A stretch of DNA of 64,000 bases, from positions 1 through 64,000 of IMG/VR virus record IMGVR_UViG_3300031963_011530. One strand, written 5' to 3'. Of the stretch, positions 1 through 64,000 are shown piece after piece (the stretch's first letter is position 1; the number at the start of each line of letters is the position of its first letter). The position numbers and the translations under genes are program-made. The notes below the pieces were generated by a model. The model was not told the DNA's origin and searched no databases. It worked only from the letters and a program-made list of their open reading frames with translations. Source of the stretch: a virus.

Positions 1-3000
1 CAGATGTTACTGCTTTACTGTCCGATGTATTAGCAGTACCAAATGCTGAGTTAGCATAACTGCCAGCTGATACTGCTTTACCATCAGCAGTTGCAGCATT
101 AGTTGTGGCTGTATTAGCAGTACCAAATGCTGAGTTAGCATAACTGCCAGCTGATACTGCTTTACCATCAGCAGTTGCAGCATTAGTTGTGGCTGTATTA
201 GCAGTACCAAAAGCACTATTAGCATACGATCCAGATGTTACTGCTTTAGAATCGGCAGTTGCAGCATTAGTTGTGGCTGTATTTGCTTGAGTATAAGCTC
301 CATTAGCATAGTTACCAGATGTTACTGATTTACTATCTGCCGTATTAGCAGTATCAAATGCTGCATTAGCATAACTGGAAGCACTATTAGCTACCTCAAA
401 AGCTGCATTAGCATGAGGTCTAGCATAATTGTCAACTGAGCCACTTGAAATTGTGTTAGCTAAAGCAAATGCAGCATTAGCATAACCAGAAGCACTATTA
501 GCTACCTCAAAAGCAGCATTAGCATGAGGTCTGGCATAGCTATCAATTGATCCACTTGAGATTGTATTAGCTAAAGCAAATGCAGCATTAGCATAACTGC
601 CAGCTGTTACTGCTTTACCATCAGCAGTTGCAGCATTAGTAGTTGCGGTATTAGCTTGAGTATAAGCTGAGTTAGCATAAGATCCTGCTGTTACAGCTTT
701 ACCATCAGCAGTTGCAGCATTTGTAGTTGCGGTATTTGCTTGAGTATAAGCTCCATTAGCATAACTGCCAGATGTTACTACTTTACTATCTACTGTATTA
801 GCAGTATCAAATGCAGAATTAGCATAACTGGAAGCACTGTTAGCAGTATTATATGCAGCATTAGCATGAGGTCTAGCGTAGTTATCAACTGAACCACTAG
901 AAATTGTGTTAGCTAAATCAAAGGCAGCATTAGCATAAAGTCCTGCACTTAAAGCTTTTGAATCTGACGTATTGGCAGCACCAAATGCTGAGTTAGCATA
1001 ACTGCCAGCTGTTACAGCTTTACCATCAGCAGTTGCAGCATTAGTAGTTGCGCTATTTGCAGTACCAAATGCTGAATTGGCATAACTGGAAGCTGCATTA
1101 GCAGCATTTCTTACCCATGTGTCTGTAGCATTGTTAGCAGCAGCAAATGCTGAGTTAGCATAACTGGATGATGAGTTGGCAACACTAAATGCAGCATTAG
1201 AATAACTTTCTGCTGACTGTGAAGAAATATTAATAAAAGAGGCACCATCATTACTGAACTGCCAATATTTTGCACTTTCATTCCATCTTAATTGTACAGG
1301 TACTTCATCTCCACGAATTACTCTTATGCCACCATTTTCAGTGGGTGTTCCTGTTGTAAAATTACTGTTAAGATCAATTAAATTATCAGCTATAGTTACA
1401 ATTTCTGTATCTACTATCGTTCTAGTTCCACTTACGGTTAAGTTACCAGTAATGATTACATCGCCAGAAACAGTGCCACCAGAAGAAGAATATTTTGTAT
1501 TTGCTACACCAAATGCCGAATTAGCATAATCGCCAGCTGTTACTGCTTTACTGTCAGCAGTAGCAGCATTTGTAGTAGCTGTATTAGCTTGACCATAAGC
1601 ACTATTAGCATAACTGCCAGCTGTTACAGCTTTACCATCAGCAGTTGCAGCATTTGTAGTAGCTGTATTAGCTTGACCATAAGCTGAGTTAGCATAACTT
1701 GATCCACTATTAGCTGCTTCAAATGCAGCATTAGAATTAGGTCTAGCATAATTATCAACTGAGCCACTTGAAACTGTGTTAGCTAAAGCAAAAGCTGCAT
1801 TAGCATATAAACCAGCTGAATTAGCAGCATCAAAACTTAATCCTGCGCCGCCGCCAGAGAAAGTATTAATTTCAATTTTGGAATTTAATGGAGGTGCTGT
1901 ACTAAATGTTATTACATTACCCGTTAACGAATAATTGTTTTTAGACTGAACTAATCCGGAAATGCTTATTAAAGTTAAATTCTCACTATTAGGAGTGTTT
2001 ATTAGTGTAAATTCTGTACAAGCTCCATCGCCCAAAAACTCATCTACATAACCAACTATTGATGTTCCAGTTCCTATTAAAGTATTTGCAAAATTAAATG
2101 CGGTATTTGAATGTAATGATGCTGCATTAGATAGGTCTCTAGCATACTGATCTACATTACCTGAAGATAGTGTATTAGCTAAAGCAAAAGCAGCATTAGC
2201 ATACAAACTTGCGGATTGAGACTTAGAATCCGATGTATTTGCAGTACCAAATGCTGAATTGGCATAACTGGAAGCTGCATTAGCAGCATTTCTTACCCAT
2301 GTGTCTGTAGCATTGTTAGCAGCAGCAAATGCTGAGTTAGCATACGATCCAGCAATTAAAGCATTACTGTTGGCATTAGAAGCATTAGTTGTGGCTGTAT
2401 TAGCAGTATCAAATGCAGAATTAGCATAAGAACCCGAAGTAACTGCTTTCTGATCAGCAGTCGCAGCATTGGTAGTAGCTGTATTAGCCTGACCATAAGC
2501 TGAGTTAGCATAACTGCCAGCACTCGTTGCTTTACTGTCTGATGTATTAGCTTGACCATAAGCTGAGTTAGCATAACCAGAAGCACTGTTAGCTACCTCA
2601 AATGCTGCATTAGCATGTGGTCTAGCATAGTTGTCAACTGAACCACTTGAAACTGTATTAGCTAAAGCAAAGGCTGCATTAGCATAACTGCCAGCTGTTA
2701 CAGCTTTACTGTCTGACGTATTAGCAACACTAAATGCAGAGTTAGCATAGTTACCAGCTGTTACAGCTTTACTATCAGCAGTTCCAGCGTTAGCATCTGC
2801 CGTATTAGCAGTACCAAATGCTGAGTTAGCATAACTTGAAGCTGAATTAGCAGTACCAAATGCTGCATTAGCATAAAGTCCCGCACTTACGGCTTTACTA
2901 TCTGCTGTATTAGCCACACCAAATGCACCGTTAGCATAACTGGAAGCTGAATTAGCTACCTCAAATGCAGCATTAGCATGTGGTCTAGCATAGTTGTCAA

Positions 3001-6000
3001 CTGAACCACTTGAGATTGTATTAGCTAAAGCAAACGCAGCATTAGCATAAATGCCAGCTGTTACAGCTTTACCATCAGCAGTCGCAGCATTAGTTGTGGC
3101 AGTGTTTGCTTGGCCATAAGCTGAATTAGCATAACCAGAAGAACTATTAGCTGCCTCAAATGCTGCGTTAGAATAACTACCAGCTGATACTGCTTTACTA
3201 TCTGCTGTATTTGCTGCATTAAAAGCAGAATTAGTATAATTAATTGGATCATATCCACGAATTGATATTACATCCGTAACAATATTCGCAGTTAAATTGG
3301 CAACTCTAAAAGTAGAATTAGCAACATCAATTACATTATTCGGTGTTAGTGTATCGAAACTGGCATCTTCGTAATTGTAAAACAAATAATAACGACCATC
3401 GGTAGCATCACGGAATAAACCAGTATGTTTCTGAGTTACTCCAGCATCAGTACTATAATGTCCAAAAAACCCGATATCAATTGCATCAGATTCATTATTA
3501 GCAGCTAACTGAATTAAAGAATCATCTATTTTTATACTAGAGACTGCAATTGAGGTTGCATTGCCAAATACTGTTAAATTGCCAGTAATACTTAAATCGC
3601 CAGAGATTGTGCCGCCAGTATTTGATACGTTATTATTCGCAGTATTAAATGCTGAGTTGGCATAACTACCCGCTGTTACAGCTTTGCTGTCAGCAGTGGC
3701 CGCATTAGTAGTTGCAGTATTAGCTGCACCAAATGCTGAATTGGCATAACCAGAAGCACTGTTAGCTACATCAAAGGCAGCATTAGCATGAGGTCTGGCA
3801 TAAGCATCAACAGAACCACTCGAAACTGCATTAGCTAAAGCAAAGGCAGCATTAGCATAAAGTCCTGCTGAGTTGGCTGCACCAAATGAAGGATTAACAT
3901 CAGAAGAAAATACTAATACATCAATATTATCACTTAACTTTGGCGCTTCAGAAAATATAACATTTGCAGCAGATAAACTATAAGAAGATTTTAATTGAGT
4001 GACACCTTCTATAGTAATTAAAGTATAATCTTCATTTGCAGGAGTTGTTGATAATTGAAAAGTTGTACAAGAACCCGTTCCAACAAAAGTGTCATTTTTA
4101 ACACTCAATATAAAATTACCATTTGCCGCTACAGCTGAAGCTAAGTCATAAGCAGAATTTGCTTTTGTAAATGATGAGTTAGCATAACTGCCAGCTGTTA
4201 CAGCTTTACTGTCAGATGTATTCGCTGCGCCAAATGCTGAATTAGCATAACTAGATGCACTATTGGCAGCATCTCTAACCCAAGTATCTACCGCATTATT
4301 GGCAGCTGCAAAAGCACTATTAGCATAACTGCCAGCTGTTACTGCTTTACCATCAGCAGTTGCAGCATTGGTGTTTGCGGTGTTTGCTTGACCATAGGCT
4401 GAGTTAGCGTAATTACCAGCTGTTACAGCTTTACCGTCAGCAGTATTAGCTGCACTGAAGGATGAGTTAGCATAGTCTCCTGCCGTTACTGCTTTACTGT
4501 CAGCAGTGGCCGCATTGGTAGTTGCTGTATTTGCTTGTCCATATGCTGAATTGGCATATGATCCTGATGTTATTGCTTTATCGTCAGCAGTATTAGCTGC
4601 ACTGTACGCACCATTAGCATACAATCCAGCTGTTACTGCTTTACCGTCAGCAGTAGCAGCATTCGTAGTTGCTGTATTAGCCTGACCATAAGCTGAGTTA
4701 GCGTAATTACCAGATGTTACTGCTTTAGAGTCAGCAGTATTAGCTGCACCAAATGCAGAGTTAGCATAACTTGATCCACTATTAGCAGTATTGAATGCAG
4801 CATTAGCATGTGGTCTAGCATAATTATCAACCGAACCACTTGATACTGTATTAGCTAAAGCAAAGGCTGCATTAGCATAACTGCCAGCTGTTACAGCTTT
4901 AGTATCGGCCGTAGCAGCATTCGTAGTTGCTGTATTTGCTTGACCATAAGCAGAGTTAGCATACGATCCAGCTGTTACAGCTTTACTGTCTGATGTATTA
5001 GCAGCACCAAATGCCGAGTTAGCATAGTTACCTACTGTAGTTATTTTACTATCAGCGGAGTTAGCAGTTGCAAATGCCGAGTTGGCATATTGTTCAGATA
5101 TTTGAGAAGCTACATTTGAATATGATACACCATCATTACTGAACTGCCAATATTTTGCACTTTCATTCCATCTTAATTGTACAGGTACTTCATCACCTCG
5201 GATAACCCTTATGCCACCATTTTCAGTAGGAGTACCGGTAACAAAATTACTGTTAAGATCAATTAAATTATCAGCTATAGTTACAATTTCTGTATCTACT
5301 ATCGTTCTAGTTCCACTTACCGTTAAATTACCAGTAACGACAATATCTCCTGTAATAGTACCACCAGAAGATGAGAATTTAGTATTAGAAGAACTAAATG
5401 CGGAGTTAGCATATGAACCAGCACTTGTTGCTTTATCATCAGCAGTTGCAGCATTAGTCGTAGCAGTGTTTGCTTGAGTATAAGCTGAATTAGCATATGA
5501 ACCAGCACTTGTTGCTTTACCATCAGCAGTTGCAGCATTAGTCGTAGCAGTATTTGCTTGAGTATAAGCCGAGTTAGCGTAATTACCAGCACTTACTGCT
5601 TTACTATCGGCCGTGTTAGCAGAAGCAAATGCACCGTTAGCATAACTGGAAGCTGAATTAGCTACCTCAAATGCTGCGTTAGCATGTGGTCTAGCGTAGT
5701 TATCAACCGATCCACTTGATACTGTGTTAGCTAAAGCAAAGGCTGCATTAGCATAATTACCAGATGTTACAGCTTTACTATCAGCAGTATTGGATGTTAA
5801 AAATGCTGAATTAGCATAACTCGAACCACTATTCGCAGTATTAAATGCACCATTAGCATAGTCACTTGCTGATACAGCTTTAGAATCGGCAGTAGCAGCA
5901 TTAGTGATTGCGGTGTTAGCTTGACCGTAAGCAGAGTTAGCATATTCTCCAGCACTTACTGCTTTACTGTCAGCAGTAGCAGCATTTGTTGTGGCGGTGT

Positions 6001-7984
6001 TAGAAGAACTAAATGCTGAATTAGCATAACTGCCAGCACTTATCGCTTTACTGTCAGCAGTAGCCGCATTGGTAGTTGCGGTATTAGCCTGACCGTAAGC
6101 CGAATTAGCATAAACAGAGGAACTATTAGCTACCTCAAATGCTGCATTAGCATGAGGTCTAGCATAGTTGTCAACTGAACCACTTAAAACAGTATTCGCA
6201 GCAGCAAAAGCACTATTAGCATAACTGCCAGCTGTTACTGCTTTACCATCAGCTGTAGCAGCATTTGCAGTAGCTGTATTAGCAGTACCAAAAGCGGAAT
6301 TAGCATAACTGCCAGCTGTTACTGCTTTACTGTCTACTGTATTAGCAGTACCAAAGGCTGAGTTAGCATAACTTTCTACTGATTGTGAAGCTATGTTATT
6401 ATAATTAGATCCATCAACAGTAAATTGCCATTGATCTACAGTTTCATTCCATCTCAATTGTACGGGCAACTCATCACCGCGTATAATTCTTATACCGGCA
6501 TTTTCAGTAGGTGCTCCCGATGTAAAGTTACTATTGAGGTCAATTAGATTGTCAGCAAGATTTAATGTCTCAGTATTAATAATAGTCTGAGTTCCACTTA
6601 CTGTCAAATTACCAGTAACAACAACATCTCCTGTAATAGTACCACCAGAGGAAGAATATTTGTTATTGGCAGCACTAAATGCTGAGTTAGCATAGCTACC
6701 AGATGTTACTGCTTTACTATCGGCCGTGTTAGCAGAAGCAAATGCATTGTTAGCATAACTGGAAGCTGAATTAGCTACCTCAAATGCAGCATTAGCATGA
6801 GGTCTAGCATAGTTATCAATTGCACCAGAAGATATAGTATTAGCTAAAGCATAGGCTGCATTAGCATATAATCCAGATGTTACAGCCTTAGCGTCTGCGG
6901 TGTTTGCAGAACCAAATGCTGAGTTAGCGTAATTACCAGCTGTTACAGCTTTACTATCAGCAGTATTAGCTGCACCAAAAGATGAGTTAGCATATTCTCC
7001 AGCACTTACTGCTTTACTGTCAGCAGTGGCCGCATTAGTAGTAGCTGTATTAGCCTGAACATATGCCGAATTAGCATACGATCCAGCTGTTACAGCTTTA
7101 CCATCAGCAGTGTTAGCAACATCAAATGCTGCGTTAGCATAATTACCAGCACTAACAGCCTTACTATCGGCCGTAGCCGCATTAGTTGTGGCTGTATTAG
7201 CCTGACCAAAGGCAGCATTAGCATATGATCCAGCGTTTACTGCTTTAGTATCCGCTGTATTGGCAGCACCAAATGCTGAGTTAGCGTATGATCCAGATGT
7301 TGATACTTTATCATCAACAGTATTAGCTGTTGCAAATGCTGAGTTAGCGTATGATCCAGATGTTACAGCTTTACCGTCAGCAGTATTAGCTGCACTGAAG
7401 GATGAGTTAGCATAACTGCCAGCTGTTACTGCTTTACCATCAGCTGTAGCAGCATTTGTAGTTGCGGTATTTGCTTGAGTATAAGCAGAGTTAGCATAAC
7501 TGCCAGCAGAAATAGAATTGACATTTGCTGTGTTGGCAATACCAAACGCTGAATTAGCGTAATTACCAGCATCTACAGCTTTAGTATCGGCCGTAGCAGC
7601 ATTAGTTGTGGCAGTGTTTGCTTGACCATAAGCAGAGTTAGCATAAGAACCAGCCGTAACAGCTTTACTGTCTGATGTATTGGCTGCTAAAAATGCAGAA
7701 TTAGAATAAGAAGAACTACTGTTAGCTACCTCAAATGCAGCGTTAGCATGTGGTCTAGCATAATTATCGATTGCACCAGAGGATACAGTATTAGCTAAAG
7801 CGTAGGCTGAATTAGCATATAATCCAGATGTTACAGCCTTACTGTCGGCTGTATTGGCAGCACTAAATGCTGAGTTAGCATAAGAACCTGAAGAATTTGC
7901 AGCACTAAATGCTGAGTTAGCTTCAGTTTTAACTTTATTAAGTTGATTGGAAGTAGACTGATTGCCAATATAAGAATATGTCAT
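1..7984 (-). CDS. Giant repeat-built fibre-like structural protein (partial, runs off left edge)
   Basis: The frame opens at an ATG at 7984 (MTYSYIGNQSTS...) and stays open to the window edge, at least 2661 residues. The C-terminus lies outside the window. The protein is almost wholly repeats of about 20 residues of the type YANSAFxxANTADSKAVTSG, rich in Ala, Asn, Ser and Thr. They are interrupted by modules containing RWNE...W.FSNDG near 1200-1490, 5090-5370 and 6370-6660, by two modules with the pattern YSLxxxxIxF (about 1861-2060 and 3898-4130), and by one module shared with the next fibre gene (3238-3610). Such repeats are common in long fibre or appendage proteins of pelagic T4-like phages. 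I infer an elongated virion appendage, not an enzyme. The start overlaps no gene: the stop of the 107-residue gene upstream is at 7986. Fold and position on the virion are unknown. Confidence 0.85.
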   Translation of the reverse strand, partial: MTYSYIGNQSTSNQLNKVKTEANSAFSAANSSGSYANSAFSAANTADSKAVTSGLYANSAYALANTVSSGAIDNYARPHANAAFEVANSSSSYSNSAFLAANTSDSKAVTAGSYANSAYGQANTATTNAATADTKAVDAGNYANSAFGIANTANVNSISAGSYANSAYTQANTATTNAATADGKAVTAGSYANSSFSAANTADGKAVTSGSYANSAFATANTVDDKVSTSGSYANSAFGAANTADTKAVNAGSYANAAFGQANTATTNAATADSKAVSAGNYANAAFDVANTADGKAVTAGSYANSAYVQANTATTNAATADSKAVSAGEYANSSFGAANTADSKAVTAGNYANSAFGSANTADAKAVTSGLYANAAYALANTISSGAIDNYARPHANAAFEVANSASSYANNAFASANTADSKAVTSGSYANSAFSAANNKYSSSGGTITGDVVVTGNLTVSGTQTIINTETLNLADNLIDLNSNFTSGAPTENAGIRIIRGDELPVQLRWNETVDQWQFTVDGSNYNNIASQSVESYANSAFGTANTVDSKAVTAGSYANSAFGTANTATANAATADGKAVTAGSYANSAFAAANTVLSGSVDNYARPHANAAFEVANSSSVYANSAYGQANTATTNAATADSKAISAGSYANSAFSSSNTATTNAATADSKAVSAGEYANSAYGQANTAITNAATADSKAVSASDYANGAFNTANSGSSYANSAFLTSNTADSKAVTSGNYANAAFALANTVSSGSVDNYARPHANAAFEVANSASSYANGAFASANTADSKAVSAGNYANSAYTQANTATTNAATADGKATSAGSYANSAYTQANTATTNAATADDKATSAGSYANSAFSSSNTKFSSSGGTITGDIVVTGNLTVSGTRTIVDTEIVTIADNLIDLNSNFVTGTPTENGGIRVIRGDEVPVQLRWNESAKYWQFSNDGVSYSNVASQISEQYANSAFATANSADSKITTVGNYANSAFGAANTSDSKAVTAGSYANSAYGQANTATTNAATADTKAVTAGSYANAAFALANTVSSGSVDNYARPHANAAFNTANSGSSYANSAFGAANTADSKAVTSGNYANSAYGQANTATTNAATADGKAVTAGLYANGAYSAANTADDKAITSGSYANSAYGQANTATTNAATADSKAVTAGDYANSSFSAANTADGKAVTAGNYANSAYGQANTANTNAATADGKAVTAGSYANSAFAAANNAVDTWVRDAANSASSYANSAFGAANTSDSKAVTAGSYANSSFTKANSAYDLASAVAANGNFILSVKNDTFVGTGSCTTFQLSTTPANEDYTLITIEGVTQLKSSYSLSAANVIFSEAPKLSDNIDVLVFSSDVNPSFGAANSAGLYANAAFALANAVSSGSVDAYARPHANAAFDVANSASGYANSAFGAANTATTNAATADSKAVTAGSYANSAFNTANNNVSNTGGTISGDLSITGNLTVFGNATSIAVSSIKIDDSLIQLAANNESDAIDIGFFGHYSTDAGVTQKHTGLFRDATDGRYYLFYNYEDASFDTLTPNNVIDVANSTFRVANLTANIVTDVISIRGYDPINYTNSAFNAANTADSKAVSAGSYSNAAFEAANSSSGYANSAYGQANTATTNAATADGKAVTAGIYANAAFALANTISSGSVDNYARPHANAAFEVANSASSYANGAFGVANTADSKAVSAGLYANAAFGTANSASSYANSAFGTANTADANAGTADSKAVTAGNYANSAFSVANTSDSKAVTAGSYANAAFALANTVSSGSVDNYARPHANAAFEVANSASGYANSAYGQANTSDSKATSAGSYANSAYGQANTATTNAATADQKAVTSGSYANSAFDTANTATTNASNANSNALIAGSYANSAFAAANNATDTWVRNAANAASSYANSAFGTANTSDSKSQSASLYANAAFALANTLSSGNVDQYARDLSNAASLHSNTAFNFANTLIGTGTSIVGYVDEFLGDGACTEFTLINTPNSENLTLISISGLVQSKNNYSLTGNVITFSTAPPLNSKIEINTFSGGGAGLSFDAANSAGLYANAAFALANTVSSGSVDNYARPNSNAAFEAANSGSSYANSAYGQANTATTNAATADGKAVTAGSYANSAYGQANTATTNAATADSKAVTAGDYANSAFGVANTKYSSSGGTVSGDVIITGNLTVSGTRTIVDTEIVTIADNLIDLNSNFTTGTPTENGGIRVIRGDEVPVQLRWNESAKYWQFSNDGASFINISSQSAESYSNAAFSVANSSSSYANSAFAAANNATDTWVRNAANAASSYANSAFGTANSATTNAATADGKAVTAGSYANSAFGAANTSDSKALSAGLYANAAFDLANTISSGSVDNYARPHANAAYNTANSASSYANSAFDTANTVDSKVVTSGSYANGAYTQANTATTNAATADGKAVTAGSYANSAYTQANTATTNAATADGKAVTAGSYANAAFALANTISSGSIDSYARPHANAAFEVANSASGYANAAFALANTISSGSVDNYARPHANAAFEVANSASSYANAAFDTANTADSKSVTSGNYANGAYTQANTATTNAATADSKAVTSGSYANSAFGTANTATTNAATADGKAVSAGSYANSAFGTANTATTNAATADGKAVSAGSYANSAFGTANTSDSKAVTS
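1249..1460 (-). repeat. Long intragenic direct repeat, copy 1
   Basis: This roughly 210-base stretch of the giant fibre gene is almost base-for-base the same as 5129-5340, including the run coding for the RWNE module and its downstream linker. Differences cluster in short patches. A third, more diverged copy lies near 6413-6620. The near identity at DNA level suggests recent duplication or gene conversion within the gene. Confidence 0.8.
3238..3610 (-). repeat. Module shared with the neighbouring fibre gene (copy in the partial gene)
   Basis: This stretch encodes a non-repeat module that ends in the motif IRGYDPINYTN. A closely similar copy lies at 8437-8810, the C-terminal part of the adjacent 1756-residue fibre. 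Long runs are identical, with scattered mostly silent changes. This shows that the two giant genes are paralogous and exchange or share modules. Confidence 0.75.
5129..5340 (-). repeat. Long intragenic direct repeat, copy 2
   Basis: Second copy of the repeat at 1249-1460, in the same orientation and reading frame about 3.9 kb away. Recombination between the copies would shorten or lengthen the fibre in frame. Confidence 0.8.
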
Positions 7985-7985
7985 G

Positions 7986-8309
7986 TTAGCTTATTTCTAA
8001 TACGCTTAAGATTACATCTAAAGAAGAAGATGTATCTGATTGAACTTTAATTAAGTCACCAGACTCTAAAACCAATTTTTGATCTCCTCCAATAGGAACT
8101 AATGCACTACCAGGTTCTATCAATGCACTTTTAACTAAGAAATAATCTGTTCCGGAAGAAGTAACAAAAACATTTGCTTTTACATCTGCCTGAGTAACAT
8201 TCGCAACACTCATACCTATAACGGTGGCTTGAACACCAGTAGCAGTATAAATTGTGTCTGAAGTTTGACCTACACTTTGTGAAAAACTATTTTTAAACGT
8301 ATTTGCCAT
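7986..8309 (-). CDS. Small virion-structural-like protein, 107 aa
   Basis: The start is ATG at 8309, preceded by a GAGGA ribosome site and by a late-promoter-like GATAAATA at 8330-8337. The sequence (MANTFKNSFSQSVGQTSDTI...) is Ser/Thr/Val rich and looks all-beta: hydrophobic alternation around VQATVIGMSVANV and a C-terminal segment DVILSVLEIS. It has no signal peptide or membrane segment. It sits between two giant fibre genes, ending just before the ATG of the next. I recognise the style from tail-associated small beta proteins of marine myoviruses but cannot name a family. A fibre adaptor, tip or decoration protein is possible; this is inference. Confidence 0.7.
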   Translation of the reverse strand: MANTFKNSFSQSVGQTSDTIYTATGVQATVIGMSVANVTQADVKANVFVTSSGTDYFLVKSALIEPGSALVPIGGDQKLVLESGDLIKVQSDTSSSLDVILSVLEIS

Positions 8310-8329
8310 TTATTTTCCTCAATAAACAA

Positions 8330-8337
8330 TATTTATC
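8330..8337 (-). promoter_or_regulatory. Candidate T4-type late promoter (GATAAATA)
   Basis: On the minus strand the octamer GATAAATA lies 21 bases upstream of the ATG at 8309. It matches the NATAAATA late motif of T4-like phages. It overlaps the stop of the upstream fibre gene and leaves room for a transcript start before the GAGGA ribosome site. A match this short arises by chance in A+T-rich DNA, so only the spacing supports it. Confidence 0.4.
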
Positions 8338-11300
8338 CTAGTGCAATGGCAAAGGCTAAAGCGTCGGATATAGCAGTATTTGCTGCAGAGTAAGATGCAT
8401 TTGCATGAGTATAAACAGTATTTGTATAATTAATTGGATCATATCCACGAATTGATATTACATCTGTAATGACGTTTGCAGTTAAATTAGCAACTCTAAA
8501 AGTAGAATTAGCAACATCAATTACATTATTCGGCGATAGAGTTTCGAAACTAGGATCTTCATAATTGTAAAATAGATAATAACGACCATCATTAGCGTCA
8601 CGGAATAAACCAGTATGTTTTTTAGACACGCCAGCATCTGGGCTATAATGACCAAAGAAACCTATATCAATCGTATCGGACGATTCATTATTAGCAGCTA
8701 ATTGAATTAAAGAATCATCTATTTTTATACTTGAAACAGCTATAGAAGTAGCATTACCTAATACCGTCAAATTACCAGTAACACTTAAATCACCAGAGAT
8801 TGTGCCTCCTGATGTGCTTAACTTAGTATTAGCAACACCAAATGCACTATTGGCATAGCTACCAGCTGTTACAGCTTTAGAGTCGGCAGTATTTGCAGCA
8901 TCAAAAGATGAATTAGCATGTGTAAATGCTGCATTAACATGTGGTCTAGCGTAGTTATCAATTGCGCCAGAAGATATAGTATTAGCTAAAGCATAAGCTG
9001 AATTAGCGTAACTGCCTGCACTTATAGCATTACTGTTGGCCGTATTGGCAGAACTGAATGCTGCATTAGCATAACTTTCTGCTGATTGTGAAGCAATATT
9101 ACTATAATTTAATCCATCATTTGTAAACGACCAACTATCATTCGTTTCATTCCATAAAATTAATGTTGGATTTAAATCTCCACGCATGGCTCTTAAACCA
9201 GCGTTTTCTACGGGATTATTTCCTATCTGTTCAACATTAACTTCAATTATGCCATCTTGAACAATGAAATGTGGTACACTAAATTCGGCGGTATTTCCTT
9301 GAATTGTTACATTACCAGTAATGATTACATCACCACTTACGGTACCACCTGAAGATGAGAACTTGGTATTAGCCGCACCAAATGCTGAATTGGCGTATAG
9401 TCCAGCACTTGTCGCTTTACTGTCAGCAGTAGCCGCATTTGTAGTTGCGGTATTTGCTTGAGTATAGGCTCCATTAGCATAAGATCCTGCACTTGATGCT
9501 TTACTGTCAGCAGTATTAGCAGCAGTGAACGCAGAATTGGCGTATAATCCAGCACTTATCGCTTTATCATCAGCTGTAGCTGCATTAGTAGTTGCGGTAT
9601 TAGCTTGAGTATAAGCTCCATTAGCATAAGATCCTGCACTTACCGCTTTACTATCCGATGTATTAGCTTGACTGTAAGCAGAATTAGCATAATCGCCAGC
9701 TGTTACTGCTTTACTGTCAGCAGTAGAAGCATTTGTAGTTGCGGTGTTGGCCTGACCATAAGCAGAGTTAGCGTAATTACCAGATGTTACAGCTTTACCG
9801 TCAGCAGTATTAGCTGTATCAAAAGCAGAGTTAGCATAAGATCCGGATGTTACTGCTTTACCATCAGCTGTAGCAGCATTAGTTGTAGCAGTGTTTGCTT
9901 GTCCGTATGCTGAATTGGCATAGTTACCTGCCGTTACAGCTTTGCTATCAGATGTATTTGCAGATCCAAAGGCAGCATTAGCATAGTTACCGGCTGTTAC
10001 TGCTTTTGAATCAGCAGTTGCAGCATTGGTATTTGAAGTATTAGCTTGTTCATACGCTGAGTTAGCATAAGAACCAGATGTTACAGCCTTAACATCAGCA
10101 GTATTAGCAACAGTAAATGCTGAATTTGCATAAACACCTGATGTTACAGCTTTAGTGTCTGCTGTATTAGCCTTATCATAAGCACCGTTAGCATAACTGC
10201 CAGCTGTTACAGCTTTAGAATCGGAAGTATTTGCAGCACTGTACGCACCATTAGCATAGTCACCTGCTGTTACAGCTTTACCATCAGCAGTGGCCGCATT
10301 AGTAGTTGCGGTATTTGCTTGAGTATAAGCTCCATTAGCATATGATCCTGATGTTACAGCTTTAGAATCCGAGGTATTTGCAGCACTAAATGCCGAGTTA
10401 GCATAATTACTACCACTTAAAGAAGTATCATTTGCGGTGTTAGCTAAATTAAATGATGCATTAGCATGAGTAAATGCTGCGTTAACATGTGGTCTTGCAT
10501 AAGTATCAACTGCACTTATAGATAACGTATTGGCTAAAGCAAATGCTGCATTAGCATAAGCGCCAGATGTAGCACCAACTGAAAAAGCTATGTTCGAAGA
10601 ATTAAACGCAGCATTAGCATAAGCACCAGAAGAATTTGCAGCAACAAAAGCAGAGTTAGCATAACTACCAGACGTTACAGCTTTATCGTCAGCAGTATTA
10701 GCTGCACTAAAGGATGAGTTGGCGTAAATTGCAGTTGTGTTTTGTGCAGCAAATGCTGCATTAGCGTAAGATTCGGCCGATGCAGAAGAAAGGTTTGTAT
10801 AGGTTGTTCCATCTACCGTATACTGCCAATTGTCTACAGTTTCATTCCAAATTAAAGCTACGTTTGATAATGATCCTCTATTAACCTCTATACCAGCATT
10901 AAAGATAGCAGGAGATAATAAATTGGTTGCTGCATTTAATGTAATTATATTATCTTTGATTAATACAGTTTGTGTATTAGCATAAACTGTCTCACCAACT
11001 ATTGTTAAATTGCCAGTAACAACGATATCACCACTTACAGTACCACCAGAAGATGAGAATTTAGTATTAGCTAAAGAATAAGCGGAATTAGCATAAATGC
11101 CTGTTACATTCTGACTTTCATAAGCAGAATTTGCATGAGTGAAAGCTAAGTTAGCATAAATGCCTGTTGTATTCTGACTCTCATAAGATGAGTTGGACTT
11201 TAAGAAAGCTGAGTTAGCATATTCTTCAGCAGTTGACGAACCTACATTACTATAAGTAAATCCATCATTAGTAAATGTCCATTTTAATAATGATTCGTTC

Positions 11301-13603
11301 CATCTAAACTGTACGGGTACCTCATCTCCACGAATTACTCTAATACCAGCAGGATTTGTAGGTGTACCAACTGTCTCCGATGAAATATCAATAATATTGT
11401 CTTGCACACTTAAAGTCGATACACTAAGTGATGCCTGAATTGCATCTATCGTTACATTACCGTTAATTATTACATTACCGGTAATTGTTCCACCAGAAGA
11501 TGAGAATTTAGTATTTACGGCACTAAATGCGGAGTTTACATGTATAAACGATGCATTGGCATGTGTAAATGCCGCATTAACATGAGGTCTAGCAAAGAAG
11601 TCTACAGAGTCAGCAGCTAAAGTATTTGCATAAGCAAATGCTGCATTAGAATGTATAAAACTGGAATTAGCATAATTACCAGCACTATTCGAAGCATCGA
11701 AAGCTGCTTGACCTGTTGCCAAATCAATAATACTATTCGCCTTAGCATAAGCAGCAACAGCAATAACAGTAGCAAGGTTTGCCTGTGTATAAGAAGAATC
11801 TGCTACAGCTAACGTATTATTGGCATTTGTATAAGCAGCATTAGAATGAGCTCTTGCATATAAGTCAGTTACAGAAAACGTAATTGAATTTGCAGCAGCA
11901 AATGCCGCATTCGCATGAGTGTATGCTGAATTAGAATAAGAACCTACTACGTTAGCAACAGAGTTTGAAGAATTAAAAGCTGCATTAGCTTTATCAAAAG
12001 AACTCTGGTTGAACTCTGGACTTAAAGAATTCGCAGCAGCAAACGCTGCATTGGCATAAAGTGACGCGGAGTTTGCAACATGACTTGGTGTATTAGCCTG
12101 TATAAACGCTGCATTAGCCGTATTATAGGAGGCATTTGCTTGACTAAACGAAGAATTTGTTCTTGTAAATGCAGAGTTGGTTCTATCAAAAGCTGCACTA
12201 ACACTAATACCAGCTTGAGTACCTAATGCAAATGATGAATTAGCTTGTGCAAAGGCGGCATTCGCATATGACTCGGCTGAGTCTGTTGCAAAATTACTAT
12301 AGTTTGTACCATCGTTTGTAAATGTCCATCTATCTGCAACTTCATTCCATGTTATATGAACATTTGATGAGGAACCTCTTGCAACTTCTATGCCAGCATT
12401 TTGAGTGGGAGCTAAATTGTTAGGTAAATCAGCATTTAATGTGATGATATTGTCGCCAATAAGTAACTGATTTGTGCCAATATAATTGACATCACCCGAT
12501 ATACTTAAATTACCAACAATCGATACGTTACCATTAATTGTGCCGCCAGTTAAACTTAATTTAGTATTAGCAGCATTAAATGAAGCGTTGGCGTGTCTAT
12601 AAGCTAATGTAGTAGAAGTATTTGTAGATACTGAAATATTTTCAGCATTTACTGCAACTCCCTGAAAACTCTGTATTAACTCACCAAGAGCAACAACAAT
12701 ATTAGCTGTATTTACTGAAGCATCATAAGCTGAATTTGCTGTATCAAACGAAGCATTTACGGAAGTTGAAACATAACTGACTAAACTGTAGGCTTCATTT
12801 GCAGTTTGTCCTGCGTTAGCTCCAGTATTCGCAACAGCAAAAGCCGCATTAGCATGTATATAACTTAGTCCAGCCAAATCTAAAGCTATATTTGCAATTG
12901 AACTAGGAGTATTAGCAGCTAAAGAACTAGAATTTGCTAAATTAAAAGCCGCATTAGCACGATCAAATGCAGACTGATTAAAATTGGGACTTAAACTATT
13001 GGCTGCATTAAAAGCTGCTTGCGCTAATACATTTGCTGCATTAGCTTTATCAAAGGCAGCAGTTGCTTGTTCTTGTGATGCTACAGAAATCGCTAAATTG
13101 GAAACAGCTGTTACTCTACCCTTGGTGTCAACTGTAATTACAGGAATATTAGTAGAATTACCGTATGTACCAGATACACCGGGAACTATAGTACTTAATT
13201 CAACTTGAAAATTAACTGTATTACCAAAGGTCGTAAATACATTCGATTGAACATCACCCGAAAGAACTATTTGAACTGAATTATGGAGTGCGTTTGCTCT
13301 ATCCGCAATACCATCTAAATTTCCAATAAATCCAGGAGTATCATCTTGTGTTGATATAAAAACACTAGTTCTAATATCACCATCTACATTCCGTAAAACT
13401 AAAGTTCCGGATGAAGTGTTACTACTTCTCTGATCTATTATGTTAGTGTAATAACTACCACCAATAATTTCATACGATCCGGCTTCAGTTCCTATGAATA
13501 AATTACCAGAAGGAAATGAATAAGCTAATTCACCACCAAGAAGTGAGTTTGCAGTAGGTACAGTATTCGCGGTAGAATACTTGGTTACAATTGCTGTTGA
13601 CAC
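8333..13603 (-). CDS. Giant YANSAF-repeat tail-fibre-like protein, 1756 aa
   Basis: The start is a GTG at 13603, directly after the stop of the 66-residue gene. The N-terminal segment (about residues 1-120) is non-repetitive, with TANSLLGGELAYSF and NLFIGTE, resembling the 'GELAxN...LFxG' N-termini of many phage tail fibres. The rest is YANSAFxxANT repeats interrupted by four copies of a module of about 90 residues with NAGIEV.RG...WNE..D.WTFTNDGxxYSN, each preceded by GGTxxGxVxITGNVTI. The C-terminus carries a GFFGHYSPDAG...GLFRDANDGRYYLFYNYED module and RGYDPINYTN. The parts are typical of a long fibrous appendage. The receptor, the trimer state and which fibre of the virion this is cannot be read from sequence. 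Confidence 0.85.
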   Translation of the reverse strand: MSTAIVTKYSTANTVPTANSLLGGELAYSFPSGNLFIGTEAGSYEIIGGSYYTNIIDQRSSNTSSGTLVLRNVDGDIRTSVFISTQDDTPGFIGNLDGIADRANALHNSVQIVLSGDVQSNVFTTFGNTVNFQVELSTIVPGVSGTYGNSTNIPVITVDTKGRVTAVSNLAISVASQEQATAAFDKANAANVLAQAAFNAANSLSPNFNQSAFDRANAAFNLANSSSLAANTPSSIANIALDLAGLSYIHANAAFAVANTGANAGQTANEAYSLVSYVSTSVNASFDTANSAYDASVNTANIVVALGELIQSFQGVAVNAENISVSTNTSTTLAYRHANASFNAANTKLSLTGGTINGNVSIVGNLSISGDVNYIGTNQLLIGDNIITLNADLPNNLAPTQNAGIEVARGSSSNVHITWNEVADRWTFTNDGTNYSNFATDSAESYANAAFAQANSSFALGTQAGISVSAAFDRTNSAFTRTNSSFSQANASYNTANAAFIQANTPSHVANSASLYANAAFAAANSLSPEFNQSSFDKANAAFNSSNSVANVVGSYSNSAYTHANAAFAAANSITFSVTDLYARAHSNAAYTNANNTLAVADSSYTQANLATVIAVAAYAKANSIIDLATGQAAFDASNSAGNYANSSFIHSNAAFAYANTLAADSVDFFARPHVNAAFTHANASFIHVNSAFSAVNTKFSSSGGTITGNVIINGNVTIDAIQASLSVSTLSVQDNIIDISSETVGTPTNPAGIRVIRGDEVPVQFRWNESLLKWTFTNDGFTYSNVGSSTAEEYANSAFLKSNSSYESQNTTGIYANLAFTHANSAYESQNVTGIYANSAYSLANTKFSSSGGTVSGDIVVTGNLTIVGETVYANTQTVLIKDNIITLNAATNLLSPAIFNAGIEVNRGSLSNVALIWNETVDNWQYTVDGTTYTNLSSASAESYANAAFAAQNTTAIYANSSFSAANTADDKAVTSGSYANSAFVAANSSGAYANAAFNSSNIAFSVGATSGAYANAAFALANTLSISAVDTYARPHVNAAFTHANASFNLANTANDTSLSGSNYANSAFSAANTSDSKAVTSGSYANGAYTQANTATTNAATADGKAVTAGDYANGAYSAANTSDSKAVTAGSYANGAYDKANTADTKAVTSGVYANSAFTVANTADVKAVTSGSYANSAYEQANTSNTNAATADSKAVTAGNYANAAFGSANTSDSKAVTAGNYANSAYGQANTATTNAATADGKAVTSGSYANSAFDTANTADGKAVTSGNYANSAYGQANTATTNASTADSKAVTAGDYANSAYSQANTSDSKAVSAGSYANGAYTQANTATTNAATADDKAISAGLYANSAFTAANTADSKASSAGSYANGAYTQANTATTNAATADSKATSAGLYANSAFGAANTKFSSSGGTVSGDVIITGNVTIQGNTAEFSVPHFIVQDGIIEVNVEQIGNNPVENAGLRAMRGDLNPTLILWNETNDSWSFTNDGLNYSNIASQSAESYANAAFSSANTANSNAISAGSYANSAYALANTISSGAIDNYARPHVNAAFTHANSSFDAANTADSKAVTAGSYANSAFGVANTKLSTSGGTISGDLSVTGNLTVLGNATSIAVSSIKIDDSLIQLAANNESSDTIDIGFFGHYSPDAGVSKKHTGLFRDANDGRYYLFYNYEDPSFETLSPNNVIDVANSTFRVANLTANVITDVISIRGYDPINYTNTVYTHANASYSAANTAISDALAFAIALG
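8437..8810 (-). repeat. Module shared with the neighbouring fibre gene (copy in the 1756-aa gene)
   Basis: Partner of 3238-3610 in the same orientation, coding the same C-terminal-type module. The shared stretch lets homologous recombination act between the two fibre genes. Confidence 0.75.
12048..12082 (-). repeat. 35-base exact match to the distant fibre gene (copy 1)
   Basis: The 35 bases here are repeated exactly at 39117-39151, in the third fibre gene about 27 kb away, in the same orientation. They code for HVANSASLYANA. Codon choice is identical across the stretch, which is unexpected for old paralogues. The two copies flank the whole accessory cassette. Confidence 0.8.
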
Positions 13604-13804
13604 TTAGAAGCTTCCGCCGTTAATTACAGGAATTTCTTTCATAACATACTTATTGGATCCAGATTCATAAGTCAAAACGAATCCTTCTTCCACACCCTGA
13701 GTTTCAACATTATTCAATTGTGATAGAGCTAAATTTGCAGTTCTGGCCACGGTAACCGAAGATATAGTTGTTTTTTGTGGTTTTACGTTTACATTTATTG
13801 GCAT
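13604..13804 (-). CDS. Small hypothetical structural-region protein, 66 aa
   Basis: The start is ATG at 13804 (MPINVNVKPQKTT...); the stop is followed at once by the GTG of the 1756-residue fibre. The short protein has SVTVARTANLALSQLNNV followed by a beta-rich segment with VLTYESGSNKYVMKEI, a pattern often found at the N-terminus of marine phage tail fibres ('G..L.Y....W.....'). It may be a separate connector that joins fibre to baseplate. I see no enzyme motif, signal peptide or membrane segment. Confidence 0.65.
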   Translation of the reverse strand: MPINVNVKPQKTTISSVTVARTANLALSQLNNVETQGVEEGFVLTYESGSNKYVMKEIPVINGGSF

Positions 13805-13807
13805 TTT

Positions 13808-14140
13808 TTATCTCGTAACGTTAGGAAGGACAGTAATTATACCTTCAAAAATTCTTGTGATTTCACCTGCGCCATCATCTATTTCTACATCATAAACGTA
13901 TCGTCCCGGAGTTAAATTTGCAGTATTTGCTGCTGACATGATCATAGTGATTTCTCCAATGTTAGGAGTGGTCACTTGAACATTAAAATCGTATTTTGTT
14001 GAGGAGTAGTAAGATTTTCTCATCTGGGACCTGGCAATATATCCATACAGGTTTTGGCCTGCGCCGGTACCATCATTTACAGTAATTACGGTGTTAAAAG
14101 TCGCACCCTGGTCTATGGTAAGTTCTACAAATTCAGCCAC
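13808..14140 (-). CDS. Small beta-sandwich-like structural protein, 110 aa
   Basis: The start is GTG at 14140, placed 6 bases after AGGGAG; an ATG two bases upstream is in another frame and gives no long product. The sequence starts AEFVELTIDQGATFNTVITV and continues with alternating hydrophobic strands to FEGIITVLPNVTR. It resembles the small Ig-like or baseplate-associated beta proteins ('...DQGTTF...I') found beside fibre genes in cyanophage-type myoviruses. No catalytic residues stand out. A late-promoter-like site lies 25 bases upstream. I infer a virion protein attached to the fibre locus. Confidence 0.7.
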   Translation of the reverse strand: MAEFVELTIDQGATFNTVITVNDGTGAGQNLYGYIARSQMRKSYYSSTKYDFNVQVTTPNIGEITMIMSAANTANLTPGRYVYDVEIDDGAGEITRIFEGIITVLPNVTR

Positions 14141-14164
14141 ATTAAACTCCCTTTGTTAATGTGG

Positions 14165-14172
14165 TATTTAGT
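14165..14172 (-). promoter_or_regulatory. Candidate late promoter (ACTAAATA)
   Basis: The minus-strand octamer ACTAAATA lies 25 bases upstream of the GTG at 14140, in the short gap before the Fe-S carrier gene. It differs from TATAAATA at two positions. It would start transcription of the left fibre block separately from the accessory cassette. The motif is weak. Confidence 0.3.
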
Positions 14173-14188
14173 CAAACTGACATCTTTA

Positions 14189-14503
14189 CTATACCGAAAA
14201 GCTACTTCCACAGCCACAGGTCGTCTGTGCATTAGGGTTTTCTATAGTAAAAGTGTGTCCCATAATATCTTCTTTGAAATTCAAAGTTGCGGTTTCCAAA
14301 TATTGCATACTGAAAGAGTCTACAAGAATTGAAAAACCATCTAAAGGAATTTCAAAATCATCTTCGGAAACAGATTCTTCAAAATCAAAACCATATTTAA
14401 AACCAGAACATCCACCACCCTCAACATAGACCCTCAAGTATTTGTTTTCATCGTCTAAATATTGTTTGATTTCATTTACAGCAGATTCAGTTATATTAAG
14501 CAT
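14189..14503 (-). CDS. A-type iron-sulfur cluster carrier (IscA/ErpA/HesB family)
   Basis: At 104 residues the length is typical. The three family cysteines are present: C32 in GGGCSGFKYGF and C96/C98 in TTCGCGSSF at the C-terminus. These bind an Fe-S cluster for delivery to client enzymes. The start is the ATG at 14503, chosen because TAGGAG lies 6-10 bases upstream and the protein then begins MLNITESAVNEI as in the family; a longer frame to 14539 overlaps the divergent gene. The gene follows a cassette of eight radical SAM enzymes, each needing at least one [4Fe-4S] cluster, so supply to them is a reasonable inference. IscA-like genes also occur alone in marine phages. Confidence 0.92.
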   Translation of the reverse strand: MLNITESAVNEIKQYLDDENKYLRVYVEGGGCSGFKYGFDFEESVSEDDFEIPLDGFSILVDSFSMQYLETATLNFKEDIMGHTFTIENPNAQTTCGCGSSFSV

Positions 14504-14531
14504 TAATTTTCTCCTACTATATTTATTTGAT

Positions 14532-15086
14532 ATGGACAAACCAGTTTTAATGATACATAAAATAGAAAAAAACTTAATAGTTCCAAAATTAAAAGATTTT
14601 GTTCTAACTTTTGATGATGGACTTTACAACCACTTCTATTATTACCCAAAAATTGAAAAAATAGAAACAGAAAAAATATTTTTTGTATCAACAAACATTA
14701 TTTGTAAAGGAAAACAATCTAAAAAATTCATAAGTTCCGAAAATTGCCATAAAAAAGCATTCGAAGGAAATTATGAAGATTTTATGAATGTGGACCAGAT
14801 AAGTTATTTATCTACTAGAAAAAACGTTATTATAGGAGGACATTCACATTTTCACAAAAATTTGAATTTTTTCAGCAGCCTGAAAGATAAAATAGACCAT
14901 ATAAAAATGGACACCGAATTAATGTTGGAATGGTTCAATAAAAACTTAAATATTTTTCCGGTTAAGTTTTGTTTCCCATATAATAACGATTTAAATGGAT
15001 TATATCAAACCGTCTTAAAGTCTTACGGTATTAATGAATTTTATGGTAGAGAGAGGGTTTCTATTGAAGGTTATATATCATCTTAA
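14532..15086 (+). CDS. Polysaccharide deacetylase-like protein (NodB fold), 184 aa
   Basis: This is the only plus-strand gene in the left 60 kb. The start is ATG at 14532 (MDKPVLMIHKIEKN); an upstream in-frame start would overlap the IscA gene. The motif FVLTFDDGLYNHF matches the metal-binding TFDDG motif of carbohydrate esterase family 4. GGHSHFHKNL matches the H-S/T-x-x-H motif, and PVKFCFPYNN matches the later RxPY/FPY motif. It probably removes an acetyl group from a sugar. At 184 residues it is short for the family but keeps the core motifs. It converges on the PIG-L gene with a 26-base 3' overlap and diverges from IscA across 28 bases. Confidence 0.8.
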   Translation: MDKPVLMIHKIEKNLIVPKLKDFVLTFDDGLYNHFYYYPKIEKIETEKIFFVSTNIICKGKQSKKFISSENCHKKAFEGNYEDFMNVDQISYLSTRKNVIIGGHSHFHKNLNFFSSLKDKIDHIKMDTELMLEWFNKNLNIFPVKFCFPYNNDLNGLYQTVLKSYGINEFYGRERVSIEGYISS

Positions 15087-15705
15087 ATGATTCTGCGTGA
15101 TTATATCCAACTTGTTTACCTCTTTGTTCCGATAGAACTATCATACTTTTTTCTGATCTAGCATCAGGATAAGAATACGTTTCCGTATCATATAGTGACA
15201 ATACGAATTTCTTTTTATGCATATAATACTCAACATTCACAAAATAATTTGGTATAAAAATAGGCTCTATTTGACCCATAGACCATTCGGTTGAAGCTGG
15301 TATCTCGCACATATAGAGTTGTTTTACCGAAGAATTTGGTTTAGGTCTACAGGCAACCATAACAGATTCGGAAACTATTCTATGATCTCTATGTATGTCC
15401 GATATATTATTCGTAAAGACTATCTCTGGCTGTATTTCGTTGATAACCAATTCAACATCACTCAAACACTTTTCTAAAGTTAAAGTGCAATCGGAGTTAT
15501 TAAAAACTATAGGTTTCGCACCAAAATAATCACAAACTTTATAAAAAGAATTCAATCTTTTGGATTCAACATGTTCGTTACCTGGACGATTTCCTTTGCA
15601 TAAAGATACAATTGTAACTTCATTATCTTCACACAATTTTGATATTGTTCCGGCTGGCCCAAAAGACTCATCGTCTAAATGTGCAAATATAAAAACTATT
15701 TTCAT
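15061..15705 (-). CDS. PIG-L/LmbE-type N-acetylglucosaminyl deacetylase
   Basis: Residues 8-13 read AHLDDE, the zinc-binding AHPDDE motif with Pro replaced, and SDIHRDHRIVSE supplies the HxDH zinc motif. The family removes acetyl groups from N-acetyl sugars or their conjugates. The length of 214 residues is normal. The start ATG at 15705 shares four bases (ATGA) with the end of the epimerase upstream, so the two are probably translationally coupled. With the plus-strand deacetylase beside it there are two unrelated deacetylases here, which suggests that an amino sugar is made or trimmed by the cassette. Confidence 0.88.
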   Translation of the reverse strand: MKIVFIFAHLDDESFGPAGTISKLCEDNEVTIVSLCKGNRPGNEHVESKRLNSFYKVCDYFGAKPIVFNNSDCTLTLEKCLSDVELVINEIQPEIVFTNNISDIHRDHRIVSESVMVACRPKPNSSVKQLYMCEIPASTEWSMGQIEPIFIPNYFVNVEYYMHKKKFVLSLYDTETYSYPDARSEKSMIVLSEQRGKQVGYNHAESFKMIYNLQ

Positions 15706-16625
15706 AACATATCTTTTATGATATCATCCAAATTTTTCTTTGGTCTGAAATTTGTTTTTTCTCTGAGTTTGGTTATATCGGGAATTCTTTTTTGTATATC
15801 ACCGTGGTTTTTACTAAAAACTTTTTCATAAGGAATGTGAACAATTTTACTACTAGATCCACTTATTTTAATAACTTTTTTGGCAAGTTTGTTTATGGTA
15901 ATCGGTTCATCATTTCCAACATTAAAAAGTTCATTTTTAAAATTGGTACATTTTATTATAGCATCTGTCGCATCATCAATATGAAAAAAACACCTTATCT
16001 GTTCACCAGTTCCATAAACAATTAAATCTTCATTTCGTTTTGCAGCTTCTATAAATTTAGGTAAAACCATACCGTAATCTGATAGTTGTCCAGGTCCAAC
16101 TATATTGAAAAATCTTAAAATAGTATACGGCACACCACTAGCATTTAATAAAAATTCTGCCATCAATTTACTTGTTGCATATCCCCATCTTAACTTATTG
16201 CTAGGTCCTATGTTACTACAATCTTCTTCGTTGAAGGGTCCATTTCCGTAAATTTCACTGGTACTGGAAAATATTACATGCCTCTTGGATTCTTTAAATA
16301 ATGGTATTAATTTATTAGTTAAAGAATTGTTATTGAAAAGAGTGCCTGATGGATCCTTATCAATATGTTCGACACCAACACTGCCCGCAAAATGAAAAAT
16401 TCTATTGTGATCTCTCATATGTTTGAGTAGTTCTTTATCTTCCATTTTGGAAATGTCACCTTCAACAAATTTAAATAAATTTTTGTATTCAGAAAAGTTA
16501 TCTAAATTTATTTTACTGGTAGATAAATTATCTATTATAGTAACTCTTTGTTGTCTAGTTTTTAAAAGTTTATGTGTTAAGTGCTGTCCTATAAAACCAG
16601 CTCCACCTAATATCAAATTATTCAT
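15702..16625 (-). CDS. NAD-dependent sugar epimerase/dehydratase (extended SDR), 307 aa
   Basis: The N-terminus MNNLILGGAGFIGQHLTHKL holds the GxxGxxG dinucleotide motif. WGYATSKLMAEF holds the YxxxK catalytic pair, and FSSTSEIYGNGPF the preceding Ser/Thr. It is close in layout to UDP-glucose 4-epimerases and dTDP/GDP-sugar dehydratases; the substrate cannot be assigned. The start is the ATG at 16625, which overlaps the stop of the halogenase-like gene by ATGA; an earlier in-frame start would add residues inside that gene. It is probably one step of nucleotide-sugar synthesis in the cassette. Confidence 0.88.
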   Translation of the reverse strand: MNNLILGGAGFIGQHLTHKLLKTRQQRVTIIDNLSTSKINLDNFSEYKNLFKFVEGDISKMEDKELLKHMRDHNRIFHFAGSVGVEHIDKDPSGTLFNNNSLTNKLIPLFKESKRHVIFSSTSEIYGNGPFNEEDCSNIGPSNKLRWGYATSKLMAEFLLNASGVPYTILRFFNIVGPGQLSDYGMVLPKFIEAAKRNEDLIVYGTGEQIRCFFHIDDATDAIIKCTNFKNELFNVGNDEPITINKLAKKVIKISGSSSKIVHIPYEKVFSKNHGDIQKRIPDITKLREKTNFRPKKNLDDIIKDML

Positions 16626-17887
16626 ATGTAATTTTCTTCGTTTAATATCCACTCATGAAAAGGTTTACCTTTATGTATTTCAATTAATTCTTTACTATCC
16701 ATGGGTTCAGTAGGCCTAGGTACTTCGGAGAGAAAACCACTTTTTATTGTGTCCCATCCAGAATTAGGAAATATATTAACTGTGCGTTTTTTGGTATTTA
16801 CTTTTTTATAAAAGTTCCAATATTCATTGTCTCTTTTAGAATATTTGTAGTGTTCGACTATAAAATCTGTAATAGTATCGAATTCTTCATTAATAAAAAA
16901 ATTATATTCAGTTTCAGTAATTTTCTTATCTATATAATCACACAATTTTCTAAGAGCACTAGTTACCAAATATAAACCTGTAGATTCCAACGGTTCAATA
17001 AAAGATGAGGCAAGACCCATAGCTACAATATTGTTTTTTAAATGTATTTTATTTCTACCAGTTACCATCTTTAACGATTTTATACTCGAAGGTTCAACTT
17101 TTATATTAAACTTTTTTTCCAAATAATTAATATATTCTTCTTTAACATCAAATTTTCCGTCATGTACATAACCGCAAGCCAATTCATTCCTTAAAGGAAT
17201 ATTAAAACACCAACCATAATTCATTGCTTCTGCAACGGTATAAGGAACACATTGTTTTTCCCTATCTGTGTAAGTATGTCTAAAAAGAAAAACTTGATTA
17301 TTTGGTATTTTATCCGAAATGTTTTTAAAATTATTTGGAATATAACTAACAGTTCTTTCAAATCCAGTGCAATCTATTATTAAATCATAACAGTCTTTTA
17401 TATCATTCAATGTCACCTTTTCTCTAATAACAGTTAAATTAGAATATTTCTTTTTATAGTTGTCTAGATATTCCAATAGTTCGGTAACCCTAAAATGCGT
17501 AGAAATGTTTTGGTAATCAAATATTCTTTTTGGTATTTTATTAGTTTTCATTATTCTATCTTGACTGGACGAGTTGTGTCTAGGATTAGCAGATTCGAAA
17601 CCAAAAGGAAAAGTAAAATCTTCTCCTGGTTTATTCCATCCTTTCAGATAGACTCCAAATTTTAGTGTTCCATTACAATGTTTTAATATATCCTGATGTT
17701 TAACTCCAAAATTTTGTAAAAATTTACTAACATCTGGTATAATAGCTTCTCCAACACCGATTGGTTGATTTTCTTTCGGATAAATCCAAGTAATTTTTTT
17801 ATTAGGATAAGTTTCACACAAATGAAAAACGGTTAAATAACCTGTAGTGCCTGCACCAATAACTGTAATATTTTCTATATTATTCAT
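16622..17887 (-). CDS. Flavin-dependent tryptophan-halogenase family protein (second copy), 421 aa
   Basis: The FAD-binding GAGTTG is at residues 11-16, followed by GVGEAIIPDV as in tryptophan halogenases. The lysine equivalent to PrnA Lys79 is present (CNGTLKFG, K76) and the active-site glutamate motif reads SSFIEPLESTG. The family signature WxWxIP is altered: here it is GWCFNIPL. The family makes a halogenating species from FADH2, O2 and halide; the altered signature leaves halogenation versus another flavin reaction open. The start ATG at 17887 overlaps the upstream epimerase by 8 bases. It is a diverged paralogue of 18909-20252. A marine phage halogenase, VirX1 of cyanophage Syn10, is known. 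Confidence 0.88.
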   Translation of the reverse strand: MNNIENITVIGAGTTGYLTVFHLCETYPNKKITWIYPKENQPIGVGEAIIPDVSKFLQNFGVKHQDILKHCNGTLKFGVYLKGWNKPGEDFTFPFGFESANPRHNSSSQDRIMKTNKIPKRIFDYQNISTHFRVTELLEYLDNYKKKYSNLTVIREKVTLNDIKDCYDLIIDCTGFERTVSYIPNNFKNISDKIPNNQVFLFRHTYTDREKQCVPYTVAEAMNYGWCFNIPLRNELACGYVHDGKFDVKEEYINYLEKKFNIKVEPSSIKSLKMVTGRNKIHLKNNIVAMGLASSFIEPLESTGLYLVTSALRKLCDYIDKKITETEYNFFINEEFDTITDFIVEHYKYSKRDNEYWNFYKKVNTKKRTVNIFPNSGWDTIKSGFLSEVPRPTEPMDSKELIEIHKGKPFHEWILNEENYI

Positions 17888-18476
17888 GTTTTATCAAATT
17901 TCTTTTTCCCGAAGTAAATTGTTCGTATATTTCACCCAAAGTAATATATTCAATTTTAATTTCTGAAAGATTAATTAAAGCTTCAACGACATCATCAACA
18001 TGAGATATCGGCCAAATCTGTGAGGAGTTTGTGGGTTTGTAAGCAGTACCTAAAACACACCTTTTAATAAAGGAATCGGTACTGGCGTCTTGACCATAAA
18101 CGGAAGGTATTCTATAATTTATATAATTAATTTTAGAATGCGACAAATATATTTCCATACATCTTTTAGCAACATTATATCCACCTTGCTTACTTTCATT
18201 AATATCAGCAGCGCCAAAAGAACTAGCATTTACAAATAAAGCATCACTACATATATTCATTGCTTTGCGAGTTAAATCTAATATAGCATCCATAACACTA
18301 ATAGTATTATTTGTAATGTGATATGTAGTTGCAGGACAAGCCAAATGATATATCCTATCACACTTAACTGGTGTAAAATTTTTGTCTATTAAAATTGGAT
18401 TATAGCCTTGGCGTTTAAATTCTTCGACCAAATTTCTACCAATAAATCCCGTGTGTCCAGTTACCGCAATTTCCAT
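17880..18476 (-). CDS. Short NAD-dependent epimerase/dehydratase (SDR), 198 aa
   Basis: MEIAVTGHTGFIGRNL gives the GxxGxxG motif; VNASSFGAA and YNVAKRCMEIY give the Ser and YxxxK catalytic residues. At 198 residues it is about 100 shorter than typical extended SDR sugar epimerases; the C-terminal substrate lobe is reduced. The start is the ATG at 18476, preceded by GGGATGG; a longer frame would add five residues inside the transketolase-like gene. It overlaps both neighbours. It likely works on a nucleotide sugar, substrate unknown. Confidence 0.82.
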   Translation of the reverse strand: MEIAVTGHTGFIGRNLVEEFKRQGYNPILIDKNFTPVKCDRIYHLACPATTYHITNNTISVMDAILDLTRKAMNICSDALFVNASSFGAADINESKQGGYNVAKRCMEIYLSHSKINYINYRIPSVYGQDASTDSFIKRCVLGTAYKPTNSSQIWPISHVDDVVEALINLSEIKIEYITLGEIYEQFTSGKRNLIKHE

Positions 18477-18940
18477 GGTGCACCATCCCAACCCAATCGA
18501 ATAAAACGAACTCCGTTCTGTTGTAGTCCTTCTTTTACTGTACGTATAAAACCACTACAATCGTCGGGAGTATATAACGGAATGTCTAAAGCATTCATCA
18601 ATAAATGATCATCATATACGAGATGTCCTCTACCGCAGTATGAATAACACCCATTATAACCAGCATTTACAAATATAATCGAACCAAAATTTTCTGCCCA
18701 ATCTTTAATATTGAGTTTGATTTGAGAGTAAGCTCTATAAATTACAAATCCAGCAACACCATATACTATCACTTTTTTACCTTGACTGGCAAGACCAGCT
18801 GCAATATTAACCATATTTGGTTCTTGTATACCGCAATTAATTACATTGCCTTTTGTGGGGAAACCCCACATATCTCCATGTAATAGATAAATGTCGGGAT
18901 GTTTTAATTTACTTAGATATTGATGTAGAGTTTTTCTCAT
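18461..18940 (-). CDS. Transketolase-like pyrimidine-binding (C-) subunit, truncated, 159 aa
   Basis: The segment NCGIQEPNMVNIAAGLASQGK matches the thiamine-diphosphate pyrimidine-binding domain, including the glutamate (in IQEPNM) that activates the cofactor. GVAGFVIYRAYSQIK fits the following strand and helix. It corresponds to the second subunit of two-gene transketolases, but the usual C-terminal transketolase domain is missing. The other half is at 20183-20866, separated by the first halogenase gene. The start ATG at 18940 lies 32 bases inside the end of that halogenase. Together the two parts could form a ThDP enzyme making a C-C bond in an unusual sugar. Confidence 0.82.
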   Translation of the reverse strand: MRKTLHQYLSKLKHPDIYLLHGDMWGFPTKGNVINCGIQEPNMVNIAAGLASQGKKVIVYGVAGFVIYRAYSQIKLNIKDWAENFGSIIFVNAGYNGCYSYCGRGHLVYDDHLLMNALDIPLYTPDDCSGFIRTVKEGLQQNGVRFIRLGWDGAPWKLR

Positions 18941-20252
18941 GAAATTCTTTTAACCATTCACTATATTTTACATTATTTTTTCTAATTTTTATTATACGTT
19001 CTGCTTTTATTTTGTATTTTTTTTCTTCTTGTCCCATTCCAGATAATATTAAATTCCAACTTCTGGCCGGAAAAATATTATTTTTCCTATGAGTTTCTAT
19101 ATTTAATTTTTTAAAATGATCCCAATATTCATTAGAGTTTTTTGAAAATTTATAATATGTAGTAATAAAGTCTGTAACAGCATCAAATTCTCTGTTATAA
19201 TCATTGTTATACTCATCCACGGTTATTTCATTTTTTAACAGACGATCTAATAATTTAATACCATAAGTTGCAAGATATAATCCTGTAGCTTCTATAGGTT
19301 CAATAAAATAAGAACTTAAACCAATTGAATAAATCGACTTGTTTCCTTGTTTTCTAAAATGTTTTATATTCCTACCAGTAATCATTTTAACTTCAACAAT
19401 TTTAGATTCGTCTATTTTGTAACCAAGTCTAGACTCCACAAAATTTATGTATTCTTGTTTAGTGTCGTAACGATCATCATGTACGTGACCAAATGTTATA
19501 ACATCTTTCAATGGTATAGTCCATATCCAACCATGCGTCACCGCGGTAATTGTTGTATAAGGTTGTTGTTGATTCTCTTTATCGGAATATTCAGCTCGAT
19601 AAACAAAAGCTTTATTATTAGGTATAATGTGTTTAATACTTTTGAAATTTTCTTTATCAGTTTTATTGATTAATGTTTTGGAGAATCCTGTGGCATCTAT
19701 GATGTGATCATCTTCAATTTCATCAACATCTGTTATAGTTTTACGTATTACTTTTAAATTTTTAAAATTTTCAAAAATTTTATCCAAGTACTTACACAAT
19801 TCTCTTACATCAAAATTTGTTGCAAAATCTGGAAAATCATCATTCTCCAACATATATTCTAATGTTTCGGGATAAGCTTCTAAAATATTTGGTGGAATTT
19901 GATTATTTTTTAAGTACCACTCCAAATCCAAACAATTTTCATCTGTGGATCCAAATGGATGAAAAAAAGATTTTTGTGTTGGTGACCAATTTTCAAACAT
20001 TGCTCCAATTTTTAAATTTGCATTACAATGTAATATCATATCTTGAACAGATACTCCCAACTCAGCTAAAAATCTTTGAACTTGTGGTACTGTTGCTTCA
20101 CCAACACCTATGGGCTGGTTGACTTCTGGATAAATCCATGTCACCTGCATATCAGGATATTTTTTGCAAAAATATAAAACAGTTAAATAACCTGAAGTTC
20201 CTGCACCAACGACTGTAATTCTTCTTGTGATTGTATTTTCCTGTAATGCCAT
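18909..20252 (-). CDS. Flavin-dependent tryptophan-halogenase family protein, 447 aa
   Basis: The FAD motif GAGTSG is at residues 16-21, followed by GVGEATVPQVQRF. K81 in CNANLKIGAMFENW aligns with catalytic Lys79 of PrnA. HGWIWTIPL carries the exact WxWxIP halogenase signature, and SSYFIEPIEATG carries the glutamate of the active site. On motif grounds this is a competent FADH2-dependent halogenase; substrate and halide are unknown. A flavin reductase partner is not in the window. The start ATG at 20252 lies 70 bases inside the transketolase gene; it is needed to include GAGTSG. The paralogue is at 16622-17887. Precedent: the iodinating phage enzyme VirX1. Confidence 0.92.
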   Translation of the reverse strand: MALQENTITRRITVVGAGTSGYLTVLYFCKKYPDMQVTWIYPEVNQPIGVGEATVPQVQRFLAELGVSVQDMILHCNANLKIGAMFENWSPTQKSFFHPFGSTDENCLDLEWYLKNNQIPPNILEAYPETLEYMLENDDFPDFATNFDVRELCKYLDKIFENFKNLKVIRKTITDVDEIEDDHIIDATGFSKTLINKTDKENFKSIKHIIPNNKAFVYRAEYSDKENQQQPYTTITAVTHGWIWTIPLKDVITFGHVHDDRYDTKQEYINFVESRLGYKIDESKIVEVKMITGRNIKHFRKQGNKSIYSIGLSSYFIEPIEATGLYLATYGIKLLDRLLKNEITVDEYNNDYNREFDAVTDFITTYYKFSKNSNEYWDHFKKLNIETHRKNNIFPARSWNLILSGMGQEEKKYKIKAERIIKIRKNNVKYSEWLKEFHEKNSTSISK

Positions 20253-20866
20253 TTTTTTATATCCTTTTCCATGCTTGGTATTCCATTACCTTTAATTGTT
20301 TTCATAATAAAAACTTTAGGCTTTTTACCAATACTAAAATTGTTCAAATCATGAAATACTTCCCAATTATATCCTCTAAACATGTCTACGATAGGATCAG
20401 TATTAATTATATCTTTTGTATACCCCGTTACTTGAGTTCCATTATAATCAACTGTTACTAAAACATTCTTTAAACAATTTTGTCCTATAAACTGTATTGC
20501 TTCAAGTGTTGGTCCCATTTGTAAAGTTGCATCAGATAGATTTACCCAAACTAATTTTTCTGTAGTTAGAGCTATGCCTGCTGCTATACCCAATGAATCT
20601 CCCATAGTTTCTTCAGAAAAATCTACAAAATCAACTTCACTCATTTTTAAAACAGGACTTAATTTATGTATATCATCCAAATATCCCATTTTTTTCCATA
20701 TTATATAATAGGCTTGAGCTCCAAAAGGTTTTCCTATTATTATTTTATCGTCAGGTGTTACTAATTTTTCACTAAACAACTCCTCAATATAGTCCGACAT
20801 TGATAAAGCTGAAGGTATATGAGCAACATCTTTTTCAAAAGAATATTCTAAAATTTCTTTTTTCAT
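20183..20866 (-). CDS. Transketolase-like ThDP-binding (N-) subunit, 227 aa
   Basis: The segment GDSLGIAAGIAL and the Mg-ThDP motif region NLSDATLQMG...VLVTVDYNG correspond to the first subunit of split transketolases. The usual GDG of the motif reads SDA, keeping the metal-binding Asp, and the closing Asn is kept (DYNG). The C-terminal WHYRK is typical of the family. The start ATG at 20866 overlaps the glycosyltransferase by four bases. Its last 70 bases also encode the N-terminus and FAD motif of the halogenase. The partner domain is at 18461-18940. Its probable role is transfer of a two-carbon unit in sugar synthesis; the substrate is not known. Confidence 0.85.
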   Translation of the reverse strand: MKKEILEYSFEKDVAHIPSALSMSDYIEELFSEKLVTPDDKIIIGKPFGAQAYYIIWKKMGYLDDIHKLSPVLKMSEVDFVDFSEETMGDSLGIAAGIALTTEKLVWVNLSDATLQMGPTLEAIQFIGQNCLKNVLVTVDYNGTQVTGYTKDIINTDPIVDMFRGYNWEVFHDLNNFSIGKKPKVFIMKTIKGNGIPSMEKDIKKWHYRKIQSQEELQSLVQELQVI

Positions 20867-21663
20867 GAATATAAATCTCTTATATTTTTATAATAATCTT
20901 TAATATTGGTTATTTTCAAATTTAAAATTTGTTCTATTAATAATTTATATTTTTTGTAAGTTTCTGGATATAAATCTTCCAAATCAATAAAACAACCATC
21001 ATAATCCAAATCATCGTAGTGTATTATTTGTGTTTTTTCTGTTATAGGCTTTAAACAGTGGTTGGCTCCTATATTCTGTTCAATTAATTTTAATCCAGAA
21101 TTGTCTATTCTTTTGGATATAAAACTATCAGCCATTTTACTTTCTAAAAAACTTATATCGGAAAAATCTATATCATATAGAAATTTGTTTTTATGGTTTA
21201 ATATCTGTATCCAATTATAATACAAATTTCCCTCTGGAACATAAGTATTCTTCGACTCATGTTTTTTAACCCAATTGGGTATTGTTTCTACTAGTACAAT
21301 ATTATCTAAAGGATCAAAATCAAAGTTTAACGGTTTTAAAAATAAAGTGTCAACATCAACGTAAACTAGATAATCATAAGAATTTAATAAAGTTTTGGAA
21401 AAAAAATATTTTGTATACAATCTTAAATAAAAAGAGTCATCACCATCTCTCTCGTTAAAAATATCAATTTCTTGAATATTTACATTTAATTTTTTTAAAT
21501 GTTTTTTTGTTTCGTCACTAATAGTATTACTTGTAAAACAACCACAGTACACATCAATATCAGGTAAATGTTCTCTGATGCTAGTTGAAAGTATTATAGA
21601 CAATTTTTCGTAATTTAATTTTTTTTTATTTTCAACCGAAAACACTATCGCATAGTTATACAT
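20863..21663 (-). CDS. GT-A-fold glycosyltransferase (GT8-like), 266 aa
   Basis: The DxD metal and nucleotide-sugar motif appears as YLVYVDVDTLFLKPL, with LRLYTKYFF before it as in GT8/glycogenin-like enzymes. The C-terminal IGANHCLKPI...IIHYDD also fits. It probably transfers a sugar from a nucleotide donor onto a glycan or protein. No membrane segment or signal peptide is seen, so it should act in the host cytoplasm. It is sandwiched by 4- and 8-base overlaps between the transketolase and the U32-like gene. Confidence 0.8.
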   Translation of the reverse strand: MYNYAIVFSVENKKKLNYEKLSIILSTSIREHLPDIDVYCGCFTSNTISDETKKHLKKLNVNIQEIDIFNERDGDDSFYLRLYTKYFFSKTLLNSYDYLVYVDVDTLFLKPLNFDFDPLDNIVLVETIPNWVKKHESKNTYVPEGNLYYNWIQILNHKNKFLYDIDFSDISFLESKMADSFISKRIDNSGLKLIEQNIGANHCLKPITEKTQIIHYDDLDYDGCFIDLEDLYPETYKKYKLLIEQILNLKITNIKDYYKNIRDLYS

Positions 21664-22516
21664 GTATAGATTTTATTTCTCTTAAATGTTTTGGTAATTG
21701 ATGTTCGAAATCAATATCTTCTAAATCTCTACCACTAATTTTAAAGTTTCTTACTCCAGCATCATAAAATCTTTGTAAATTATTGACCAGAAGATCACCT
21801 TGAATACAATTCGGTTCTTTTTTAATTGGACCAGATTTTAGTTTAGGTTTTATTTCGACTTGATAACTAAGTTCGTGTTGTTTTTCCCAAGGAAATTCTA
21901 TAATAGAATTTAAATGTGATATTTGTGCAAAATGTTCGGAGTAAAATTGGCAAGTGACATTACAGTTGTCATTAACCAGTATTTCATATTTGGATGCGTC
22001 TAACTTATTTTCATACATTAGAGGTAATATATTATCTAAATGACTATATTTTGGTACAATTATATCATATTTTTCTTCAAGTTCTTTATAATATCCCTCA
22101 AAATTTAATTGATCGGTAGTCGGATGACCAGTGATACTATAAGTTAATTTAAATTCTGGAAAATTTTTACGTAAATATCTTCTTAATGTTTCACTTACTA
22201 AAATAACACCATGCAATTTATTTGGATTATTCGAATAAACCATTTCCAACAAATAATTTCCAACTTCATCTCCAACATCAATTATGACTTGATTGGTAAA
22301 ACCTAAATCTAATCCAAATTTTTGTTGATTGTAAGTATCTATTATATTTTGAGTTAATTCTATATTTCTATTAATTCTGCCGCCATTCCAAATACAACTA
22401 TTAGGCATATCATAATAAATCATTTGTAGACCATCAATTAAAGACCTATTTTTAACATTAAACATCAATATGTTTTTATATTTTTGTACAGCTCCTCCGA
22501 CCTTTACTGTAATCAT
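21656..22516 (-). CDS. U32-peptidase-like protein (paralogue b), 286 aa
   Basis: The protein shares with 24763-25596 the blocks WNGGRINR, DEVGNYLLE, YSITG, a Cys pair in VNDNCNVTCQFYSEHF and the ending GVRNFKISGRD. A TIM-barrel start, a Cys cluster after an N-D-x-C motif and a final G-x-x-x-F-K-I-x-G-R block are features of the U32 family. That family includes UbiU/UbiV/YhbU-type Fe-S hydroxylases. I infer an Fe-S protein that cooperates with radical SAM or modification enzymes; this is a fold-level guess from motifs. Overlaps of 8 bases downstream and a 1-base gap upstream place it in the same operon. Substrate unknown. Confidence 0.6.
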   Translation of the reverse strand: MITVKVGGAVQKYKNILMFNVKNRSLIDGLQMIYYDMPNSCIWNGGRINRNIELTQNIIDTYNQQKFGLDLGFTNQVIIDVGDEVGNYLLEMVYSNNPNKLHGVILVSETLRRYLRKNFPEFKLTYSITGHPTTDQLNFEGYYKELEEKYDIIVPKYSHLDNILPLMYENKLDASKYEILVNDNCNVTCQFYSEHFAQISHLNSIIEFPWEKQHELSYQVEIKPKLKSGPIKKEPNCIQGDLLVNNLQRFYDAGVRNFKISGRDLEDIDFEHQLPKHLREIKSIHV

Positions 22517-22517
22517 T

Positions 22518-23099
22518 TTACTTTCCTAAAAGCATTAATTTTGGTAAAGTCATTTTTGTTAGTTTATAATGAACTATACCAATATTAAAGTTTAAAATAT
22601 TATTAATTGTAGTATTTACAAATTCATCTACAAATAGATAATTATCTTCAAACTCTATGTTTGTAAAATCATTTTTGAGCATTCTCTGTTGTATTCTATC
22701 GAAACGCATTTTATCAATATCATACTTATTATCGGATATAATAGTGCCAATACGTAATATCATCCAATTTTCACATTTATTCATTATATAATTTTCAATG
22801 TAAAGTTTACACAAATTATAACAAGTTGTTCCCGAATGATTTAAATCAATATCATTCACACCAGTGGTACTAGCAAAAATAATAGGGTTTGAATAGGAGT
22901 CTATTTTATTAATTGTATTTTTTACATAATTGTGCATAACTTGAGAATCGTTTTTATCCAAAGTAGAACCCGTAAACGTAGGACTGCCCATAAGAAAAAG
23001 TATATCACTACCATTCACATCTTCTTGCCATTTTATTTCTGTTCTTTCTCTCAATTTTTTAGAAAGAAAACCGTTCCAACCTGTCAAAGACACTTTCAT
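22518..23099 (-). CDS. Short SDR-like NAD(P)-binding protein, 193 aa
   Basis: MKVSLTGWNGFLSKKL gives a GxxGFL dinucleotide motif; IIFASTTGVND and YNLCKLYIENY supply the Ser/Thr and YxxxK of the SDR family. Like 17880-18476 it is about two-thirds the usual epimerase length. The substrate lobe is minimal, so activity could be reductase, epimerase or an inactive partner. It begins inside the last four bases of the 2OG oxygenase gene. Confidence 0.75.
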   Translation of the reverse strand: MKVSLTGWNGFLSKKLRERTEIKWQEDVNGSDILFLMGSPTFTGSTLDKNDSQVMHNYVKNTINKIDSYSNPIIFASTTGVNDIDLNHSGTTCYNLCKLYIENYIMNKCENWMILRIGTIISDNKYDIDKMRFDRIQQRMLKNDFTNIEFEDNYLFVDEFVNTTINNILNFNIGIVHYKLTKMTLPKLMLLGK

Positions 23100-23698
23100 T
23101 TTTTCTTAGACAATTGTTTAATCATTTTAATACCTCTCAATTCAAAGTTTGCAGCTATAGAATATCTAGGTATATCGGTTTTATTTTGCCTTATGCCGTG
23201 TTGTAACCAACTAGGGAAAAAAATTAAATCACCAGTTCTACCATCAAATTCAAAATATCTATTTTCATGGCGCCTCGATTCGGATAGTGGTTGTGTTTGC
23301 CAAATTAATTCAATGGGATTTCCAAAATATAAATTTCCCATTTGAGAACTTTCTTTTTGAACATAAAAAACAGCTGATATAATTGCAGGTCCATCAACAT
23401 CCAAATCATGTGGTCTATCATGATGTCTATCATGTCTATTAGCCCACATACTTGTCATTTCAATTGGAAAATGATTGGAATAATTTAATAATTTCCAATA
23501 GTTGTTTACACTATCATTCATAAATTTTACTATTGGACTGAATACTTCTTGTTTGTGTAAATCTTCTCCTACTTCTCCAGTTTTACATTGTTTTTTTAAA
23601 TAGTTCTCAATGTGTTCTATCACTTTATCTTTATTCCAATCGACATTTATTTTTTCAACTAAAACATTAATTGGAAACAATGAAATTATTTCTGACAT
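23096..23698 (-). CDS. 2OG-Fe(II) oxygenase-like protein, 200 aa
   Basis: The layout matches the phage-common 2-oxoglutarate/Fe(II) oxygenase family. A His/Asp-rich stretch, HDRHHDRPHDLD, comes before an aliphatic strand IISAVFYVQ. GNLYFGNP follows, then GDLIFFPSWLQHGI with the distal His, and RYSIAANF with the 2OG-binding Arg. Such enzymes hydroxylate proteins, nucleotides or small molecules. The start is the ATG at 23698, placed 9 bases after GAGGA; the frame extends three codons to a TTG that is less likely. In this cassette it could hydroxylate a peptide or a sugar; the target is not shown. Confidence 0.8.
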   Translation of the reverse strand: MSEIISLFPINVLVEKINVDWNKDKVIEHIENYLKKQCKTGEVGEDLHKQEVFSPIVKFMNDSVNNYWKLLNYSNHFPIEMTSMWANRHDRHHDRPHDLDVDGPAIISAVFYVQKESSQMGNLYFGNPIELIWQTQPLSESRRHENRYFEFDGRTGDLIFFPSWLQHGIRQNKTDIPRYSIAANFELRGIKMIKQLSKKK

Positions 23699-23710
23699 AA
23701 TTATCAATCC

Positions 23711-24784
23711 TCATTTGGGTTTTCTACTTAAGTAAAAATCGCCGCCACAATAATCCCAACGGCATATTGTGCCAGTTTTATATAATAAAGTTAATTTTGT
23801 TACCCCAATTTCATCATGTACTAAATTTGTATATGCTTTTTCTGGAGAACTTTCTCGTATGTAGTTTGTCATATGAATACCACAATTAAAAACATTACCA
23901 TCACCATTAATTGTTATACTTTCATTACCGGCTGCACAATGCCAACCTCTAGCATCTATACCGAATTTAAATAAATCATTCGTGGTATACTCAACATCAT
24001 CTATAAGATATTTCTGTTCTGTTTTATTATATTTTTTATAAAACTCCATATGTTTAGCTTCGATTTCTGGAGGGTATTTGTAGTGACAAAATCCATATAT
24101 CATTTCACTATTAACAATTTTATCATATTTCAGATAATCTACAATACTACTATAGAACTCATCTGGATATATTTCAATAATTTCTCCATTATAAAATAAA
24201 TGAGTTCTCTCCACATTCTCCAACATGATATCTAAATTATGAATCTCCACATTCATTTCTTTTAAAAGATTCCAATTGTGATTAAAATTATTAAATTTTT
24301 TTAATCTTTTTAATTCCAAGTAATGAAAGCTTACATTAAAAAGGTCACAATATGGTAGTATTTCTTTTAACTTTGATTCTTTTAAAGTCAAATTGGTTTG
24401 CATCTCATTAGACGCAATAATATTTGTTTGTTTTCCCTTATCATGAATATACTTCAGAATATCAACTATCTTAGGATGTGTTGTTGGTTCTCCACCATGA
24501 TAGTAAAACAGAACAGACTTTAATTTATTTTTTTGTAAGAATTCAAATATCTTATCAATCGTTTTTATAATATCTTCGTATTTGTAATGTTTACCACTAT
24601 GCCAGTGACAATAATTACATTTGAGGTCGCACGCTTCAGTAATTCTAAATGTAACGACATACTTAGACTCCATTATTGAACTGTTGTTTAATTGTAAAAC
24701 CTTGTAAGAACATTTAGGCTTTATTTGCCCAACTTGCATGTCCTCTTTTTTTCTAACTACTTTTATTTTTTCCCAGTTGGCCAT
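23711..24784 (-). CDS. Radical SAM enzyme with C-terminal Cys cluster, 357 aa
   Basis: The radical SAM motif is C52-x3-C56-x2-C59 (ACDLKCNYCHW), and YHGGEPTTHP is the GGE motif. C-terminal cysteines occur in GWHCAAGNESITINGDGNVFNCG and GTICRWDYCGG, a SPASM/Twitch-like arrangement that could bind an auxiliary cluster. The DG-V-x-x-C block resembles peptide-modifying radical SAM enzymes. The ATG at 24784 overlaps the U32-like gene by 22 bases; an ATG at 24739 just after AGAGG is an alternative start. It shares its C-terminal pattern with 26349-27251 and 33842-34690, so the three are probably paralogues. Confidence 0.88.
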   Translation of the reverse strand: MANWEKIKVVRKKEDMQVGQIKPKCSYKVLQLNNSSIMESKYVVTFRITEACDLKCNYCHWHSGKHYKYEDIIKTIDKIFEFLQKNKLKSVLFYYHGGEPTTHPKIVDILKYIHDKGKQTNIIASNEMQTNLTLKESKLKEILPYCDLFNVSFHYLELKRLKKFNNFNHNWNLLKEMNVEIHNLDIMLENVERTHLFYNGEIIEIYPDEFYSSIVDYLKYDKIVNSEMIYGFCHYKYPPEIEAKHMEFYKKYNKTEQKYLIDDVEYTTNDLFKFGIDARGWHCAAGNESITINGDGNVFNCGIHMTNYIRESSPEKAYTNLVHDEIGVTKLTLLYKTGTICRWDYCGGDFYLSRKPK

Positions 24785-25596
24785 TTTACAATATTAACAG
24801 ATTTGCTATTTAAAACGAATCTCATTAATTCTCCATAGTATTCATCATCTTTCATTTCTCTACCAGTAATTTTAAAACTCCTAACTCCATCTTTTATTAA
24901 TTTTTCCATCGCTAATGGTTTTATATCCATACATTCATATTTACTATCTTTGTTGAAATCAAACTTAGGAAGCCAACATTCTTCCACTTCCTTACTATAC
25001 GGTCTACCGGCGGTATTTTCATCTGCAATTGCCTTGAAGTGTGCATCCCAATGTTTACATCCATAAACACAAGTATCATTCAGCATTACTTCCCACTTTG
25101 TTTTGTCCAGTTCGTTAGACCTAGGATCAAATATGTGTTCAAACCTAGGAACGATCCAATCATAATTTTCTTCCAATTTTTTATAAAATTCTATATCTTT
25201 ATCTTGTAAAGGTATGTTTAATAGTCCCATTCCAGTAATACTGTAAATTAAATCGTATAATGGAAATTTTTCTCTAACATATTTTCTCAAGTCATCATTC
25301 ACAATAATTAAAGCATTTCCTTTTTTGTGAAATTTCTCCAGTAAATGATTTCCCAATTCGTCAGTCAAATCAATATTATGATTACTAAATGTTAAAGCAA
25401 TCTTGATATTCTTACTATAATAATATTCTATCAAATTATCTTTATAATAAACATCCCTGTTTATTCTACCTCCATTCCATTTACATTTATTAATGCCGTC
25501 ATAAACCACCAACTCTTTAGAATCGACTATGTTTTGACTTAAAAATTTTATTAAGGGAACAAACTTACTAAAAGCTCCGGCTAAAAGATATCTCAT
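24763..25596 (-). CDS. U32-peptidase-like protein (paralogue a), 277 aa
   Basis: The paralogue of 21656-22516. It shares WNGGRINRDV, DELGNHLLEKF, YSITG, MLNDTCVYGCKHWDAHFKAI (two Cys) and GVRSFKITGREM. The pattern (TIM-barrel blocks, NDTC, later Cys, terminal FKITGR) is what I associate with the U32 family, known for Fe-S proteins that hydroxylate rRNA or ubiquinone precursors without O2. Two copies lie within 3 kb, both next to radical SAM or oxygenase genes. The start ATG at 25596 lies two bases from the end of the upstream radical SAM gene. Catalysis is not shown by sequence alone. Confidence 0.6.
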   Translation of the reverse strand: MRYLLAGAFSKFVPLIKFLSQNIVDSKELVVYDGINKCKWNGGRINRDVYYKDNLIEYYYSKNIKIALTFSNHNIDLTDELGNHLLEKFHKKGNALIIVNDDLRKYVREKFPLYDLIYSITGMGLLNIPLQDKDIEFYKKLEENYDWIVPRFEHIFDPRSNELDKTKWEVMLNDTCVYGCKHWDAHFKAIADENTAGRPYSKEVEECWLPKFDFNKDSKYECMDIKPLAMEKLIKDGVRSFKITGREMKDDEYYGELMRFVLNSKSVNIVKWPTGKK

Positions 25597-25597
25597 A

Positions 25598-26356
25598 TTA
25601 CATTAGAAAACATTTTGTTTTCGGGCACAATTTGTTGACTTTGATTCTATAACAACAGTTATACAAATCTAAGTTGGGTGAGTAGAGGAAGTATTTATCT
25701 TTATATAAACAAGGTTTTCCAAAAGTGTTAAAATTAGAATCTATCCAAAGATCACTTCGTTGTTTACCTAGTCTTTCAATATCTTCAAATTTAATTATTT
25801 TTCGATACATTAAATTGTTTTTTAAAGAAAGATATTGTGCGAGTAAAGTATCACTATGACCATCACCAAAGTCTGTTACTGGAGTTAAAAATAAATTGTC
25901 GTGGTCTAAAGATTTTTTTACTGCAAAATAATAATCTATAGCTTCTTTACCGGTGTACATCACATCTATAGTTTTAATATTAACTTTAGTATCTTTTAAT
26001 CCCTGAACTATATCTTCTATAGACGTTTCTGTAGGATGAACACTTATATTAATTTTAAATGGATCTTTTATTTTTTGAATTGTTTTTCTACTATAACTAC
26101 TGAAGTTCGTCTGTATAACAAATGGAATATTATATTCATTAAATGTTTTTATTATAAAATTTATTTTTGGATGAACAAATGGTTCCCCTCCAAAAATAAA
26201 TATTTCTACACCGGGATATGTCTCACCTAATTTTTTTATAAAATCTTTTATTTTTTCTTCAGTCAATTCTGGTCGCATACTAGGATCCAAATTTGTACAA
26301 TACTCACATTTATAATTACATTTAAGTGTAATTTCCCATTCAACAATCTTACTCAT
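25598..26356 (-). CDS. Radical SAM enzyme, short, with C-terminal Cys-rich tail, 252 aa
   Basis: The motif C13-x3-C17-x2-C20 (KCNYKCEYC) and IFGGEPFVHP (GGE) define a radical SAM core. The C-terminus has five cysteines (GKPCLYK, YNCCYRI, KLCPKTKCF), enough to bind an auxiliary cluster. It lacks a full SPASM domain. It overlaps the upstream radical SAM gene by 8 bases. The substrate cannot be assigned; of the eight radical SAM proteins here it is the shortest. Confidence 0.88.
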   Translation of the reverse strand: MSKIVEWEITLKCNYKCEYCTNLDPSMRPELTEEKIKDFIKKLGETYPGVEIFIFGGEPFVHPKINFIIKTFNEYNIPFVIQTNFSSYSRKTIQKIKDPFKINISVHPTETSIEDIVQGLKDTKVNIKTIDVMYTGKEAIDYYFAVKKSLDHDNLFLTPVTDFGDGHSDTLLAQYLSLKNNLMYRKIIKFEDIERLGKQRSDLWIDSNFNTFGKPCLYKDKYFLYSPNLDLYNCCYRIKVNKLCPKTKCFLM

Positions 26357-27251
26357 TTTTAATTTTTAATTGTTTTAAAAGACCATCACAATTGCAAGCT
26401 TTATGTGGACAAACCATAGGAACAGTTTTGGTTATATTTTTAAAAAAATCTCTATTGCTTATGAGATTAATATTATCAGTTTTTGGCATACAAAATTTAA
26501 CAACGTTACCTCTAACGTCAATTTCATAATTATTGTTGTAACAATTCCATCCTTTAAAATTGGTTAATTTATCCCTAAATATAATATAATCATTAAAAAA
26601 ATCATCATCATATTTTAATTCTTTTTCATACGACTCTAAAAAAGAAAAATATTCCCAAAAATCTTTTCTATAGTTAAACAATTTAGTGATACTATTACCA
26701 TATAAAAAGTGTGGATGTATTTTTAAATTGGGTATTTTTTCCAAAGTTTCAAACATATTTTTTATTTTTGGCCATAAACTTTTATCATGGTGAAGCATAA
26801 CATTCACTTTACATTTATAACCTCTACCCAGCATATGATGTATATTATTGAGAAATCTATTTTCATCCGTACAATCGGCCGGGTGGTAACTGAATAGGAA
26901 AGCCAGTTTATCATAATGTGGGTGAAGTGTCAAATCCTTTTCAGCATTTGTTACAACATAAACCCAATTAAATTTCTCCATTTTACTGATTGAGTCTAAA
27001 ATATGGTAATAATAAGGACCTAAAGTTGGTTCGCCACCCAACAAACCCAAATTAAAATTCAAACTACTTCGATTTAAAGCATCCAATACAGCATCAATTG
27101 TTTTTTTACTAGATAGTTTACCCCATTCTTTACCATACTCATTTCTAGCGTAACAATAAGAACACTTGAGTTGACAAATAGTAAGACTATCCCAATGAAT
27201 ATTAATATGATCCGGATCTTGATCTTTATGATGTTGTATTTTGTATTTCAT
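26349..27251 (-). CDS. Radical SAM enzyme with auxiliary Cys motif, 300 aa
   Basis: C26-x3-C30-x2-C33 (ICQLKCSYC) and LLGGEPTLGP identify the core. The C-terminal half has GWNCYNNNYEIDVRGNVVKFC and VCPHKACNCDG, giving five or six further cysteines in a pattern shared with 33842-34690 and 23711-24784. The gene starts 26 bases inside the glycosyltransferase gene. The shared C-terminal block implies that the three enzymes treat related substrates, or act in succession on one. Confidence 0.9.
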   Translation of the reverse strand: MKYKIQHHKDQDPDHINIHWDSLTICQLKCSYCYARNEYGKEWGKLSSKKTIDAVLDALNRSSLNFNLGLLGGEPTLGPYYYHILDSISKMEKFNWVYVVTNAEKDLTLHPHYDKLAFLFSYHPADCTDENRFLNNIHHMLGRGYKCKVNVMLHHDKSLWPKIKNMFETLEKIPNLKIHPHFLYGNSITKLFNYRKDFWEYFSFLESYEKELKYDDDFFNDYIIFRDKLTNFKGWNCYNNNYEIDVRGNVVKFCMPKTDNINLISNRDFFKNITKTVPMVCPHKACNCDGLLKQLKIKNE

Positions 27252-27912
27252 AATTTTTTAAAAAGTCCAAAGATGCCGTTACGTTTATACTTTTTTTTGT
27301 TCCAGGAAAAGAAATATTATCATTACCATCTTTTGTTTGGTAGTAAAATACTTTATTGGTCATTCTAAATTTCTTCGACTTTTGTGAAGCGTGATAGACC
27401 AGTCTAATATCATTATGAATATTGTTATCTATTCCAAAATAAAAATCTTCAATTACACTTCTTTTAAATATAAATTGTCCTAATTGTAAATGTTCTAAGT
27501 TTAATTTATTTAAAAATTCACATTTATCGTGTATAACTTCATCTTTAAACAAATTTATTATTTCAAAAGTATTATCTGGCTTATAGGTAGGACAATAATT
27601 TCCAGCTATAATATCAGCATCAAAACTTTGTTCGAAAAATTGCTTCCTCAAATAGTCATCATCTTCCAAAAAATAAATATATTTTCCTTTAGACTTAAGA
27701 AATAAAAATTCATATACACTTGATATATTATTAAATTTTTCATAATAATAATTTACATTAGTATTTTCAATTTCTTTTATATCAGAACTATCATTATTTA
27801 CAATTACTTCTATTTTTGGAGTTAAATATGATAAAATTGAATTTAAACTTCTTTCAAAAAGTTTAGGCCTATTATGCGTAAGTATTAAAATAGATAAATC
27901 AATGTTTACCAT
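27226..27912 (-). CDS. GT2-type glycosyltransferase, 228 aa
   Basis: The N-terminus VNIDLSILILTHNRPKLFERSL is typical of GT2 enzymes, and YFLEDDDYLRKQFF carries the DxD metal motif. The protein is short and ends soon after the catalytic core. It should transfer a sugar from a nucleotide donor; the acceptor is unknown. It is embedded between two radical SAM genes with 7- and 26-base overlaps, which ties glycosylation to the same transcript as the radical SAM enzymes. Confidence 0.85.
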   Translation of the reverse strand: MVNIDLSILILTHNRPKLFERSLNSILSYLTPKIEVIVNNDSSDIKEIENTNVNYYYEKFNNISSVYEFLFLKSKGKYIYFLEDDDYLRKQFFEQSFDADIIAGNYCPTYKPDNTFEIINLFKDEVIHDKCEFLNKLNLEHLQLGQFIFKRSVIEDFYFGIDNNIHNDIRLVYHASQKSKKFRMTNKVFYYQTKDGNDNISFPGTKKSINVTASLDFLKNYEIQNTTS

Positions 27913-28898
27913 ATTAATCTTATCTTTTCTCCAAAAACAGGATTTGGACTAACTTTATCTTTAAGTTCATTTTCTATACCATCACATATATAAAAATATT
28001 TACACTTTGTACATTCTTCGGTTTTAAAGTAACTATAAATTCTCATTCGTTCCGCTTCAGAGAAAGAATGTTCTACTTTTTCATTGTGCGTATAATTTTT
28101 TTTAGTGTCTAATGTTCCACTATAAACCGCTTTATTCCAATCTTTAAAGTCATATATATGATGATAATGGTTTTTTATATATTTTTCTTTTGATGGCATA
28201 AAACAATAAGGAAAATATCTAGCATTAACTTCGGTTGAGTCCTTAAGGTCATCAATATAATTTGAAACATAGGAACAAATTGTTCCGTAATCAATAGGAT
28301 AAAAATCTTTATTGTCTCTCCAATAATTGAGAGCAATAAAATTAACTTGGGTGGGGTTTAAAGATTTTATAAAAGAAGTGTCTATTTTATTGTAGTTTTC
28401 ATGATATACAGTTGTGTTCAATCTAACTTCAATATTTAAACGGTGGGAGTTCTCAATAGCTTTAATTAAATTTTTAAAAGCTCCTTTTTTGCCTACAATT
28501 TTATCATGAACACTTTCATCCGTACAATGTAGACTAAAGAGTATCTCTCTTAAACCTAAGTCGAAACTTTTTTGAATAAATTCTTTATCACTAAATTTAC
28601 CTCCGTGACTAAGGCAACTAATTCTATCAAATTTATTTTGGCAATAATTTAATATATTAAACCAATTCGGTTCTACACTACTTTCACCACCACTAAGATC
28701 GATTTCTTTTATGCCATAGTCAAGTAAATAATCTATTCTTTTGTAGATTTTATCAAGTTCATCTCTCTCAGACAAACTATTTTTATAGTAACAAAATTCA
28801 CATTTATAATTACAGAGTTTACCAGTATCTAATTTAGCTCTATTGTTAATAGGTCTATCATAATCTATCAGTATTTTTTTAACACTTAATTTGTTCAT
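27906..28898 (-). CDS. Radical SAM enzyme, 330 aa
   Basis: C29-x3-C33-x2-C36 (LCNYKCEFCYY) with LSGGESSVEPNW as the GGE motif. GLREILFSLHC and EVRLNTTVYHENY follow the usual barrel strands. Near the C-terminus ECTKCKYFYICDG gives a Cys trio for one auxiliary cluster. The start is taken at the ATG at 28898; the frame extends to a GTG at 28922, and neither has a strong ribosome site. It overlaps the preceding gene's end by about 20 bases. Its similarity to the other seven radical SAM proteins is limited to the core, so it is not a recent duplicate. Confidence 0.88.
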   Translation of the reverse strand: MNKLSVKKILIDYDRPINNRAKLDTGKLCNYKCEFCYYKNSLSERDELDKIYKRIDYLLDYGIKEIDLSGGESSVEPNWFNILNYCQNKFDRISCLSHGGKFSDKEFIQKSFDLGLREILFSLHCTDESVHDKIVGKKGAFKNLIKAIENSHRLNIEVRLNTTVYHENYNKIDTSFIKSLNPTQVNFIALNYWRDNKDFYPIDYGTICSYVSNYIDDLKDSTEVNARYFPYCFMPSKEKYIKNHYHHIYDFKDWNKAVYSGTLDTKKNYTHNEKVEHSFSEAERMRIYSYFKTEECTKCKYFYICDGIENELKDKVSPNPVFGEKIRLIW

Positions 28899-29757
28899 TG
28901 ATATAATTGATAAAAAAATCACCTTGTTCTAAAGATGTATTTTTTATTCCATCCTTTTTTCTAATTTCTAAAGCTTTATCATAATAATCTATATCATAAA
29001 CAACTTCTTTATCATAGTGCATACACTCTAAAATAAATCTATTGGAACAATCTTTTTTGCCAGGTAATTTAGTATAAACATATGTAGAAAATTTATTCCA
29101 CATGTCTGGGACTGGAACTTTATATGTTTTTATTTTTGTATAAAGTTCTGGTTTATTTGTAAATACTACTGTGTTGTTGAAAGAATATTTATTGGAAATT
29201 TCAGTTATTGTTTCTTCAGACATAAATCTACTAACATCTGTCAAATAAAACATTACAGAATTTTCTACATCATCATTTATTTTTTTAAATTTTGAATATA
29301 ATAATTTTTTCTTATAATCAAAAACATTTATTTTTTTAGGAATATCATCATATATTTCAAAATCTTGAAATAAGTGACATTGCGCTTTATTGTTTATATA
29401 AAAGTCATAATTTTTTTCATGACATCTGAATAGAAAAAAATTATCTGTATATATTTCCGAATTATCAAGTCTTGAAGATCCGTCAACTATCAATAAATTT
29501 TTTGACAATAATAGTTTTGGAAAAGGATGGTATATTAAATTTTCAACAACTAGATTATCATATTTCGTGTTTAAAGCTATATTAAATTCGTCTATTGTAG
29601 TACCATCGGACAATAGTATACAAGGATTTAGATTTGTCCAATTTTTTATAGCCCAATAATATTCAATCATTTCAAATAAATGACCACAAATTCCAAATTT
29701 GAAACCAAATGAAGTAGTTATAACTAAATCATAGTTTCTCAGATTTACTAAAGACAC
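28879..29757 (-). CDS. Hypothetical protein, GT-B-like, 292 aa
   Basis: The start is GTG at 29757, four bases after the stop of the gene upstream. No certain family is recognised. The N-terminus NYDLVITTSFGFKFGICGHLFEMI reads as a beta-strand, glycine loop and helix. Near the end, KDCSNRFILECMHYDKEVVYDI resembles the donor-binding region of GT-B glycosyltransferases (D-x-x-R-F-x-x-E-C). Together these hint at a nucleotide-sugar enzyme. The codon bias and tight overlap match the neighbours. Confidence 0.5.
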   Translation of the reverse strand: MSLVNLRNYDLVITTSFGFKFGICGHLFEMIEYYWAIKNWTNLNPCILLSDGTTIDEFNIALNTKYDNLVVENLIYHPFPKLLLSKNLLIVDGSSRLDNSEIYTDNFFLFRCHEKNYDFYINNKAQCHLFQDFEIYDDIPKKINVFDYKKKLLYSKFKKINDDVENSVMFYLTDVSRFMSEETITEISNKYSFNNTVVFTNKPELYTKIKTYKVPVPDMWNKFSTYVYTKLPGKKDCSNRFILECMHYDKEVVYDIDYYDKALEIRKKDGIKNTSLEQGDFFINYINEQIKC

Positions 29758-29761
29758 AGAA

Positions 29762-30754
29762 TTAACCGGTGATAATTTGTTCCACTGTTAATGGAGTATA
29801 ACCTAAAAATTCAAAAAAGTTTTTTGGAATATTATTCGCAATTTCTAAATTTAAATTATTTTCTAATAACGTCATATATTTTTCAAAACCTTCATAATCT
29901 TTATAATTATTTGGTCTCATTCCAATTTTTAAATTTTTTATCAAGTCAAAATCCAAAAAGTTTTGATTTAACTGATCCATCAAATTTTCATTTATTAATT
30001 CTAATCTATAGTTTTCTTTTTCATAAAGACTAATAATACCATTATAATTTACAATTTTTTCCGGAAAATCTATCTGATTTTCATTTAGATGAAAATTTTT
30101 ATTGGTTAAAAAATCTTCATATCTAATATTAAAGGTATTTGGTAAATTTTTAACCATTACCATATTTAAAATAGAAATTAATCCATTTTTTAACTGACAA
30201 TCAGGATCTAATTGATTGCCAAAAATGCAAGCACTAGGATTCCTGAAAAAGTTTATAACTCTTACATTTTCTGTTCCTAACTTTTCCCTTAGGGTTTTTA
30301 TACAAGAAGCAGAAAATCTTCCAGTCCATATGTTAGTTATACTATCATCCTTCAAGTCATCTAAAAGTTTTTGATACTCCATTTCATATTCTAAAGATTC
30401 ATAATTTTCCAAAAAACATTCTTCACTGAATAAATTATCTATACTTGTTGTAGGCCAAGAATCTATGAAATGATGTTCTACAATTTTTTCATTAATGTCG
30501 TGACTAAACTTATCTATTTCTTCCAATAGATAAGTTTTCTGACCTTCGGTCATTATTAAAAGATCATTGTTTATATTACCCAATTCCGAGTTATTGCAAT
30601 ATATATTTGTTCCTTCTGAATCGAAAATTATGAATCCATCATTTTTATATTTTACAGTATAATCTTCAAAATTCCATATCTTTTCAGAATCTAAAATACT
30701 TCTAGCAATATATCTTAAATGTATACTTTTAGGTCCATTTATTAAGGTTATCAA
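29762..30754 (-). CDS. Sulfotransferase-like hypothetical protein, 330 aa
   Basis: The start is TTG at 30754: AAGGAG lies 7 bases upstream and the N-terminus LITLINGPKSIHLRYIARSIL reads as the strand, phosphate-binding loop and helix of a nucleotide-binding fold. NVRVINFFRNPSACIFGNQ resembles the 3'-phosphate-binding RxP...S region of PAPS sulfotransferases, FNIRYEDFL resembles the family's RYEDL block, and it ends FFEFLGYTPL as many do. Sequence support is weak; a kinase-like fold is an alternative. If correct, it would add sulfate to a sugar or Tyr. Confidence 0.5.
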   Translation of the reverse strand: MITLINGPKSIHLRYIARSILDSEKIWNFEDYTVKYKNDGFIIFDSEGTNIYCNNSELGNINNDLLIMTEGQKTYLLEEIDKFSHDINEKIVEHHFIDSWPTTSIDNLFSEECFLENYESLEYEMEYQKLLDDLKDDSITNIWTGRFSASCIKTLREKLGTENVRVINFFRNPSACIFGNQLDPDCQLKNGLISILNMVMVKNLPNTFNIRYEDFLTNKNFHLNENQIDFPEKIVNYNGIISLYEKENYRLELINENLMDQLNQNFLDFDLIKNLKIGMRPNNYKDYEGFEKYMTLLENNLNLEIANNIPKNFFEFLGYTPLTVEQIITG

Positions 30755-30756
30755 AT

Positions 30757-31161
30757 TTATCTCCTTAGATAAGACTCTACAATTTCATTAACACTCGTTT
30801 CATCATTCAAGTTTGATAAATTATTTAATTTTTCAATAATATCGTAAAATTCATCTTTTTTTCTTTGTAATTCTTTTATAGAATCTCTAAGATTAATATA
30901 TTTTTCCAAATCATTTATTAATTGTATATCACCAGTTTCTATAATTTTTATATAAATTTCTTCCCTATTATGTTCACTAATAAAATAACCTTTTGACGTA
31001 AATTCATTATTTAACATTAAAAAACTTACAAAATCCAAAAGTTTAAAAGTTAAAAGTTCATCTCCAAAAATTCCTCTTGCTTTTAACTTACATGCATTAA
31101 TTGCTTTTCCAGCATAAGTATTCGCATCAATACCTTCAATTTCAACTCTATCATTTTTCAT
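30757..31161 (-). CDS. Hypothetical helical protein, 134 aa
   Basis: Not recognised. It begins MKNDRVEIEGIDANTYAGKAI, has a hydrophobic helix LLTFKLLDFVSFLMLNN, and ends with a charged coiled-coil-like region (residues about 85-115, ELQRKKDEFYDIIEKLNNL). The start ATG at 31161 overlaps the membrane protein gene by 11 bases, with GAGAAAT upstream. No catalytic motif is evident. Position suggests a partner of the membrane protein or of the Cys-rich protein two genes upstream. Confidence 0.6.
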   Translation of the reverse strand: MKNDRVEIEGIDANTYAGKAINACKLKARGIFGDELLTFKLLDFVSFLMLNNEFTSKGYFISEHNREEIYIKIIETGDIQLINDLEKYINLRDSIKELQRKKDEFYDIIEKLNNLSNLNDETSVNEIVESYLRR

Positions 31162-31576
31162 TTAATTTCTCCATTATTTTATAATTAAAATATAATCTTA
31201 TTACATTGGTGGCAGCATGATGCACAAATATTTGTGGTATAAAAGAATGTGTTATACTAGTAATGGATGCAATTAACAGTCCATTAAATATTTTAACTTT
31301 ATTGAAAGGATTTATCATTCCATCTTCGATCAATTTTACATACTGCTTTTTATATTTCTTTTCTTCTAAAACATCTTTTTCTGGTTTTCCACGATTAAAT
31401 GTTTCATCTTCAAACCATCGCAACATTAATCCATGATACATTGTGTTTATTCGTGCTATCACAAAGTTTTCTAAAAATTTTAAAGAGAAAAGACAATAAA
31501 TTAAAAAAATGATGGAACACAAAAATAACCAAGATCCCAATCTTATTCCATGATTAAAATGTCTTATGTAAGACAT
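31151..31576 (-). CDS. Small membrane protein of unknown role, 141 aa
   Basis: A strongly hydrophobic stretch runs from about residue 14 to 38 (GSWLFLCSIIFLIYCLFSLKF), a clear transmembrane segment. A second moderately hydrophobic stretch, GLLIASITSITHSFIPQIF, lies in the last third. The start is set at the ATG at 31576 because AGAAGAAA precedes it; the frame runs on to an ATG at 31612 with no ribosome site. It is the first gene after the Cys-rich protein, 47 bases away. It could export, anchor or localise a product; I recognise no transporter signature. Confidence 0.6.
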   Translation of the reverse strand: MSYIRHFNHGIRLGSWLFLCSIIFLIYCLFSLKFLENFVIARINTMYHGLMLRWFEDETFNRGKPEKDVLEEKKYKKQYVKLIEDGMINPFNKVKIFNGLLIASITSITHSFIPQIFVHHAATNVIRLYFNYKIMEKLNEK

Positions 31577-31623
31577 ATTGGTTTCTTCTAAATGATTTAG
31601 TTGAAAAAACATAATATTTTTAA

Positions 31624-32232
31624 TTAGGAGTAATTACAGTTGCAGGTACATGCGTAATTACAGTTACATGTACAATAATTGCAATTACAAGTACAATAAT
31701 TACAATTACAGGTGCAAACTTGCCCAGCAGAATTCAAAGCATTAATGAGAGAATTCAGAATTGTAGCTCTAATTTGAGTTGCTGGATCTGTGGTAACTGC
31801 TGCTGGAACACCAGTTGGTGCAGCAGTAGTAGGAAAGGTTGTTATTGTGGGACTATTTACTGTCGGACCATTAGGCAAATTAGCATTTGCACCAGACCAA
31901 TCATTATAAACTTGATTTGTCCTAGAATCGGCAACAGCAAAAAGTGCTCGGATATTATTAAAGTCGGCAGCTCTAATGTTTGTTGTTGATAACGAACCTT
32001 TAGTGGCGCTGCCTCCCCTTCTCGTATTTTCTTCTTTTGCTTTATCAAGCAGCGATTGAAAAAACGATCTAGTTATTAAATCCTCTCCAGCTACAACATT
32101 CGCAAGATCATAATTCACTGCATTACTACCAACAGTTCCTTGTATAGTTATTGATAGCCTTTTATGTTCACCAGCAGGAGTTGTGTTAGTACCTACTCCA
32201 AGAGTAGTGTCAAACATTTTACCTAAAGCCAT
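31624..32232 (-). CDS. Cys-rich repeat protein, candidate precursor for radical SAM modification, 202 aa
   Basis: Three parts are visible. Residues 1-112 form a soluble domain without cysteine (MALGKMFDTTLGVGTN...). About 113-150 is a Pro/Thr/Ala-rich linker, followed by a short helix (IRATILNSLINALNSAGQV). Residues 173-202 are four CTCNCNY units with one Ala inserted before the last and a final Ser. All 12 cysteines of the protein are in this tail. Codons vary silently between units, so selection holds the peptide sequence. The start ATG at 32232 follows AAAGGAAATATAAG. The gene sits amid eight radical SAM genes. By analogy with ranthipeptide/sactipeptide precursors, the tail would be a core and the rest leader or carrier. 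A metal-binding virion protein is the alternative. Not recognised as a named family. Confidence 0.7.
   Translation of the reverse strand: MALGKMFDTTLGVGTNTTPAGEHKRLSITIQGTVGSNAVNYDLANVVAGEDLITRSFFQSLLDKAKEENTRRGGSATKGSLSTTNIRAADFNNIRALFAVADSRTNQVYNDWSGANANLPNGPTVNSPTITTFPTTAAPTGVPAAVTTDPATQIRATILNSLINALNSAGQVCTCNCNYCTCNCNYCTCNCNYACTCNCNYS
31627..31716 (-). repeat. Four tandem CTCNCNY codon units (Cys-rich tail)
   Basis: The last 30 codons before the stop hold four heptapeptide units CTCNCNY, with GCA (Ala) inserted before the fourth and a TCC (Ser) before the stop. Thr is coded ACC, ACT, ACA and ACC across the units, and Cys, Asn and Tyr codons also alternate. This argues for old repeats kept at protein level, not fresh DNA slippage. 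Confidence 0.9.
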
Positions 32233-32233
32233 C

Positions 32234-32626
32234 TTATATTTCCTTTGATAAAAAATCTAAATTATTTTTTGCTGAACTTTTTGCTAAAAACTTTTCATAG
32301 TCATCAAGATCGGATGTTATAAAGTCTAAAGTTTCCAAGTCCGGCTCTTTATTACTAGATTCTTGAGTATTGTTATTTTGAATAATTGATAAAACCATTT
32401 GTTCAATATCAACACCCAAAGCATCACAAATTTGTTGAATGTAAACAGAAATATCAATTTGTTCCTTTTTCTCATTATTTTCAGAAATAGATTGTGCTAA
32501 ACTCATAGCTGTGTCAAAACCTATCCAAATTAAGTTGGCGAGGCCTTCATCATATTCCGATATCTCTTTAATATTTTGTGAAATACTCGTTAACTTTTCA
32601 ATTACAATTTCTCTATCAGTGCTCAT
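32234..32626 (-). CDS. Acidic hypothetical protein, 130 aa
   Basis: Not recognised. It is strongly acidic, with helical segments EIVIEKLTSISQNIKEIS and ISVYIQQICDALGVDIEQMVLS, and a C-terminal acidic run DLETLDFITSDLDDYEKFL. There is no signal peptide. It overlaps the upstream radical SAM gene by four bases (ATGA) and ends one base before the ATG of the Cys-rich protein. The tight spacing makes it a candidate recognition or chaperone protein for that substrate; this is inference from position only. Confidence 0.65.
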   Translation of the reverse strand: MSTDREIVIEKLTSISQNIKEISEYDEGLANLIWIGFDTAMSLAQSISENNEKKEQIDISVYIQQICDALGVDIEQMVLSIIQNNNTQESSNKEPDLETLDFITSDLDDYEKFLAKSSAKNNLDFLSKEI

Positions 32627-33516
32627 ATTATTACCTTTTCTTTAAAATCATGAAATTTCGGGGAGTTCTCATAATTACCATATGTGGTTACATTACCCTC
32701 GTCAGTAAAATAAGTTTTTACTTCCTTTCTCTCACCACATCCATCACACATGTCACAAAATAACTCACAAACTGGAACATCAATTATCCTATTTATCCAA
32801 TCTTTCCTGAGACTTTCTTTCATGTTTTGGAGCAAGTCAATTTGAATTTTATTGAGAGTTTCCCACGCAACGGATGTTATAAGACGGGTTGGTTTAAAAT
32901 ATCTAATAATATTGGACATATCTTCATAGCAATTATGAACGTTTTTGTGATGTATGGTGTATCTTATCCTAAATTTCATTGCGTTTTTTCTCAAATTTCT
33001 GAAAACTTGGATCATTAAATTAGTTGAATCCTTGCCGCCGTGTGTGACTCTATCCGAATTTCCTATACCGTCAAAACTAACGTCTATACTTAACAAGTTT
33101 TTTTTATAAAAAAAATTGTTTTTTGTTTCCTCTATAAAACTTTGTTTTAGGTATCTTATGCCATTTGTGTTTAAATTAAAATGAACATTTTTCTTTTTTG
33201 TATAGGCATAATTCATGGCATAACAAACATTATCCCATTCCATAGTAGCTTCTCCACCAAAAAGAACAAATAATGTTTGACTATTGGGATCTTCTCTTTC
33301 TATAACTCTATCGATACTTTTTTTAATATCTTCTTTAGACAAAATTTGTGGAGGGCGACCAGGCAAATCTTCATAACAATATGTACAAGCTAAATTACAT
33401 TTATTTGTGAAATATAATACATTTACTCCCGAATCTTTAGTTACAGTTTTATCCGTTTCATGTCCTACATAAAAATTTATTTGAGGATACTTTTTTTTGA
33501 AAGTTTCGGCGTTCAT
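32623..33516 (-). CDS. Radical SAM enzyme, 297 aa
   Basis: C40-x3-C44-x2-C47 (KCNLACTYCYE) and LFGGEATMEW show the core. VHFNLNTNGIRYL, LSIDVSFDGIGNSDRVTHG and RIRYTIHHKN follow the usual barrel order of peptide-modifying radical SAM enzymes. Auxiliary cysteines cluster in VCELFCDMCDGCGERKE near residue 250, followed by DEGNVTTYGNYENSP, a shortened SPASM-like tail. It is separated from the Cys-rich protein only by the 130-residue gene, so it is the closest candidate to act on it. Confidence 0.9.
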   Translation of the reverse strand: MNAETFKKKYPQINFYVGHETDKTVTKDSGVNVLYFTNKCNLACTYCYEDLPGRPPQILSKEDIKKSIDRVIEREDPNSQTLFVLFGGEATMEWDNVCYAMNYAYTKKKNVHFNLNTNGIRYLKQSFIEETKNNFFYKKNLLSIDVSFDGIGNSDRVTHGGKDSTNLMIQVFRNLRKNAMKFRIRYTIHHKNVHNCYEDMSNIIRYFKPTRLITSVAWETLNKIQIDLLQNMKESLRKDWINRIIDVPVCELFCDMCDGCGERKEVKTYFTDEGNVTTYGNYENSPKFHDFKEKVII

Positions 33517-33842
33517 ATTTCTTTTTTTCGTCTAGCACTTTTAGTTTTATCCATTGTATAGACATTATTAGGATTCATTTCTTTACGCTGTTTTGCCGTT
33601 TTGATTATGAATGACATATTGTCCAAAAATTTAACATAATCAAATTTATATTCGAATAAATGTCCTCTCTCAGTCAGTTCAAATCCTACATACTTACTAT
33701 CGACTTTGGCTTTTCCCTTTTTAGCTTCTTCTATTTGTTTCGACAAATCATCAACAGTCAAAACTTTATTGCTTTGATGTTCAACTGGTTGCATCTCAAC
33801 TTTAATAGGTATAGATACAATACTTTTAAAATTTTTCTTCAT
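33513..33842 (-). CDS. Basic hypothetical protein, 109 aa
   Basis: Not recognised. It begins MKKNFKSIVSIPIKVEMQPVE, has a charged helix VDDLSKQIEEAKKGKAKVD, then GFELTERGHLFEYKFDYVKFLDNM, and ends in a basic tail KTKSARRKKEI. There is no cysteine. The start ATG at 33842 shares one base with the stop of the radical SAM gene before it, and it overlaps the next radical SAM gene by four bases. This strict coupling between two radical SAM genes suggests a peptide-recognition or assembly role. Confidence 0.65.
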   Translation of the reverse strand: MKKNFKSIVSIPIKVEMQPVEHQSNKVLTVDDLSKQIEEAKKGKAKVDSKYVGFELTERGHLFEYKFDYVKFLDNMSFIIKTAKQRKEMNPNNVYTMDKTKSARRKKEI

Positions 33843-34690
33843 TAAATTTCCTTAGGATACATCATAAGTCCACCTTCACAAACTTCTTTTGGACAAATAA
33901 CCTTTTTCGTAATATCTTTTAAAGATAATGGCATAATTTCGTTAGTGCAAACATTTTTAACTACATTATTTAATTCTATTTGAAAAGATTCCGGTAAACA
34001 TTTATAGCCTTTGAAATTATTTTTTTTATCGTATAATAATCTTAAATTTGTAGTATTTTCTCGAAAGCCATTATCATATAAAACATCCATATCAATCATA
34101 GATTCAGCAGTAGAAGCTTCTACGAAAAAATCTTCTTCTAAATTACTTGAATAATATTTTGTGTCTCTTAAAAAATTTAATGTAAATTTTATATCCTCCA
34201 ACTTACACTTATCAATAATTTTTAAAATGTAATTTTTATATTCAGGCATCATACTTATATGAACCTCACAGTTTAGATTTTTACACTTATCTAAAAAATC
34301 TTCTTTGTGATATTCGGGGTGAAAGGATGCGTAATATGTAACTTTCGAAAAACTTTTTATATTTTTATAAAAATTTTCTGATCTAGTTAAGTTAGTAAAA
34401 AAATAAATTTTAGTTAAATTTTCAATTTCATTTAATCCACTTAATATATCTTCGATATTGGGATGTAATGTTGGTTCCCCACCAGTCAAACAAATCTCAA
34501 AAGGTTTAGAAATAGTTTTTAATCTACTTATAATCAATTTATAATTATTTGAAATTTGAGTATTATCATTATAATCATAACTCAAATGTTCCTTTACATT
34601 ACAGTAGGAACATTTTAAATTACACCAATTTAATATATGCCAGTTAATTCTAAGAATTTTATCTTGACTGGTGCAAGAAACAATTTTCAT
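33842..34690 (-). CDS. Radical SAM enzyme with auxiliary Cys motif, 282 aa
   Basis: C23-x3-C27-x2-C30 (WCNLKCSYC) and LTGGEPTLHPN mark the core. The C-terminus has GYKCLPESFQIELNNVVKNVC and VICPKEVCEGG, the same arrangement as 26349-27251. The start is ATG at 34690, one base past the stop of the upstream gene and preceded by AGGA; an upstream in-frame start would run into that gene. Probably a paralogue of the other two enzymes with this tail. Confidence 0.9.
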   Translation of the reverse strand: MKIVSCTSQDKILRINWHILNWCNLKCSYCNVKEHLSYDYNDNTQISNNYKLIISRLKTISKPFEICLTGGEPTLHPNIEDILSGLNEIENLTKIYFFTNLTRSENFYKNIKSFSKVTYYASFHPEYHKEDFLDKCKNLNCEVHISMMPEYKNYILKIIDKCKLEDIKFTLNFLRDTKYYSSNLEEDFFVEASTAESMIDMDVLYDNGFRENTTNLRLLYDKKNNFKGYKCLPESFQIELNNVVKNVCTNEIMPLSLKDITKKVICPKEVCEGGLMMYPKEI

Positions 34691-34691
34691 G

Positions 34692-35816
34692 TTAGTTCCT
34701 ACACTCCACACCTTCATTTTCAACACCAACATTTTCGATATAATTTAAAACCAAATCTTGGAAAACTCTTTCGTCTTTACACTCATCTACCACTCGCATT
34801 GCTTGTTCATAATATATGTGGAACAATTCACAAATACTATCTAATGGTTTATTATCATTCATAATTTGAGAATATGTACAACCGGCATTACACACCTGTT
34901 TCAAATCACACGGTTCACATTTATCATAATTTTTTGGATTAAAAATGTCTTGATAGTACCTAAAATTATACTGTTCATCCATTTTCATAATTTTTTTGGA
35001 TGCAAACCTAGCGCAAGGGTAGAATTCCCCAGAACTCATCAATACTCCACCATTAGTTCCAGCAAAACAACCAAAAGGTCTTTTACCTTTCACTAAACCA
35101 TAGAGAATATCTAAAATAGCTAGTTTTAAAAATCCTACTGAACATGGTTTACCAGATTTTATCTTTTCTATCCAAAAATCTGCAAGTCTTTCACATTCAT
35201 ATCTAAACTGTATTATATCATCTTCTGTCCAAACATCATCACGAACAATACTAAAATCGGGATGATCTATACCCCAATCTAAGAGAAATTCAAAATTCTC
35301 TTTCATGTCTTTTGTATTTCCTGGCCATATCATGACCTTACATCCGTTTGTCAAATTCTTTATGATATCTTTCTTATATTCATACATCGAAAGTATACCA
35401 TCAAACAATTCGCCTGTTTCTGGATTAGTATTTTCCAAAAGTGGAAGTAAAGGTCTACTCTCATTAGAACTCATACCATCAAAAGACCAAGAAACGCCAA
35501 CACCATTATTTCTCAAATAATTAGCTTTATCTTGATCAATCATCGTTAAATTTGTGATGATATTAATACCTTTACATTTATCATCCGATCTTAAATAAGG
35601 AACAGCGTGAGTTATTAGGTCCCAATTTAATAAAGGTTCACCACCAAAAAAACTTACATGATAATCTTTATCACCGGACCTTTGCATTAATTTTGGCAGG
35701 TCTTTCATACCCTGATCAAAAACTTCTTTCGTCATCCAAGTTGGTCTGTTTGCCACATAACAATACGGACAACCTAGATTACACTTTTCAGTAACACTTA
35801 CTTCTAATGTAAACAT
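34692..35816 (-). CDS. Radical SAM/SPASM-domain enzyme, 374 aa
   Basis: C12-x3-C16-x2-C19 (KCNLGCPYCYV) sits at the very N-terminus, with FFGGEPLLNW as the GGE motif. The C-terminal half is a SPASM-type domain. GCFAGTNGGVLMSSGEFYPC holds the C-x-n-G-x-C pair, and CEPCDLKQVCNAGC followed by CELF completes the seven-cysteine pattern for two auxiliary clusters. SPASM enzymes typically modify peptides or proteins (anSME, thioether-forming RiPP maturases). It is 9 bases downstream of another SPASM enzyme. The target is unknown; the Cys-rich protein two kb on is the obvious candidate. Confidence 0.92.
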   Translation of the reverse strand: MFTLEVSVTEKCNLGCPYCYVANRPTWMTKEVFDQGMKDLPKLMQRSGDKDYHVSFFGGEPLLNWDLITHAVPYLRSDDKCKGINIITNLTMIDQDKANYLRNNGVGVSWSFDGMSSNESRPLLPLLENTNPETGELFDGILSMYEYKKDIIKNLTNGCKVMIWPGNTKDMKENFEFLLDWGIDHPDFSIVRDDVWTEDDIIQFRYECERLADFWIEKIKSGKPCSVGFLKLAILDILYGLVKGKRPFGCFAGTNGGVLMSSGEFYPCARFASKKIMKMDEQYNFRYYQDIFNPKNYDKCEPCDLKQVCNAGCTYSQIMNDNKPLDSICELFHIYYEQAMRVVDECKDERVFQDLVLNYIENVGVENEGVECRN

Positions 35817-35825
35817 TTATTATCC

Positions 35826-36932
35826 TTATACTGTACACTGTTCAGCCTGAATTTTAATTACAGGCTTTTTATAACTCTTTAGTGCAGTTCTTAATGCGTG
35901 ATGTACTATCTCGTTTGTCTTAAATACTTTACAGACTTGCCAATTTGCTGTATGATCACTCCATTTTTCTAGATATGTTTCTTTTTCTGATTTTTCATAA
36001 GTTGCCGCATTACATTTCATACAGAATTGACTGTCACAGTTCATACAATCTAAAGGTTGATTCTTCAACGCATCCTTATACATTTGAGATTTTTCTTCAA
36101 TCAACTGATCCAAATCTGCAACTTTAAAAATATTTCCTAATTTATGTGAATGCGATTCTTTGTACATGCATCCATGGCAAGGACTCAAATCGCCGTTTAA
36201 ATCAACACTTACGTAATTTATACCTGCTGCACATAGAGCTCTAGATTGTTGGAACCATCCAAACTTCTCAGGAGGTAATTTATTTTCGTAAATATGTTTA
36301 GCAATTTTCTTCAATCCATCCTTTAATACTTCCAATTTAGGCATAAATTCTTCTTCTGTCAATTGGCTGTATAAATCTGGTGTTGGAAAATAATTTTTAT
36401 CCATTTCTATGACATCCAAAAAGGCTTCATAGATTAAGTGGAAATTTTCAGACGTTAGTACAGATTTCAGTGAAACATTCAATCCAGCTTCTTTAGCTGC
36501 AATATAGTTTGCTTTGACCATTGCTGACGATGGAGTACCAGATTTAGTCACTCTGGCGATGTCGTTTACAGGCTTTCCATCATATGAAACCTGCAACTTT
36601 AATCTACCGGGAATCTCATTGTGAATTCTAACCAAATCTTTTAAATATCTCTTTAAATACGTTCCATTTGTATAAAAGAAAAAAGAAAAACCAGGATCAT
36701 GTTTAAATTTTTCTATGACACCTTTACAAAAATCCCAATTAACAAATGGTTCACCACCCCAGAAATAAACATCTTTTTTGGGATCAGAAATTTTAGCCAT
36801 AAATTCTTCAACATTATCTAATGTCAAAGAAGTATTTTCTTCAAACTCGGTAGATAGTCCACATTCAAAACCTTCGGAACAATATGTGCAAGCTAAATTG
36901 CAGATACTTGTTACGTTTATATCTACTACCAT
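35826..36932 (-). CDS. Radical SAM/SPASM-domain enzyme, anSME-like, 368 aa
   Basis: C11-x3-C15-x2-C18 (ICNLACTYCSEG) and FWGGEPFVNW mark the core. The C-terminus has ALCAAGINYVSVDLNGDLSPCHGC and CMNCDSQFCMKCNAATY, the SPASM pattern with many cysteines. It resembles anaerobic sulfatase-maturase-like enzymes in layout, but no sulfatase is in the window. The start ATG at 36932 follows a strong AAGGAG. The 68-base gap upstream is the largest in this part of the cassette and may hold its promoter. It is the first of the run of radical SAM genes. Confidence 0.92.
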   Translation of the reverse strand: MVVDINVTSICNLACTYCSEGFECGLSTEFEENTSLTLDNVEEFMAKISDPKKDVYFWGGEPFVNWDFCKGVIEKFKHDPGFSFFFYTNGTYLKRYLKDLVRIHNEIPGRLKLQVSYDGKPVNDIARVTKSGTPSSAMVKANYIAAKEAGLNVSLKSVLTSENFHLIYEAFLDVIEMDKNYFPTPDLYSQLTEEEFMPKLEVLKDGLKKIAKHIYENKLPPEKFGWFQQSRALCAAGINYVSVDLNGDLSPCHGCMYKESHSHKLGNIFKVADLDQLIEEKSQMYKDALKNQPLDCMNCDSQFCMKCNAATYEKSEKETYLEKWSDHTANWQVCKVFKTNEIVHHALRTALKSYKKPVIKIQAEQCTV

Positions 36933-37000
36933 TTTTTCTCCTTTTTATTTAAACCAAAGACGTACTAATATATAGTGTTTGACAAAACTGTTCAACAAAC
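36933..37000 (-). promoter_or_regulatory. Intergenic gap before the radical SAM run, with strong ribosome site
   Basis: This 68-base gap is unusually long for the cassette. On the minus strand it has a TATATATTA box, then TTTAAATA, then AAGGAG five bases before the ATG at 36932. TTTAAATA is an imperfect late motif. A separate promoter for the radical SAM genes is plausible but not proven; no clear terminator hairpin is seen. Confidence 0.35.
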
Positions 37001-37735
37001 TTATTCATTTCTAAACTTTTGATTTAATTCCAAAACTTTTTTAAGTATTTCAACATCATAATTTTTAACTAAACACTCTGTGTCTTTTGGTAAACAAGGC
37101 CCACCAAATCCTTTTTTACCATCAGGACCAGGTACTTTGAAATGATTGGATCCCATCCATGGATGTTTAGAGAGAACAGTTATAGCTTCATTATAATCGA
37201 CACCCATTTTTTTAGCAACCTCATACATAGAGTTCATAAAAGTTACCTTAGTTGCATAAAAGGAATTCATGGTGTATTTTATAAATGATGCTGTATTAAT
37301 ATCTGTTACAAAAATATTTTCAGTATCTACGGTAGAATGTTTTTTATAAAGTTCCAAAGCCTGTTGAGATTTTTTACCAGAAAGTATTAATAAGTGTGGA
37401 TTTACAAAATCTTCTTTCGAGGTTGATCTTGATAGAAATTCTGGGTTATACACAATATCATATTTTTCAAGATATTGCGGCAAAATTGTGGACTTTACTA
37501 TAACTATTCCCTGATAGTTCATCTCGAAAATTTCATTCAATACTGAAGTAACCAATGAATAATTAGTATCGTCTGTTGGTGTGGGGACACAAACGAATAT
37601 TGCCTCTGGATTTAATAAACAGAGGCCTTTGACCGTTACGTGATTATATTTCGGATCACAAACGAAAACTTGGGTTTTGGAAAAGCCGTATTCAACGGCT
37701 TGTCCAACCATTCCATAACCAATAATTCCAATCAT
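37001..37735 (-). CDS. UDP-glucose/GDP-mannose dehydrogenase-like protein, short form, 244 aa
   Basis: MIGIIGYGMVGQAVEYG gives the Rossmann GxGxxG; IFVCVPTPTD, YNPEFLSRST and GFGGPCLPKDTE (catalytic Cys) are landmarks of the UDP-glucose/GDP-mannose dehydrogenase family. The protein ends soon after this cysteine, so the C-terminal nucleotide-sugar-binding domain of the usual 390-450 residue enzyme is missing. Short versions are common in phages. It probably oxidises a nucleotide sugar to the uronic acid, if the domain loss is tolerated. It begins three bases after the third fibre gene's stop and shares its strand. Confidence 0.88.
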   Translation of the reverse strand: MIGIIGYGMVGQAVEYGFSKTQVFVCDPKYNHVTVKGLCLLNPEAIFVCVPTPTDDTNYSLVTSVLNEIFEMNYQGIVIVKSTILPQYLEKYDIVYNPEFLSRSTSKEDFVNPHLLILSGKKSQQALELYKKHSTVDTENIFVTDINTASFIKYTMNSFYATKVTFMNSMYEVAKKMGVDYNEAITVLSKHPWMGSNHFKVPGPDGKKGFGGPCLPKDTECLVKNYDVEILKKVLELNQKFRNE

Positions 37736-37738
37736 AAT

Positions 37739-40700
37739 TTACATAATAACTACTTCTATTAAACCTTCTTCTTCAGTTTCTTTATTTTCTAAAGCAATAA
37801 TTCTAAATGGTAAAATTACATTTTCTTTTATAGAAATACCTACACCAGACTTTTCAGATACAGTAATTAAATCACCCTTTTCACAAGTACCAATTATTCT
37901 AACAGGTAATCGACCTTTAAGTCCAACTATTAAACCATTTTTCAAGTCATTATTCATTACGTATGCTGGTTTCTCCGATACGATTCCGATGATAGCGTGT
38001 TTTTTGGTGTCTTTTGCTGCAGTAACTTCTTTTTTGCCACCAACCATCATTATGGTACCTGTAGGATATTTTTTATCGGACAAATATTTTTCAGCCAAGT
38101 CAGCGTAAAGGGCTCGCACTGCGACACCTTGAAACTGAAGTGCCCAAACTTCATTAGAAACAGCAACATCACCAGTAACTTTTAAAGCAGCTAAATTACT
38201 TGGGTCAGTTCTAGACGTTGTTGTTCCACCACTTCTAAAAAATACGTTCGAATAGAAATTTGCAAAATCATCACATCTTATAGTGTTTGTGTGAACAGTT
38301 CCACCATCAATAACATTTGTAGCATTTGTAGCACTAGTTGCCGAACTAGCAGTAGTTGCAGTACATGCTGATGATGCTGTTCCATTGATGTTTATACTAT
38401 AAGTACCGGTTAGTCTACCACTCGGCACAGTACCAGAAGTTAAATTGGTAGCATTTAAATTATTTAAATCAGCAGCAGGAACATCCGCCCAAGTAAACTC
38501 GGTTCCTGTCCACTTTAAGAAACGATTAGCAACAGCAGGAGCATCAATGAATTGTGTTGCACTAGTGTTTGTTTGATATGGAATTTTATTAGTTGCACCA
38601 CCAGTAATATTATTTGCTTTATTGGCAAATTCTTCCAAATTATGTAAACCATTTACACCATCTTCAAATTGCCACTTATCTAATGTTTCATTCCATTGGA
38701 ATGTAGCAGGAGAGGCATTAGTTCCTCGATAAACTTGTATAGCAGCATTTTCACCTGGAGATGTATTTGGATTTAAATCCGAATTAAATACAAAATTGGA
38801 ACCAAAATATCTAGCACTATCTCCGTCAAATTGAAGATTTGCAGTATTTAATCTACGGGTTATAGTAAGATCACCAGTAATCGTCTGTGTAGGAGCAACT
38901 TTCTGCACAGCATTATTAGCTGCTGCAAATGCAGAGTTAGCATATGCAGATCCAGAAGTAGCTTTATCTAAAGCTACAGCGTCTGAAGAATTATTAGCTT
39001 TAGCGAAAGCTCCATTAGCATATAATGATGCAGAACTTGAAGTATGTACAGCTGTAGCCGTAGAAATAGCAACGTCATTTAAATCAGTAGCAACTGTATT
39101 GGCTTTAGAGAAAGCCGCATTGGCATAAAGTGACGCGGAGTTTGCAACATGTGTTGGTGTATTTGCCCTTAAGAACGCACCATTTGCATAAAGTGCTGCA
39201 GAATTTGCTACATGCGATGGTGTGTTGGCTTGAATGAATGATGAATTTGCATGGGTGAAAGCTGAATTCGCATATGATGATCCACTATTAGCTGTATGAT
39301 AAGCCGAATTGGCATAACTTCCAGCTATAACACCTCCCGCGGTAAATGCTAAATTTGCTTGAGCATAAGCTGAGTTAGCATAACTACCTGTTGTATTCTG
39401 TGCGGCAAATGCTGAGTTAGCGTACATACCCGAAGTCTGTGCAACAAAATGGGCTGTATTCACAGCTAAAGAAGTTGCAACATTTGAAGTACTTGTGCTG
39501 TTTATTGATGAACTTAAGAAACTATCATCCAAAATTCCATAGAGGGAAGAATATGTATTTCCTCTCGAAATAGTCCATCTATCATCAGCTTCATTCCATC
39601 TAATTAACGCATCATCACCTATAGGTCTTTCATTTCTAAATGTCGCTTCAGCGTTTGTTGGTGTTCTCTTATTTAAAATTATTTCACCAACTTCATACTC
39701 AATATCACCTAGAGCTGTCCAAGTTCCTTCAACAGTTAAATTACTAGTAATTAATGCAGTTCTTAAAGTAGTTTTACCATCAACAGTCAAAGATTCGTGC
39801 TGATCATTCGGTGCAAAAATTCTTGTTAAAGAACCAGTACTCATCCATAAGTTTGATGTGACATTTAAAATAGATGTATTAATTGTAGAAGAAACGATAT
39901 TATTTGTTACAATACTATTTCCTGTAATTCTATTTGTGGAAGTTATATTCCATGTCGTTAAAGTATTAATCGAAGCTAAATTGATACTAGCAACATTTAT
40001 AGTAGAACTATTTGAAGTAAGTGTTACTACATTACCAACCAACACCGTAGATGTATTTACAGTGGAATTATTTAAAATAGAATTGTTTGAAACTAATGAA
40101 ACTACATTACCAGTCAATATCGTAGAAGTATTTACGGTAGAAATGTTTATTGTAGAATTGTTTGAAACTAGAGATACTACATTACCATCAATTATTGTTG
40201 CTACGTTAATTACAGCAACATTCGATTCTAAATTTACAATGTTCGCTGTTACATTGGCTATTAAATTTTTAGTTGTTAAAAAATTTGAAGTAGCGGCATT
40301 AGTTTTTAATATATGAGAATTTGTAGTAGTATTATCTAAAGTAATAATTCTAGCAAAAGACAAATCATCTAAAACATCAACTTTAGCATATAAAGCATAT
40401 AGGTTTGCAGTGCTTACATTTGTTGAATATACTTGATCGGAATATAGCGTTTTAGTAAAAGAAGAACCTGTATTAATATAGGATACATTTCCAGATCCAT
40501 TCAATCGTAATTTTCCTGTTGTTACAGTTAAATTATTTGCTATGGTTATGTCAGTATTTACAATAACATTACTGGTATAAACATTTTGAACAATTTGCAG
40601 GTCTCTACCCACGTAAACACTATTCGCCACGTTTAGAGATTGTCCTGGACCCCTAACTGATATTGTTCCACCAGCAATAATATTACCAGTTGCTGAAGAT

Positions 40701-40951
40701 TGAATGCCTAAGAAAAGAGTATTACCAAGAGTCAAACTACTTTGAAATAAAACATTGTTAGCTACTTGTAACGGTGTTCCTTCAGCTGTTATACTTAATA
40801 GGGAGGTACCCGAGAGTAGTAATGTGCCTTGAGCTTTATCGTAGGTGTAGAATCCAAGATCATTTAAATCTGTAGCAGATTTATTAGTTTGAATTCTCCA
40901 CTCATCGATAGTGTTAGTTCTGGCAATAATTGGTATTAGTGAAGTAGGCAT
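37739..40951 (-). CDS. YANSAF-repeat tail fibre protein, 1070 aa
   Basis: The N-terminus (MPTSLIPIIARTNTIDEWRIQTN..., residues 1-50) resembles baseplate-attached fibre starts of marine myoviruses. The middle has a beta-rich region with repeats of VVSLVSNNSTINxSTVNTST, a WNE module (RWNEADDRWTISRG), then YANSAF repeats, and a second WNE module (QWNETLDKWQFEDG). The last 130 residues (ALYADLAEKYLSDKKYPTGT...) are a C-terminal domain widespread in phage fibres, not a peptidase I can recognise. It shares exact DNA stretches with the left fibre gene. It is likely a receptor-facing or linking fibre. It follows the baseplate genes on the same strand. Confidence 0.87.
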   Translation of the reverse strand: MPTSLIPIIARTNTIDEWRIQTNKSATDLNDLGFYTYDKAQGTLLLSGTSLLSITAEGTPLQVANNVLFQSSLTLGNTLFLGIQSSATGNIIAGGTISVRGPGQSLNVANSVYVGRDLQIVQNVYTSNVIVNTDITIANNLTVTTGKLRLNGSGNVSYINTGSSFTKTLYSDQVYSTNVSTANLYALYAKVDVLDDLSFARIITLDNTTTNSHILKTNAATSNFLTTKNLIANVTANIVNLESNVAVINVATIIDGNVVSLVSNNSTINISTVNTSTILTGNVVSLVSNNSILNNSTVNTSTVLVGNVVTLTSNSSTINVASINLASINTLTTWNITSTNRITGNSIVTNNIVSSTINTSILNVTSNLWMSTGSLTRIFAPNDQHESLTVDGKTTLRTALITSNLTVEGTWTALGDIEYEVGEIILNKRTPTNAEATFRNERPIGDDALIRWNEADDRWTISRGNTYSSLYGILDDSFLSSSINSTSTSNVATSLAVNTAHFVAQTSGMYANSAFAAQNTTGSYANSAYAQANLAFTAGGVIAGSYANSAYHTANSGSSYANSAFTHANSSFIQANTPSHVANSAALYANGAFLRANTPTHVANSASLYANAAFSKANTVATDLNDVAISTATAVHTSSSASLYANGAFAKANNSSDAVALDKATSGSAYANSAFAAANNAVQKVAPTQTITGDLTITRRLNTANLQFDGDSARYFGSNFVFNSDLNPNTSPGENAAIQVYRGTNASPATFQWNETLDKWQFEDGVNGLHNLEEFANKANNITGGATNKIPYQTNTSATQFIDAPAVANRFLKWTGTEFTWADVPAADLNNLNATNLTSGTVPSGRLTGTYSININGTASSACTATTASSATSATNATNVIDGGTVHTNTIRCDDFANFYSNVFFRSGGTTTSRTDPSNLAALKVTGDVAVSNEVWALQFQGVAVRALYADLAEKYLSDKKYPTGTIMMVGGKKEVTAAKDTKKHAIIGIVSEKPAYVMNNDLKNGLIVGLKGRLPVRIIGTCEKGDLITVSEKSGVGISIKENVILPFRIIALENKETEEEGLIEVVIM
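39117..39151 (-). repeat. 35-base exact match to the distant fibre gene (copy 2)
   Basis: Identical to 12048-12082, same orientation, in the repeat region of the 1070-residue fibre. See that entry. Confidence 0.8.
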
Positions 40952-40960
40952 CTCTAATTA

Positions 40961-41200
40961 TTAATCCTTCTTTTGAATCAAAGTTTTTAACAACGATTTG
41001 ATTTCGGTCATATCGTTAGATAATTCTTCTATTTTAGATTTTAAGTTATTTATCTCAGTGTCATTACTGCTCATTTTTTTACCCATTTTTTTTCTAGCTT
41101 CATTTTGTATGAGTATATTTTTATTTACAGCCAAAATGGCACCATTTTTCCTATCTTTTACGAATAAATCGCCTTCTACTTTTAAAAGATTTTCTTTCAT
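40961..41200 (-). CDS. Small coiled-coil protein in the baseplate operon, 79 aa
   Basis: The protein has a short N-terminal beta part (KVEGDLFVKDRKNGAILAVN) and a heptad-rich C-terminus (INNLKSKIEELSNDMTEIKSLL), which reads as a coiled coil. The start ATG at 41200 follows AGGA from the end of the 2079-residue gene upstream. Small proteins with a similar 'DLFVKD...GAIL' start occur in cyanophage-type baseplate loci. A trimeric connector for the fibre gene downstream is likely, but this is inference. Confidence 0.7.
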   Translation of the reverse strand: MKENLLKVEGDLFVKDRKNGAILAVNKNILIQNEARKKMGKKMSSNDTEINNLKSKIEELSNDMTEIKSLLKTLIQKKD

Positions 41201-41203
41201 ATA

Positions 41204-44200
41204 TTATCCTGCTGGCAAAGCAATTATTCTTAAATCTTTAACCCTCGGTATTACCGAAGGATCACGCGAAGTCATAACAATCTTTATTGCAAATGTTTTG
41301 AATGTGTCGTAAATAACTCCAGCATCAGAAGTGTAAGTCAATTCGTCACTTGTTAGAGAAGGTCGGTATTCATATTCTCTAAATTCAGTTTCATCTATTG
41401 CGCCACTAACACTAGGATTCAAACATTCAAATTTACCATAAGGTCTATCGGAAAAACTTATAATATCAGAACTAGATAAAATTTTATAGAAAACATGAAT
41501 TTCTGTTCCAACAGGTTTATTGGCAGATAAGAATACCCTCAAATCACCAGCATCAAATCCGTCTGTCAAAATAATAGGTTTAGTAATATATCTCGCCAAA
41601 CATGGTCCACCAGAACTATCAAATTCACTATTTAATACAATAGAGGCATTAGCTGTTACAGTTGAACTGTTTGATGTATGTGGATATGAAATATAAAAGT
41701 CATCAACATATCCTATACCAGATGAAGCGACATTCATTCGAACCACATTTCCATCTGTACTATTATTTACAACTATTTCAACATTTGCGCCTTCTCCTGT
41801 GGAAGAAATAACAGTAAGCACATTAGCATTTGAGTACTTTGCACCAGCTACAATAATATTAAAATCTTCAGGATTAATTTCACCATTATCAATAAAGTTT
41901 TCCCAAGTATTTACATATAAACTCTCTAAAGAAACTAAAGGAGTCACAGCATCGTTTGAAGTTGAAATTTCTAATCTTACTGTAAAATCATTTTTATCTA
42001 GTAACTCTTTTCTTCTATTACCTATAGAATAGAAGGTGTCATCTCCCATACTATAAATTGTAGACGGTGTTATATTTCTATAAATTGTTTCTTTCGATGA
42101 ATTTACTGGTTTAGTAATAACTGAGTAAGAAATTGATATTGGAGAACTAGATTGTGTTGTAATAGACTTCTCCAACAATCTAAATCTATCAATATAAATT
42201 TTTGAATCTTGTTTCTCACTCTGTAATAAAAATGTTGCAGAACTTGTATTGAAAACACAACGATTCAATTCAAACATTAAATCTTCATTTAGATATGGAA
42301 CATATTCCATAGCATTTTGTGATTTATACAAAGTGCCAACATAAGGGTTAACAGAAACAGTTTGATTAGTTAATGTTGTTTGTCCCTTTTCTGCTGTCCA
42401 AACAACATAATCTGGAGAATCAGTTAATATAACAACAGCATATAATCCTGGTTTTAAAAATACTGGTGAACTAAAAGTAAAAACATTTTTGGTAGCACTA
42501 TCATTAATACTAGGTGTGTTTGAGACAATTATTTCACTAGGATATTTTTCAACTACAGATTCAGGATACCAATAATCAAAAGAAGGTGTACCATTTACTG
42601 TAGGTCTAATTTGCACTCTGACTGGAAGGTTTTCATCATCCTTAGCACTAAAGAATAAATTTACACTCTCCAAATACAATCCATGTGGGTAAGTTTGTTC
42701 ATCCACAAAAAATGTTTGTGCTAATGGATCGACTCTCCAAGTGCTTGTTATTGTACTTGTAACTGTTGTCGATTGTAACAATGGTGAAGTAACAGTTCCT
42801 ACAATTTGATTACTTATTCCAATATTGTATACGGTATCAACTAAAGAAGTTTTTGTTGTTGTTATACCTGATGATACAAAATTTTTATCGGCAAAAGAAA
42901 TTGCATCTTTATCATAAGAGTTATTGAAAGACTCCGTTAATCTATAAACTCTTTCTCCACTTAAGAAAGTGGCTTGTGGTGGATAAAATATTCCACCAAT
43001 TTGGCCAGCTTTATTTGAAACATTCGTTCCTATACTATAAGAAAATGTTTTTCCTACTTCGGAGGAAGGTATTGTTCCTGATACTGTAGCTACTTTAGTA
43101 GTAGTATTATAAGCAGTAATTGTGTAAGTGGAACCAATTCCAGTTGCAGGATTTACATCAGCGTCAGTAGTTTGAATTCTAACCAAACTTACTGTGTTGC
43201 CAGTAATGTCTACACTTGGAGCATCTGCAGCTAATGTAATTGTACTGGATGTTACCGATTTTGTATTTCCACAACGATGATCTAATACTGAACTAATAAT
43301 TTTAGTTTCTTTCGAATCTAGACCATATACATATTTTCCACTCAATGACAAACTACTTTCATTTACTATAGAAACATTAGCTGATCCCACTTCAGAAACG
43401 GCACAAACACCTAAATGGTATATTCCAGTATCTAAAGCATAATTATCTATATGAGTTGATAATTCAGCATTTGTATTGGCAATTAAAACCATTTCTCCAG
43501 ATTTAAATGGAGTATTCTGAGTTAAAGTAACTTTTGATGGAACGATAGTGTAGTTATCAACTAATGTGCCATCAAAATACGAATAAAATCTCGTTTTAGG
43601 TCTTAAAGAAGATCCTATAAAAACTATACCTCTAGGTTTTAAGAAAGGATTTATTGCTGTGTCTGTAATATAAGATCCTAAATCCTGTTTTGATGTTGAC
43701 ACACCAATCTGATCTGCACTTAATGTTGCTCCTGTTTTAACATAAACTTGATCAGTAGTGGTTTGTAAATTACCATTTGTATTTCTATTAATTTGTACTG
43801 TCTTATTTTCAACTGTGGTTTTTGTTTCAAACCAAGAAGAATCTGGAACTTTTGCAAAAGGACTATCTTTGTCACTTAGCCAAGTTGGATTCTGTTCAGC
43901 TACGTAATTTAATCTATCATCAACGAAATTAAAGGCATCTTCTAATCCTTGAACCGAGTTTAAAGTAACTTTAGCTGTAACACTAGTATCATGGTCACTC
44001 GTAAACTCTGGGAAAAGTTTTAACGTTCCATTAAAATTACCATAAAGAGCACTAGCAATAGGAATAGTTTTAGTTGCATATGGTTGATCGGCAAATTTTG
44101 TGGAAGTATAATTCATAATCAAAGATTTTTGAGTATTTGTACCCACAACCTTATAACTACCAGAAGAAGTACTTTCCGACCATAGGAGTTTAGTCGTACT

Positions 44201-47200
44201 CATTAAAGAAGCTGGCTTTAATTCTCCATCTTCTACTTTATTTCTATTATCAAAACCTACATCACCATAATTAGCTTGAACGCTAGTTGAAGTAAAATTG
44301 TCAACTAAAATTCCATATTTTGATCTTTCGAGTCCATTAGCATCTAATATTTTAGAATCATTAGCATTTTTTTCTAAAGAATTTAAAGAGACATAATATT
44401 CCAATCCTTTAATTCTATTTTCAAACGCACCAATGTCCCTCATGGTAAATCTACGATTATTTTGGAAATCTACACGAACATCTTTTACATTTTCTGTATA
44501 CGGGGGTATATACAGGGTGTAAAGTAACATATCAGTTATATCATGTGGAGGAATCAAAGGTTTAACAGCAGATTGTCCCTCAATAATAGCCATCTCTTTT
44601 GATGGTTTTACAACTACTTTATCAACCCTACTTAAATAATTTTCAAAAGAAACTTCTGCAATTTCATCAGGATCCGGACAAACCGCTCCAGACAAAGTAT
44701 TTTGAGCAATACCTCTAGTTGGTCTAAAATCAAAAGAAGCTCTTCCAGATAAAATTTTTCCAGTAGATTTATCGACAAACTTACTTATAGTTGCATATGT
44801 AATATCCGAAGTTTCGTTCAAATAAGAATCTACAGTAAATAATCCATCATTTTGAGGAGATGGTGCTGATCCATGACTCAAATAATTATACATAACATAA
44901 ATTGAACTGCCAACAGGAGAACTAAATCCTCTTTTTAATTTGATTGTTGCGTGATCATAATGAGTTTTTCTTTGTCCGTTATCAAATTCATATCTATTAG
45001 TTACGTCATAAAGTGGATCAGTCAACATTGCTGTTGTAATGTTACCAGTAATTGTTCTCGAATCTATAATTTTTACAATTTCTAATACGTCAGGTACTTG
45101 TAAACTAACAGGAACTCCTGGAGTTTTTAATTTCTTAACTGTACCGGCATCTCCCGCTCCCGTTTCATTATCAAAATAAGTTACACCCAACTCTGGAAAA
45201 ACATATCCTCCAGAAAAAGCAGTAGTTGTTCCAGTATTAAGTGAAGTTAAACCCGTTGTAGTATCAATCATATAAGCTACTTTTTCATGTTTACTTACAG
45301 ATAATGGGTATAAAACTTTTGATCGTATAGCTCCAGTTGATCCATTTTCCGCATTATTCACTTTAGTTGTTACTATAAAATCTGCTCTAATACCACCAAA
45401 AAGTCCTGTGTTTGTAGGATCAAAATTGACTCTAATTTCAGTGCTACTTATAGCTGATACGGTATATTCATTATTAGCTAAACTTAAAACAGTATTTGGT
45501 GCTATACTTGGAATTCCTCCAGAAGTATCAGGTCGAATAAAACAAATTATATTATCTAAAATAACGCTGTCAGATAAAGTTCCTGGAGTACCAGCAAATG
45601 CAAAGGTGTCAGTGCCCTCCGGTGCTAAAGTAATAATTCCTGAACCACTTGATGTCTTATCGCTATAGACTTTTCTTGCAAAAAAATCAAAATTTGTTAT
45701 TGTATCTTCCTTAATAGCGTCAAAAGGAACATCAAAAATTAATCCTTGTCTGTTAGGTTCAGTAATAAAAGCATACTTATTATCATCGTTAGTTTTAGAA
45801 TCATCTGTTATATCAGCACCAAAAATTTTTGAACCACTTCTTTTTATTAATGATTCTGCAAATTTAAAATCCGAATCAATTGAAAATGCGTTTGAAGAAG
45901 GAACAAAAGGTAAAGCTGAAGATAACGTAATTGTTTTTGACGATCCACTCGATTCTTTAATTCTAACTGGTGCTAAATTTAATCCTGCTCCATCTTTAAT
46001 ACTAAAAAACATTCCCAAATAACTGTTTGCTGGAAGTTGTGCAAAAGATGAAGGTAAGACTATAACGGTATTAGTAGATCCAGAAGAAGCTACACTTCCT
46101 GTTATTGAAGAAGTATTTGCATCAAAAAGATTAACTGTAAACTGATGGGTTGTGCCTAGATCGGGATTAGAAGATTTGTTATATTTTATCATATTGGCAC
46201 GAACTGTACCAATTTTTGAAGAATTATATTCTGTCGTAGAAGCAACACTAACACTGGCATGATTTGCACAATGTATATCCAAAAGTTCAAAGTTGGATAT
46301 AACTAAGGTTCCATATACGTTTGCTACATGGACATAACTCGAATAATTTGTGGGTAAATCATAGTCATTAATACTAGCTGTGGCTCTTCCTCTAGACACT
46401 TGTAATTTTGTTGGAGCTATTGTTTGTACCTCATAACCGCCGACATATGCTTTACCTGGATCCAATGATGCTGTAAAATAATTAGGATCAACGTAATTAT
46501 TATTTGATGTATCTACGTATTCTTCTTCTAGAGATATTACAAAAGGATCAACAGTATAATTACCAGATTCGTCAAATGTTCTTCTTGCTAAAGTCTTATC
46601 AATTTCATTGTAAATAGGATAATCAATTTCTTTTGTTTTTACCCCATCAACAATTCGGATAACTTCGAAAAAAGAAGATTCATCAGCAGAATCTAATGTT
46701 CTCTTACTCAATATGGTATTAATTTTAAACCTTGTTGCACCAGGTGCTTGATAATTGAACGAACCTTGTGCTGGGTCTAATAAAGAAACATCATCAATTT
46801 CATCAATAACCAATTCATCAAATTCAATACCTATTCTATAAGAAGGTTGTTTGTTAATTGTTTCTGTGTTTAAACCTAATCTATAATATGTTTCTAATAC
46901 TAAAAATTGAGGACTAACTTTTACAAATTGTCCTTTAAAGTAATAAACACCTTCCTGTATACTAGCTACATAAGAACGTCCTGTAGCATTTGCATCTTCC
47001 AATTCAGCAAAAATATTTTGTCCATAGACTTTTAATTCATCGCCTTCTGCAAAAAAATCTCCACTTAAATATTTTACAATTAAAATAGGAAAAATTGTTG
47101 AATTATCTATAGCTATAACTTTGGCTCTAATTACTTTAGATGAATTATAAGAAACAATAGTTTTGTCCAAAAAGTTTTCCAAAACAATATCTTGACCACT

Positions 47201-47443
47201 ATATTGACCCTTTAGAATTAGATAATAAGCTCTATCATCTAGGGAAATTTTACCTCCAGTTATTGGACTTCCATTTTTAAATATGTGATTACCAAACTTT
47301 TCAATTTGATTGGACAAGATTGTTTGTAATTGAGTAAGTTCTCTCGCCTGCAAGGAATATCCTGGGCGAAAAAGAACTCGCATAAAATTTTTATCTTCAT
47401 CAAAATCGTCATTATATGGATCGTAATTAAAAAGCTTAGTCAT
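41204..47443 (-). CDS. Very large baseplate/virion structural protein (DUF4815-like N-terminus), 2079 aa
   Basis: The N-terminus (MTKLFNYDPYNDDFDEDKNFMRVLFRPGYSLQARELTQLQ...) matches a conserved start of large marine myovirus structural proteins, which I associate with DUF4815; the motif VLFRPGYSLQARELTQL is characteristic. The rest is long, beta-rich and Ser/Thr-rich. A C-terminal part has RVQIRPTVNGTPSFDYWYP and RVFLSANKPVGTEIHVFYK, typical of baseplate periphery proteins. It is placed in gp6-gp7-gp8 order and so is a candidate for the gp10-like wedge or fibre-attachment protein. The start ATG at 47443 follows AGAGGAATAA. Confidence 0.85.
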   Translation of the reverse strand: MTKLFNYDPYNDDFDEDKNFMRVLFRPGYSLQARELTQLQTILSNQIEKFGNHIFKNGSPITGGKISLDDRAYYLILKGQYSGQDIVLENFLDKTIVSYNSSKVIRAKVIAIDNSTIFPILIVKYLSGDFFAEGDELKVYGQNIFAELEDANATGRSYVASIQEGVYYFKGQFVKVSPQFLVLETYYRLGLNTETINKQPSYRIGIEFDELVIDEIDDVSLLDPAQGSFNYQAPGATRFKINTILSKRTLDSADESSFFEVIRIVDGVKTKEIDYPIYNEIDKTLARRTFDESGNYTVDPFVISLEEEYVDTSNNNYVDPNYFTASLDPGKAYVGGYEVQTIAPTKLQVSRGRATASINDYDLPTNYSSYVHVANVYGTLVISNFELLDIHCANHASVSVASTTEYNSSKIGTVRANMIKYNKSSNPDLGTTHQFTVNLFDANTSSITGSVASSGSTNTVIVLPSSFAQLPANSYLGMFFSIKDGAGLNLAPVRIKESSGSSKTITLSSALPFVPSSNAFSIDSDFKFAESLIKRSGSKIFGADITDDSKTNDDNKYAFITEPNRQGLIFDVPFDAIKEDTITNFDFFARKVYSDKTSSGSGIITLAPEGTDTFAFAGTPGTLSDSVILDNIICFIRPDTSGGIPSIAPNTVLSLANNEYTVSAISSTEIRVNFDPTNTGLFGGIRADFIVTTKVNNAENGSTGAIRSKVLYPLSVSKHEKVAYMIDTTTGLTSLNTGTTTAFSGGYVFPELGVTYFDNETGAGDAGTVKKLKTPGVPVSLQVPDVLEIVKIIDSRTITGNITTAMLTDPLYDVTNRYEFDNGQRKTHYDHATIKLKRGFSSPVGSSIYVMYNYLSHGSAPSPQNDGLFTVDSYLNETSDITYATISKFVDKSTGKILSGRASFDFRPTRGIAQNTLSGAVCPDPDEIAEVSFENYLSRVDKVVVKPSKEMAIIEGQSAVKPLIPPHDITDMLLYTLYIPPYTENVKDVRVDFQNNRRFTMRDIGAFENRIKGLEYYVSLNSLEKNANDSKILDANGLERSKYGILVDNFTSTSVQANYGDVGFDNRNKVEDGELKPASLMSTTKLLWSESTSSGSYKVVGTNTQKSLIMNYTSTKFADQPYATKTIPIASALYGNFNGTLKLFPEFTSDHDTSVTAKVTLNSVQGLEDAFNFVDDRLNYVAEQNPTWLSDKDSPFAKVPDSSWFETKTTVENKTVQINRNTNGNLQTTTDQVYVKTGATLSADQIGVSTSKQDLGSYITDTAINPFLKPRGIVFIGSSLRPKTRFYSYFDGTLVDNYTIVPSKVTLTQNTPFKSGEMVLIANTNAELSTHIDNYALDTGIYHLGVCAVSEVGSANVSIVNESSLSLSGKYVYGLDSKETKIISSVLDHRCGNTKSVTSSTITLAADAPSVDITGNTVSLVRIQTTDADVNPATGIGSTYTITAYNTTTKVATVSGTIPSSEVGKTFSYSIGTNVSNKAGQIGGIFYPPQATFLSGERVYRLTESFNNSYDKDAISFADKNFVSSGITTTKTSLVDTVYNIGISNQIVGTVTSPLLQSTTVTSTITSTWRVDPLAQTFFVDEQTYPHGLYLESVNLFFSAKDDENLPVRVQIRPTVNGTPSFDYWYPESVVEKYPSEIIVSNTPSINDSATKNVFTFSSPVFLKPGLYAVVILTDSPDYVVWTAEKGQTTLTNQTVSVNPYVGTLYKSQNAMEYVPYLNEDLMFELNRCVFNTSSATFLLQSEKQDSKIYIDRFRLLEKSITTQSSSPISISYSVITKPVNSSKETIYRNITPSTIYSMGDDTFYSIGNRRKELLDKNDFTVRLEISTSNDAVTPLVSLESLYVNTWENFIDNGEINPEDFNIIVAGAKYSNANVLTVISSTGEGANVEIVVNNSTDGNVVRMNVASSGIGYVDDFYISYPHTSNSSTVTANASIVLNSEFDSSGGPCLARYITKPIILTDGFDAGDLRVFLSANKPVGTEIHVFYKILSSSDIISFSDRPYGKFECLNPSVSGAIDETEFREYEYRPSLTSDELTYTSDAGVIYDTFKTFAIKIVMTSRDPSVIPRVKDLRIIALPAG

Positions 47444-47454
47444 TTATTCCTCTT

Positions 47455-48795
47455 TTAGAAACTTAAAATAAATCTAATTCTATCTGTTTGGTCTGGATCT
47501 CTAGTTACAGGAACTTTATTTGAAACAAATAATATTTTTCCTGAATATAATTCTAAAGATGGGTTTGTTACATTAATTCCTATTCGTATTGAACCACTAC
47601 TCAATCCTTTTACTGGTTGATTGGGTGTAAAAGTTCCTTTTAAATTATTAAGGTACATAACATTAGTACCCTCATCAAATGAAATGACTTCAGCACTAAA
47701 TGTGGAATTTTCTAAAGTGTCACCTTGTATAATAACTTCATCGTTATTATAATCTCCAACACCAGGCGACACTAAAACTTTACTATAAAGTGTATATGTA
47801 TCAGCTGAAGCCAATGTCTCAGTATTATTAATATAAGGATTGTATACTAAGGAAACTTCTCTAAATTCATTTTCTGATGGAAAAATTCCACCAACACTAC
47901 CATCAAAATCGACATTAAACATTACAGTATTTGCATAAAGTTCTTCAACCGGATCATAACCATGTCCATTTTGCGGAGATAAAACTACATTAGCTGAAGC
48001 ACCAGTTCCTATGCCACCCGCAACATCAGTAAATATTAAGTTAGCTGTGGTATAATCTTTTCCTCTATTTTGAATAACGATATTTACTACATTTCCACCA
48101 ACAACATTTGCTTTTAAAACGGCATCGGTTCCATCACCAACAATAGTAATTATACTTTGTGTTGGACCATCAACATAATTGTTTCCAGCATTTCCTATTC
48201 TAACGATATCAATACTTCTATTAATTGCAGTTGCTCTAACAAATCTATTATAAGCAACCGGCATCCAATCTTGATTTAAAAATTTTTGTTTTTGATCAGA
48301 ACTTATAGTGTACAAATACTTCCATTTATATCCGTCAGAAGTTATAAAAAATGGTTCTTCTAAAGAAGTCGCAGATAAAAATAATTCAGGTTCATCCGTA
48401 GATGCAATACTATTATTATTATCTAAACATTTGAAAACTTGATTTTTAGAATTTAAAACATAAAATGGTGTTCCAATAGGACAAACTGTACAACCATATC
48501 TAGAATACACCGTTCCGGATTGCCAATTATACCTCGGAACCACGAAAGAAACATTGTCTAATTGAATTACCTTCGCTACAATACCCCTATTGTAATATTC
48601 AATCAAATCTCTGGTGGATTGTCCGGGAGAAACAGGAGGAGTGTCACCTTGATTCCAAGGCGTTTGTTTGCCAATAGTCGCAAAAAGATAAGACCTTCGA
48701 TTTAAGGGCAAGTACGTATTCGCACCAACATCCAATAAATTTATGAATTGTTGTGCGAGTAAAGTAGAAAAGGTGTTCGTTATTATTGATGACAT
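47455..48795 (-). CDS. 8: Baseplate wedge protein gp8
   Basis: The sequence has the gp8 hallmarks: YNRGIVAKVIQL, GTPFYVLNSKNQVFKCLDNN and DGYKWKYLYTISSDQKQKFL. Gp8 is a dimer of the baseplate wedge that links gp7 and gp10 in T4. At 446 residues it is somewhat longer than T4 gp8 (334), with an added region that includes GNAGNNYVDGPTQSI repeats of the baseplate type. It follows the gp7-like gene by eight bases. The start ATG at 48795 is the only one near. Confidence 0.88.
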   Translation of the reverse strand: MSSIITNTFSTLLAQQFINLLDVGANTYLPLNRRSYLFATIGKQTPWNQGDTPPVSPGQSTRDLIEYYNRGIVAKVIQLDNVSFVVPRYNWQSGTVYSRYGCTVCPIGTPFYVLNSKNQVFKCLDNNNSIASTDEPELFLSATSLEEPFFITSDGYKWKYLYTISSDQKQKFLNQDWMPVAYNRFVRATAINRSIDIVRIGNAGNNYVDGPTQSIITIVGDGTDAVLKANVVGGNVVNIVIQNRGKDYTTANLIFTDVAGGIGTGASANVVLSPQNGHGYDPVEELYANTVMFNVDFDGSVGGIFPSENEFREVSLVYNPYINNTETLASADTYTLYSKVLVSPGVGDYNNDEVIIQGDTLENSTFSAEVISFDEGTNVMYLNNLKGTFTPNQPVKGLSSGSIRIGINVTNPSLELYSGKILFVSNKVPVTRDPDQTDRIRFILSF

Positions 48796-48803
48796 AGACT
48801 TAT

Positions 48804-51599
48804 TTATCTCACTTTTTGTACAATTATTGAAACAAAGTTGTTTGTTGTTATTGGATTAGTGTCAACTAAAATGGTGTTGGCATTCACAAAAGAGACATTT
48901 TTCGTTTCATCAAACACCACCCTAATTGTCAAATCGGTGCTAGAAATGCCAAATTCTGTTTGAGCAAAAATAGTATTTGCATTAAATATACTTTTTACGA
49001 CTACTGTATTTCCAGAGGAAAGATAGAGCGTTTGGCCATCAACCACATCATGAATAAAATTAGTTCCGTTACCAGTTATTACATTTGAGCTGGATGAAAT
49101 ATTTGCTGTACCATTTATGGTTTTTTCTAAATTTTTTAAAATAATTAAATTGCCAACAGAAACTTCAGATTGCACGTTTGGAGTTATTGACGTTGACACT
49201 ATACTATTAGAAATATTACTTATATTAAATGTATTTGAATGATAATCTTGCGTTAAATAGATTATTTGTACATTTTGATCAGAAGCATTTTTTGAATTCG
49301 TATCAATTTTAGTTACAAAAGTTTTTGTTCCTAATGGATGTACAGTTTCTTGCAATGTTTTCTTAAATTTATAATAATCATTTTCTGTATTAATTATATA
49401 CGAGAAGTTATGATATTTTTTATCATCTTGAAATTTTTGATCCGAACTTGGTTGACCATCGGTATTCAAGTAAATTCCAGGATATCGAATCAATCCATTT
49501 TCAAATTTGGCTGTTGCCTTAGCCTTACCATCGCCGTAGAACAACGAGGTCACAACATTTCCTGTGGTTAAATTATCATCAGATTTTATAGATAGACTAG
49601 AATCAAAAGTTCCTGTATAATTATAAACTCTTAATGAATTATTTGATGTTGAATATTTGTCCACATAAGCAGACCAACTATAATTTGTATTCGATGCTCC
49701 TTGATAAACAAATGTATTCGCTACATAAATTTGACCTTCGGTAACATCAGTTAATGATATGTCAGCATTTCTCAAAGAAATAATTGGAGCAGAAACATAA
49801 TCATAACCGTAACTTATAACTCTTATACTTGATATTGCACCAATTCTAGTTGTAGAAATTTCTTTATTTAATCCTTCACCTAATATTTCGGATACTTTTA
49901 ATACTGCATTTTGTCCTCCACCGGGAGAATTAACTGTTACGGTTGGAAGGTCAATCATAGTATAACTTTCACCACCTCTAATATAATCGGATGTTTCATT
50001 GAAAGTTATTGTTTTAATTCCATTATTTCCGGCATGTACAGAACTAACATTCGCATTAGCTCCATATCCTCTACCAGTACTACTAAAAACTAAAAAATCC
50101 CCAACAGAATAACCATTTCCACCATTGACTATTTGAATTCTACCTAAAGATCCAACTTCGGTTAATTTCCTTCTATTTAATTTATATACTGAAAGATTGT
50201 TTATATTATTTTCAAATTCATCAAAAAAAGTTATTGTGTTTGAACTTACGTTGGCTACAATTTTTATTTCTTCATATCTATTTCTTAAAAATAATTTTAC
50301 TGTTTCTCCAACTTCAAAAGAGTTGGTTAAATCTTGAGACTCATCTCTCAAAACTCTAGTGCCCTTTACGGCAGTAGTTGAATTTATAATTAATGTATCA
50401 TCAAGTTCTTCCATATACAAACTATAAATGTCCAAATCGGGTTGAGTTTTATACCCTCCACCAGAAGATTCTACGGTAATAAAAGATATGGGAAAAACAT
50501 TCAGTGTTTGTTTCGTAGTCAATTCATTTATCGTTTTATTGTCATTTACATTATCAATTCCGTCAATAGTTGAAGAATAGAAAGATTCTATTGTTATATT
50601 ACTTACGTTTATTGTTCTATAAACTTTTTCATCCAACAGTAATATTTTAGCCTTAGCTTCAGAACCTAATAATATATCTTTAAATCCTCCAGTAAAATCA
50701 AGAATTGAGGAATTTTGATATAATGCAGGATCCCTAAATCCAAAACCTCCATTAGTAACAACAACATCATCAACTGAACCCTGTAATACATTTCCAACTG
50801 TAGCTATAGCACCAATAGGATTACCAGAACTTGGATTCAATCCACCTATAATTGTAACTGGATCTCCTTCATATCTTAATTCTGGATCATATCCATTGTA
50901 ATACAATCCTCTATTTTTAGGATCAATTTTAATTTCAGATAAAGATCCAATTAATTTAGCAGTAACAAAATCTTCATTTCCATTTGTTCTTACTATAGTT
51001 GTGCTTACATTTTCTCCAGTCAAAAATAATTTATTAATATTGGAAATGTATAATTCTACATATTCTATTCCTAACTGTCGGTCAACCGATTTTATAACTT
51101 TTTCAACGATAGCTGTTGCTTTTGAATTTGTTCCGGTAATTTTACATTTTTCAATATCAAAAATATTGGTATCACCAGTCTCAACTCTTAACGATAAAGG
51201 TAATACCCATTTTCCGTCAGAAACTTTTAATATTTGTTCTTTTGGAAAATAAATTTCAATATCTTCATTATATAATATTCTAAATAAAAACTTTACTGAT
51301 TCTGGTGTTCCTTTTGACCTATAAAATTCTCCTACATTTTTTATAAAAGTTCTTTTATCTAAAAGAATTTCTTTTGGAAAATATGGTAAAACTTCTTTTG
51401 CTATTTCATTTAAATAGTAATCATCGACCAAATCTAAATCTTTAGACTGTTCTAAAGTTTTGACTTCGTATAATGCATTATTACTACTTTCTAACCATTT
51501 ATAGTATTTTTCTAAAAAAATGACAAACTTGGGGTTATCAGACCTAATAAAATCAGGTAGTTGACTTGAAACTAAATTGGAAACAATTAATTCTGACAT
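48804..51599 (-). CDS. Baseplate wedge protein, gp7-like position, 931 aa
   Basis: The N-terminus LVSSQLPDFIRSDNPKFVIFLEKYYKWLES, then ILLDKRTFIKNVGEFYRSKGTPESVKFLFRILYNEDIEIYFP, is a well-conserved region of large structural proteins between gp6 and gp8 in marine T4-like phages. The remainder has many beta and Gly repeats such as GGGYKTQPDLDIYS and GGNGYSVGDFLVF, a repeat style also seen in gp6 here. Position points to the T4 gp7 role. Sequence identity to T4 gp7 itself is not visible to me. The start ATG at 51599 lacks a strong ribosome site. Confidence 0.8.
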   Translation of the reverse strand: MSELIVSNLVSSQLPDFIRSDNPKFVIFLEKYYKWLESSNNALYEVKTLEQSKDLDLVDDYYLNEIAKEVLPYFPKEILLDKRTFIKNVGEFYRSKGTPESVKFLFRILYNEDIEIYFPKEQILKVSDGKWVLPLSLRVETGDTNIFDIEKCKITGTNSKATAIVEKVIKSVDRQLGIEYVELYISNINKLFLTGENVSTTIVRTNGNEDFVTAKLIGSLSEIKIDPKNRGLYYNGYDPELRYEGDPVTIIGGLNPSSGNPIGAIATVGNVLQGSVDDVVVTNGGFGFRDPALYQNSSILDFTGGFKDILLGSEAKAKILLLDEKVYRTINVSNITIESFYSSTIDGIDNVNDNKTINELTTKQTLNVFPISFITVESSGGGYKTQPDLDIYSLYMEELDDTLIINSTTAVKGTRVLRDESQDLTNSFEVGETVKLFLRNRYEEIKIVANVSSNTITFFDEFENNINNLSVYKLNRRKLTEVGSLGRIQIVNGGNGYSVGDFLVFSSTGRGYGANANVSSVHAGNNGIKTITFNETSDYIRGGESYTMIDLPTVTVNSPGGGQNAVLKVSEILGEGLNKEISTTRIGAISSIRVISYGYDYVSAPIISLRNADISLTDVTEGQIYVANTFVYQGASNTNYSWSAYVDKYSTSNNSLRVYNYTGTFDSSLSIKSDDNLTTGNVVTSLFYGDGKAKATAKFENGLIRYPGIYLNTDGQPSSDQKFQDDKKYHNFSYIINTENDYYKFKKTLQETVHPLGTKTFVTKIDTNSKNASDQNVQIIYLTQDYHSNTFNISNISNSIVSTSITPNVQSEVSVGNLIILKNLEKTINGTANISSSSNVITGNGTNFIHDVVDGQTLYLSSGNTVVVKSIFNANTIFAQTEFGISSTDLTIRVVFDETKNVSFVNANTILVDTNPITTNNFVSIIVQKVR

Positions 51600-51603
51600 T
51601 TTT

Positions 51604-53679
51604 TTATTTTATGATTTTTAGTTCAACAACAACACTGGTTGGATCCGTTTGATCGAAAGCTAACATTTTATTTTTAATTGATTGTAAAACTGTAGATTTT
51701 GGTCTAACATTTATAGAAAGTTCATCAAAATCATTATCTACAGAAAGTGGAGCAAAATTTTCTATTGTTATAGTGCCTAAAACGTAATCTATAACACCAG
51801 TAATACCTTCATTTTTTTCGGCATTTAAAATAACCTTTGTACTTCTACTTGTAAGCTCATCTGGTTTAAAATAGGCGATTCTAATTTTACCAAACCTATT
51901 TTCTAAAATAGACTCAGCAGTAGCATTTGTTCCTCCACCACCAATAATTCTTATTGCAGCTGTTGTATAACCAATACCAGGATTTATAACTTTTACTGAA
52001 CTTAGTTTTCCGTTTACGATAATGGCGGCCGCTTTGGCTCCTCGACCATCTCCAATAATTTCTATGGTTGGTGTTGACGTATATCCTGAACCTGGTGTTA
52101 TAACTGATATCGATTCGACTCCTGTAAATGAAGATGGAACTTCTTCAATAAAGCAGGATCTTTCTATTAAATTTTCGTCAAGTATATTAAAATTTGGTGA
52201 AGAATAAAAATTATCGAGTGTTGTGCCTCTAGACAATTCAACACCAAAATCTAAAGTATAAGTATTAGTTTGTGTTAAAACAGGTCTAAATCTCTTAGAC
52301 AAAAATATTTCCAATTCGTTTGATTGTACAGAAATATCAGAATTATCAACATTAGTTCTTAATTTTGATGAACTAAAAATTGAATTAAATTTATTTAAAT
52401 TTAAATTTGAAAATGAAGTTATCGCATTTGTAACTTTTGATTGTAGAGTTGATGTATTTAAATCAGTTTTCGTTGGGTCATAATAAACGGTAGAAATTAA
52501 CTTAATGTAATTATAATCAACATCAACAAATTCTGGAGTAACTGTTAAAACACTTATGGGTTTAACTATCTCATTTATAAAATAATTTTTTTCGGTATCA
52601 GAAACTTCAAATCCCAATTTAGGTTTAGCAGAAATAAAAATTTTACCATAAACGGGAGGAATATTTTCTTCTCCACCCCAAACATTAACCGCATCAAACT
52701 GTGGATATTTTTGTTGAATTAGTTTAATATAATCATTTTTTGTTACAGCTCTATTTTGAGAGGTAAACTGTAATGGAGCTGCAAACTTAATTTGATCGAC
52801 AGATTCCTTTGCTGCGCCGCCAGAAGAAGCGGCAACTGGGGTCACACTAAAAGTAGTAAAAGATGAGACTGGTGTCGTGGCAACAAAAGTATTGGCTTTA
52901 TTAGCAACAGATCCGTTCGTAGAAAGATAGGTTACATTTACTACACCAGCGTCAGGTATTTTTTTACCGATTACATCATCACCAAAATAAATCTGATATT
53001 GATTGTTTAGTCCCTCTTGTAAAAAATAAACAGTAGAGTTAGCAGTAAGATTTATTACATCTGTGGCTAAACTATAAACAACCGAATCTGTATTAGATGA
53101 AGATTGTTGTACAGTAACTTTTAATGTTGATGTATCAATATTCGAATCTGGTATAGAAAATATTTGCTTTGGATTTGAAGCTTCAGAATGGTTGAAAGAA
53201 TATCTATTCAAAGATCCTTCGTATATTTTTAAATTATTGAATACGAAATTTGTCCCAGTTTTTGTTACGGTAGTATCTTCTAATGTAACAAAATTATATA
53301 CTTTATTATCAATCAATGAAGATAAGAAAATATATCCTCTTGGTAAAGTTAAACTACCTGGTGTAGAGTTTAAACTATTGATAGTAAAGTTAATTGTAGC
53401 TCTTGCAGCTGTTGCTGATCTTGGAACATATCCAAATTTTTTGGCATGAGAAATAACCGAGTTTCTTAAAAGAGCCGTATCTAAGAAGGATTCATTTGCA
53501 ATCATGTTTAGATAATAAGCGTTATAATGTGTATTATAAGCCAGTATATCTAAAAGTACACTTAATCCAGAACCGTCAAAATCATAGTCGGTAAATTCAT
53601 TTTGACTTTTTAAAAAACTTTTTAAATTTGTTTTGATTTGATCAAAATCAAGTTCTGTTACTCTTAAACGATCTGTCAT
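51604..53679 (-). CDS. 6: Baseplate wedge protein gp6
   Basis: MTDRLRVTELDFDQIKTNLKSFLKSQNEFTDYDFDGSGLSVLLDILAYNTHYNAYY and FLDTALLRNSVISHAKKFGYVPRSATAARATI are diagnostic of gp6, the J-like wedge protein that forms the inner ring. At 691 residues it is close to T4 gp6 (660). The C-terminal SVITPGSGYTSTPTIEIIGDGRGA repeats, twice over, recall those in the gp7-like neighbour. It starts immediately at the gp25 stop. Confidence 0.95.
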   Translation of the reverse strand: MTDRLRVTELDFDQIKTNLKSFLKSQNEFTDYDFDGSGLSVLLDILAYNTHYNAYYLNMIANESFLDTALLRNSVISHAKKFGYVPRSATAARATINFTINSLNSTPGSLTLPRGYIFLSSLIDNKVYNFVTLEDTTVTKTGTNFVFNNLKIYEGSLNRYSFNHSEASNPKQIFSIPDSNIDTSTLKVTVQQSSSNTDSVVYSLATDVINLTANSTVYFLQEGLNNQYQIYFGDDVIGKKIPDAGVVNVTYLSTNGSVANKANTFVATTPVSSFTTFSVTPVAASSGGAAKESVDQIKFAAPLQFTSQNRAVTKNDYIKLIQQKYPQFDAVNVWGGEENIPPVYGKIFISAKPKLGFEVSDTEKNYFINEIVKPISVLTVTPEFVDVDYNYIKLISTVYYDPTKTDLNTSTLQSKVTNAITSFSNLNLNKFNSIFSSSKLRTNVDNSDISVQSNELEIFLSKRFRPVLTQTNTYTLDFGVELSRGTTLDNFYSSPNFNILDENLIERSCFIEEVPSSFTGVESISVITPGSGYTSTPTIEIIGDGRGAKAAAIIVNGKLSSVKVINPGIGYTTAAIRIIGGGGTNATAESILENRFGKIRIAYFKPDELTSRSTKVILNAEKNEGITGVIDYVLGTITIENFAPLSVDNDFDELSINVRPKSTVLQSIKNKMLAFDQTDPTSVVVELKIIK

Positions 53680-54084
53680 TTATCTTACTCGATCTAGAAA
53701 AAATGTTATTGTTATTGGTTCAGTTCTGTTTATAATGGTAAATTCCATATCTATCGTAAAACCATTGTTGTCATAATCTGGTAAAGCACGTATTCTATAA
53801 ACAGAGGCTCTTGGTTCAAAATTTCGTATTGTCTGAGAAATTTCTCTTTCCAATGCTGCGGCAGTCACAAAATCTAGTTGTTCGAATAAAAGTTTTGAGA
53901 CATTAGATCCTATTTCTGGTTGAAAAGGACGTTCATAATGATTTGTTAAAATCAAGTTTTTTACAGAATTAATCACAGCCATTTCTGCTGTGTGTTTATT
54001 AACGTCTTTTTTTATTGGGTGAACATTGAAAAGGAGGTCTAAGTCCTTATAAGTTCTCGCAACATTGGTAGTAATTGTGGCCAT
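53680..54084 (-). CDS. 25: Baseplate wedge protein gp25
   Basis: At 134 residues and with AVINSVKNLILTNHYERPFQPEIGSNVSKLLFE it is a clear member of the gp25/gpW lysozyme-like baseplate family. These are small wedge proteins which bind gp6 and sheath; they are not active lysozymes. The start ATG at 54084 and the terminal TFFLDRVR fit the family length. It is followed at once by gp6, the usual T4-like order. Confidence 0.96.
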   Translation of the reverse strand: MATITTNVARTYKDLDLLFNVHPIKKDVNKHTAEMAVINSVKNLILTNHYERPFQPEIGSNVSKLLFEQLDFVTAAALEREISQTIRNFEPRASVYRIRALPDYDNNGFTIDMEFTIINRTEPITITFFLDRVR

Positions 54085-54091
54085 CTATTAT

Positions 54092-54904
54092 TTATTCAAC
54101 TCCTAAAGAGGTTTTGAGTTTTGCGGTTCCTATTTTATTGGTAATTAGATTTTTTTCAGTACTTCCCGAGTTTTGCATTCCGTTTAGTATCTGAAAATCT
54201 TTTAAAATTTGTTGGGAAGCGTAAAAATAATTCTCATCTTCGGTTCTTCTGGTGTAAAGTAATGTATTTGCGGTGTTTATTATTACATTCATTGCATTTA
54301 CTTGAGATGTTGTCAGTGAAGAAGGCACGGTTTGTAGTGAGTTTTTAGTATTTCCTATACTCCAATTATTAGCCGCCAATTCTTCTTCAATATACAAACT
54401 AGTAAACTGGTTTAAAATAGGAGTAGAATTTCTAACATTATCTGTTGTTCCCAATATAGTTAATATCATTCCTCCAGATCCGACACAATCTTGATAATTT
54501 GGTTTTATAACTCCTGTAGATGAATCAAAATAACTCTCTGAAACACCAGATATTCTATTTGTATGTTGTAAAAATAAATTTAATTGAGTTACTAAATTAT
54601 TTGATGAATTAGCTAAATTTTTTATCGCAGCATTAGAACTAGGATAGTTTGTATCTGGACTAGTAGTACATAATGTTATAATTGAATTTAAATTAGAAGA
54701 TATACTAGAAACATAAGATGCAACAGGATTTTGAAAATAATCAGAACGTGTCACCGCACCATTGGCCAAATCACTAGCCGCCCATGAACTTATTTTTATA
54801 GGACTTGTGTTTAAAAAAGCTTTAGCTCTGTCACTCAAATTAATATCATCACCAAATTTAGATGAATCGAAAGTAGTTGTTAATCTATCTAAAACATTTG
54901 CCAT
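54092..54904 (-). CDS. Conserved-position hub/virion protein of unknown function, 270 aa
   Basis: Not recognised. The sequence is Ser/Asn/Thr-rich with predicted helices (SSISSNLNSIITLC, LVTQLNLFLQHTNRI, SQQILKDFQILNGM) and one Gly-rich turn (DCVGSGGMILTILG). Its start shares one base with the stop of the spike gene and it ends eight bases before gp25. Position in the hub-to-wedge operon makes a virion protein very likely. No enzyme motif is seen. Confidence 0.7.
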   Translation of the reverse strand: MANVLDRLTTTFDSSKFGDDINLSDRAKAFLNTSPIKISSWAASDLANGAVTRSDYFQNPVASYVSSISSNLNSIITLCTTSPDTNYPSSNAAIKNLANSSNNLVTQLNLFLQHTNRISGVSESYFDSSTGVIKPNYQDCVGSGGMILTILGTTDNVRNSTPILNQFTSLYIEEELAANNWSIGNTKNSLQTVPSSLTTSQVNAMNVIINTANTLLYTRRTEDENYFYASQQILKDFQILNGMQNSGSTEKNLITNKIGTAKLKTSLGVE

Positions 54905-55716
54905 TATAAAGCTCCTATGCTAGGAATTCCAGTAACTCCTCCAGAATCTCCTGGATGAAAATGATATGTATACGCATGTCTGAATATCTGTATTGGTCCA
55001 ATAATATCATTCAATACTGGCGCCGTAACTGAGGATAATGATGAAATGGGACCAGCAGAATAAATTCCTGGTGCAACAGCACCAGCATCTGGAAGGCCAA
55101 CTAAAACTCCTGTGGGAGTTACCAATCCTAAAGCACCAAAAACTTTTTTACTCGCTATTATGTTTTCAGAACAAGCAATAGGTCCTGTGGAAGATATTCC
55201 TCCGTTTACAGTTAAATCACCTTCGACATGAACAGAAAAAGGAGCATTTAAATTAATTTGTCCTTCTATTCCTCCAGCAGTTATGTTTACATCGGTTTCT
55301 GAAGTTAAATTTACCTCACCGGTGACAACAGCGTCCATCTGACCTTCAATGTTTTGATAAACATTACCTTCAATGTTTTGATAAACATCTCCCTTAACAT
55401 TTAATTTAGAATCACCTTCTATAGTCACAGAGCAATAACCTTTTATCAAAACATGATTGTTCTTAACAACTATTTCATAATTATCACCAATAATTTTATG
55501 AATTTCTGTTCCATCGGATTGTATCTCAGTATAATTTCCTATTCTATGTTGTATTCTCATTCTTTCATATTGTGGTGTGTCATCCATTTCCACAAAATGA
55601 CCAGAATCGGAATAAAATCCTTTTACATGAGGATAAACTGAATTATTTGCTTGAGAATCGGGTTCATACCAAGTACTATCACCTTCGGGTTTTTTAACTT
55701 CTGTATCTGCCATCAT
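54904..55716 (-). CDS. Baseplate central spike protein (gp5 C-terminal-like beta-helix), 270 aa
   Basis: Residues about 45-150 are short beta repeats such as DGTEIHKIIGDNYEIVVKNN, KGYCSVTIEGDSKLNVKGDV, YQNIEGNVYQNIEGQM and TGEVNLTSETDVNITAGG. The octad pattern V/I-x-G-x-x-x-x-V/I is that of the triple-stranded beta-helix of T4 gp5 and VgrG spikes. The C-terminus has IFRHAYTYHFHPGDSGGVTGIP. This gene and the upstream hub gene seem to divide the job of T4 gp5. The first ATG at 55716 overlaps the upstream stop; a second ATG is one codon later. Confidence 0.82.
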   Translation of the reverse strand: MMADTEVKKPEGDSTWYEPDSQANNSVYPHVKGFYSDSGHFVEMDDTPQYERMRIQHRIGNYTEIQSDGTEIHKIIGDNYEIVVKNNHVLIKGYCSVTIEGDSKLNVKGDVYQNIEGNVYQNIEGQMDAVVTGEVNLTSETDVNITAGGIEGQINLNAPFSVHVEGDLTVNGGISSTGPIACSENIIASKKVFGALGLVTPTGVLVGLPDAGAVAPGIYSAGPISSLSSVTAPVLNDIIGPIQIFRHAYTYHFHPGDSGGVTGIPSIGAL

Positions 55717-57521
55717 TATACCTTTTCAAATGTTGCTTCTATCGCTTTAATTTCTGTATATACTATTGTTGTAATTTCTACTGTTTCTTTTGCTGTTTGG
55801 AATGTTTTTTGTGTTTCAGATATTAATTCTGTTACTTCAGAAAAAGATACATTTTCACCACCGGCACCACTTAAAGATATTGATTCGGAAAAAGCATCAG
55901 TCAATGAATTAAAAAAATGAGTTAAACAGTCTTGCAACAGAACCAATAATCTTGCGGGTAAACTTAATATCCAGTTTATTAGTTGTCTTATCTGTGCGGT
56001 AATTTTTGCAATCTCTAGTACTATTTCATTTATTACTTTTAAAAATTTCTGAATACTTTTGAGTGTAGCCGTTAAAAGTTTAACCGTTTGTTTAATCCAC
56101 TGAGCTGTGGCAGAATTTCCATCAATTGCAAAAAGAGCAAGTATCTTATCTCTCAACCATTTAACTGCTGTTATAACTTCTTGTCTTTTTGTGAGAATTT
56201 TTAATCTAGTTTCATAGGAAATATCACAATTCCAAGTTTTATCATTATTTGATTTTTCTATAGCTACACTATCCGAAGGATCTATAATTGTACTCAGTTG
56301 ACCAGATTTTGAACCATTAAGATTTGTTGATTGTAAATAAGATTCTTCACTTATTCTACCTTTCGAATCTATTGGTATTAATTTTTTTCTGTCTGGTATA
56401 GAAGGTCCAGGTTGTAATGCGTAACCGGGTAAATAAAAAGTATATCCTGTCCAGTTACCTATTAATTCTTCTTGTGTATTATAAACTTTACCAGAAGTTT
56501 CATCATATCGGCCTACTCTTGCATCCAATGATCTTGCCTGTTCTATGGAAAGTAAAGCATTCGGCGCATTAGAAGCTTGAGAATTTAGTTCTGCAATTTG
56601 TTTATCTATTTCTTGTATTTTAAGACTTTGTTTGTTTATTTCTTCTTGAATTCCTTGTTTTTGCGTATTTACTCTATTTAAATTTGATGTAGAGTTCTTA
56701 TAAAGATTTGCCAGGTTTGTCTCAGCATCTAATATATTTCTTTCTAGTAGTCCTTTTCTGGTTACTAAATTATCTCTTTCAGTTAGTTCACGAGAATTCC
56801 AAACTTGATCAGCATATTGTTCTAATGTTAAATCTTGCTCATCTTCATTTCTATTTGGATACGCAATCTCAGCTAATTTTCTACCACTTTGTATTTGAGA
56901 TTCTAATTGAGAAATTCTACTATCGTAAGATTGCCCACTTACTGAACCAATTGAACCAACATCATTTAAAAAGTTATTGAGTTCACTTTTTGAGTATTCT
57001 ATAGCTACAGTCCATCCAGATTCGTCTATAGGTGAAACTTGATATTTTTCTTCATCTGCAATTAAATTTTTTAGTTCTTCTTCATTAGCTTTTTTGGCAT
57101 TTTCTAATGTTTTCTTTTCTTCCTCTAATTGTGCTATTTTATTTTTAATCGTTGAATAATCTACAGGACTTTGGTTTAAAAATTTTTGATTTTCACTGTC
57201 ATATTTTAAATAGAGTCTTGGGTCTCTATTTTCTGTTAATTTCAAATAAGGTGAAGGAGAGTGCCATTCTAAAGCCTCTTGATCAGCAAAAGCTCTCATT
57301 GCACTACCAAAAGAAAATTTATATTTTACTTTTATTGGAGTGTATATTTTTGGTATAGAAACGGTAGTTTGAGATGCAAACGCCCAAGGAAGGTTCTCAA
57401 ATGGAGTTTTAATTCCAGTTATATCATGAACACCATAGATAAAAACTTGAAGTCGGGCTAATCCAAGTGGATCAGCATTATTGATAACTATAGCATCTCT
57501 TTCTACAACTTGCATAGTCAT
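55716..57521 (-). CDS. 5: Baseplate hub gp5-like OB-domain protein with long coiled coil, no lysozyme, 601 aa
   Basis: The N-terminal MQVVERDAIVINNADPLGLARLQVFIYGVHD...LPWAFASQ is the OB-fold of gp5 hub proteins (the x-GRVQVRxxGxH...LPWA pattern). From about residue 125 to 335 there are heptad-rich coiled coils (IAQLEEEKKTLENAKKAN and INKQSLKIQEIDKQI). The C-terminus is hydrophobic and helical (LINWILSLPARLLVLLQDCL), possibly membrane-touching. The glycoside hydrolase domain of T4 gp5 is absent. The spike part is in the next gene. The start ATG at 57521 follows AAGGA. Confidence 0.8.
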   Translation of the reverse strand: MTMQVVERDAIVINNADPLGLARLQVFIYGVHDITGIKTPFENLPWAFASQTTVSIPKIYTPIKVKYKFSFGSAMRAFADQEALEWHSPSPYLKLTENRDPRLYLKYDSENQKFLNQSPVDYSTIKNKIAQLEEEKKTLENAKKANEEELKNLIADEEKYQVSPIDESGWTVAIEYSKSELNNFLNDVGSIGSVSGQSYDSRISQLESQIQSGRKLAEIAYPNRNEDEQDLTLEQYADQVWNSRELTERDNLVTRKGLLERNILDAETNLANLYKNSTSNLNRVNTQKQGIQEEINKQSLKIQEIDKQIAELNSQASNAPNALLSIEQARSLDARVGRYDETSGKVYNTQEELIGNWTGYTFYLPGYALQPGPSIPDRKKLIPIDSKGRISEESYLQSTNLNGSKSGQLSTIIDPSDSVAIEKSNNDKTWNCDISYETRLKILTKRQEVITAVKWLRDKILALFAIDGNSATAQWIKQTVKLLTATLKSIQKFLKVINEIVLEIAKITAQIRQLINWILSLPARLLVLLQDCLTHFFNSLTDAFSESISLSGAGGENVSFSEVTELISETQKTFQTAKETVEITTIVYTEIKAIEATFEKV

Positions 57522-57542
57522 AGGATTATCCTTAAAAAAATA

Positions 57543-58895
57543 TTACGCATAATTTGTATTAGTTACATTATCAACGCCGATCATTTTATTATATCTATCA
57601 CTTCTATTTGAACTGTTTGTACAAGCTTCAAAAATAGTTTCGTGTTTATTGTCCGGTGTTAATTTGTGCCGTGCTGCGATGATCATATAATGACCATATA
57701 ATGTTCTGTCTAAATTATTTTCTCCTGGAACTTTCTCGGAGAATTTAGGTATGTTTAAATATACATTTGCTCCTGATGAAATTCCAAAATTTCCTGGCAC
57801 TACAAGTTTAACTCTTTGTGAAAAGAAGTTTGCAAATATAGATTCTCTCTGAAATAAAATTTGTTCATAATCTATCTTCTTTTCGAATTCTCCTGGACTA
57901 TTTTGTTTTATTTCATTTATATTTCTAGATATTAAACTTGTAGGACCTTCAACTATATTTGATTCTGAAAAATTGTTTAATAAATCGCCTTCTATGGTTT
58001 TTAAATTTGCCACAGCAGGTCCGTTATTCCTAGAATTTTTTGGATGATTTATAGAATTGTAATCGAAATTTAATTCTAGACTTTGACCTATATTTCTATC
58101 ATATCCAATAAATTTACCCGAATAAACTCCGTTTTTTATATTTGATAAAATATCAAACTGCTGTATAACTTCAAAATGTCTGGCTCCAAACATATCATTT
58201 GTTTCATCCATACGACCTAAGTTTTTAGGATCAAAATTTATATTTACAACCGATTCTTTATCTAACAAATTACTTAAACTAGCAAAGTTATAACCAAAAA
58301 TATTTTCGTAAAAAAGAAAACATGGTCTGTGATCAGTATCAATTGCCAATTTTGTCATCCACATTATAGCGTCTATTGGATTTAAATATAATGGAACTAC
58401 AATATCTCTTATTCCTAAAGATGTATCAAATTCTCCTCCTTTTATTTTTTCACTAGGAGTTTTTAAATAATCTCTAAGAATTTTGAGTGCAGTGTTACTA
58501 TATGTGGTATTTAAATAAGCTTGTCCCACCTTTTTAAATTGTGCCGTAACAAATTCTTCAGAAATAAAATGTAAAATATAAGTTTCTTTAGTTTGATTTA
58601 CTACATTTCTATCAGACTGTTTATAAATTCTAAAAATTCTTTTTATATCTAAAGTATCATCGTCAACTTTTCCTATGTGAATTTTTATAAAATCATTACC
58701 GTCTAATAAAAAAGAATCAGACAATCCAGACGAATCTTCAATTAAAATATTACCAGTTAAACATGGCTGCAATATTGAATCGAAAATGTTTATTTCTTTG
58801 TAGTGTGCAATAAGACTTCGTTCAGTTTTATCTTTGGCGACAAGGTTTAATTCTTTTATTATAAACCCAGTTGATATTAAAAAATTCGATTGCAT
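57543..58895 (-). CDS. 27: Baseplate hub protein gp27-like
   Basis: The protein has the layout of tail-hub proteins: FDSILQPCLTGNILIEDSSGLSDSF at the start, FRIYKQSDRNVV...TYILHFISEEF, and YLNPIDAIMWMTKLAIDTDH. Gp27 forms the trimeric ring through which the spike binds. At 450 residues it is near T4 gp27 (391). It lies between gp53 and the gp5-like gene, as expected. The ends fit well; the start ATG at 58895 begins MQSNFLISTGF. Confidence 0.85.
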   Translation of the reverse strand: MQSNFLISTGFIIKELNLVAKDKTERSLIAHYKEINIFDSILQPCLTGNILIEDSSGLSDSFLLDGNDFIKIHIGKVDDDTLDIKRIFRIYKQSDRNVVNQTKETYILHFISEEFVTAQFKKVGQAYLNTTYSNTALKILRDYLKTPSEKIKGGEFDTSLGIRDIVVPLYLNPIDAIMWMTKLAIDTDHRPCFLFYENIFGYNFASLSNLLDKESVVNINFDPKNLGRMDETNDMFGARHFEVIQQFDILSNIKNGVYSGKFIGYDRNIGQSLELNFDYNSINHPKNSRNNGPAVANLKTIEGDLLNNFSESNIVEGPTSLISRNINEIKQNSPGEFEKKIDYEQILFQRESIFANFFSQRVKLVVPGNFGISSGANVYLNIPKFSEKVPGENNLDRTLYGHYMIIAARHKLTPDNKHETIFEACTNSSNRSDRYNKMIGVDNVTNTNYA

Positions 58896-58896
58896 T

Positions 58897-59550
58897 TTAT
58901 TTTGTTAAATCTTTAAATTCTTTTTCTAAAAAAGGAACGAATTCTTTTTTTAACAATTTAATTTTTCTTTTATTTTCATTTGTCTCATGTTCATATTCAT
59001 AATAAGTTTTTGTTCCTCTAGTTCTTTTAAATTCTATTTGAGTACCACCAATTAAAGTGTAATTATTTGAGGTTATTGGAGAAGTATTTGCGTAGTCAGG
59101 TTGCGTTAGAATTATCGTTTTTTCTTCAAACTCTTTAGTATCTAATATAGTTTTTCTCTCTTTTACAAAATATTCTTTTACATTTGATTCCGACCAAGAA
59201 AGTCCCGTAACCGAGGTATTAGAAGTATCGGCATAATTATTTGCAGAATATTTTGAATCGATATATTTGTTTAGTGTTGTATAACTCATTGGCCAATCTA
59301 ACAAAGGATTTATAATATTATTAACCATTAAAATTATCCAGTGTCTTTCGGAAGAATCATAAAATTTGTCCGCTAAAATTTCTGGTGTTTCTCCTTCAGG
59401 AATAATATAATCATAATAAACAACAGAATTTTGTTTAAAATTTTCATTAAACTTAAATTTAAAAGTTAAGTTTGTTATTATATCTAAAGATGTTTGATCT
59501 CTATCGGAAAAATAAACAACCTTAGGAAAGTAATTAAAAAATTTTGACAT
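58897..59550 (-). CDS. 53: Baseplate wedge protein gp53
   Basis: The motif EGETPEILADKFYDSSERHWIILMVNNIINPLLDWPMS corresponds to the conserved core of T4 gp53 (LANAIYGNPQLYWVLLMCNDNYDPYYGW), the same LysM-like segment. The protein has 217 residues against 196 in T4. Gp53 locks wedges together around the hub. It lies between gp48 and gp27 on the same strand. The start ATG at 59550 follows AAGGTAATAA. Confidence 0.92.
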   Translation of the reverse strand: MSKFFNYFPKVVYFSDRDQTSLDIITNLTFKFKFNENFKQNSVVYYDYIIPEGETPEILADKFYDSSERHWIILMVNNIINPLLDWPMSYTTLNKYIDSKYSANNYADTSNTSVTGLSWSESNVKEYFVKERKTILDTKEFEEKTIILTQPDYANTSPITSNNYTLIGGTQIEFKRTRGTKTYYEYEHETNENKRKIKLLKKEFVPFLEKEFKDLTK

Positions 59551-59563
59551 TTATTACCTTTTA

Positions 59564-60874
59564 TTAAAATCTTCTTTTGGTGGTAGAAACTTCCCACATC
59601 GCCACATCGTCCCTATCTCTTCCCGCAACTTCAACAAAAGAATCTTTTGTAAGAATTTCCGTTTCTTGGAAATTTAAAGATAATCTAATACCAACAGGCA
59701 TACCAGTTTTTCCAATCTCAGGTTGTCCAAAATTGTCAGGAGATTCATATGCAGACCATCCATTTGGTGCATAATCTGTATCTATAGATGTCAAAACACA
59801 AGTTGAAATTTGAGGAATATTAGGATTTATAGAACCGTTGTAGTAAAATTTTATATCAAATTCGGATGGTGGCACTAAGAAGAATCCACCTAAGGCTCCA
59901 ATTCCTTCTTTTAAAACTTCTGGTGCTTGATGAAATCTAAGTCTTTGTAATATTTTTTGAACTTCAACCGCTTCTTTAGAACTTCTTGGATATAACATAA
60001 AATCAAATCTGAACTCTCTAAATGAAGGAGACGAATATATCATTTCTAGTTGAGGATTTACAACTGCTCCAAATCCTGCGGCAAAAACTCCTGATCCTGC
60101 ACCACCGAGAGTTTTTCGTAAAAAATTGTTTAAAATGAATGGTGTTAAGTTTTTAACGGCACTTTCAATTTTTTTCTCTCCTGATCCTTTTATTTGACTA
60201 TAACCGGCTGTTGCAGCTGCCAAGTAAGCTAGAGGTGAAGATCCAAATTCTATTGTAGAATATTGTTGATTATTTGTAAAATTTAAAGTATCTGGCATAT
60301 AAAAAGCAATACTATCCGTGGTTCTTTTTATAGTTCTCAAACCTTTTCCAGAATTAGCTAAATTAAAAATTTCTTTCGCAGAATCAGACAATCCTTTACC
60401 AAACGAATTTAATCCACCAGCAGCACTCTCAAAACCTTCTTGGAACGTTTCATTCATATTTTCTATTTTTGCATTGGCTTTATCAGAAAGAAAAGAAGCT
60501 CCTTTTTTAATCATTTCTTTACTTATTTGTGTAGGTCCAGATTCATTGACATCTTCAACTATTTGTGTAAGACCAGATACAGTTTGCGAAAAAGGATTGG
60601 GTGTTCCATTATACTTTTGATTTTGTATAATAGTAGGATTTCCATAAAAGTTAGGCAAGCCAACCTCGTCCTTTGTTCTATCAAATCTAGTTTTTTCTTG
60701 TTGATTAATATGGATTACCATATAGTGTCCTTTATCTAAAGAACCTATATCCAAAGGATATCTTAGTACATTACTCATATATCTGCTATCACGCAAAATT
60801 TGTTTTGTTAAACCAAGGGTATCACCATCACTCGTATTATTGATTTTGATTTCGGTTAAGTTGAAAAATGCCAT
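59564..60874 (-). CDS. 48: Baseplate tail tube cap gp48
   Basis: The sequence from ATG 60874 begins MAFFNLTEIKINN and includes YPLDIGSLDKGHYMVIHINQQEK, a conserved block of marine-phage gp48. The C-terminal YSSPSFREFRFDFMLYPRS, RLRFHQAPEV and FDIKFYYNG...VLTSIDTDYAPNGW agree. It caps the baseplate and starts the tail tube together with gp54. A longer frame to 60970 overlaps the divergent gp4 gene and has no support; AAAGGAATC precedes 60874. A late-type motif lies 24 bases upstream. Confidence 0.9.
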   Translation of the reverse strand: MAFFNLTEIKINNTSDGDTLGLTKQILRDSRYMSNVLRYPLDIGSLDKGHYMVIHINQQEKTRFDRTKDEVGLPNFYGNPTIIQNQKYNGTPNPFSQTVSGLTQIVEDVNESGPTQISKEMIKKGASFLSDKANAKIENMNETFQEGFESAAGGLNSFGKGLSDSAKEIFNLANSGKGLRTIKRTTDSIAFYMPDTLNFTNNQQYSTIEFGSSPLAYLAAATAGYSQIKGSGEKKIESAVKNLTPFILNNFLRKTLGGAGSGVFAAGFGAVVNPQLEMIYSSPSFREFRFDFMLYPRSSKEAVEVQKILQRLRFHQAPEVLKEGIGALGGFFLVPPSEFDIKFYYNGSINPNIPQISTCVLTSIDTDYAPNGWSAYESPDNFGQPEIGKTGMPVGIRLSLNFQETEILTKDSFVEVAGRDRDDVAMWEVSTTKRRF

Positions 60875-60897
60875 ATGATTCCTTTGTGAATATATAA

Positions 60898-60905
60898 TAT
60901 TTATG
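60898..60905 (-). promoter_or_regulatory. Candidate late promoter (CATAAATA) for the baseplate operon
   Basis: The minus-strand octamer CATAAATA ends 24 bases upstream of the gp48 ATG at 60874, a spacing close to that of 8330-8337. It overlaps the ATG of the divergent gp4 gene at 60903. It fits the NATAAATA late motif of T4-like cyanophages. It would drive the long minus-strand baseplate operon. Confidence 0.5.
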
Positions 60906-61337
60906 CCATATTCAGGAAAGTTTACTCCAAAAAATCCGACGAAATATAACGGAGATGCAACAAATATCATCTACCGTTCTTCGTGGGAACTCTACGTCAT
61001 GAAATATTTGGATGAAAATCCTATGGTTACCTGGTGGGCATCAGAAGAACTGTTCATACCATATCGCAATCCCATCGATAAAAAGATGCACCGTTACTTT
61101 CCAGATTTTGTCGTAAAAACGAAGAAAAAAGATGGAACAGTGATGACTTACGTACTAGAAGTAAAACCAGAAGTCCAAACAAAAATGCCTAAACAAAAAA
61201 GAAAGACCAAACGGTATTTACAGGAAGCTGCGACTTATGCAATCAATCAAGAAAAATGGAAAGCAGCAGATATCTTTTGTAAAGAACATGGTTGGAAGTT
61301 TCTCATACTTACGGAAAACGATCTCGGTCTAGTATAA
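60903..61337 (+). CDS. 4: Head completion protein gp4 (nuclease-fold)
   Basis: The start MPYSGKFTPKNPTKYNGDATNIIYRSSWELYVMKYLDENPMV is the conserved head of marine T4-like gp4. Motifs read as a TnsA-like PD-(D/E)xK nuclease: the E in RSSWELYV, the D in HRYFPDFVV and ExK in YVLEVKPEV. Gp4 acts late in head maturation before tail joining. Length 144 residues against 150 in T4. The ATG at 60903 lies only 28 bases from the divergent gp48 ATG and has no obvious ribosome site. Confidence 0.93.
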   Translation: MPYSGKFTPKNPTKYNGDATNIIYRSSWELYVMKYLDENPMVTWWASEELFIPYRNPIDKKMHRYFPDFVVKTKKKDGTVMTYVLEVKPEVQTKMPKQKRKTKRYLQEAATYAINQEKWKAADIFCKEHGWKFLILTENDLGLV

Positions 61338-61344
61338 ATAGTCG

Positions 61345-61935
61345 ATGGCATATTTAATCGACAGAATTCAAGCATCACTTCAAAAAGAAGGTTACGCTTC
61401 TAGATCAAGAGAATCTAGAGACTGGTTACGCACGAAAGTTGCAAACCTAAAACCAACAAAAGCAAGTTTAATGAATGATATGGCGAGATTGCGTGAGCGT
61501 AGTATTATTGGTAGAATGTATTTTTTCTTTTACGATCCTAAGACAAAGGAAAAAATGAAATACTATGATAGATTTCCTTTAGTTTTACCTATAGAACAAT
61601 ATGCAGATGGTTTTTTAGGATTAAATCTACATTACATTCATCCCAAACAAAGATTAATATTGATGGACAAACTTAGTTCATATGCCAACAATGACAAGTT
61701 TGACAAAACCACGAAGTTAAAATTAACATATCAAACACTTAAAGCGGCATCAAGAATATTTGAAAAAAATGCTTGCATTAAGAGATACCTATTTACACAA
61801 ATACAATCAAGATTTTTAGAAATAAGTGCTGAAGAATGGGATATAGCCGTTCTACTTCCAATGGAAGATTTTACATCCAAGAAAAAACCTGTTTCTAAAT
61901 CTGTAGTTTTTCAAGATTCTAAGGATACATTCTAA
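61345..61935 (+). CDS. Conserved T4-like phage protein with YDRFPLV motif, 196 aa
   Basis: MAYLIDRIQASLQKEG, SIIGRMYFFFYDPKTKEKMKYYDRFPLVLPIEQYADGFLGLNLHYI and KQRLILMDKL form a pattern I recall from marine T4-like phage genomes beside gp4. A DNA end-protector (gp2) or assembly role has been suggested in such loci, but I cannot confirm it by motif. The start ATG at 61345 is the only sensible one. It overlaps the next gene by one base (TAATG). Confidence 0.8.
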   Translation: MAYLIDRIQASLQKEGYASRSRESRDWLRTKVANLKPTKASLMNDMARLRERSIIGRMYFFFYDPKTKEKMKYYDRFPLVLPIEQYADGFLGLNLHYIHPKQRLILMDKLSSYANNDKFDKTTKLKLTYQTLKAASRIFEKNACIKRYLFTQIQSRFLEISAEEWDIAVLLPMEDFTSKKKPVSKSVVFQDSKDTF

Positions 61936-62684
61936 TGTCTTTTACGCCAACACTCTTTTTATCAAATATTCGAGCCAAAGATGGATTAGCCAGACCGAAT
62001 AGATTTAAAGTAATTTTACCGATCCCTAACTACATAGGTAATTTTGTTAGCACAGGAGTTTTAGAAGGATTATTAAACTTACCAAATACTCTTGTTACTG
62101 ACATTACAGATTGGGTAAGTTCAAGAACTAGTTATGAAACAACAGGAGTACCTTTTAAGAGAAGTTCGAATCCCTCTATCACAAGATATCTTTCTTTACA
62201 GTGTGATACCGCTGAACTTCCAGGAAAAACATTACAAACAGCCGATGTAAAAATTTATGGTCCGACATTTAAAATACCATATCAAAAACAATATAATGAT
62301 ATGAGTTTAAGTTTTATCTGTACAAACGATTTTTATGAAAGAAAACTTTTTGATCTTTGGATCGATGCTATTATGCCATCTGACACCAACAATTTAAGAT
62401 TTCCCAAAGATGAAGAAACTAGATACATGACGGACATTCAAGTTCTTCAGTACGACGACTTTATCAAACAAATTTATTCTGTAAAATTAATCGATGCTTT
62501 TCCAATAGGTGTCGCAGCACAACCGTTAGCTTGGAGTGATGACGGTTATCATAGATTAACTGTTCAATTCGCATATCAAAAATATCAAACTATCTATGAA
62601 GGTTATACTGATCTGGGTGAAGCAGCTGCTTCTTACTTTGGAGCAAAAAGTACAAAGTTATTTGACAAATTCTTTAAATTTTAA
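61935..62684 (+). CDS. Tail tube-like protein, gp54/gp19 family (baseplate tube initiator)
   Basis: The C-terminal block SVKLIDAFPIGVAAQPLAWSDDGYHRLTVQFAYQKYQ is typical of the T4 gp19/gp54 tube fold. LSLQCDTAELPGKTLQTADVKIYGP and DLWIDAIMPSD also match. The gene is close to baseplate genes and to gp48, so I favour the tube initiator gp54; a second tube protein gp19 is an alternative. The length of 249 residues is between gp19 (163) and gp54 (320). Confidence 0.82.
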   Translation: MSFTPTLFLSNIRAKDGLARPNRFKVILPIPNYIGNFVSTGVLEGLLNLPNTLVTDITDWVSSRTSYETTGVPFKRSSNPSITRYLSLQCDTAELPGKTLQTADVKIYGPTFKIPYQKQYNDMSLSFICTNDFYERKLFDLWIDAIMPSDTNNLRFPKDEETRYMTDIQVLQYDDFIKQIYSVKLIDAFPIGVAAQPLAWSDDGYHRLTVQFAYQKYQTIYEGYTDLGEAAASYFGAKSTKLFDKFFKF

Positions 62685-62695
62685 ATGGAGTTACT

Positions 62696-63424
62696 ATGTT
62701 ACCTAAAATTGATGTTCCGTTATTTGAAATAAAATTAAGTTCTACTGGTGAGTTTATTAAGTTTAGACCTTTTACAGTAAAAGAAGAAAAATTATTTCTT
62801 ATGGCTTATGAATCTGATGATGCAAAATATTCTGTAGACACAATTATGCAAGTTTTAAATAATTGTGTAGTAAGTGATATTGATATAAAGGATTTGCCAA
62901 CATTTGATATTGAACATTTATTTTTAAATATTAGAGCTCGTTCAATTGGCGAAATAGTCAAATTAAAGTACCGTTGTAATAATGATGTTGGTACAGAAGA
63001 AGAACCTAAAAAATGTAACAGTTCTGTTGAAATAGATTTGAATGTTTTGGAAATAGAACCAACTAAAGAAGAAAATCATTCAAATAAAATAGAAATCACA
63101 GACAAATTAGGTATCATGATGAAGTATCCTAAAATGAACTTGATAAAAGATAACACGAATACAGAAGATTTTAATGTTGTTTTAGATTTAATTATAAACT
63201 GTATTGATTTTATTTACGATGAAAACAATGTATATTATGCGAAAGATTCTACTAAAGAAGAATTAACAGAGTTTTTAGATTCGTTACAATCTAAAGATTT
63301 GGAAAAAATTAAAGATTTTTTCGACACTATGCCAAAACTTAAAAAGAAAGTAGATTTTGAATGTAATAAATGCGGCTATCACGAAAACATTGAATTAGAA
63401 GGTTTACAAAGTTTTTTCGGTTAA
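62696..63424 (+). CDS. 26: Baseplate hub assembly protein gp26
   Basis: FRPFTVKEEKLFLMAYES, LPTFDIEHLFLNIRARSIGEIVKLKYRC and ECNKCGYHENIELE fit the T4 gp26 family (T4 baseplate protein family). Two Cys pairs (CNND...KKCNS and CNKCG) suggest zinc binding. The start ATG at 62696 follows GGAG. The stop at 63422-63424 comes two codons after a canonical slippery heptamer TTTTTTC (63412-63418), and the -1 frame is open through 63612 with protein-like sequence. A longer fusion product is therefore expected. Confidence 0.9.
   Translation: MLPKIDVPLFEIKLSSTGEFIKFRPFTVKEEKLFLMAYESDDAKYSVDTIMQVLNNCVVSDIDIKDLPTFDIEHLFLNIRARSIGEIVKLKYRCNNDVGTEEEPKKCNSSVEIDLNVLEIEPTKEENHSNKIEITDKLGIMMKYPKMNLIKDNTNTEDFNVVLDLIINCIDFIYDENNVYYAKDSTKEELTEFLDSLQSKDLEKIKDFFDTMPKLKKKVDFECNKCGYHENIELEGLQSFFG
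63412..63418 (+). other. Candidate programmed -1 ribosomal frameshift site (T TTT TTC)
   Basis: In the gp26 frame the codons are AGT TTT TTC GGT TAA, so the heptamer is in the exact X XXY YYZ register. Slipping back one base yields CGG TTA ACA TTT GGT CAT..., open to 63612. The stop is only two codons after the slip site. Tail assembly chaperones of many phages use this arrangement to make a short and a long product. Confidence 0.7.
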
Positions 63425-63474
63425 CATTTGGTCATGACAATTTGCAGAATCACTATCACACCAACTTTGCGTTA

Positions 63475-63612
63475 ATGCAACATCACAAATATAGTTTAAC
63501 AGAGTTGGAGAATATGATTCCTTGGGAAAAAGATATCTATGTGAATATGTTAATGAGATATCTAGAAGAAGAATCTGAAAGATTAAAAGCAGCACAAAAT
63601 CAAAAGAGATAA
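63475..63612 (+). CDS. Frameshift extension of gp26 / small tail-chaperone-like ORF, at least 45 aa
   Basis: From ATG 63475 this frame codes 45 residues (MQHHKYSLTELENMIPWEKD...NQKR). Upstream codons of the same frame, back to the slippery site at 63412-63418, are also protein-like (FGHDNLQNHYHTNFAL) although no start codon is there. The best reading is therefore a gp26-X fusion made by -1 frameshifting, as in lambda G-GT or T4-like tail chaperones, not a separate gene. The segment SLTELENMIPWEKDIYVNML is helical, like tail chaperone extensions. It is placed directly before a tape-measure-like gene, the usual position of such chaperones. Confidence 0.65.
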   Translation: MQHHKYSLTELENMIPWEKDIYVNMLMRYLEEESERLKAAQNQKR

Positions 63613-63615
63613 AAT

Positions 63616-64000
63616 ATGGCAACTAAAAAACCATCAAGAGGAAGATTAACAGAAATCGTTGCTTCACGAAGAAGTCAGGGTAGCAGCGTTACTGGAGCTT
63701 TAGCTAGTGGTATCAAAGAAAGACTTAAGGAAAAATTTGATCCTCGGCAATTAATTAATCAAAGAGGATTATTAACTGCTTTATTTCCTGGACTAAAAAC
63801 ATATCAAGCAAAAACTTCCGCATCAGAAATATCACAATCTTCGATGCAAGTTACGTCTTTTGATGAAATAAAACCTATGTTGGAAACCATTTCATTCAAT
63901 ACAAAAATGACAGCAAAAAATACTATGGTTTTACCAGCACTACACCGAGATGTAAATGTAATTCGTCAAAATATAGTAAAATTAGTAAAGTTAAAAGGCG
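63616..64000 (+). CDS. Tape-measure/hub-like large protein, N-terminal part (partial)
   Basis: The frame opens at ATG 63616 and runs off the right edge with 128 residues visible. FDPRQLINQRGLLTALFPGLKTYQAK and SFNTKMTAKNTMVLPALHRDVNVIRQNIVKLVK follow a pattern I recall at the N-terminus of the large protein after gp26 in marine T4-like phages, annotated variously as tape measure or hub protein. The helical Lys/Gln-rich start is consistent. Its chaperone would be the frameshift product just upstream. Confidence 0.7.
   Translation, partial: MATKKPSRGRLTEIVASRRSQGSSVTGALASGIKERLKEKFDPRQLINQRGLLTALFPGLKTYQAKTSASEISQSSMQVTSFDEIKPMLETISFNTKMTAKNTMVLPALHRDVNVIRQNIVKLVKLKG

Follow-up and report, generated by a model that had tools for sequence, protein, structure and literature searches.

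The stretch of DNA analyzed here (the window) comprises 64,000 nucleotides, positions 1 to 64,000 of the 96,057-base IMG/VR virus record IMGVR_UViG_3300031963_011530, and its genes, tail and baseplate genes among them, look like the structural region of a T4-like myovirus. An initial reading made from the letters alone had singled out one 202-residue protein for a Cys-rich repeat tail that follows a cysteine-free domain, a Pro/Thr-rich linker and a short helix, and all of these features are present. The 12 cysteines of the protein all fall in residues 173-199, that is, within the last 30 residues (hypergeometric chance of 1.3e-11), and are arranged in four CTCNCNY units that start at residues 173, 180, 187 and 195, a spacing of 7, 7 and 8 residues in which one Ala precedes the last unit. 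Silent codon variation had also been claimed for the repeats, and across 42 between-unit comparisons 22 codons differ, every one of them synonymously. Of the 164 window ORFs (stop to stop, at least 60 aa), no other has as many as three CxCxC motifs.

The AF2 model of the array protein, built from 22 sequences, is confident in the N-terminal part, with mean pLDDT per 10 residues of 73-90 over residues 41-110, 52-63 over 111-130 and 83-92 over 131-170 (including the helix, at 156-170), and falls below 40 over residues 181-202. An unmodified array that is predicted to lack structure fits a substrate role and proves nothing. Comparison of the model with PDB and BFVD gave no fold match under an E value of 0.001. 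At the sequence level the protein matches phrog_26958, a family of unknown function, and weakly the virion structural family phrog_30133 (0.0063); tblastn against INPHARED gave no match, probably owing to the low-complexity tail and the diverged N-part.

The array gene lies within a cassette of radical SAM (rSAM) genes (Table 1). The eight rSAM genes that the initial reading had counted on the array strand within 10 kb all match PF04055, and these eight are also the only PF04055 matches in the whole record. Two of them had been described as SPASM-like. For rSAM C this is supported by a PF13186 match that barely exceeds the cut-off (E value of 2.7e-4, 21.6 bits against 21.5), while rSAM A has no match when scanned with PF13186 and qualifies by its Cys pattern (C250-X12-G-X4-C268, C300-X2-C-X5-C-X3-C313, C329), which we take to be the canonical SPASM spacing.

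Table 1. Array gene and surrounding cassette in the window; fractions give recurrence among the 29 loci compared.
Feature	Position	Strand	Evidence or recurrence
Array protein (202 aa): Cys-free globular N-part, Pro/Thr linker, helix, Cys array	31624..32232	-	
Array: four CTCNCNY units, residues 173-202, ending CNCNYS	31627..31716	-	22/22 codon differences synonymous
sm130, small conserved protein just before array gene	32234..32626	-	13/29 loci
rSAM clade B (297 aa), C-terminal C-X3-C-X2-C-X2-C	32623..33516	-	22/29 loci
sm109, small conserved protein between rSAM A and B	33513..33842	-	16/29 loci
Further rSAM (296 aa)	33842..34732	-	PF04055
rSAM clade A (374 aa), SPASM-like Cys pattern	34692..35816	-	One per locus in 21/29 loci
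rSAM clade C (368 aa), SPASM-like	35826..36932	-	23/29 loci, including Campylobacter phage CPt10
UDP-glucose/GDP-mannose dehydrogenase (UGDH), cassette edge	37001..37735	-	Pfam; 12/29 loci
DUF6356 protein	31151..31612	-	Among 29 loci, here and in L009
phrog_25260 family protein, conserved after array gene	30757..31161	-	21/29 loci; PHROG 2e-15
Conserved cassette protein (330 aa)	29762..30754	-	13/29 loci; no Pfam match
Conserved cassette protein (292 aa, phrog_24441)	28879..29757	-	21/29 loci
Further rSAM (338 aa, phrog_27238)	27906..28922	-	PHROG, PF04055
Glycosyltransferase family 2 (GT2)	27226..27912	-	PF00535 3e-10; 11/29 loci
Further rSAM (300 aa), conserved downstream arm	26349..27251	-	PF04055 and rSAM tree
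Further rSAM (252 aa), conserved downstream arm	25598..26356	-	PF04055 and rSAM tree
Conserved cassette protein, NGGRINRD motif	24763..25596	-	14/29 loci; no Pfam match
Further rSAM (357 aa)	23711..24784	-	PF04055 and rSAM tree

We compared 29 array loci of about 12-24 kb each, two of which (L012 and L073) come from near-identical contigs and cover the same region. In a tree built from 149 rSAM proteins, three clades (A, B and C) have one member per locus, located at most six genes from the array. The shared order runs UGDH, rSAM C, rSAM A, sm109, rSAM B, sm130 and the array gene (with or without a Peptidase_S74 domain), followed by the phrog_25260 protein, the 330-aa and 292-aa proteins, an rSAM gene, GT2 and two more rSAM genes; the rSAM B gene is placed two or three genes before the array. 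The cassette is nearly complete in about 13 of the 29 loci and partial in others, and in L018, L019 and L070 hardly more than the array and rSAM genes is left of it. The small protein sm109 is a candidate recognition partner; weak Pfam matches of sm109 and sm130 were taken as chance. The same island of the window also encodes two Trp_halogenase proteins (18909-20252 and 16622-17887, minus strand; PF04820, 6e-65 and 1e-61). Two transketolase-like pieces lie at 20183-20866 and 18461-18940 (minus strand), the first matching PF00456 and the second recognized by reading only, and a small protein at 14189-14539 (minus strand) has a motif that, in our judgment, resembles HesB/IscA iron-sulphur carriers.

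Heptad arrays of the form C-x-C-[NDQ]-C-N-[YFH] were found on 47 IMG/VR contigs besides the window's record, by combining a protein search (32 IMG/VR loci) with exact patterns (31 and 48 stretches). The pattern is rare in prokaryotes, occurring in 3 of 84,980 genomes; these matches are two MAG contigs and one Clostridium contig, the latter also in IMG/VR, and each of the three also has an rSAM match. Across 478 units in 60 distinct heptad proteins the consensus is C-[T/P/I]-C-[N/D/Q]-C-N-[Y/F/H], with Tyr or Phe at position 7 in 418 units. Clustering of the 60 N-parts at 70% identity gave 51 groups, and linkage gave six families. Two loci have tandem array genes, four in L010 (8045-10606) and three in L014 (9501-11555), with differing N-parts and nearly the same arrays, and one array protein (L039, 4351-5136) has a Cys-rich N-part as well.

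The sequence-only reading had asked whether such arrays always occur together with rSAM genes. Far from occurring mostly without them, array homologues are accompanied by a PF04055 match in 37 of 42 virus records (35 of 35 records and then 2 of 7 further ones), and the rSAM clades flank the array. Matches per record range from 2 to 16, with 7 to 11 in 26 of the 35. The 42 records were taken from 48, leaving out the near-identical L003, L005-L008 and L024, and still include some near-duplicates, so that a Fisher test on them overstates independence; each of the six left out has ORFs with the rSAM-type CX3CX2C motif near the array. In four of the five records without a match the array lies within 1.7 kb of a contig end, and the fifth, G035, is a true miss, a 43.8-kb contig with the array in the middle and no rSAM gene. 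L094, a locus on a MAG that encodes a comparable array protein, has its rSAM gene 3 kb downstream of the array. As controls we examined 26 T4-like records, hand-picked from 77 baseplate gp6-like loci after exclusion of contigs with known arrays: rSAM matches occurred in 5 of these mostly shorter records, a length difference that favors misses (4 of the 5 were above the family cut-off), and the heptad array in none. Two of them, G047 and G061, have four and five rSAM matches and no heptad array, which means that rSAM genes do occur without the heptad array.

We also examined the converse, the presence of arrays near rSAM genes, using a strict rule of three CxCxC motifs in one ORF. An alignment scan with clade A gave 76 loci, and among the best 56 (L097-L152) an array was present in the fetched flanks of 49, 48 by the strict rule and one (L151) by a relaxed one. 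Because the scan query itself derived from array loci, the contigs newly found by the scan weigh most, and 13 of these 17, which include some near-duplicates, have an array, among them the previously unseen unit types CTCNCNF, CPCNCNF and CICNCNH. Of the four new contigs without one, L111 (the contig of L182) has flanks identical to those of L017 and lacks the array stretch, by deletion or assembly collapse; L114 and L124 end near the rSAM gene; and L135, in which an rSAM pair is present with no array adjoining, is an unexplained exception. Three Campylobacter records have no array near clade A and have one elsewhere in the genome. The 20 weaker loci (L153-L172) comprise 10 strict arrays, 1 relaxed (L164) and 9 with none. 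At L161-L163, L165 and L167-L170, proteins of 187-200 aa with a CTCTCTC-type tail stand directly before an rSAM gene that is only a distant relative of clade A. Of the 21 close loci in the corresponding scan with clade C, 20 have an array, strict in 15 and relaxed in 5, and the exception is once more the L111 contig. Arrays of CxC[ND]xx type occur in L151, L186, L189, L191 and L209.

Cys arrays were also sought at phage loci reached only as generic rSAM relatives. In 57 such loci (L192-L251 without L209, a close relative, L216, from Campylobacter, and L245, near-identical to the window; some near-duplicates are included), a Cys array was found on the rSAM strand in 21 by the strict rule and in 33 by the relaxed one, and on the opposite strand in none by the strict rule and 2 by the relaxed one (4 if segments without an ATG are counted). 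Four of the 21 strict matches (L228, L233, L240 and L250) are not Cys-terminated and may be something else. In 20 control regions (394 kb), drawn from the 26 T4-like records and so not matching every phage type of the generic set, strict matches occurred in 2, both of them segments without an ATG (L336 and L343), and relaxed matches in 1 or 3 by two ways of counting. The 23 generic loci without any array, together with G047 and G061, mean that phage rSAM genes also exist without one. Given the co-occurrence in 37 of 42 records, the recurring clades and the arrays found from clades A and C, we consider the link between array and rSAM genes well supported.

The array protein is also present in cultured phages. 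Using the DNA of the CPt10 relative, we found it in 15 INPHARED records of 11 Campylobacter phages, and these 11 phages all encode a clade A rSAM protein as well, again in 15 Campylobacter records (on different contigs in IBB_35). The group II phages CP220, CPt10, CP21 and IBB_35 thus share the array protein and clade A rSAM with the window; they differ from it in that their array protein has 534 aa with further Cys after the array, and rSAM A is not adjacent to the array and lies far from it within the genome. The record scanned for S74 gave no match. CPt10_1891 is annotated as hypothetical, with repeat regions x.1-x.6. Timms 2010 (PMC2853527) described a 21-bp repeat in CPT_0180/CPt10_1891 of CP220/CPt10, as well as 11-12 rSAM proteins in these phages, which were read as an aid to host metabolism; the passages that treat the repeat and the rSAM genes do not connect them with each other, and the part of the CP220 gel legend examined does not name the array protein. 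For IBB_35, 38 virion proteins have been reported (PMC3322345). The earlier remark that no described phage system of this kind was known needs amending in that Timms 2010 already had both the repeat and the rSAM genes. The literature search covered open-licence full texts, among which no paper joining phage fibres, Cys arrays and rSAM enzymes was found, a scope that does not imply absence from print.

The core rSAM proteins are related to enzymes that form thioethers in peptides. The best NCBIfam match of A, B and C is the model for the ranthipeptide maturase PapB (NF047865), with E values of 2.4e-38, 1.9e-22 and 5.1e-22 and scores of 132.2, 79.9 and 78.5 bits, all below the cut-off of 340; nif11, SCIFF and similar models come next, likewise under their curated cut-offs, and none of the three enzymes reaches a curated family threshold. 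Among PDB entries, A and C are closest to 5wgg, which we take to be the SCIFF thioether maturase CteB. Further likeness to the PapB and SCIFF systems lies in the repeated Cys-rich core with Asp/Asn near Cys and in the SPASM-like cysteines of A and C. PapB forms Cys-Asp/Glu thioethers and accepts Cys-Xn-Asp with n from 0 to 6 (PMC9413430), a tolerance that, by analogy, would allow the Cys/Asp spacings of C-x-C-D. The relationship of the enzymes is what suggests a thioether product. RRE scans of sm109, sm130 and the phrog_25260 protein gave no match, and the AF2 model of sm109 was poor (pLDDT of 62). A separate observation concerns Erwinia phage phiEaH2 (L330), in which a 68-aa ORF with a Cys/Gly-rich tail (3940-4146) lies upstream of two rSAM genes, separated from them by a single gene; it is a possible small phage RiPP precursor.

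What follows the array in its relatives points to tail fibres. Among the 60 distinct heptad proteins, 32 run into the start of an S74 domain (24 as a stub and 8 in full), 15 stop at the array, and the other 13 continue in other ways, 10 of them ending within 14 residues. In S74-type relatives the sequence directly after the array is SDxRLKxNI, and PF13884 matches occur somewhere in the record for 17 of 35 array records. The window's own record (G000) has no S74 match, and its protein stops at CNCNYS. Eight of the 29 loci (L010, L011, L014, L021, L068, L069, L071 and L074) encode the body of S74 in a gene of its own (88-103 aa), which follows the array gene directly in six cases; L069, the single example tested, gave matches to S74 and to fibre PHROGs. 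We considered and rejected a programmed frameshift at the stub, which ends in '...EIxYM' and a stop, since the rest of S74 forms its own ORF. In T5 pb1, cleavage occurs before Ser1264, with Lys1269 as partner, and has been proposed to unmask a binding site or tip (PMC4690869). The array relatives, with S-DERL-K, have the Ser and the Lys at +5 as in T5 pb1, from which the mature end would be ...CNCNY; this is the end point of L009, L034 and L064, and the window protein stops one residue later. The SDxRLK start, this Ser/Lys pair and PF13884 in relatives are shared with S74 fibres such as T5 pb1 and K1F endosialidase, whereas the segment before the presumed cut is here a Cys array beside rSAM genes and the S74 body can be a separate gene.

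Array proteins of several other phages match tail-fibre PHROGs and collagen, part of the tail-fibre matches stemming from collagen repeats, and Cys tails terminate collagen-type or other tail fibres. In Achromobacter phage JWF (L329), a fibre-like protein (3844-5295) contains a Hint domain (PF05203, 3e-12) directly behind the sequence NCNCDCNCNCS, and two genes downstream there is an rSAM gene; in L186 (11770-12441), a short CxC array runs into a Hint-like domain (PF07591, 3.4e-5, below the cut-off) and sits two genes after a clade C relative. An attachment to the virion, offered as a guess in the sequence-only reading, gains support from the S74 domains behind the array in relatives and from the tail-fibre families that array proteins of other phages match.

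Taking together the recurrent pairing, the cassette order, the self-processing domains behind the array, the tail-fibre domains elsewhere and the enzyme relationships, we consider it probable that the array protein is a subunit of a tail-fibre tip (or of a short fibre) whose Cys array is matured by the neighboring RiPP-type rSAM enzymes A, B and C. We hypothesize that the N-part serves as carrier and the C-terminal heptads as the substrate of the adjacent enzymes, which would install bonds on the cysteines, most likely thioethers to neighboring Asn/Asp (or Thr/Tyr). Many relatives carry an S74 chaperone behind the array; it would drive folding into a trimer and then release itself by a cut immediately ahead of the Ser in ...CNCNY/SDERLK. 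In two other phages a Hint-type domain follows the array in place of S74. In all versions, that of the window with its stop at ...CNCNYS included, the fibre would end in an exposed C-terminal tip formed by the modified array, and this covalently stapled surface would be the one that meets the host. Counting against this interpretation are G035, L135, G047 and G061, the generic rSAM loci devoid of arrays, the matches in control regions, the S74-free record of the window, the sub-threshold PapB scores, the RRE scans that gave no match, and the distance between clade A and the array in Campylobacter phages.

The original proposal of a RiPP-like precursor is partly upheld. rSAM genes do adjoin the gene of a Cys-rich protein, as expected of a RiPP locus with its maturase and precursor, and the conserved clades and their thioether-maturase relatives agree with it, but a released core, with leader removal, does not find support, since an S74 or Hint follower would be cut off and the array would stay on its carrier. 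Scans of window proteins brought up neither a peptidase nor an exporter. Relative to the ranthipeptides, the proposed substrate is here a phage structural protein that retains its carrier, a C-terminal follower rather than an N-terminal leader would be removed, and the rSAM proteins score far under the family cut-offs with no RRE found in the scans. We therefore regard as highly improbable a secreted phage RiPP, in which the array, once cut from its carrier, would act as a free toxin, signal or anti-competitor peptide. The Cys-rich C-terminal core behind a carrier, the kinship of the rSAM proteins to RiPP maturases and the possible small-peptide version in phiEaH2 speak for such a product; against it stand the scan for peptidases and exporters, the S74 and Hint-type domains behind the array, and the fact that Cys arrays also terminate collagen-type fibres.

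The best rival, which we nevertheless think unlikely, is an unmodified metal needle, in which the alternating cysteines of three chains would face the fibre axis and hold iron, zinc or an Fe-S cluster along it, and the rSAM enzymes would serve something else. The C-x-C-x-C alternation would set the cysteines on one strand face, S74 implies a trimer, and the prevailing Tyr or Phe at position 7 of the heptad also suits a needle. At the tip of the T4 long fibre (gp37), His-X-His motifs bind iron along the fibre axis. The likeness to gp37 lies in repeated metal-capable residues at a trimeric tip, known on the array side from sequence; here Cys replaces His, and rSAM genes adjoin. A needle of this kind leaves unexplained the recurrence of three rSAM clades near the array, the success of clade A and C relatives in predicting arrays (13/17 and 20/21) and the same-strand Cys tails at generic rSAM loci. 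We find it very unlikely that the genes are functionally unlinked neighbors, with the rSAM enzymes and glycosyltransferase altering host surface sugars or metabolism and the array a passenger of the host-recognition island. UGDH, GT2 and halogenase-family genes do lie within the island, some rSAM-bearing relatives have no heptad array, pelagimyophage host-recognition islands have been described as differing by rSAM cassettes (PMC7029224), and a role in host metabolism is what Timms 2010 proposed. The pairing recurs, however, in quite different surroundings (CPt10, JWF and the generic rSAM loci), and the three core rSAM proteins match peptide maturases best.

The matured fibre tip is thus our preferred interpretation, and the recurrence of the pairing in many other phages implies that viruses may chemically staple the part with which they contact the host. 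Whether this extends to many phage lineages, whose alternating-Cys fibre tips (of the CTCNCNY, CPCNCNF, CxCNxx, NCNCNC and CTCTCTC types) would be modified by dedicated rSAM enzymes and unmasked by a self-removing S74 or Hint follower, we judge to be evenly poised. A stapled receptor-binding tip of this kind was found in no paper searched. If the interpretation is correct, a chemistry of small peptides would be used to build virus particles, at the very part that recognizes the host. The surplus of rSAM genes noted in Campylobacter phages would then have a possible explanation, as would the rSAM cassettes that some marine myophages carry in their host-recognition islands. Enzymes able to staple long tandem Cys arrays while these sit on a folded carrier would also come into view, and the determinants of host range would gain a post-translational layer that is invisible in sequence alone.
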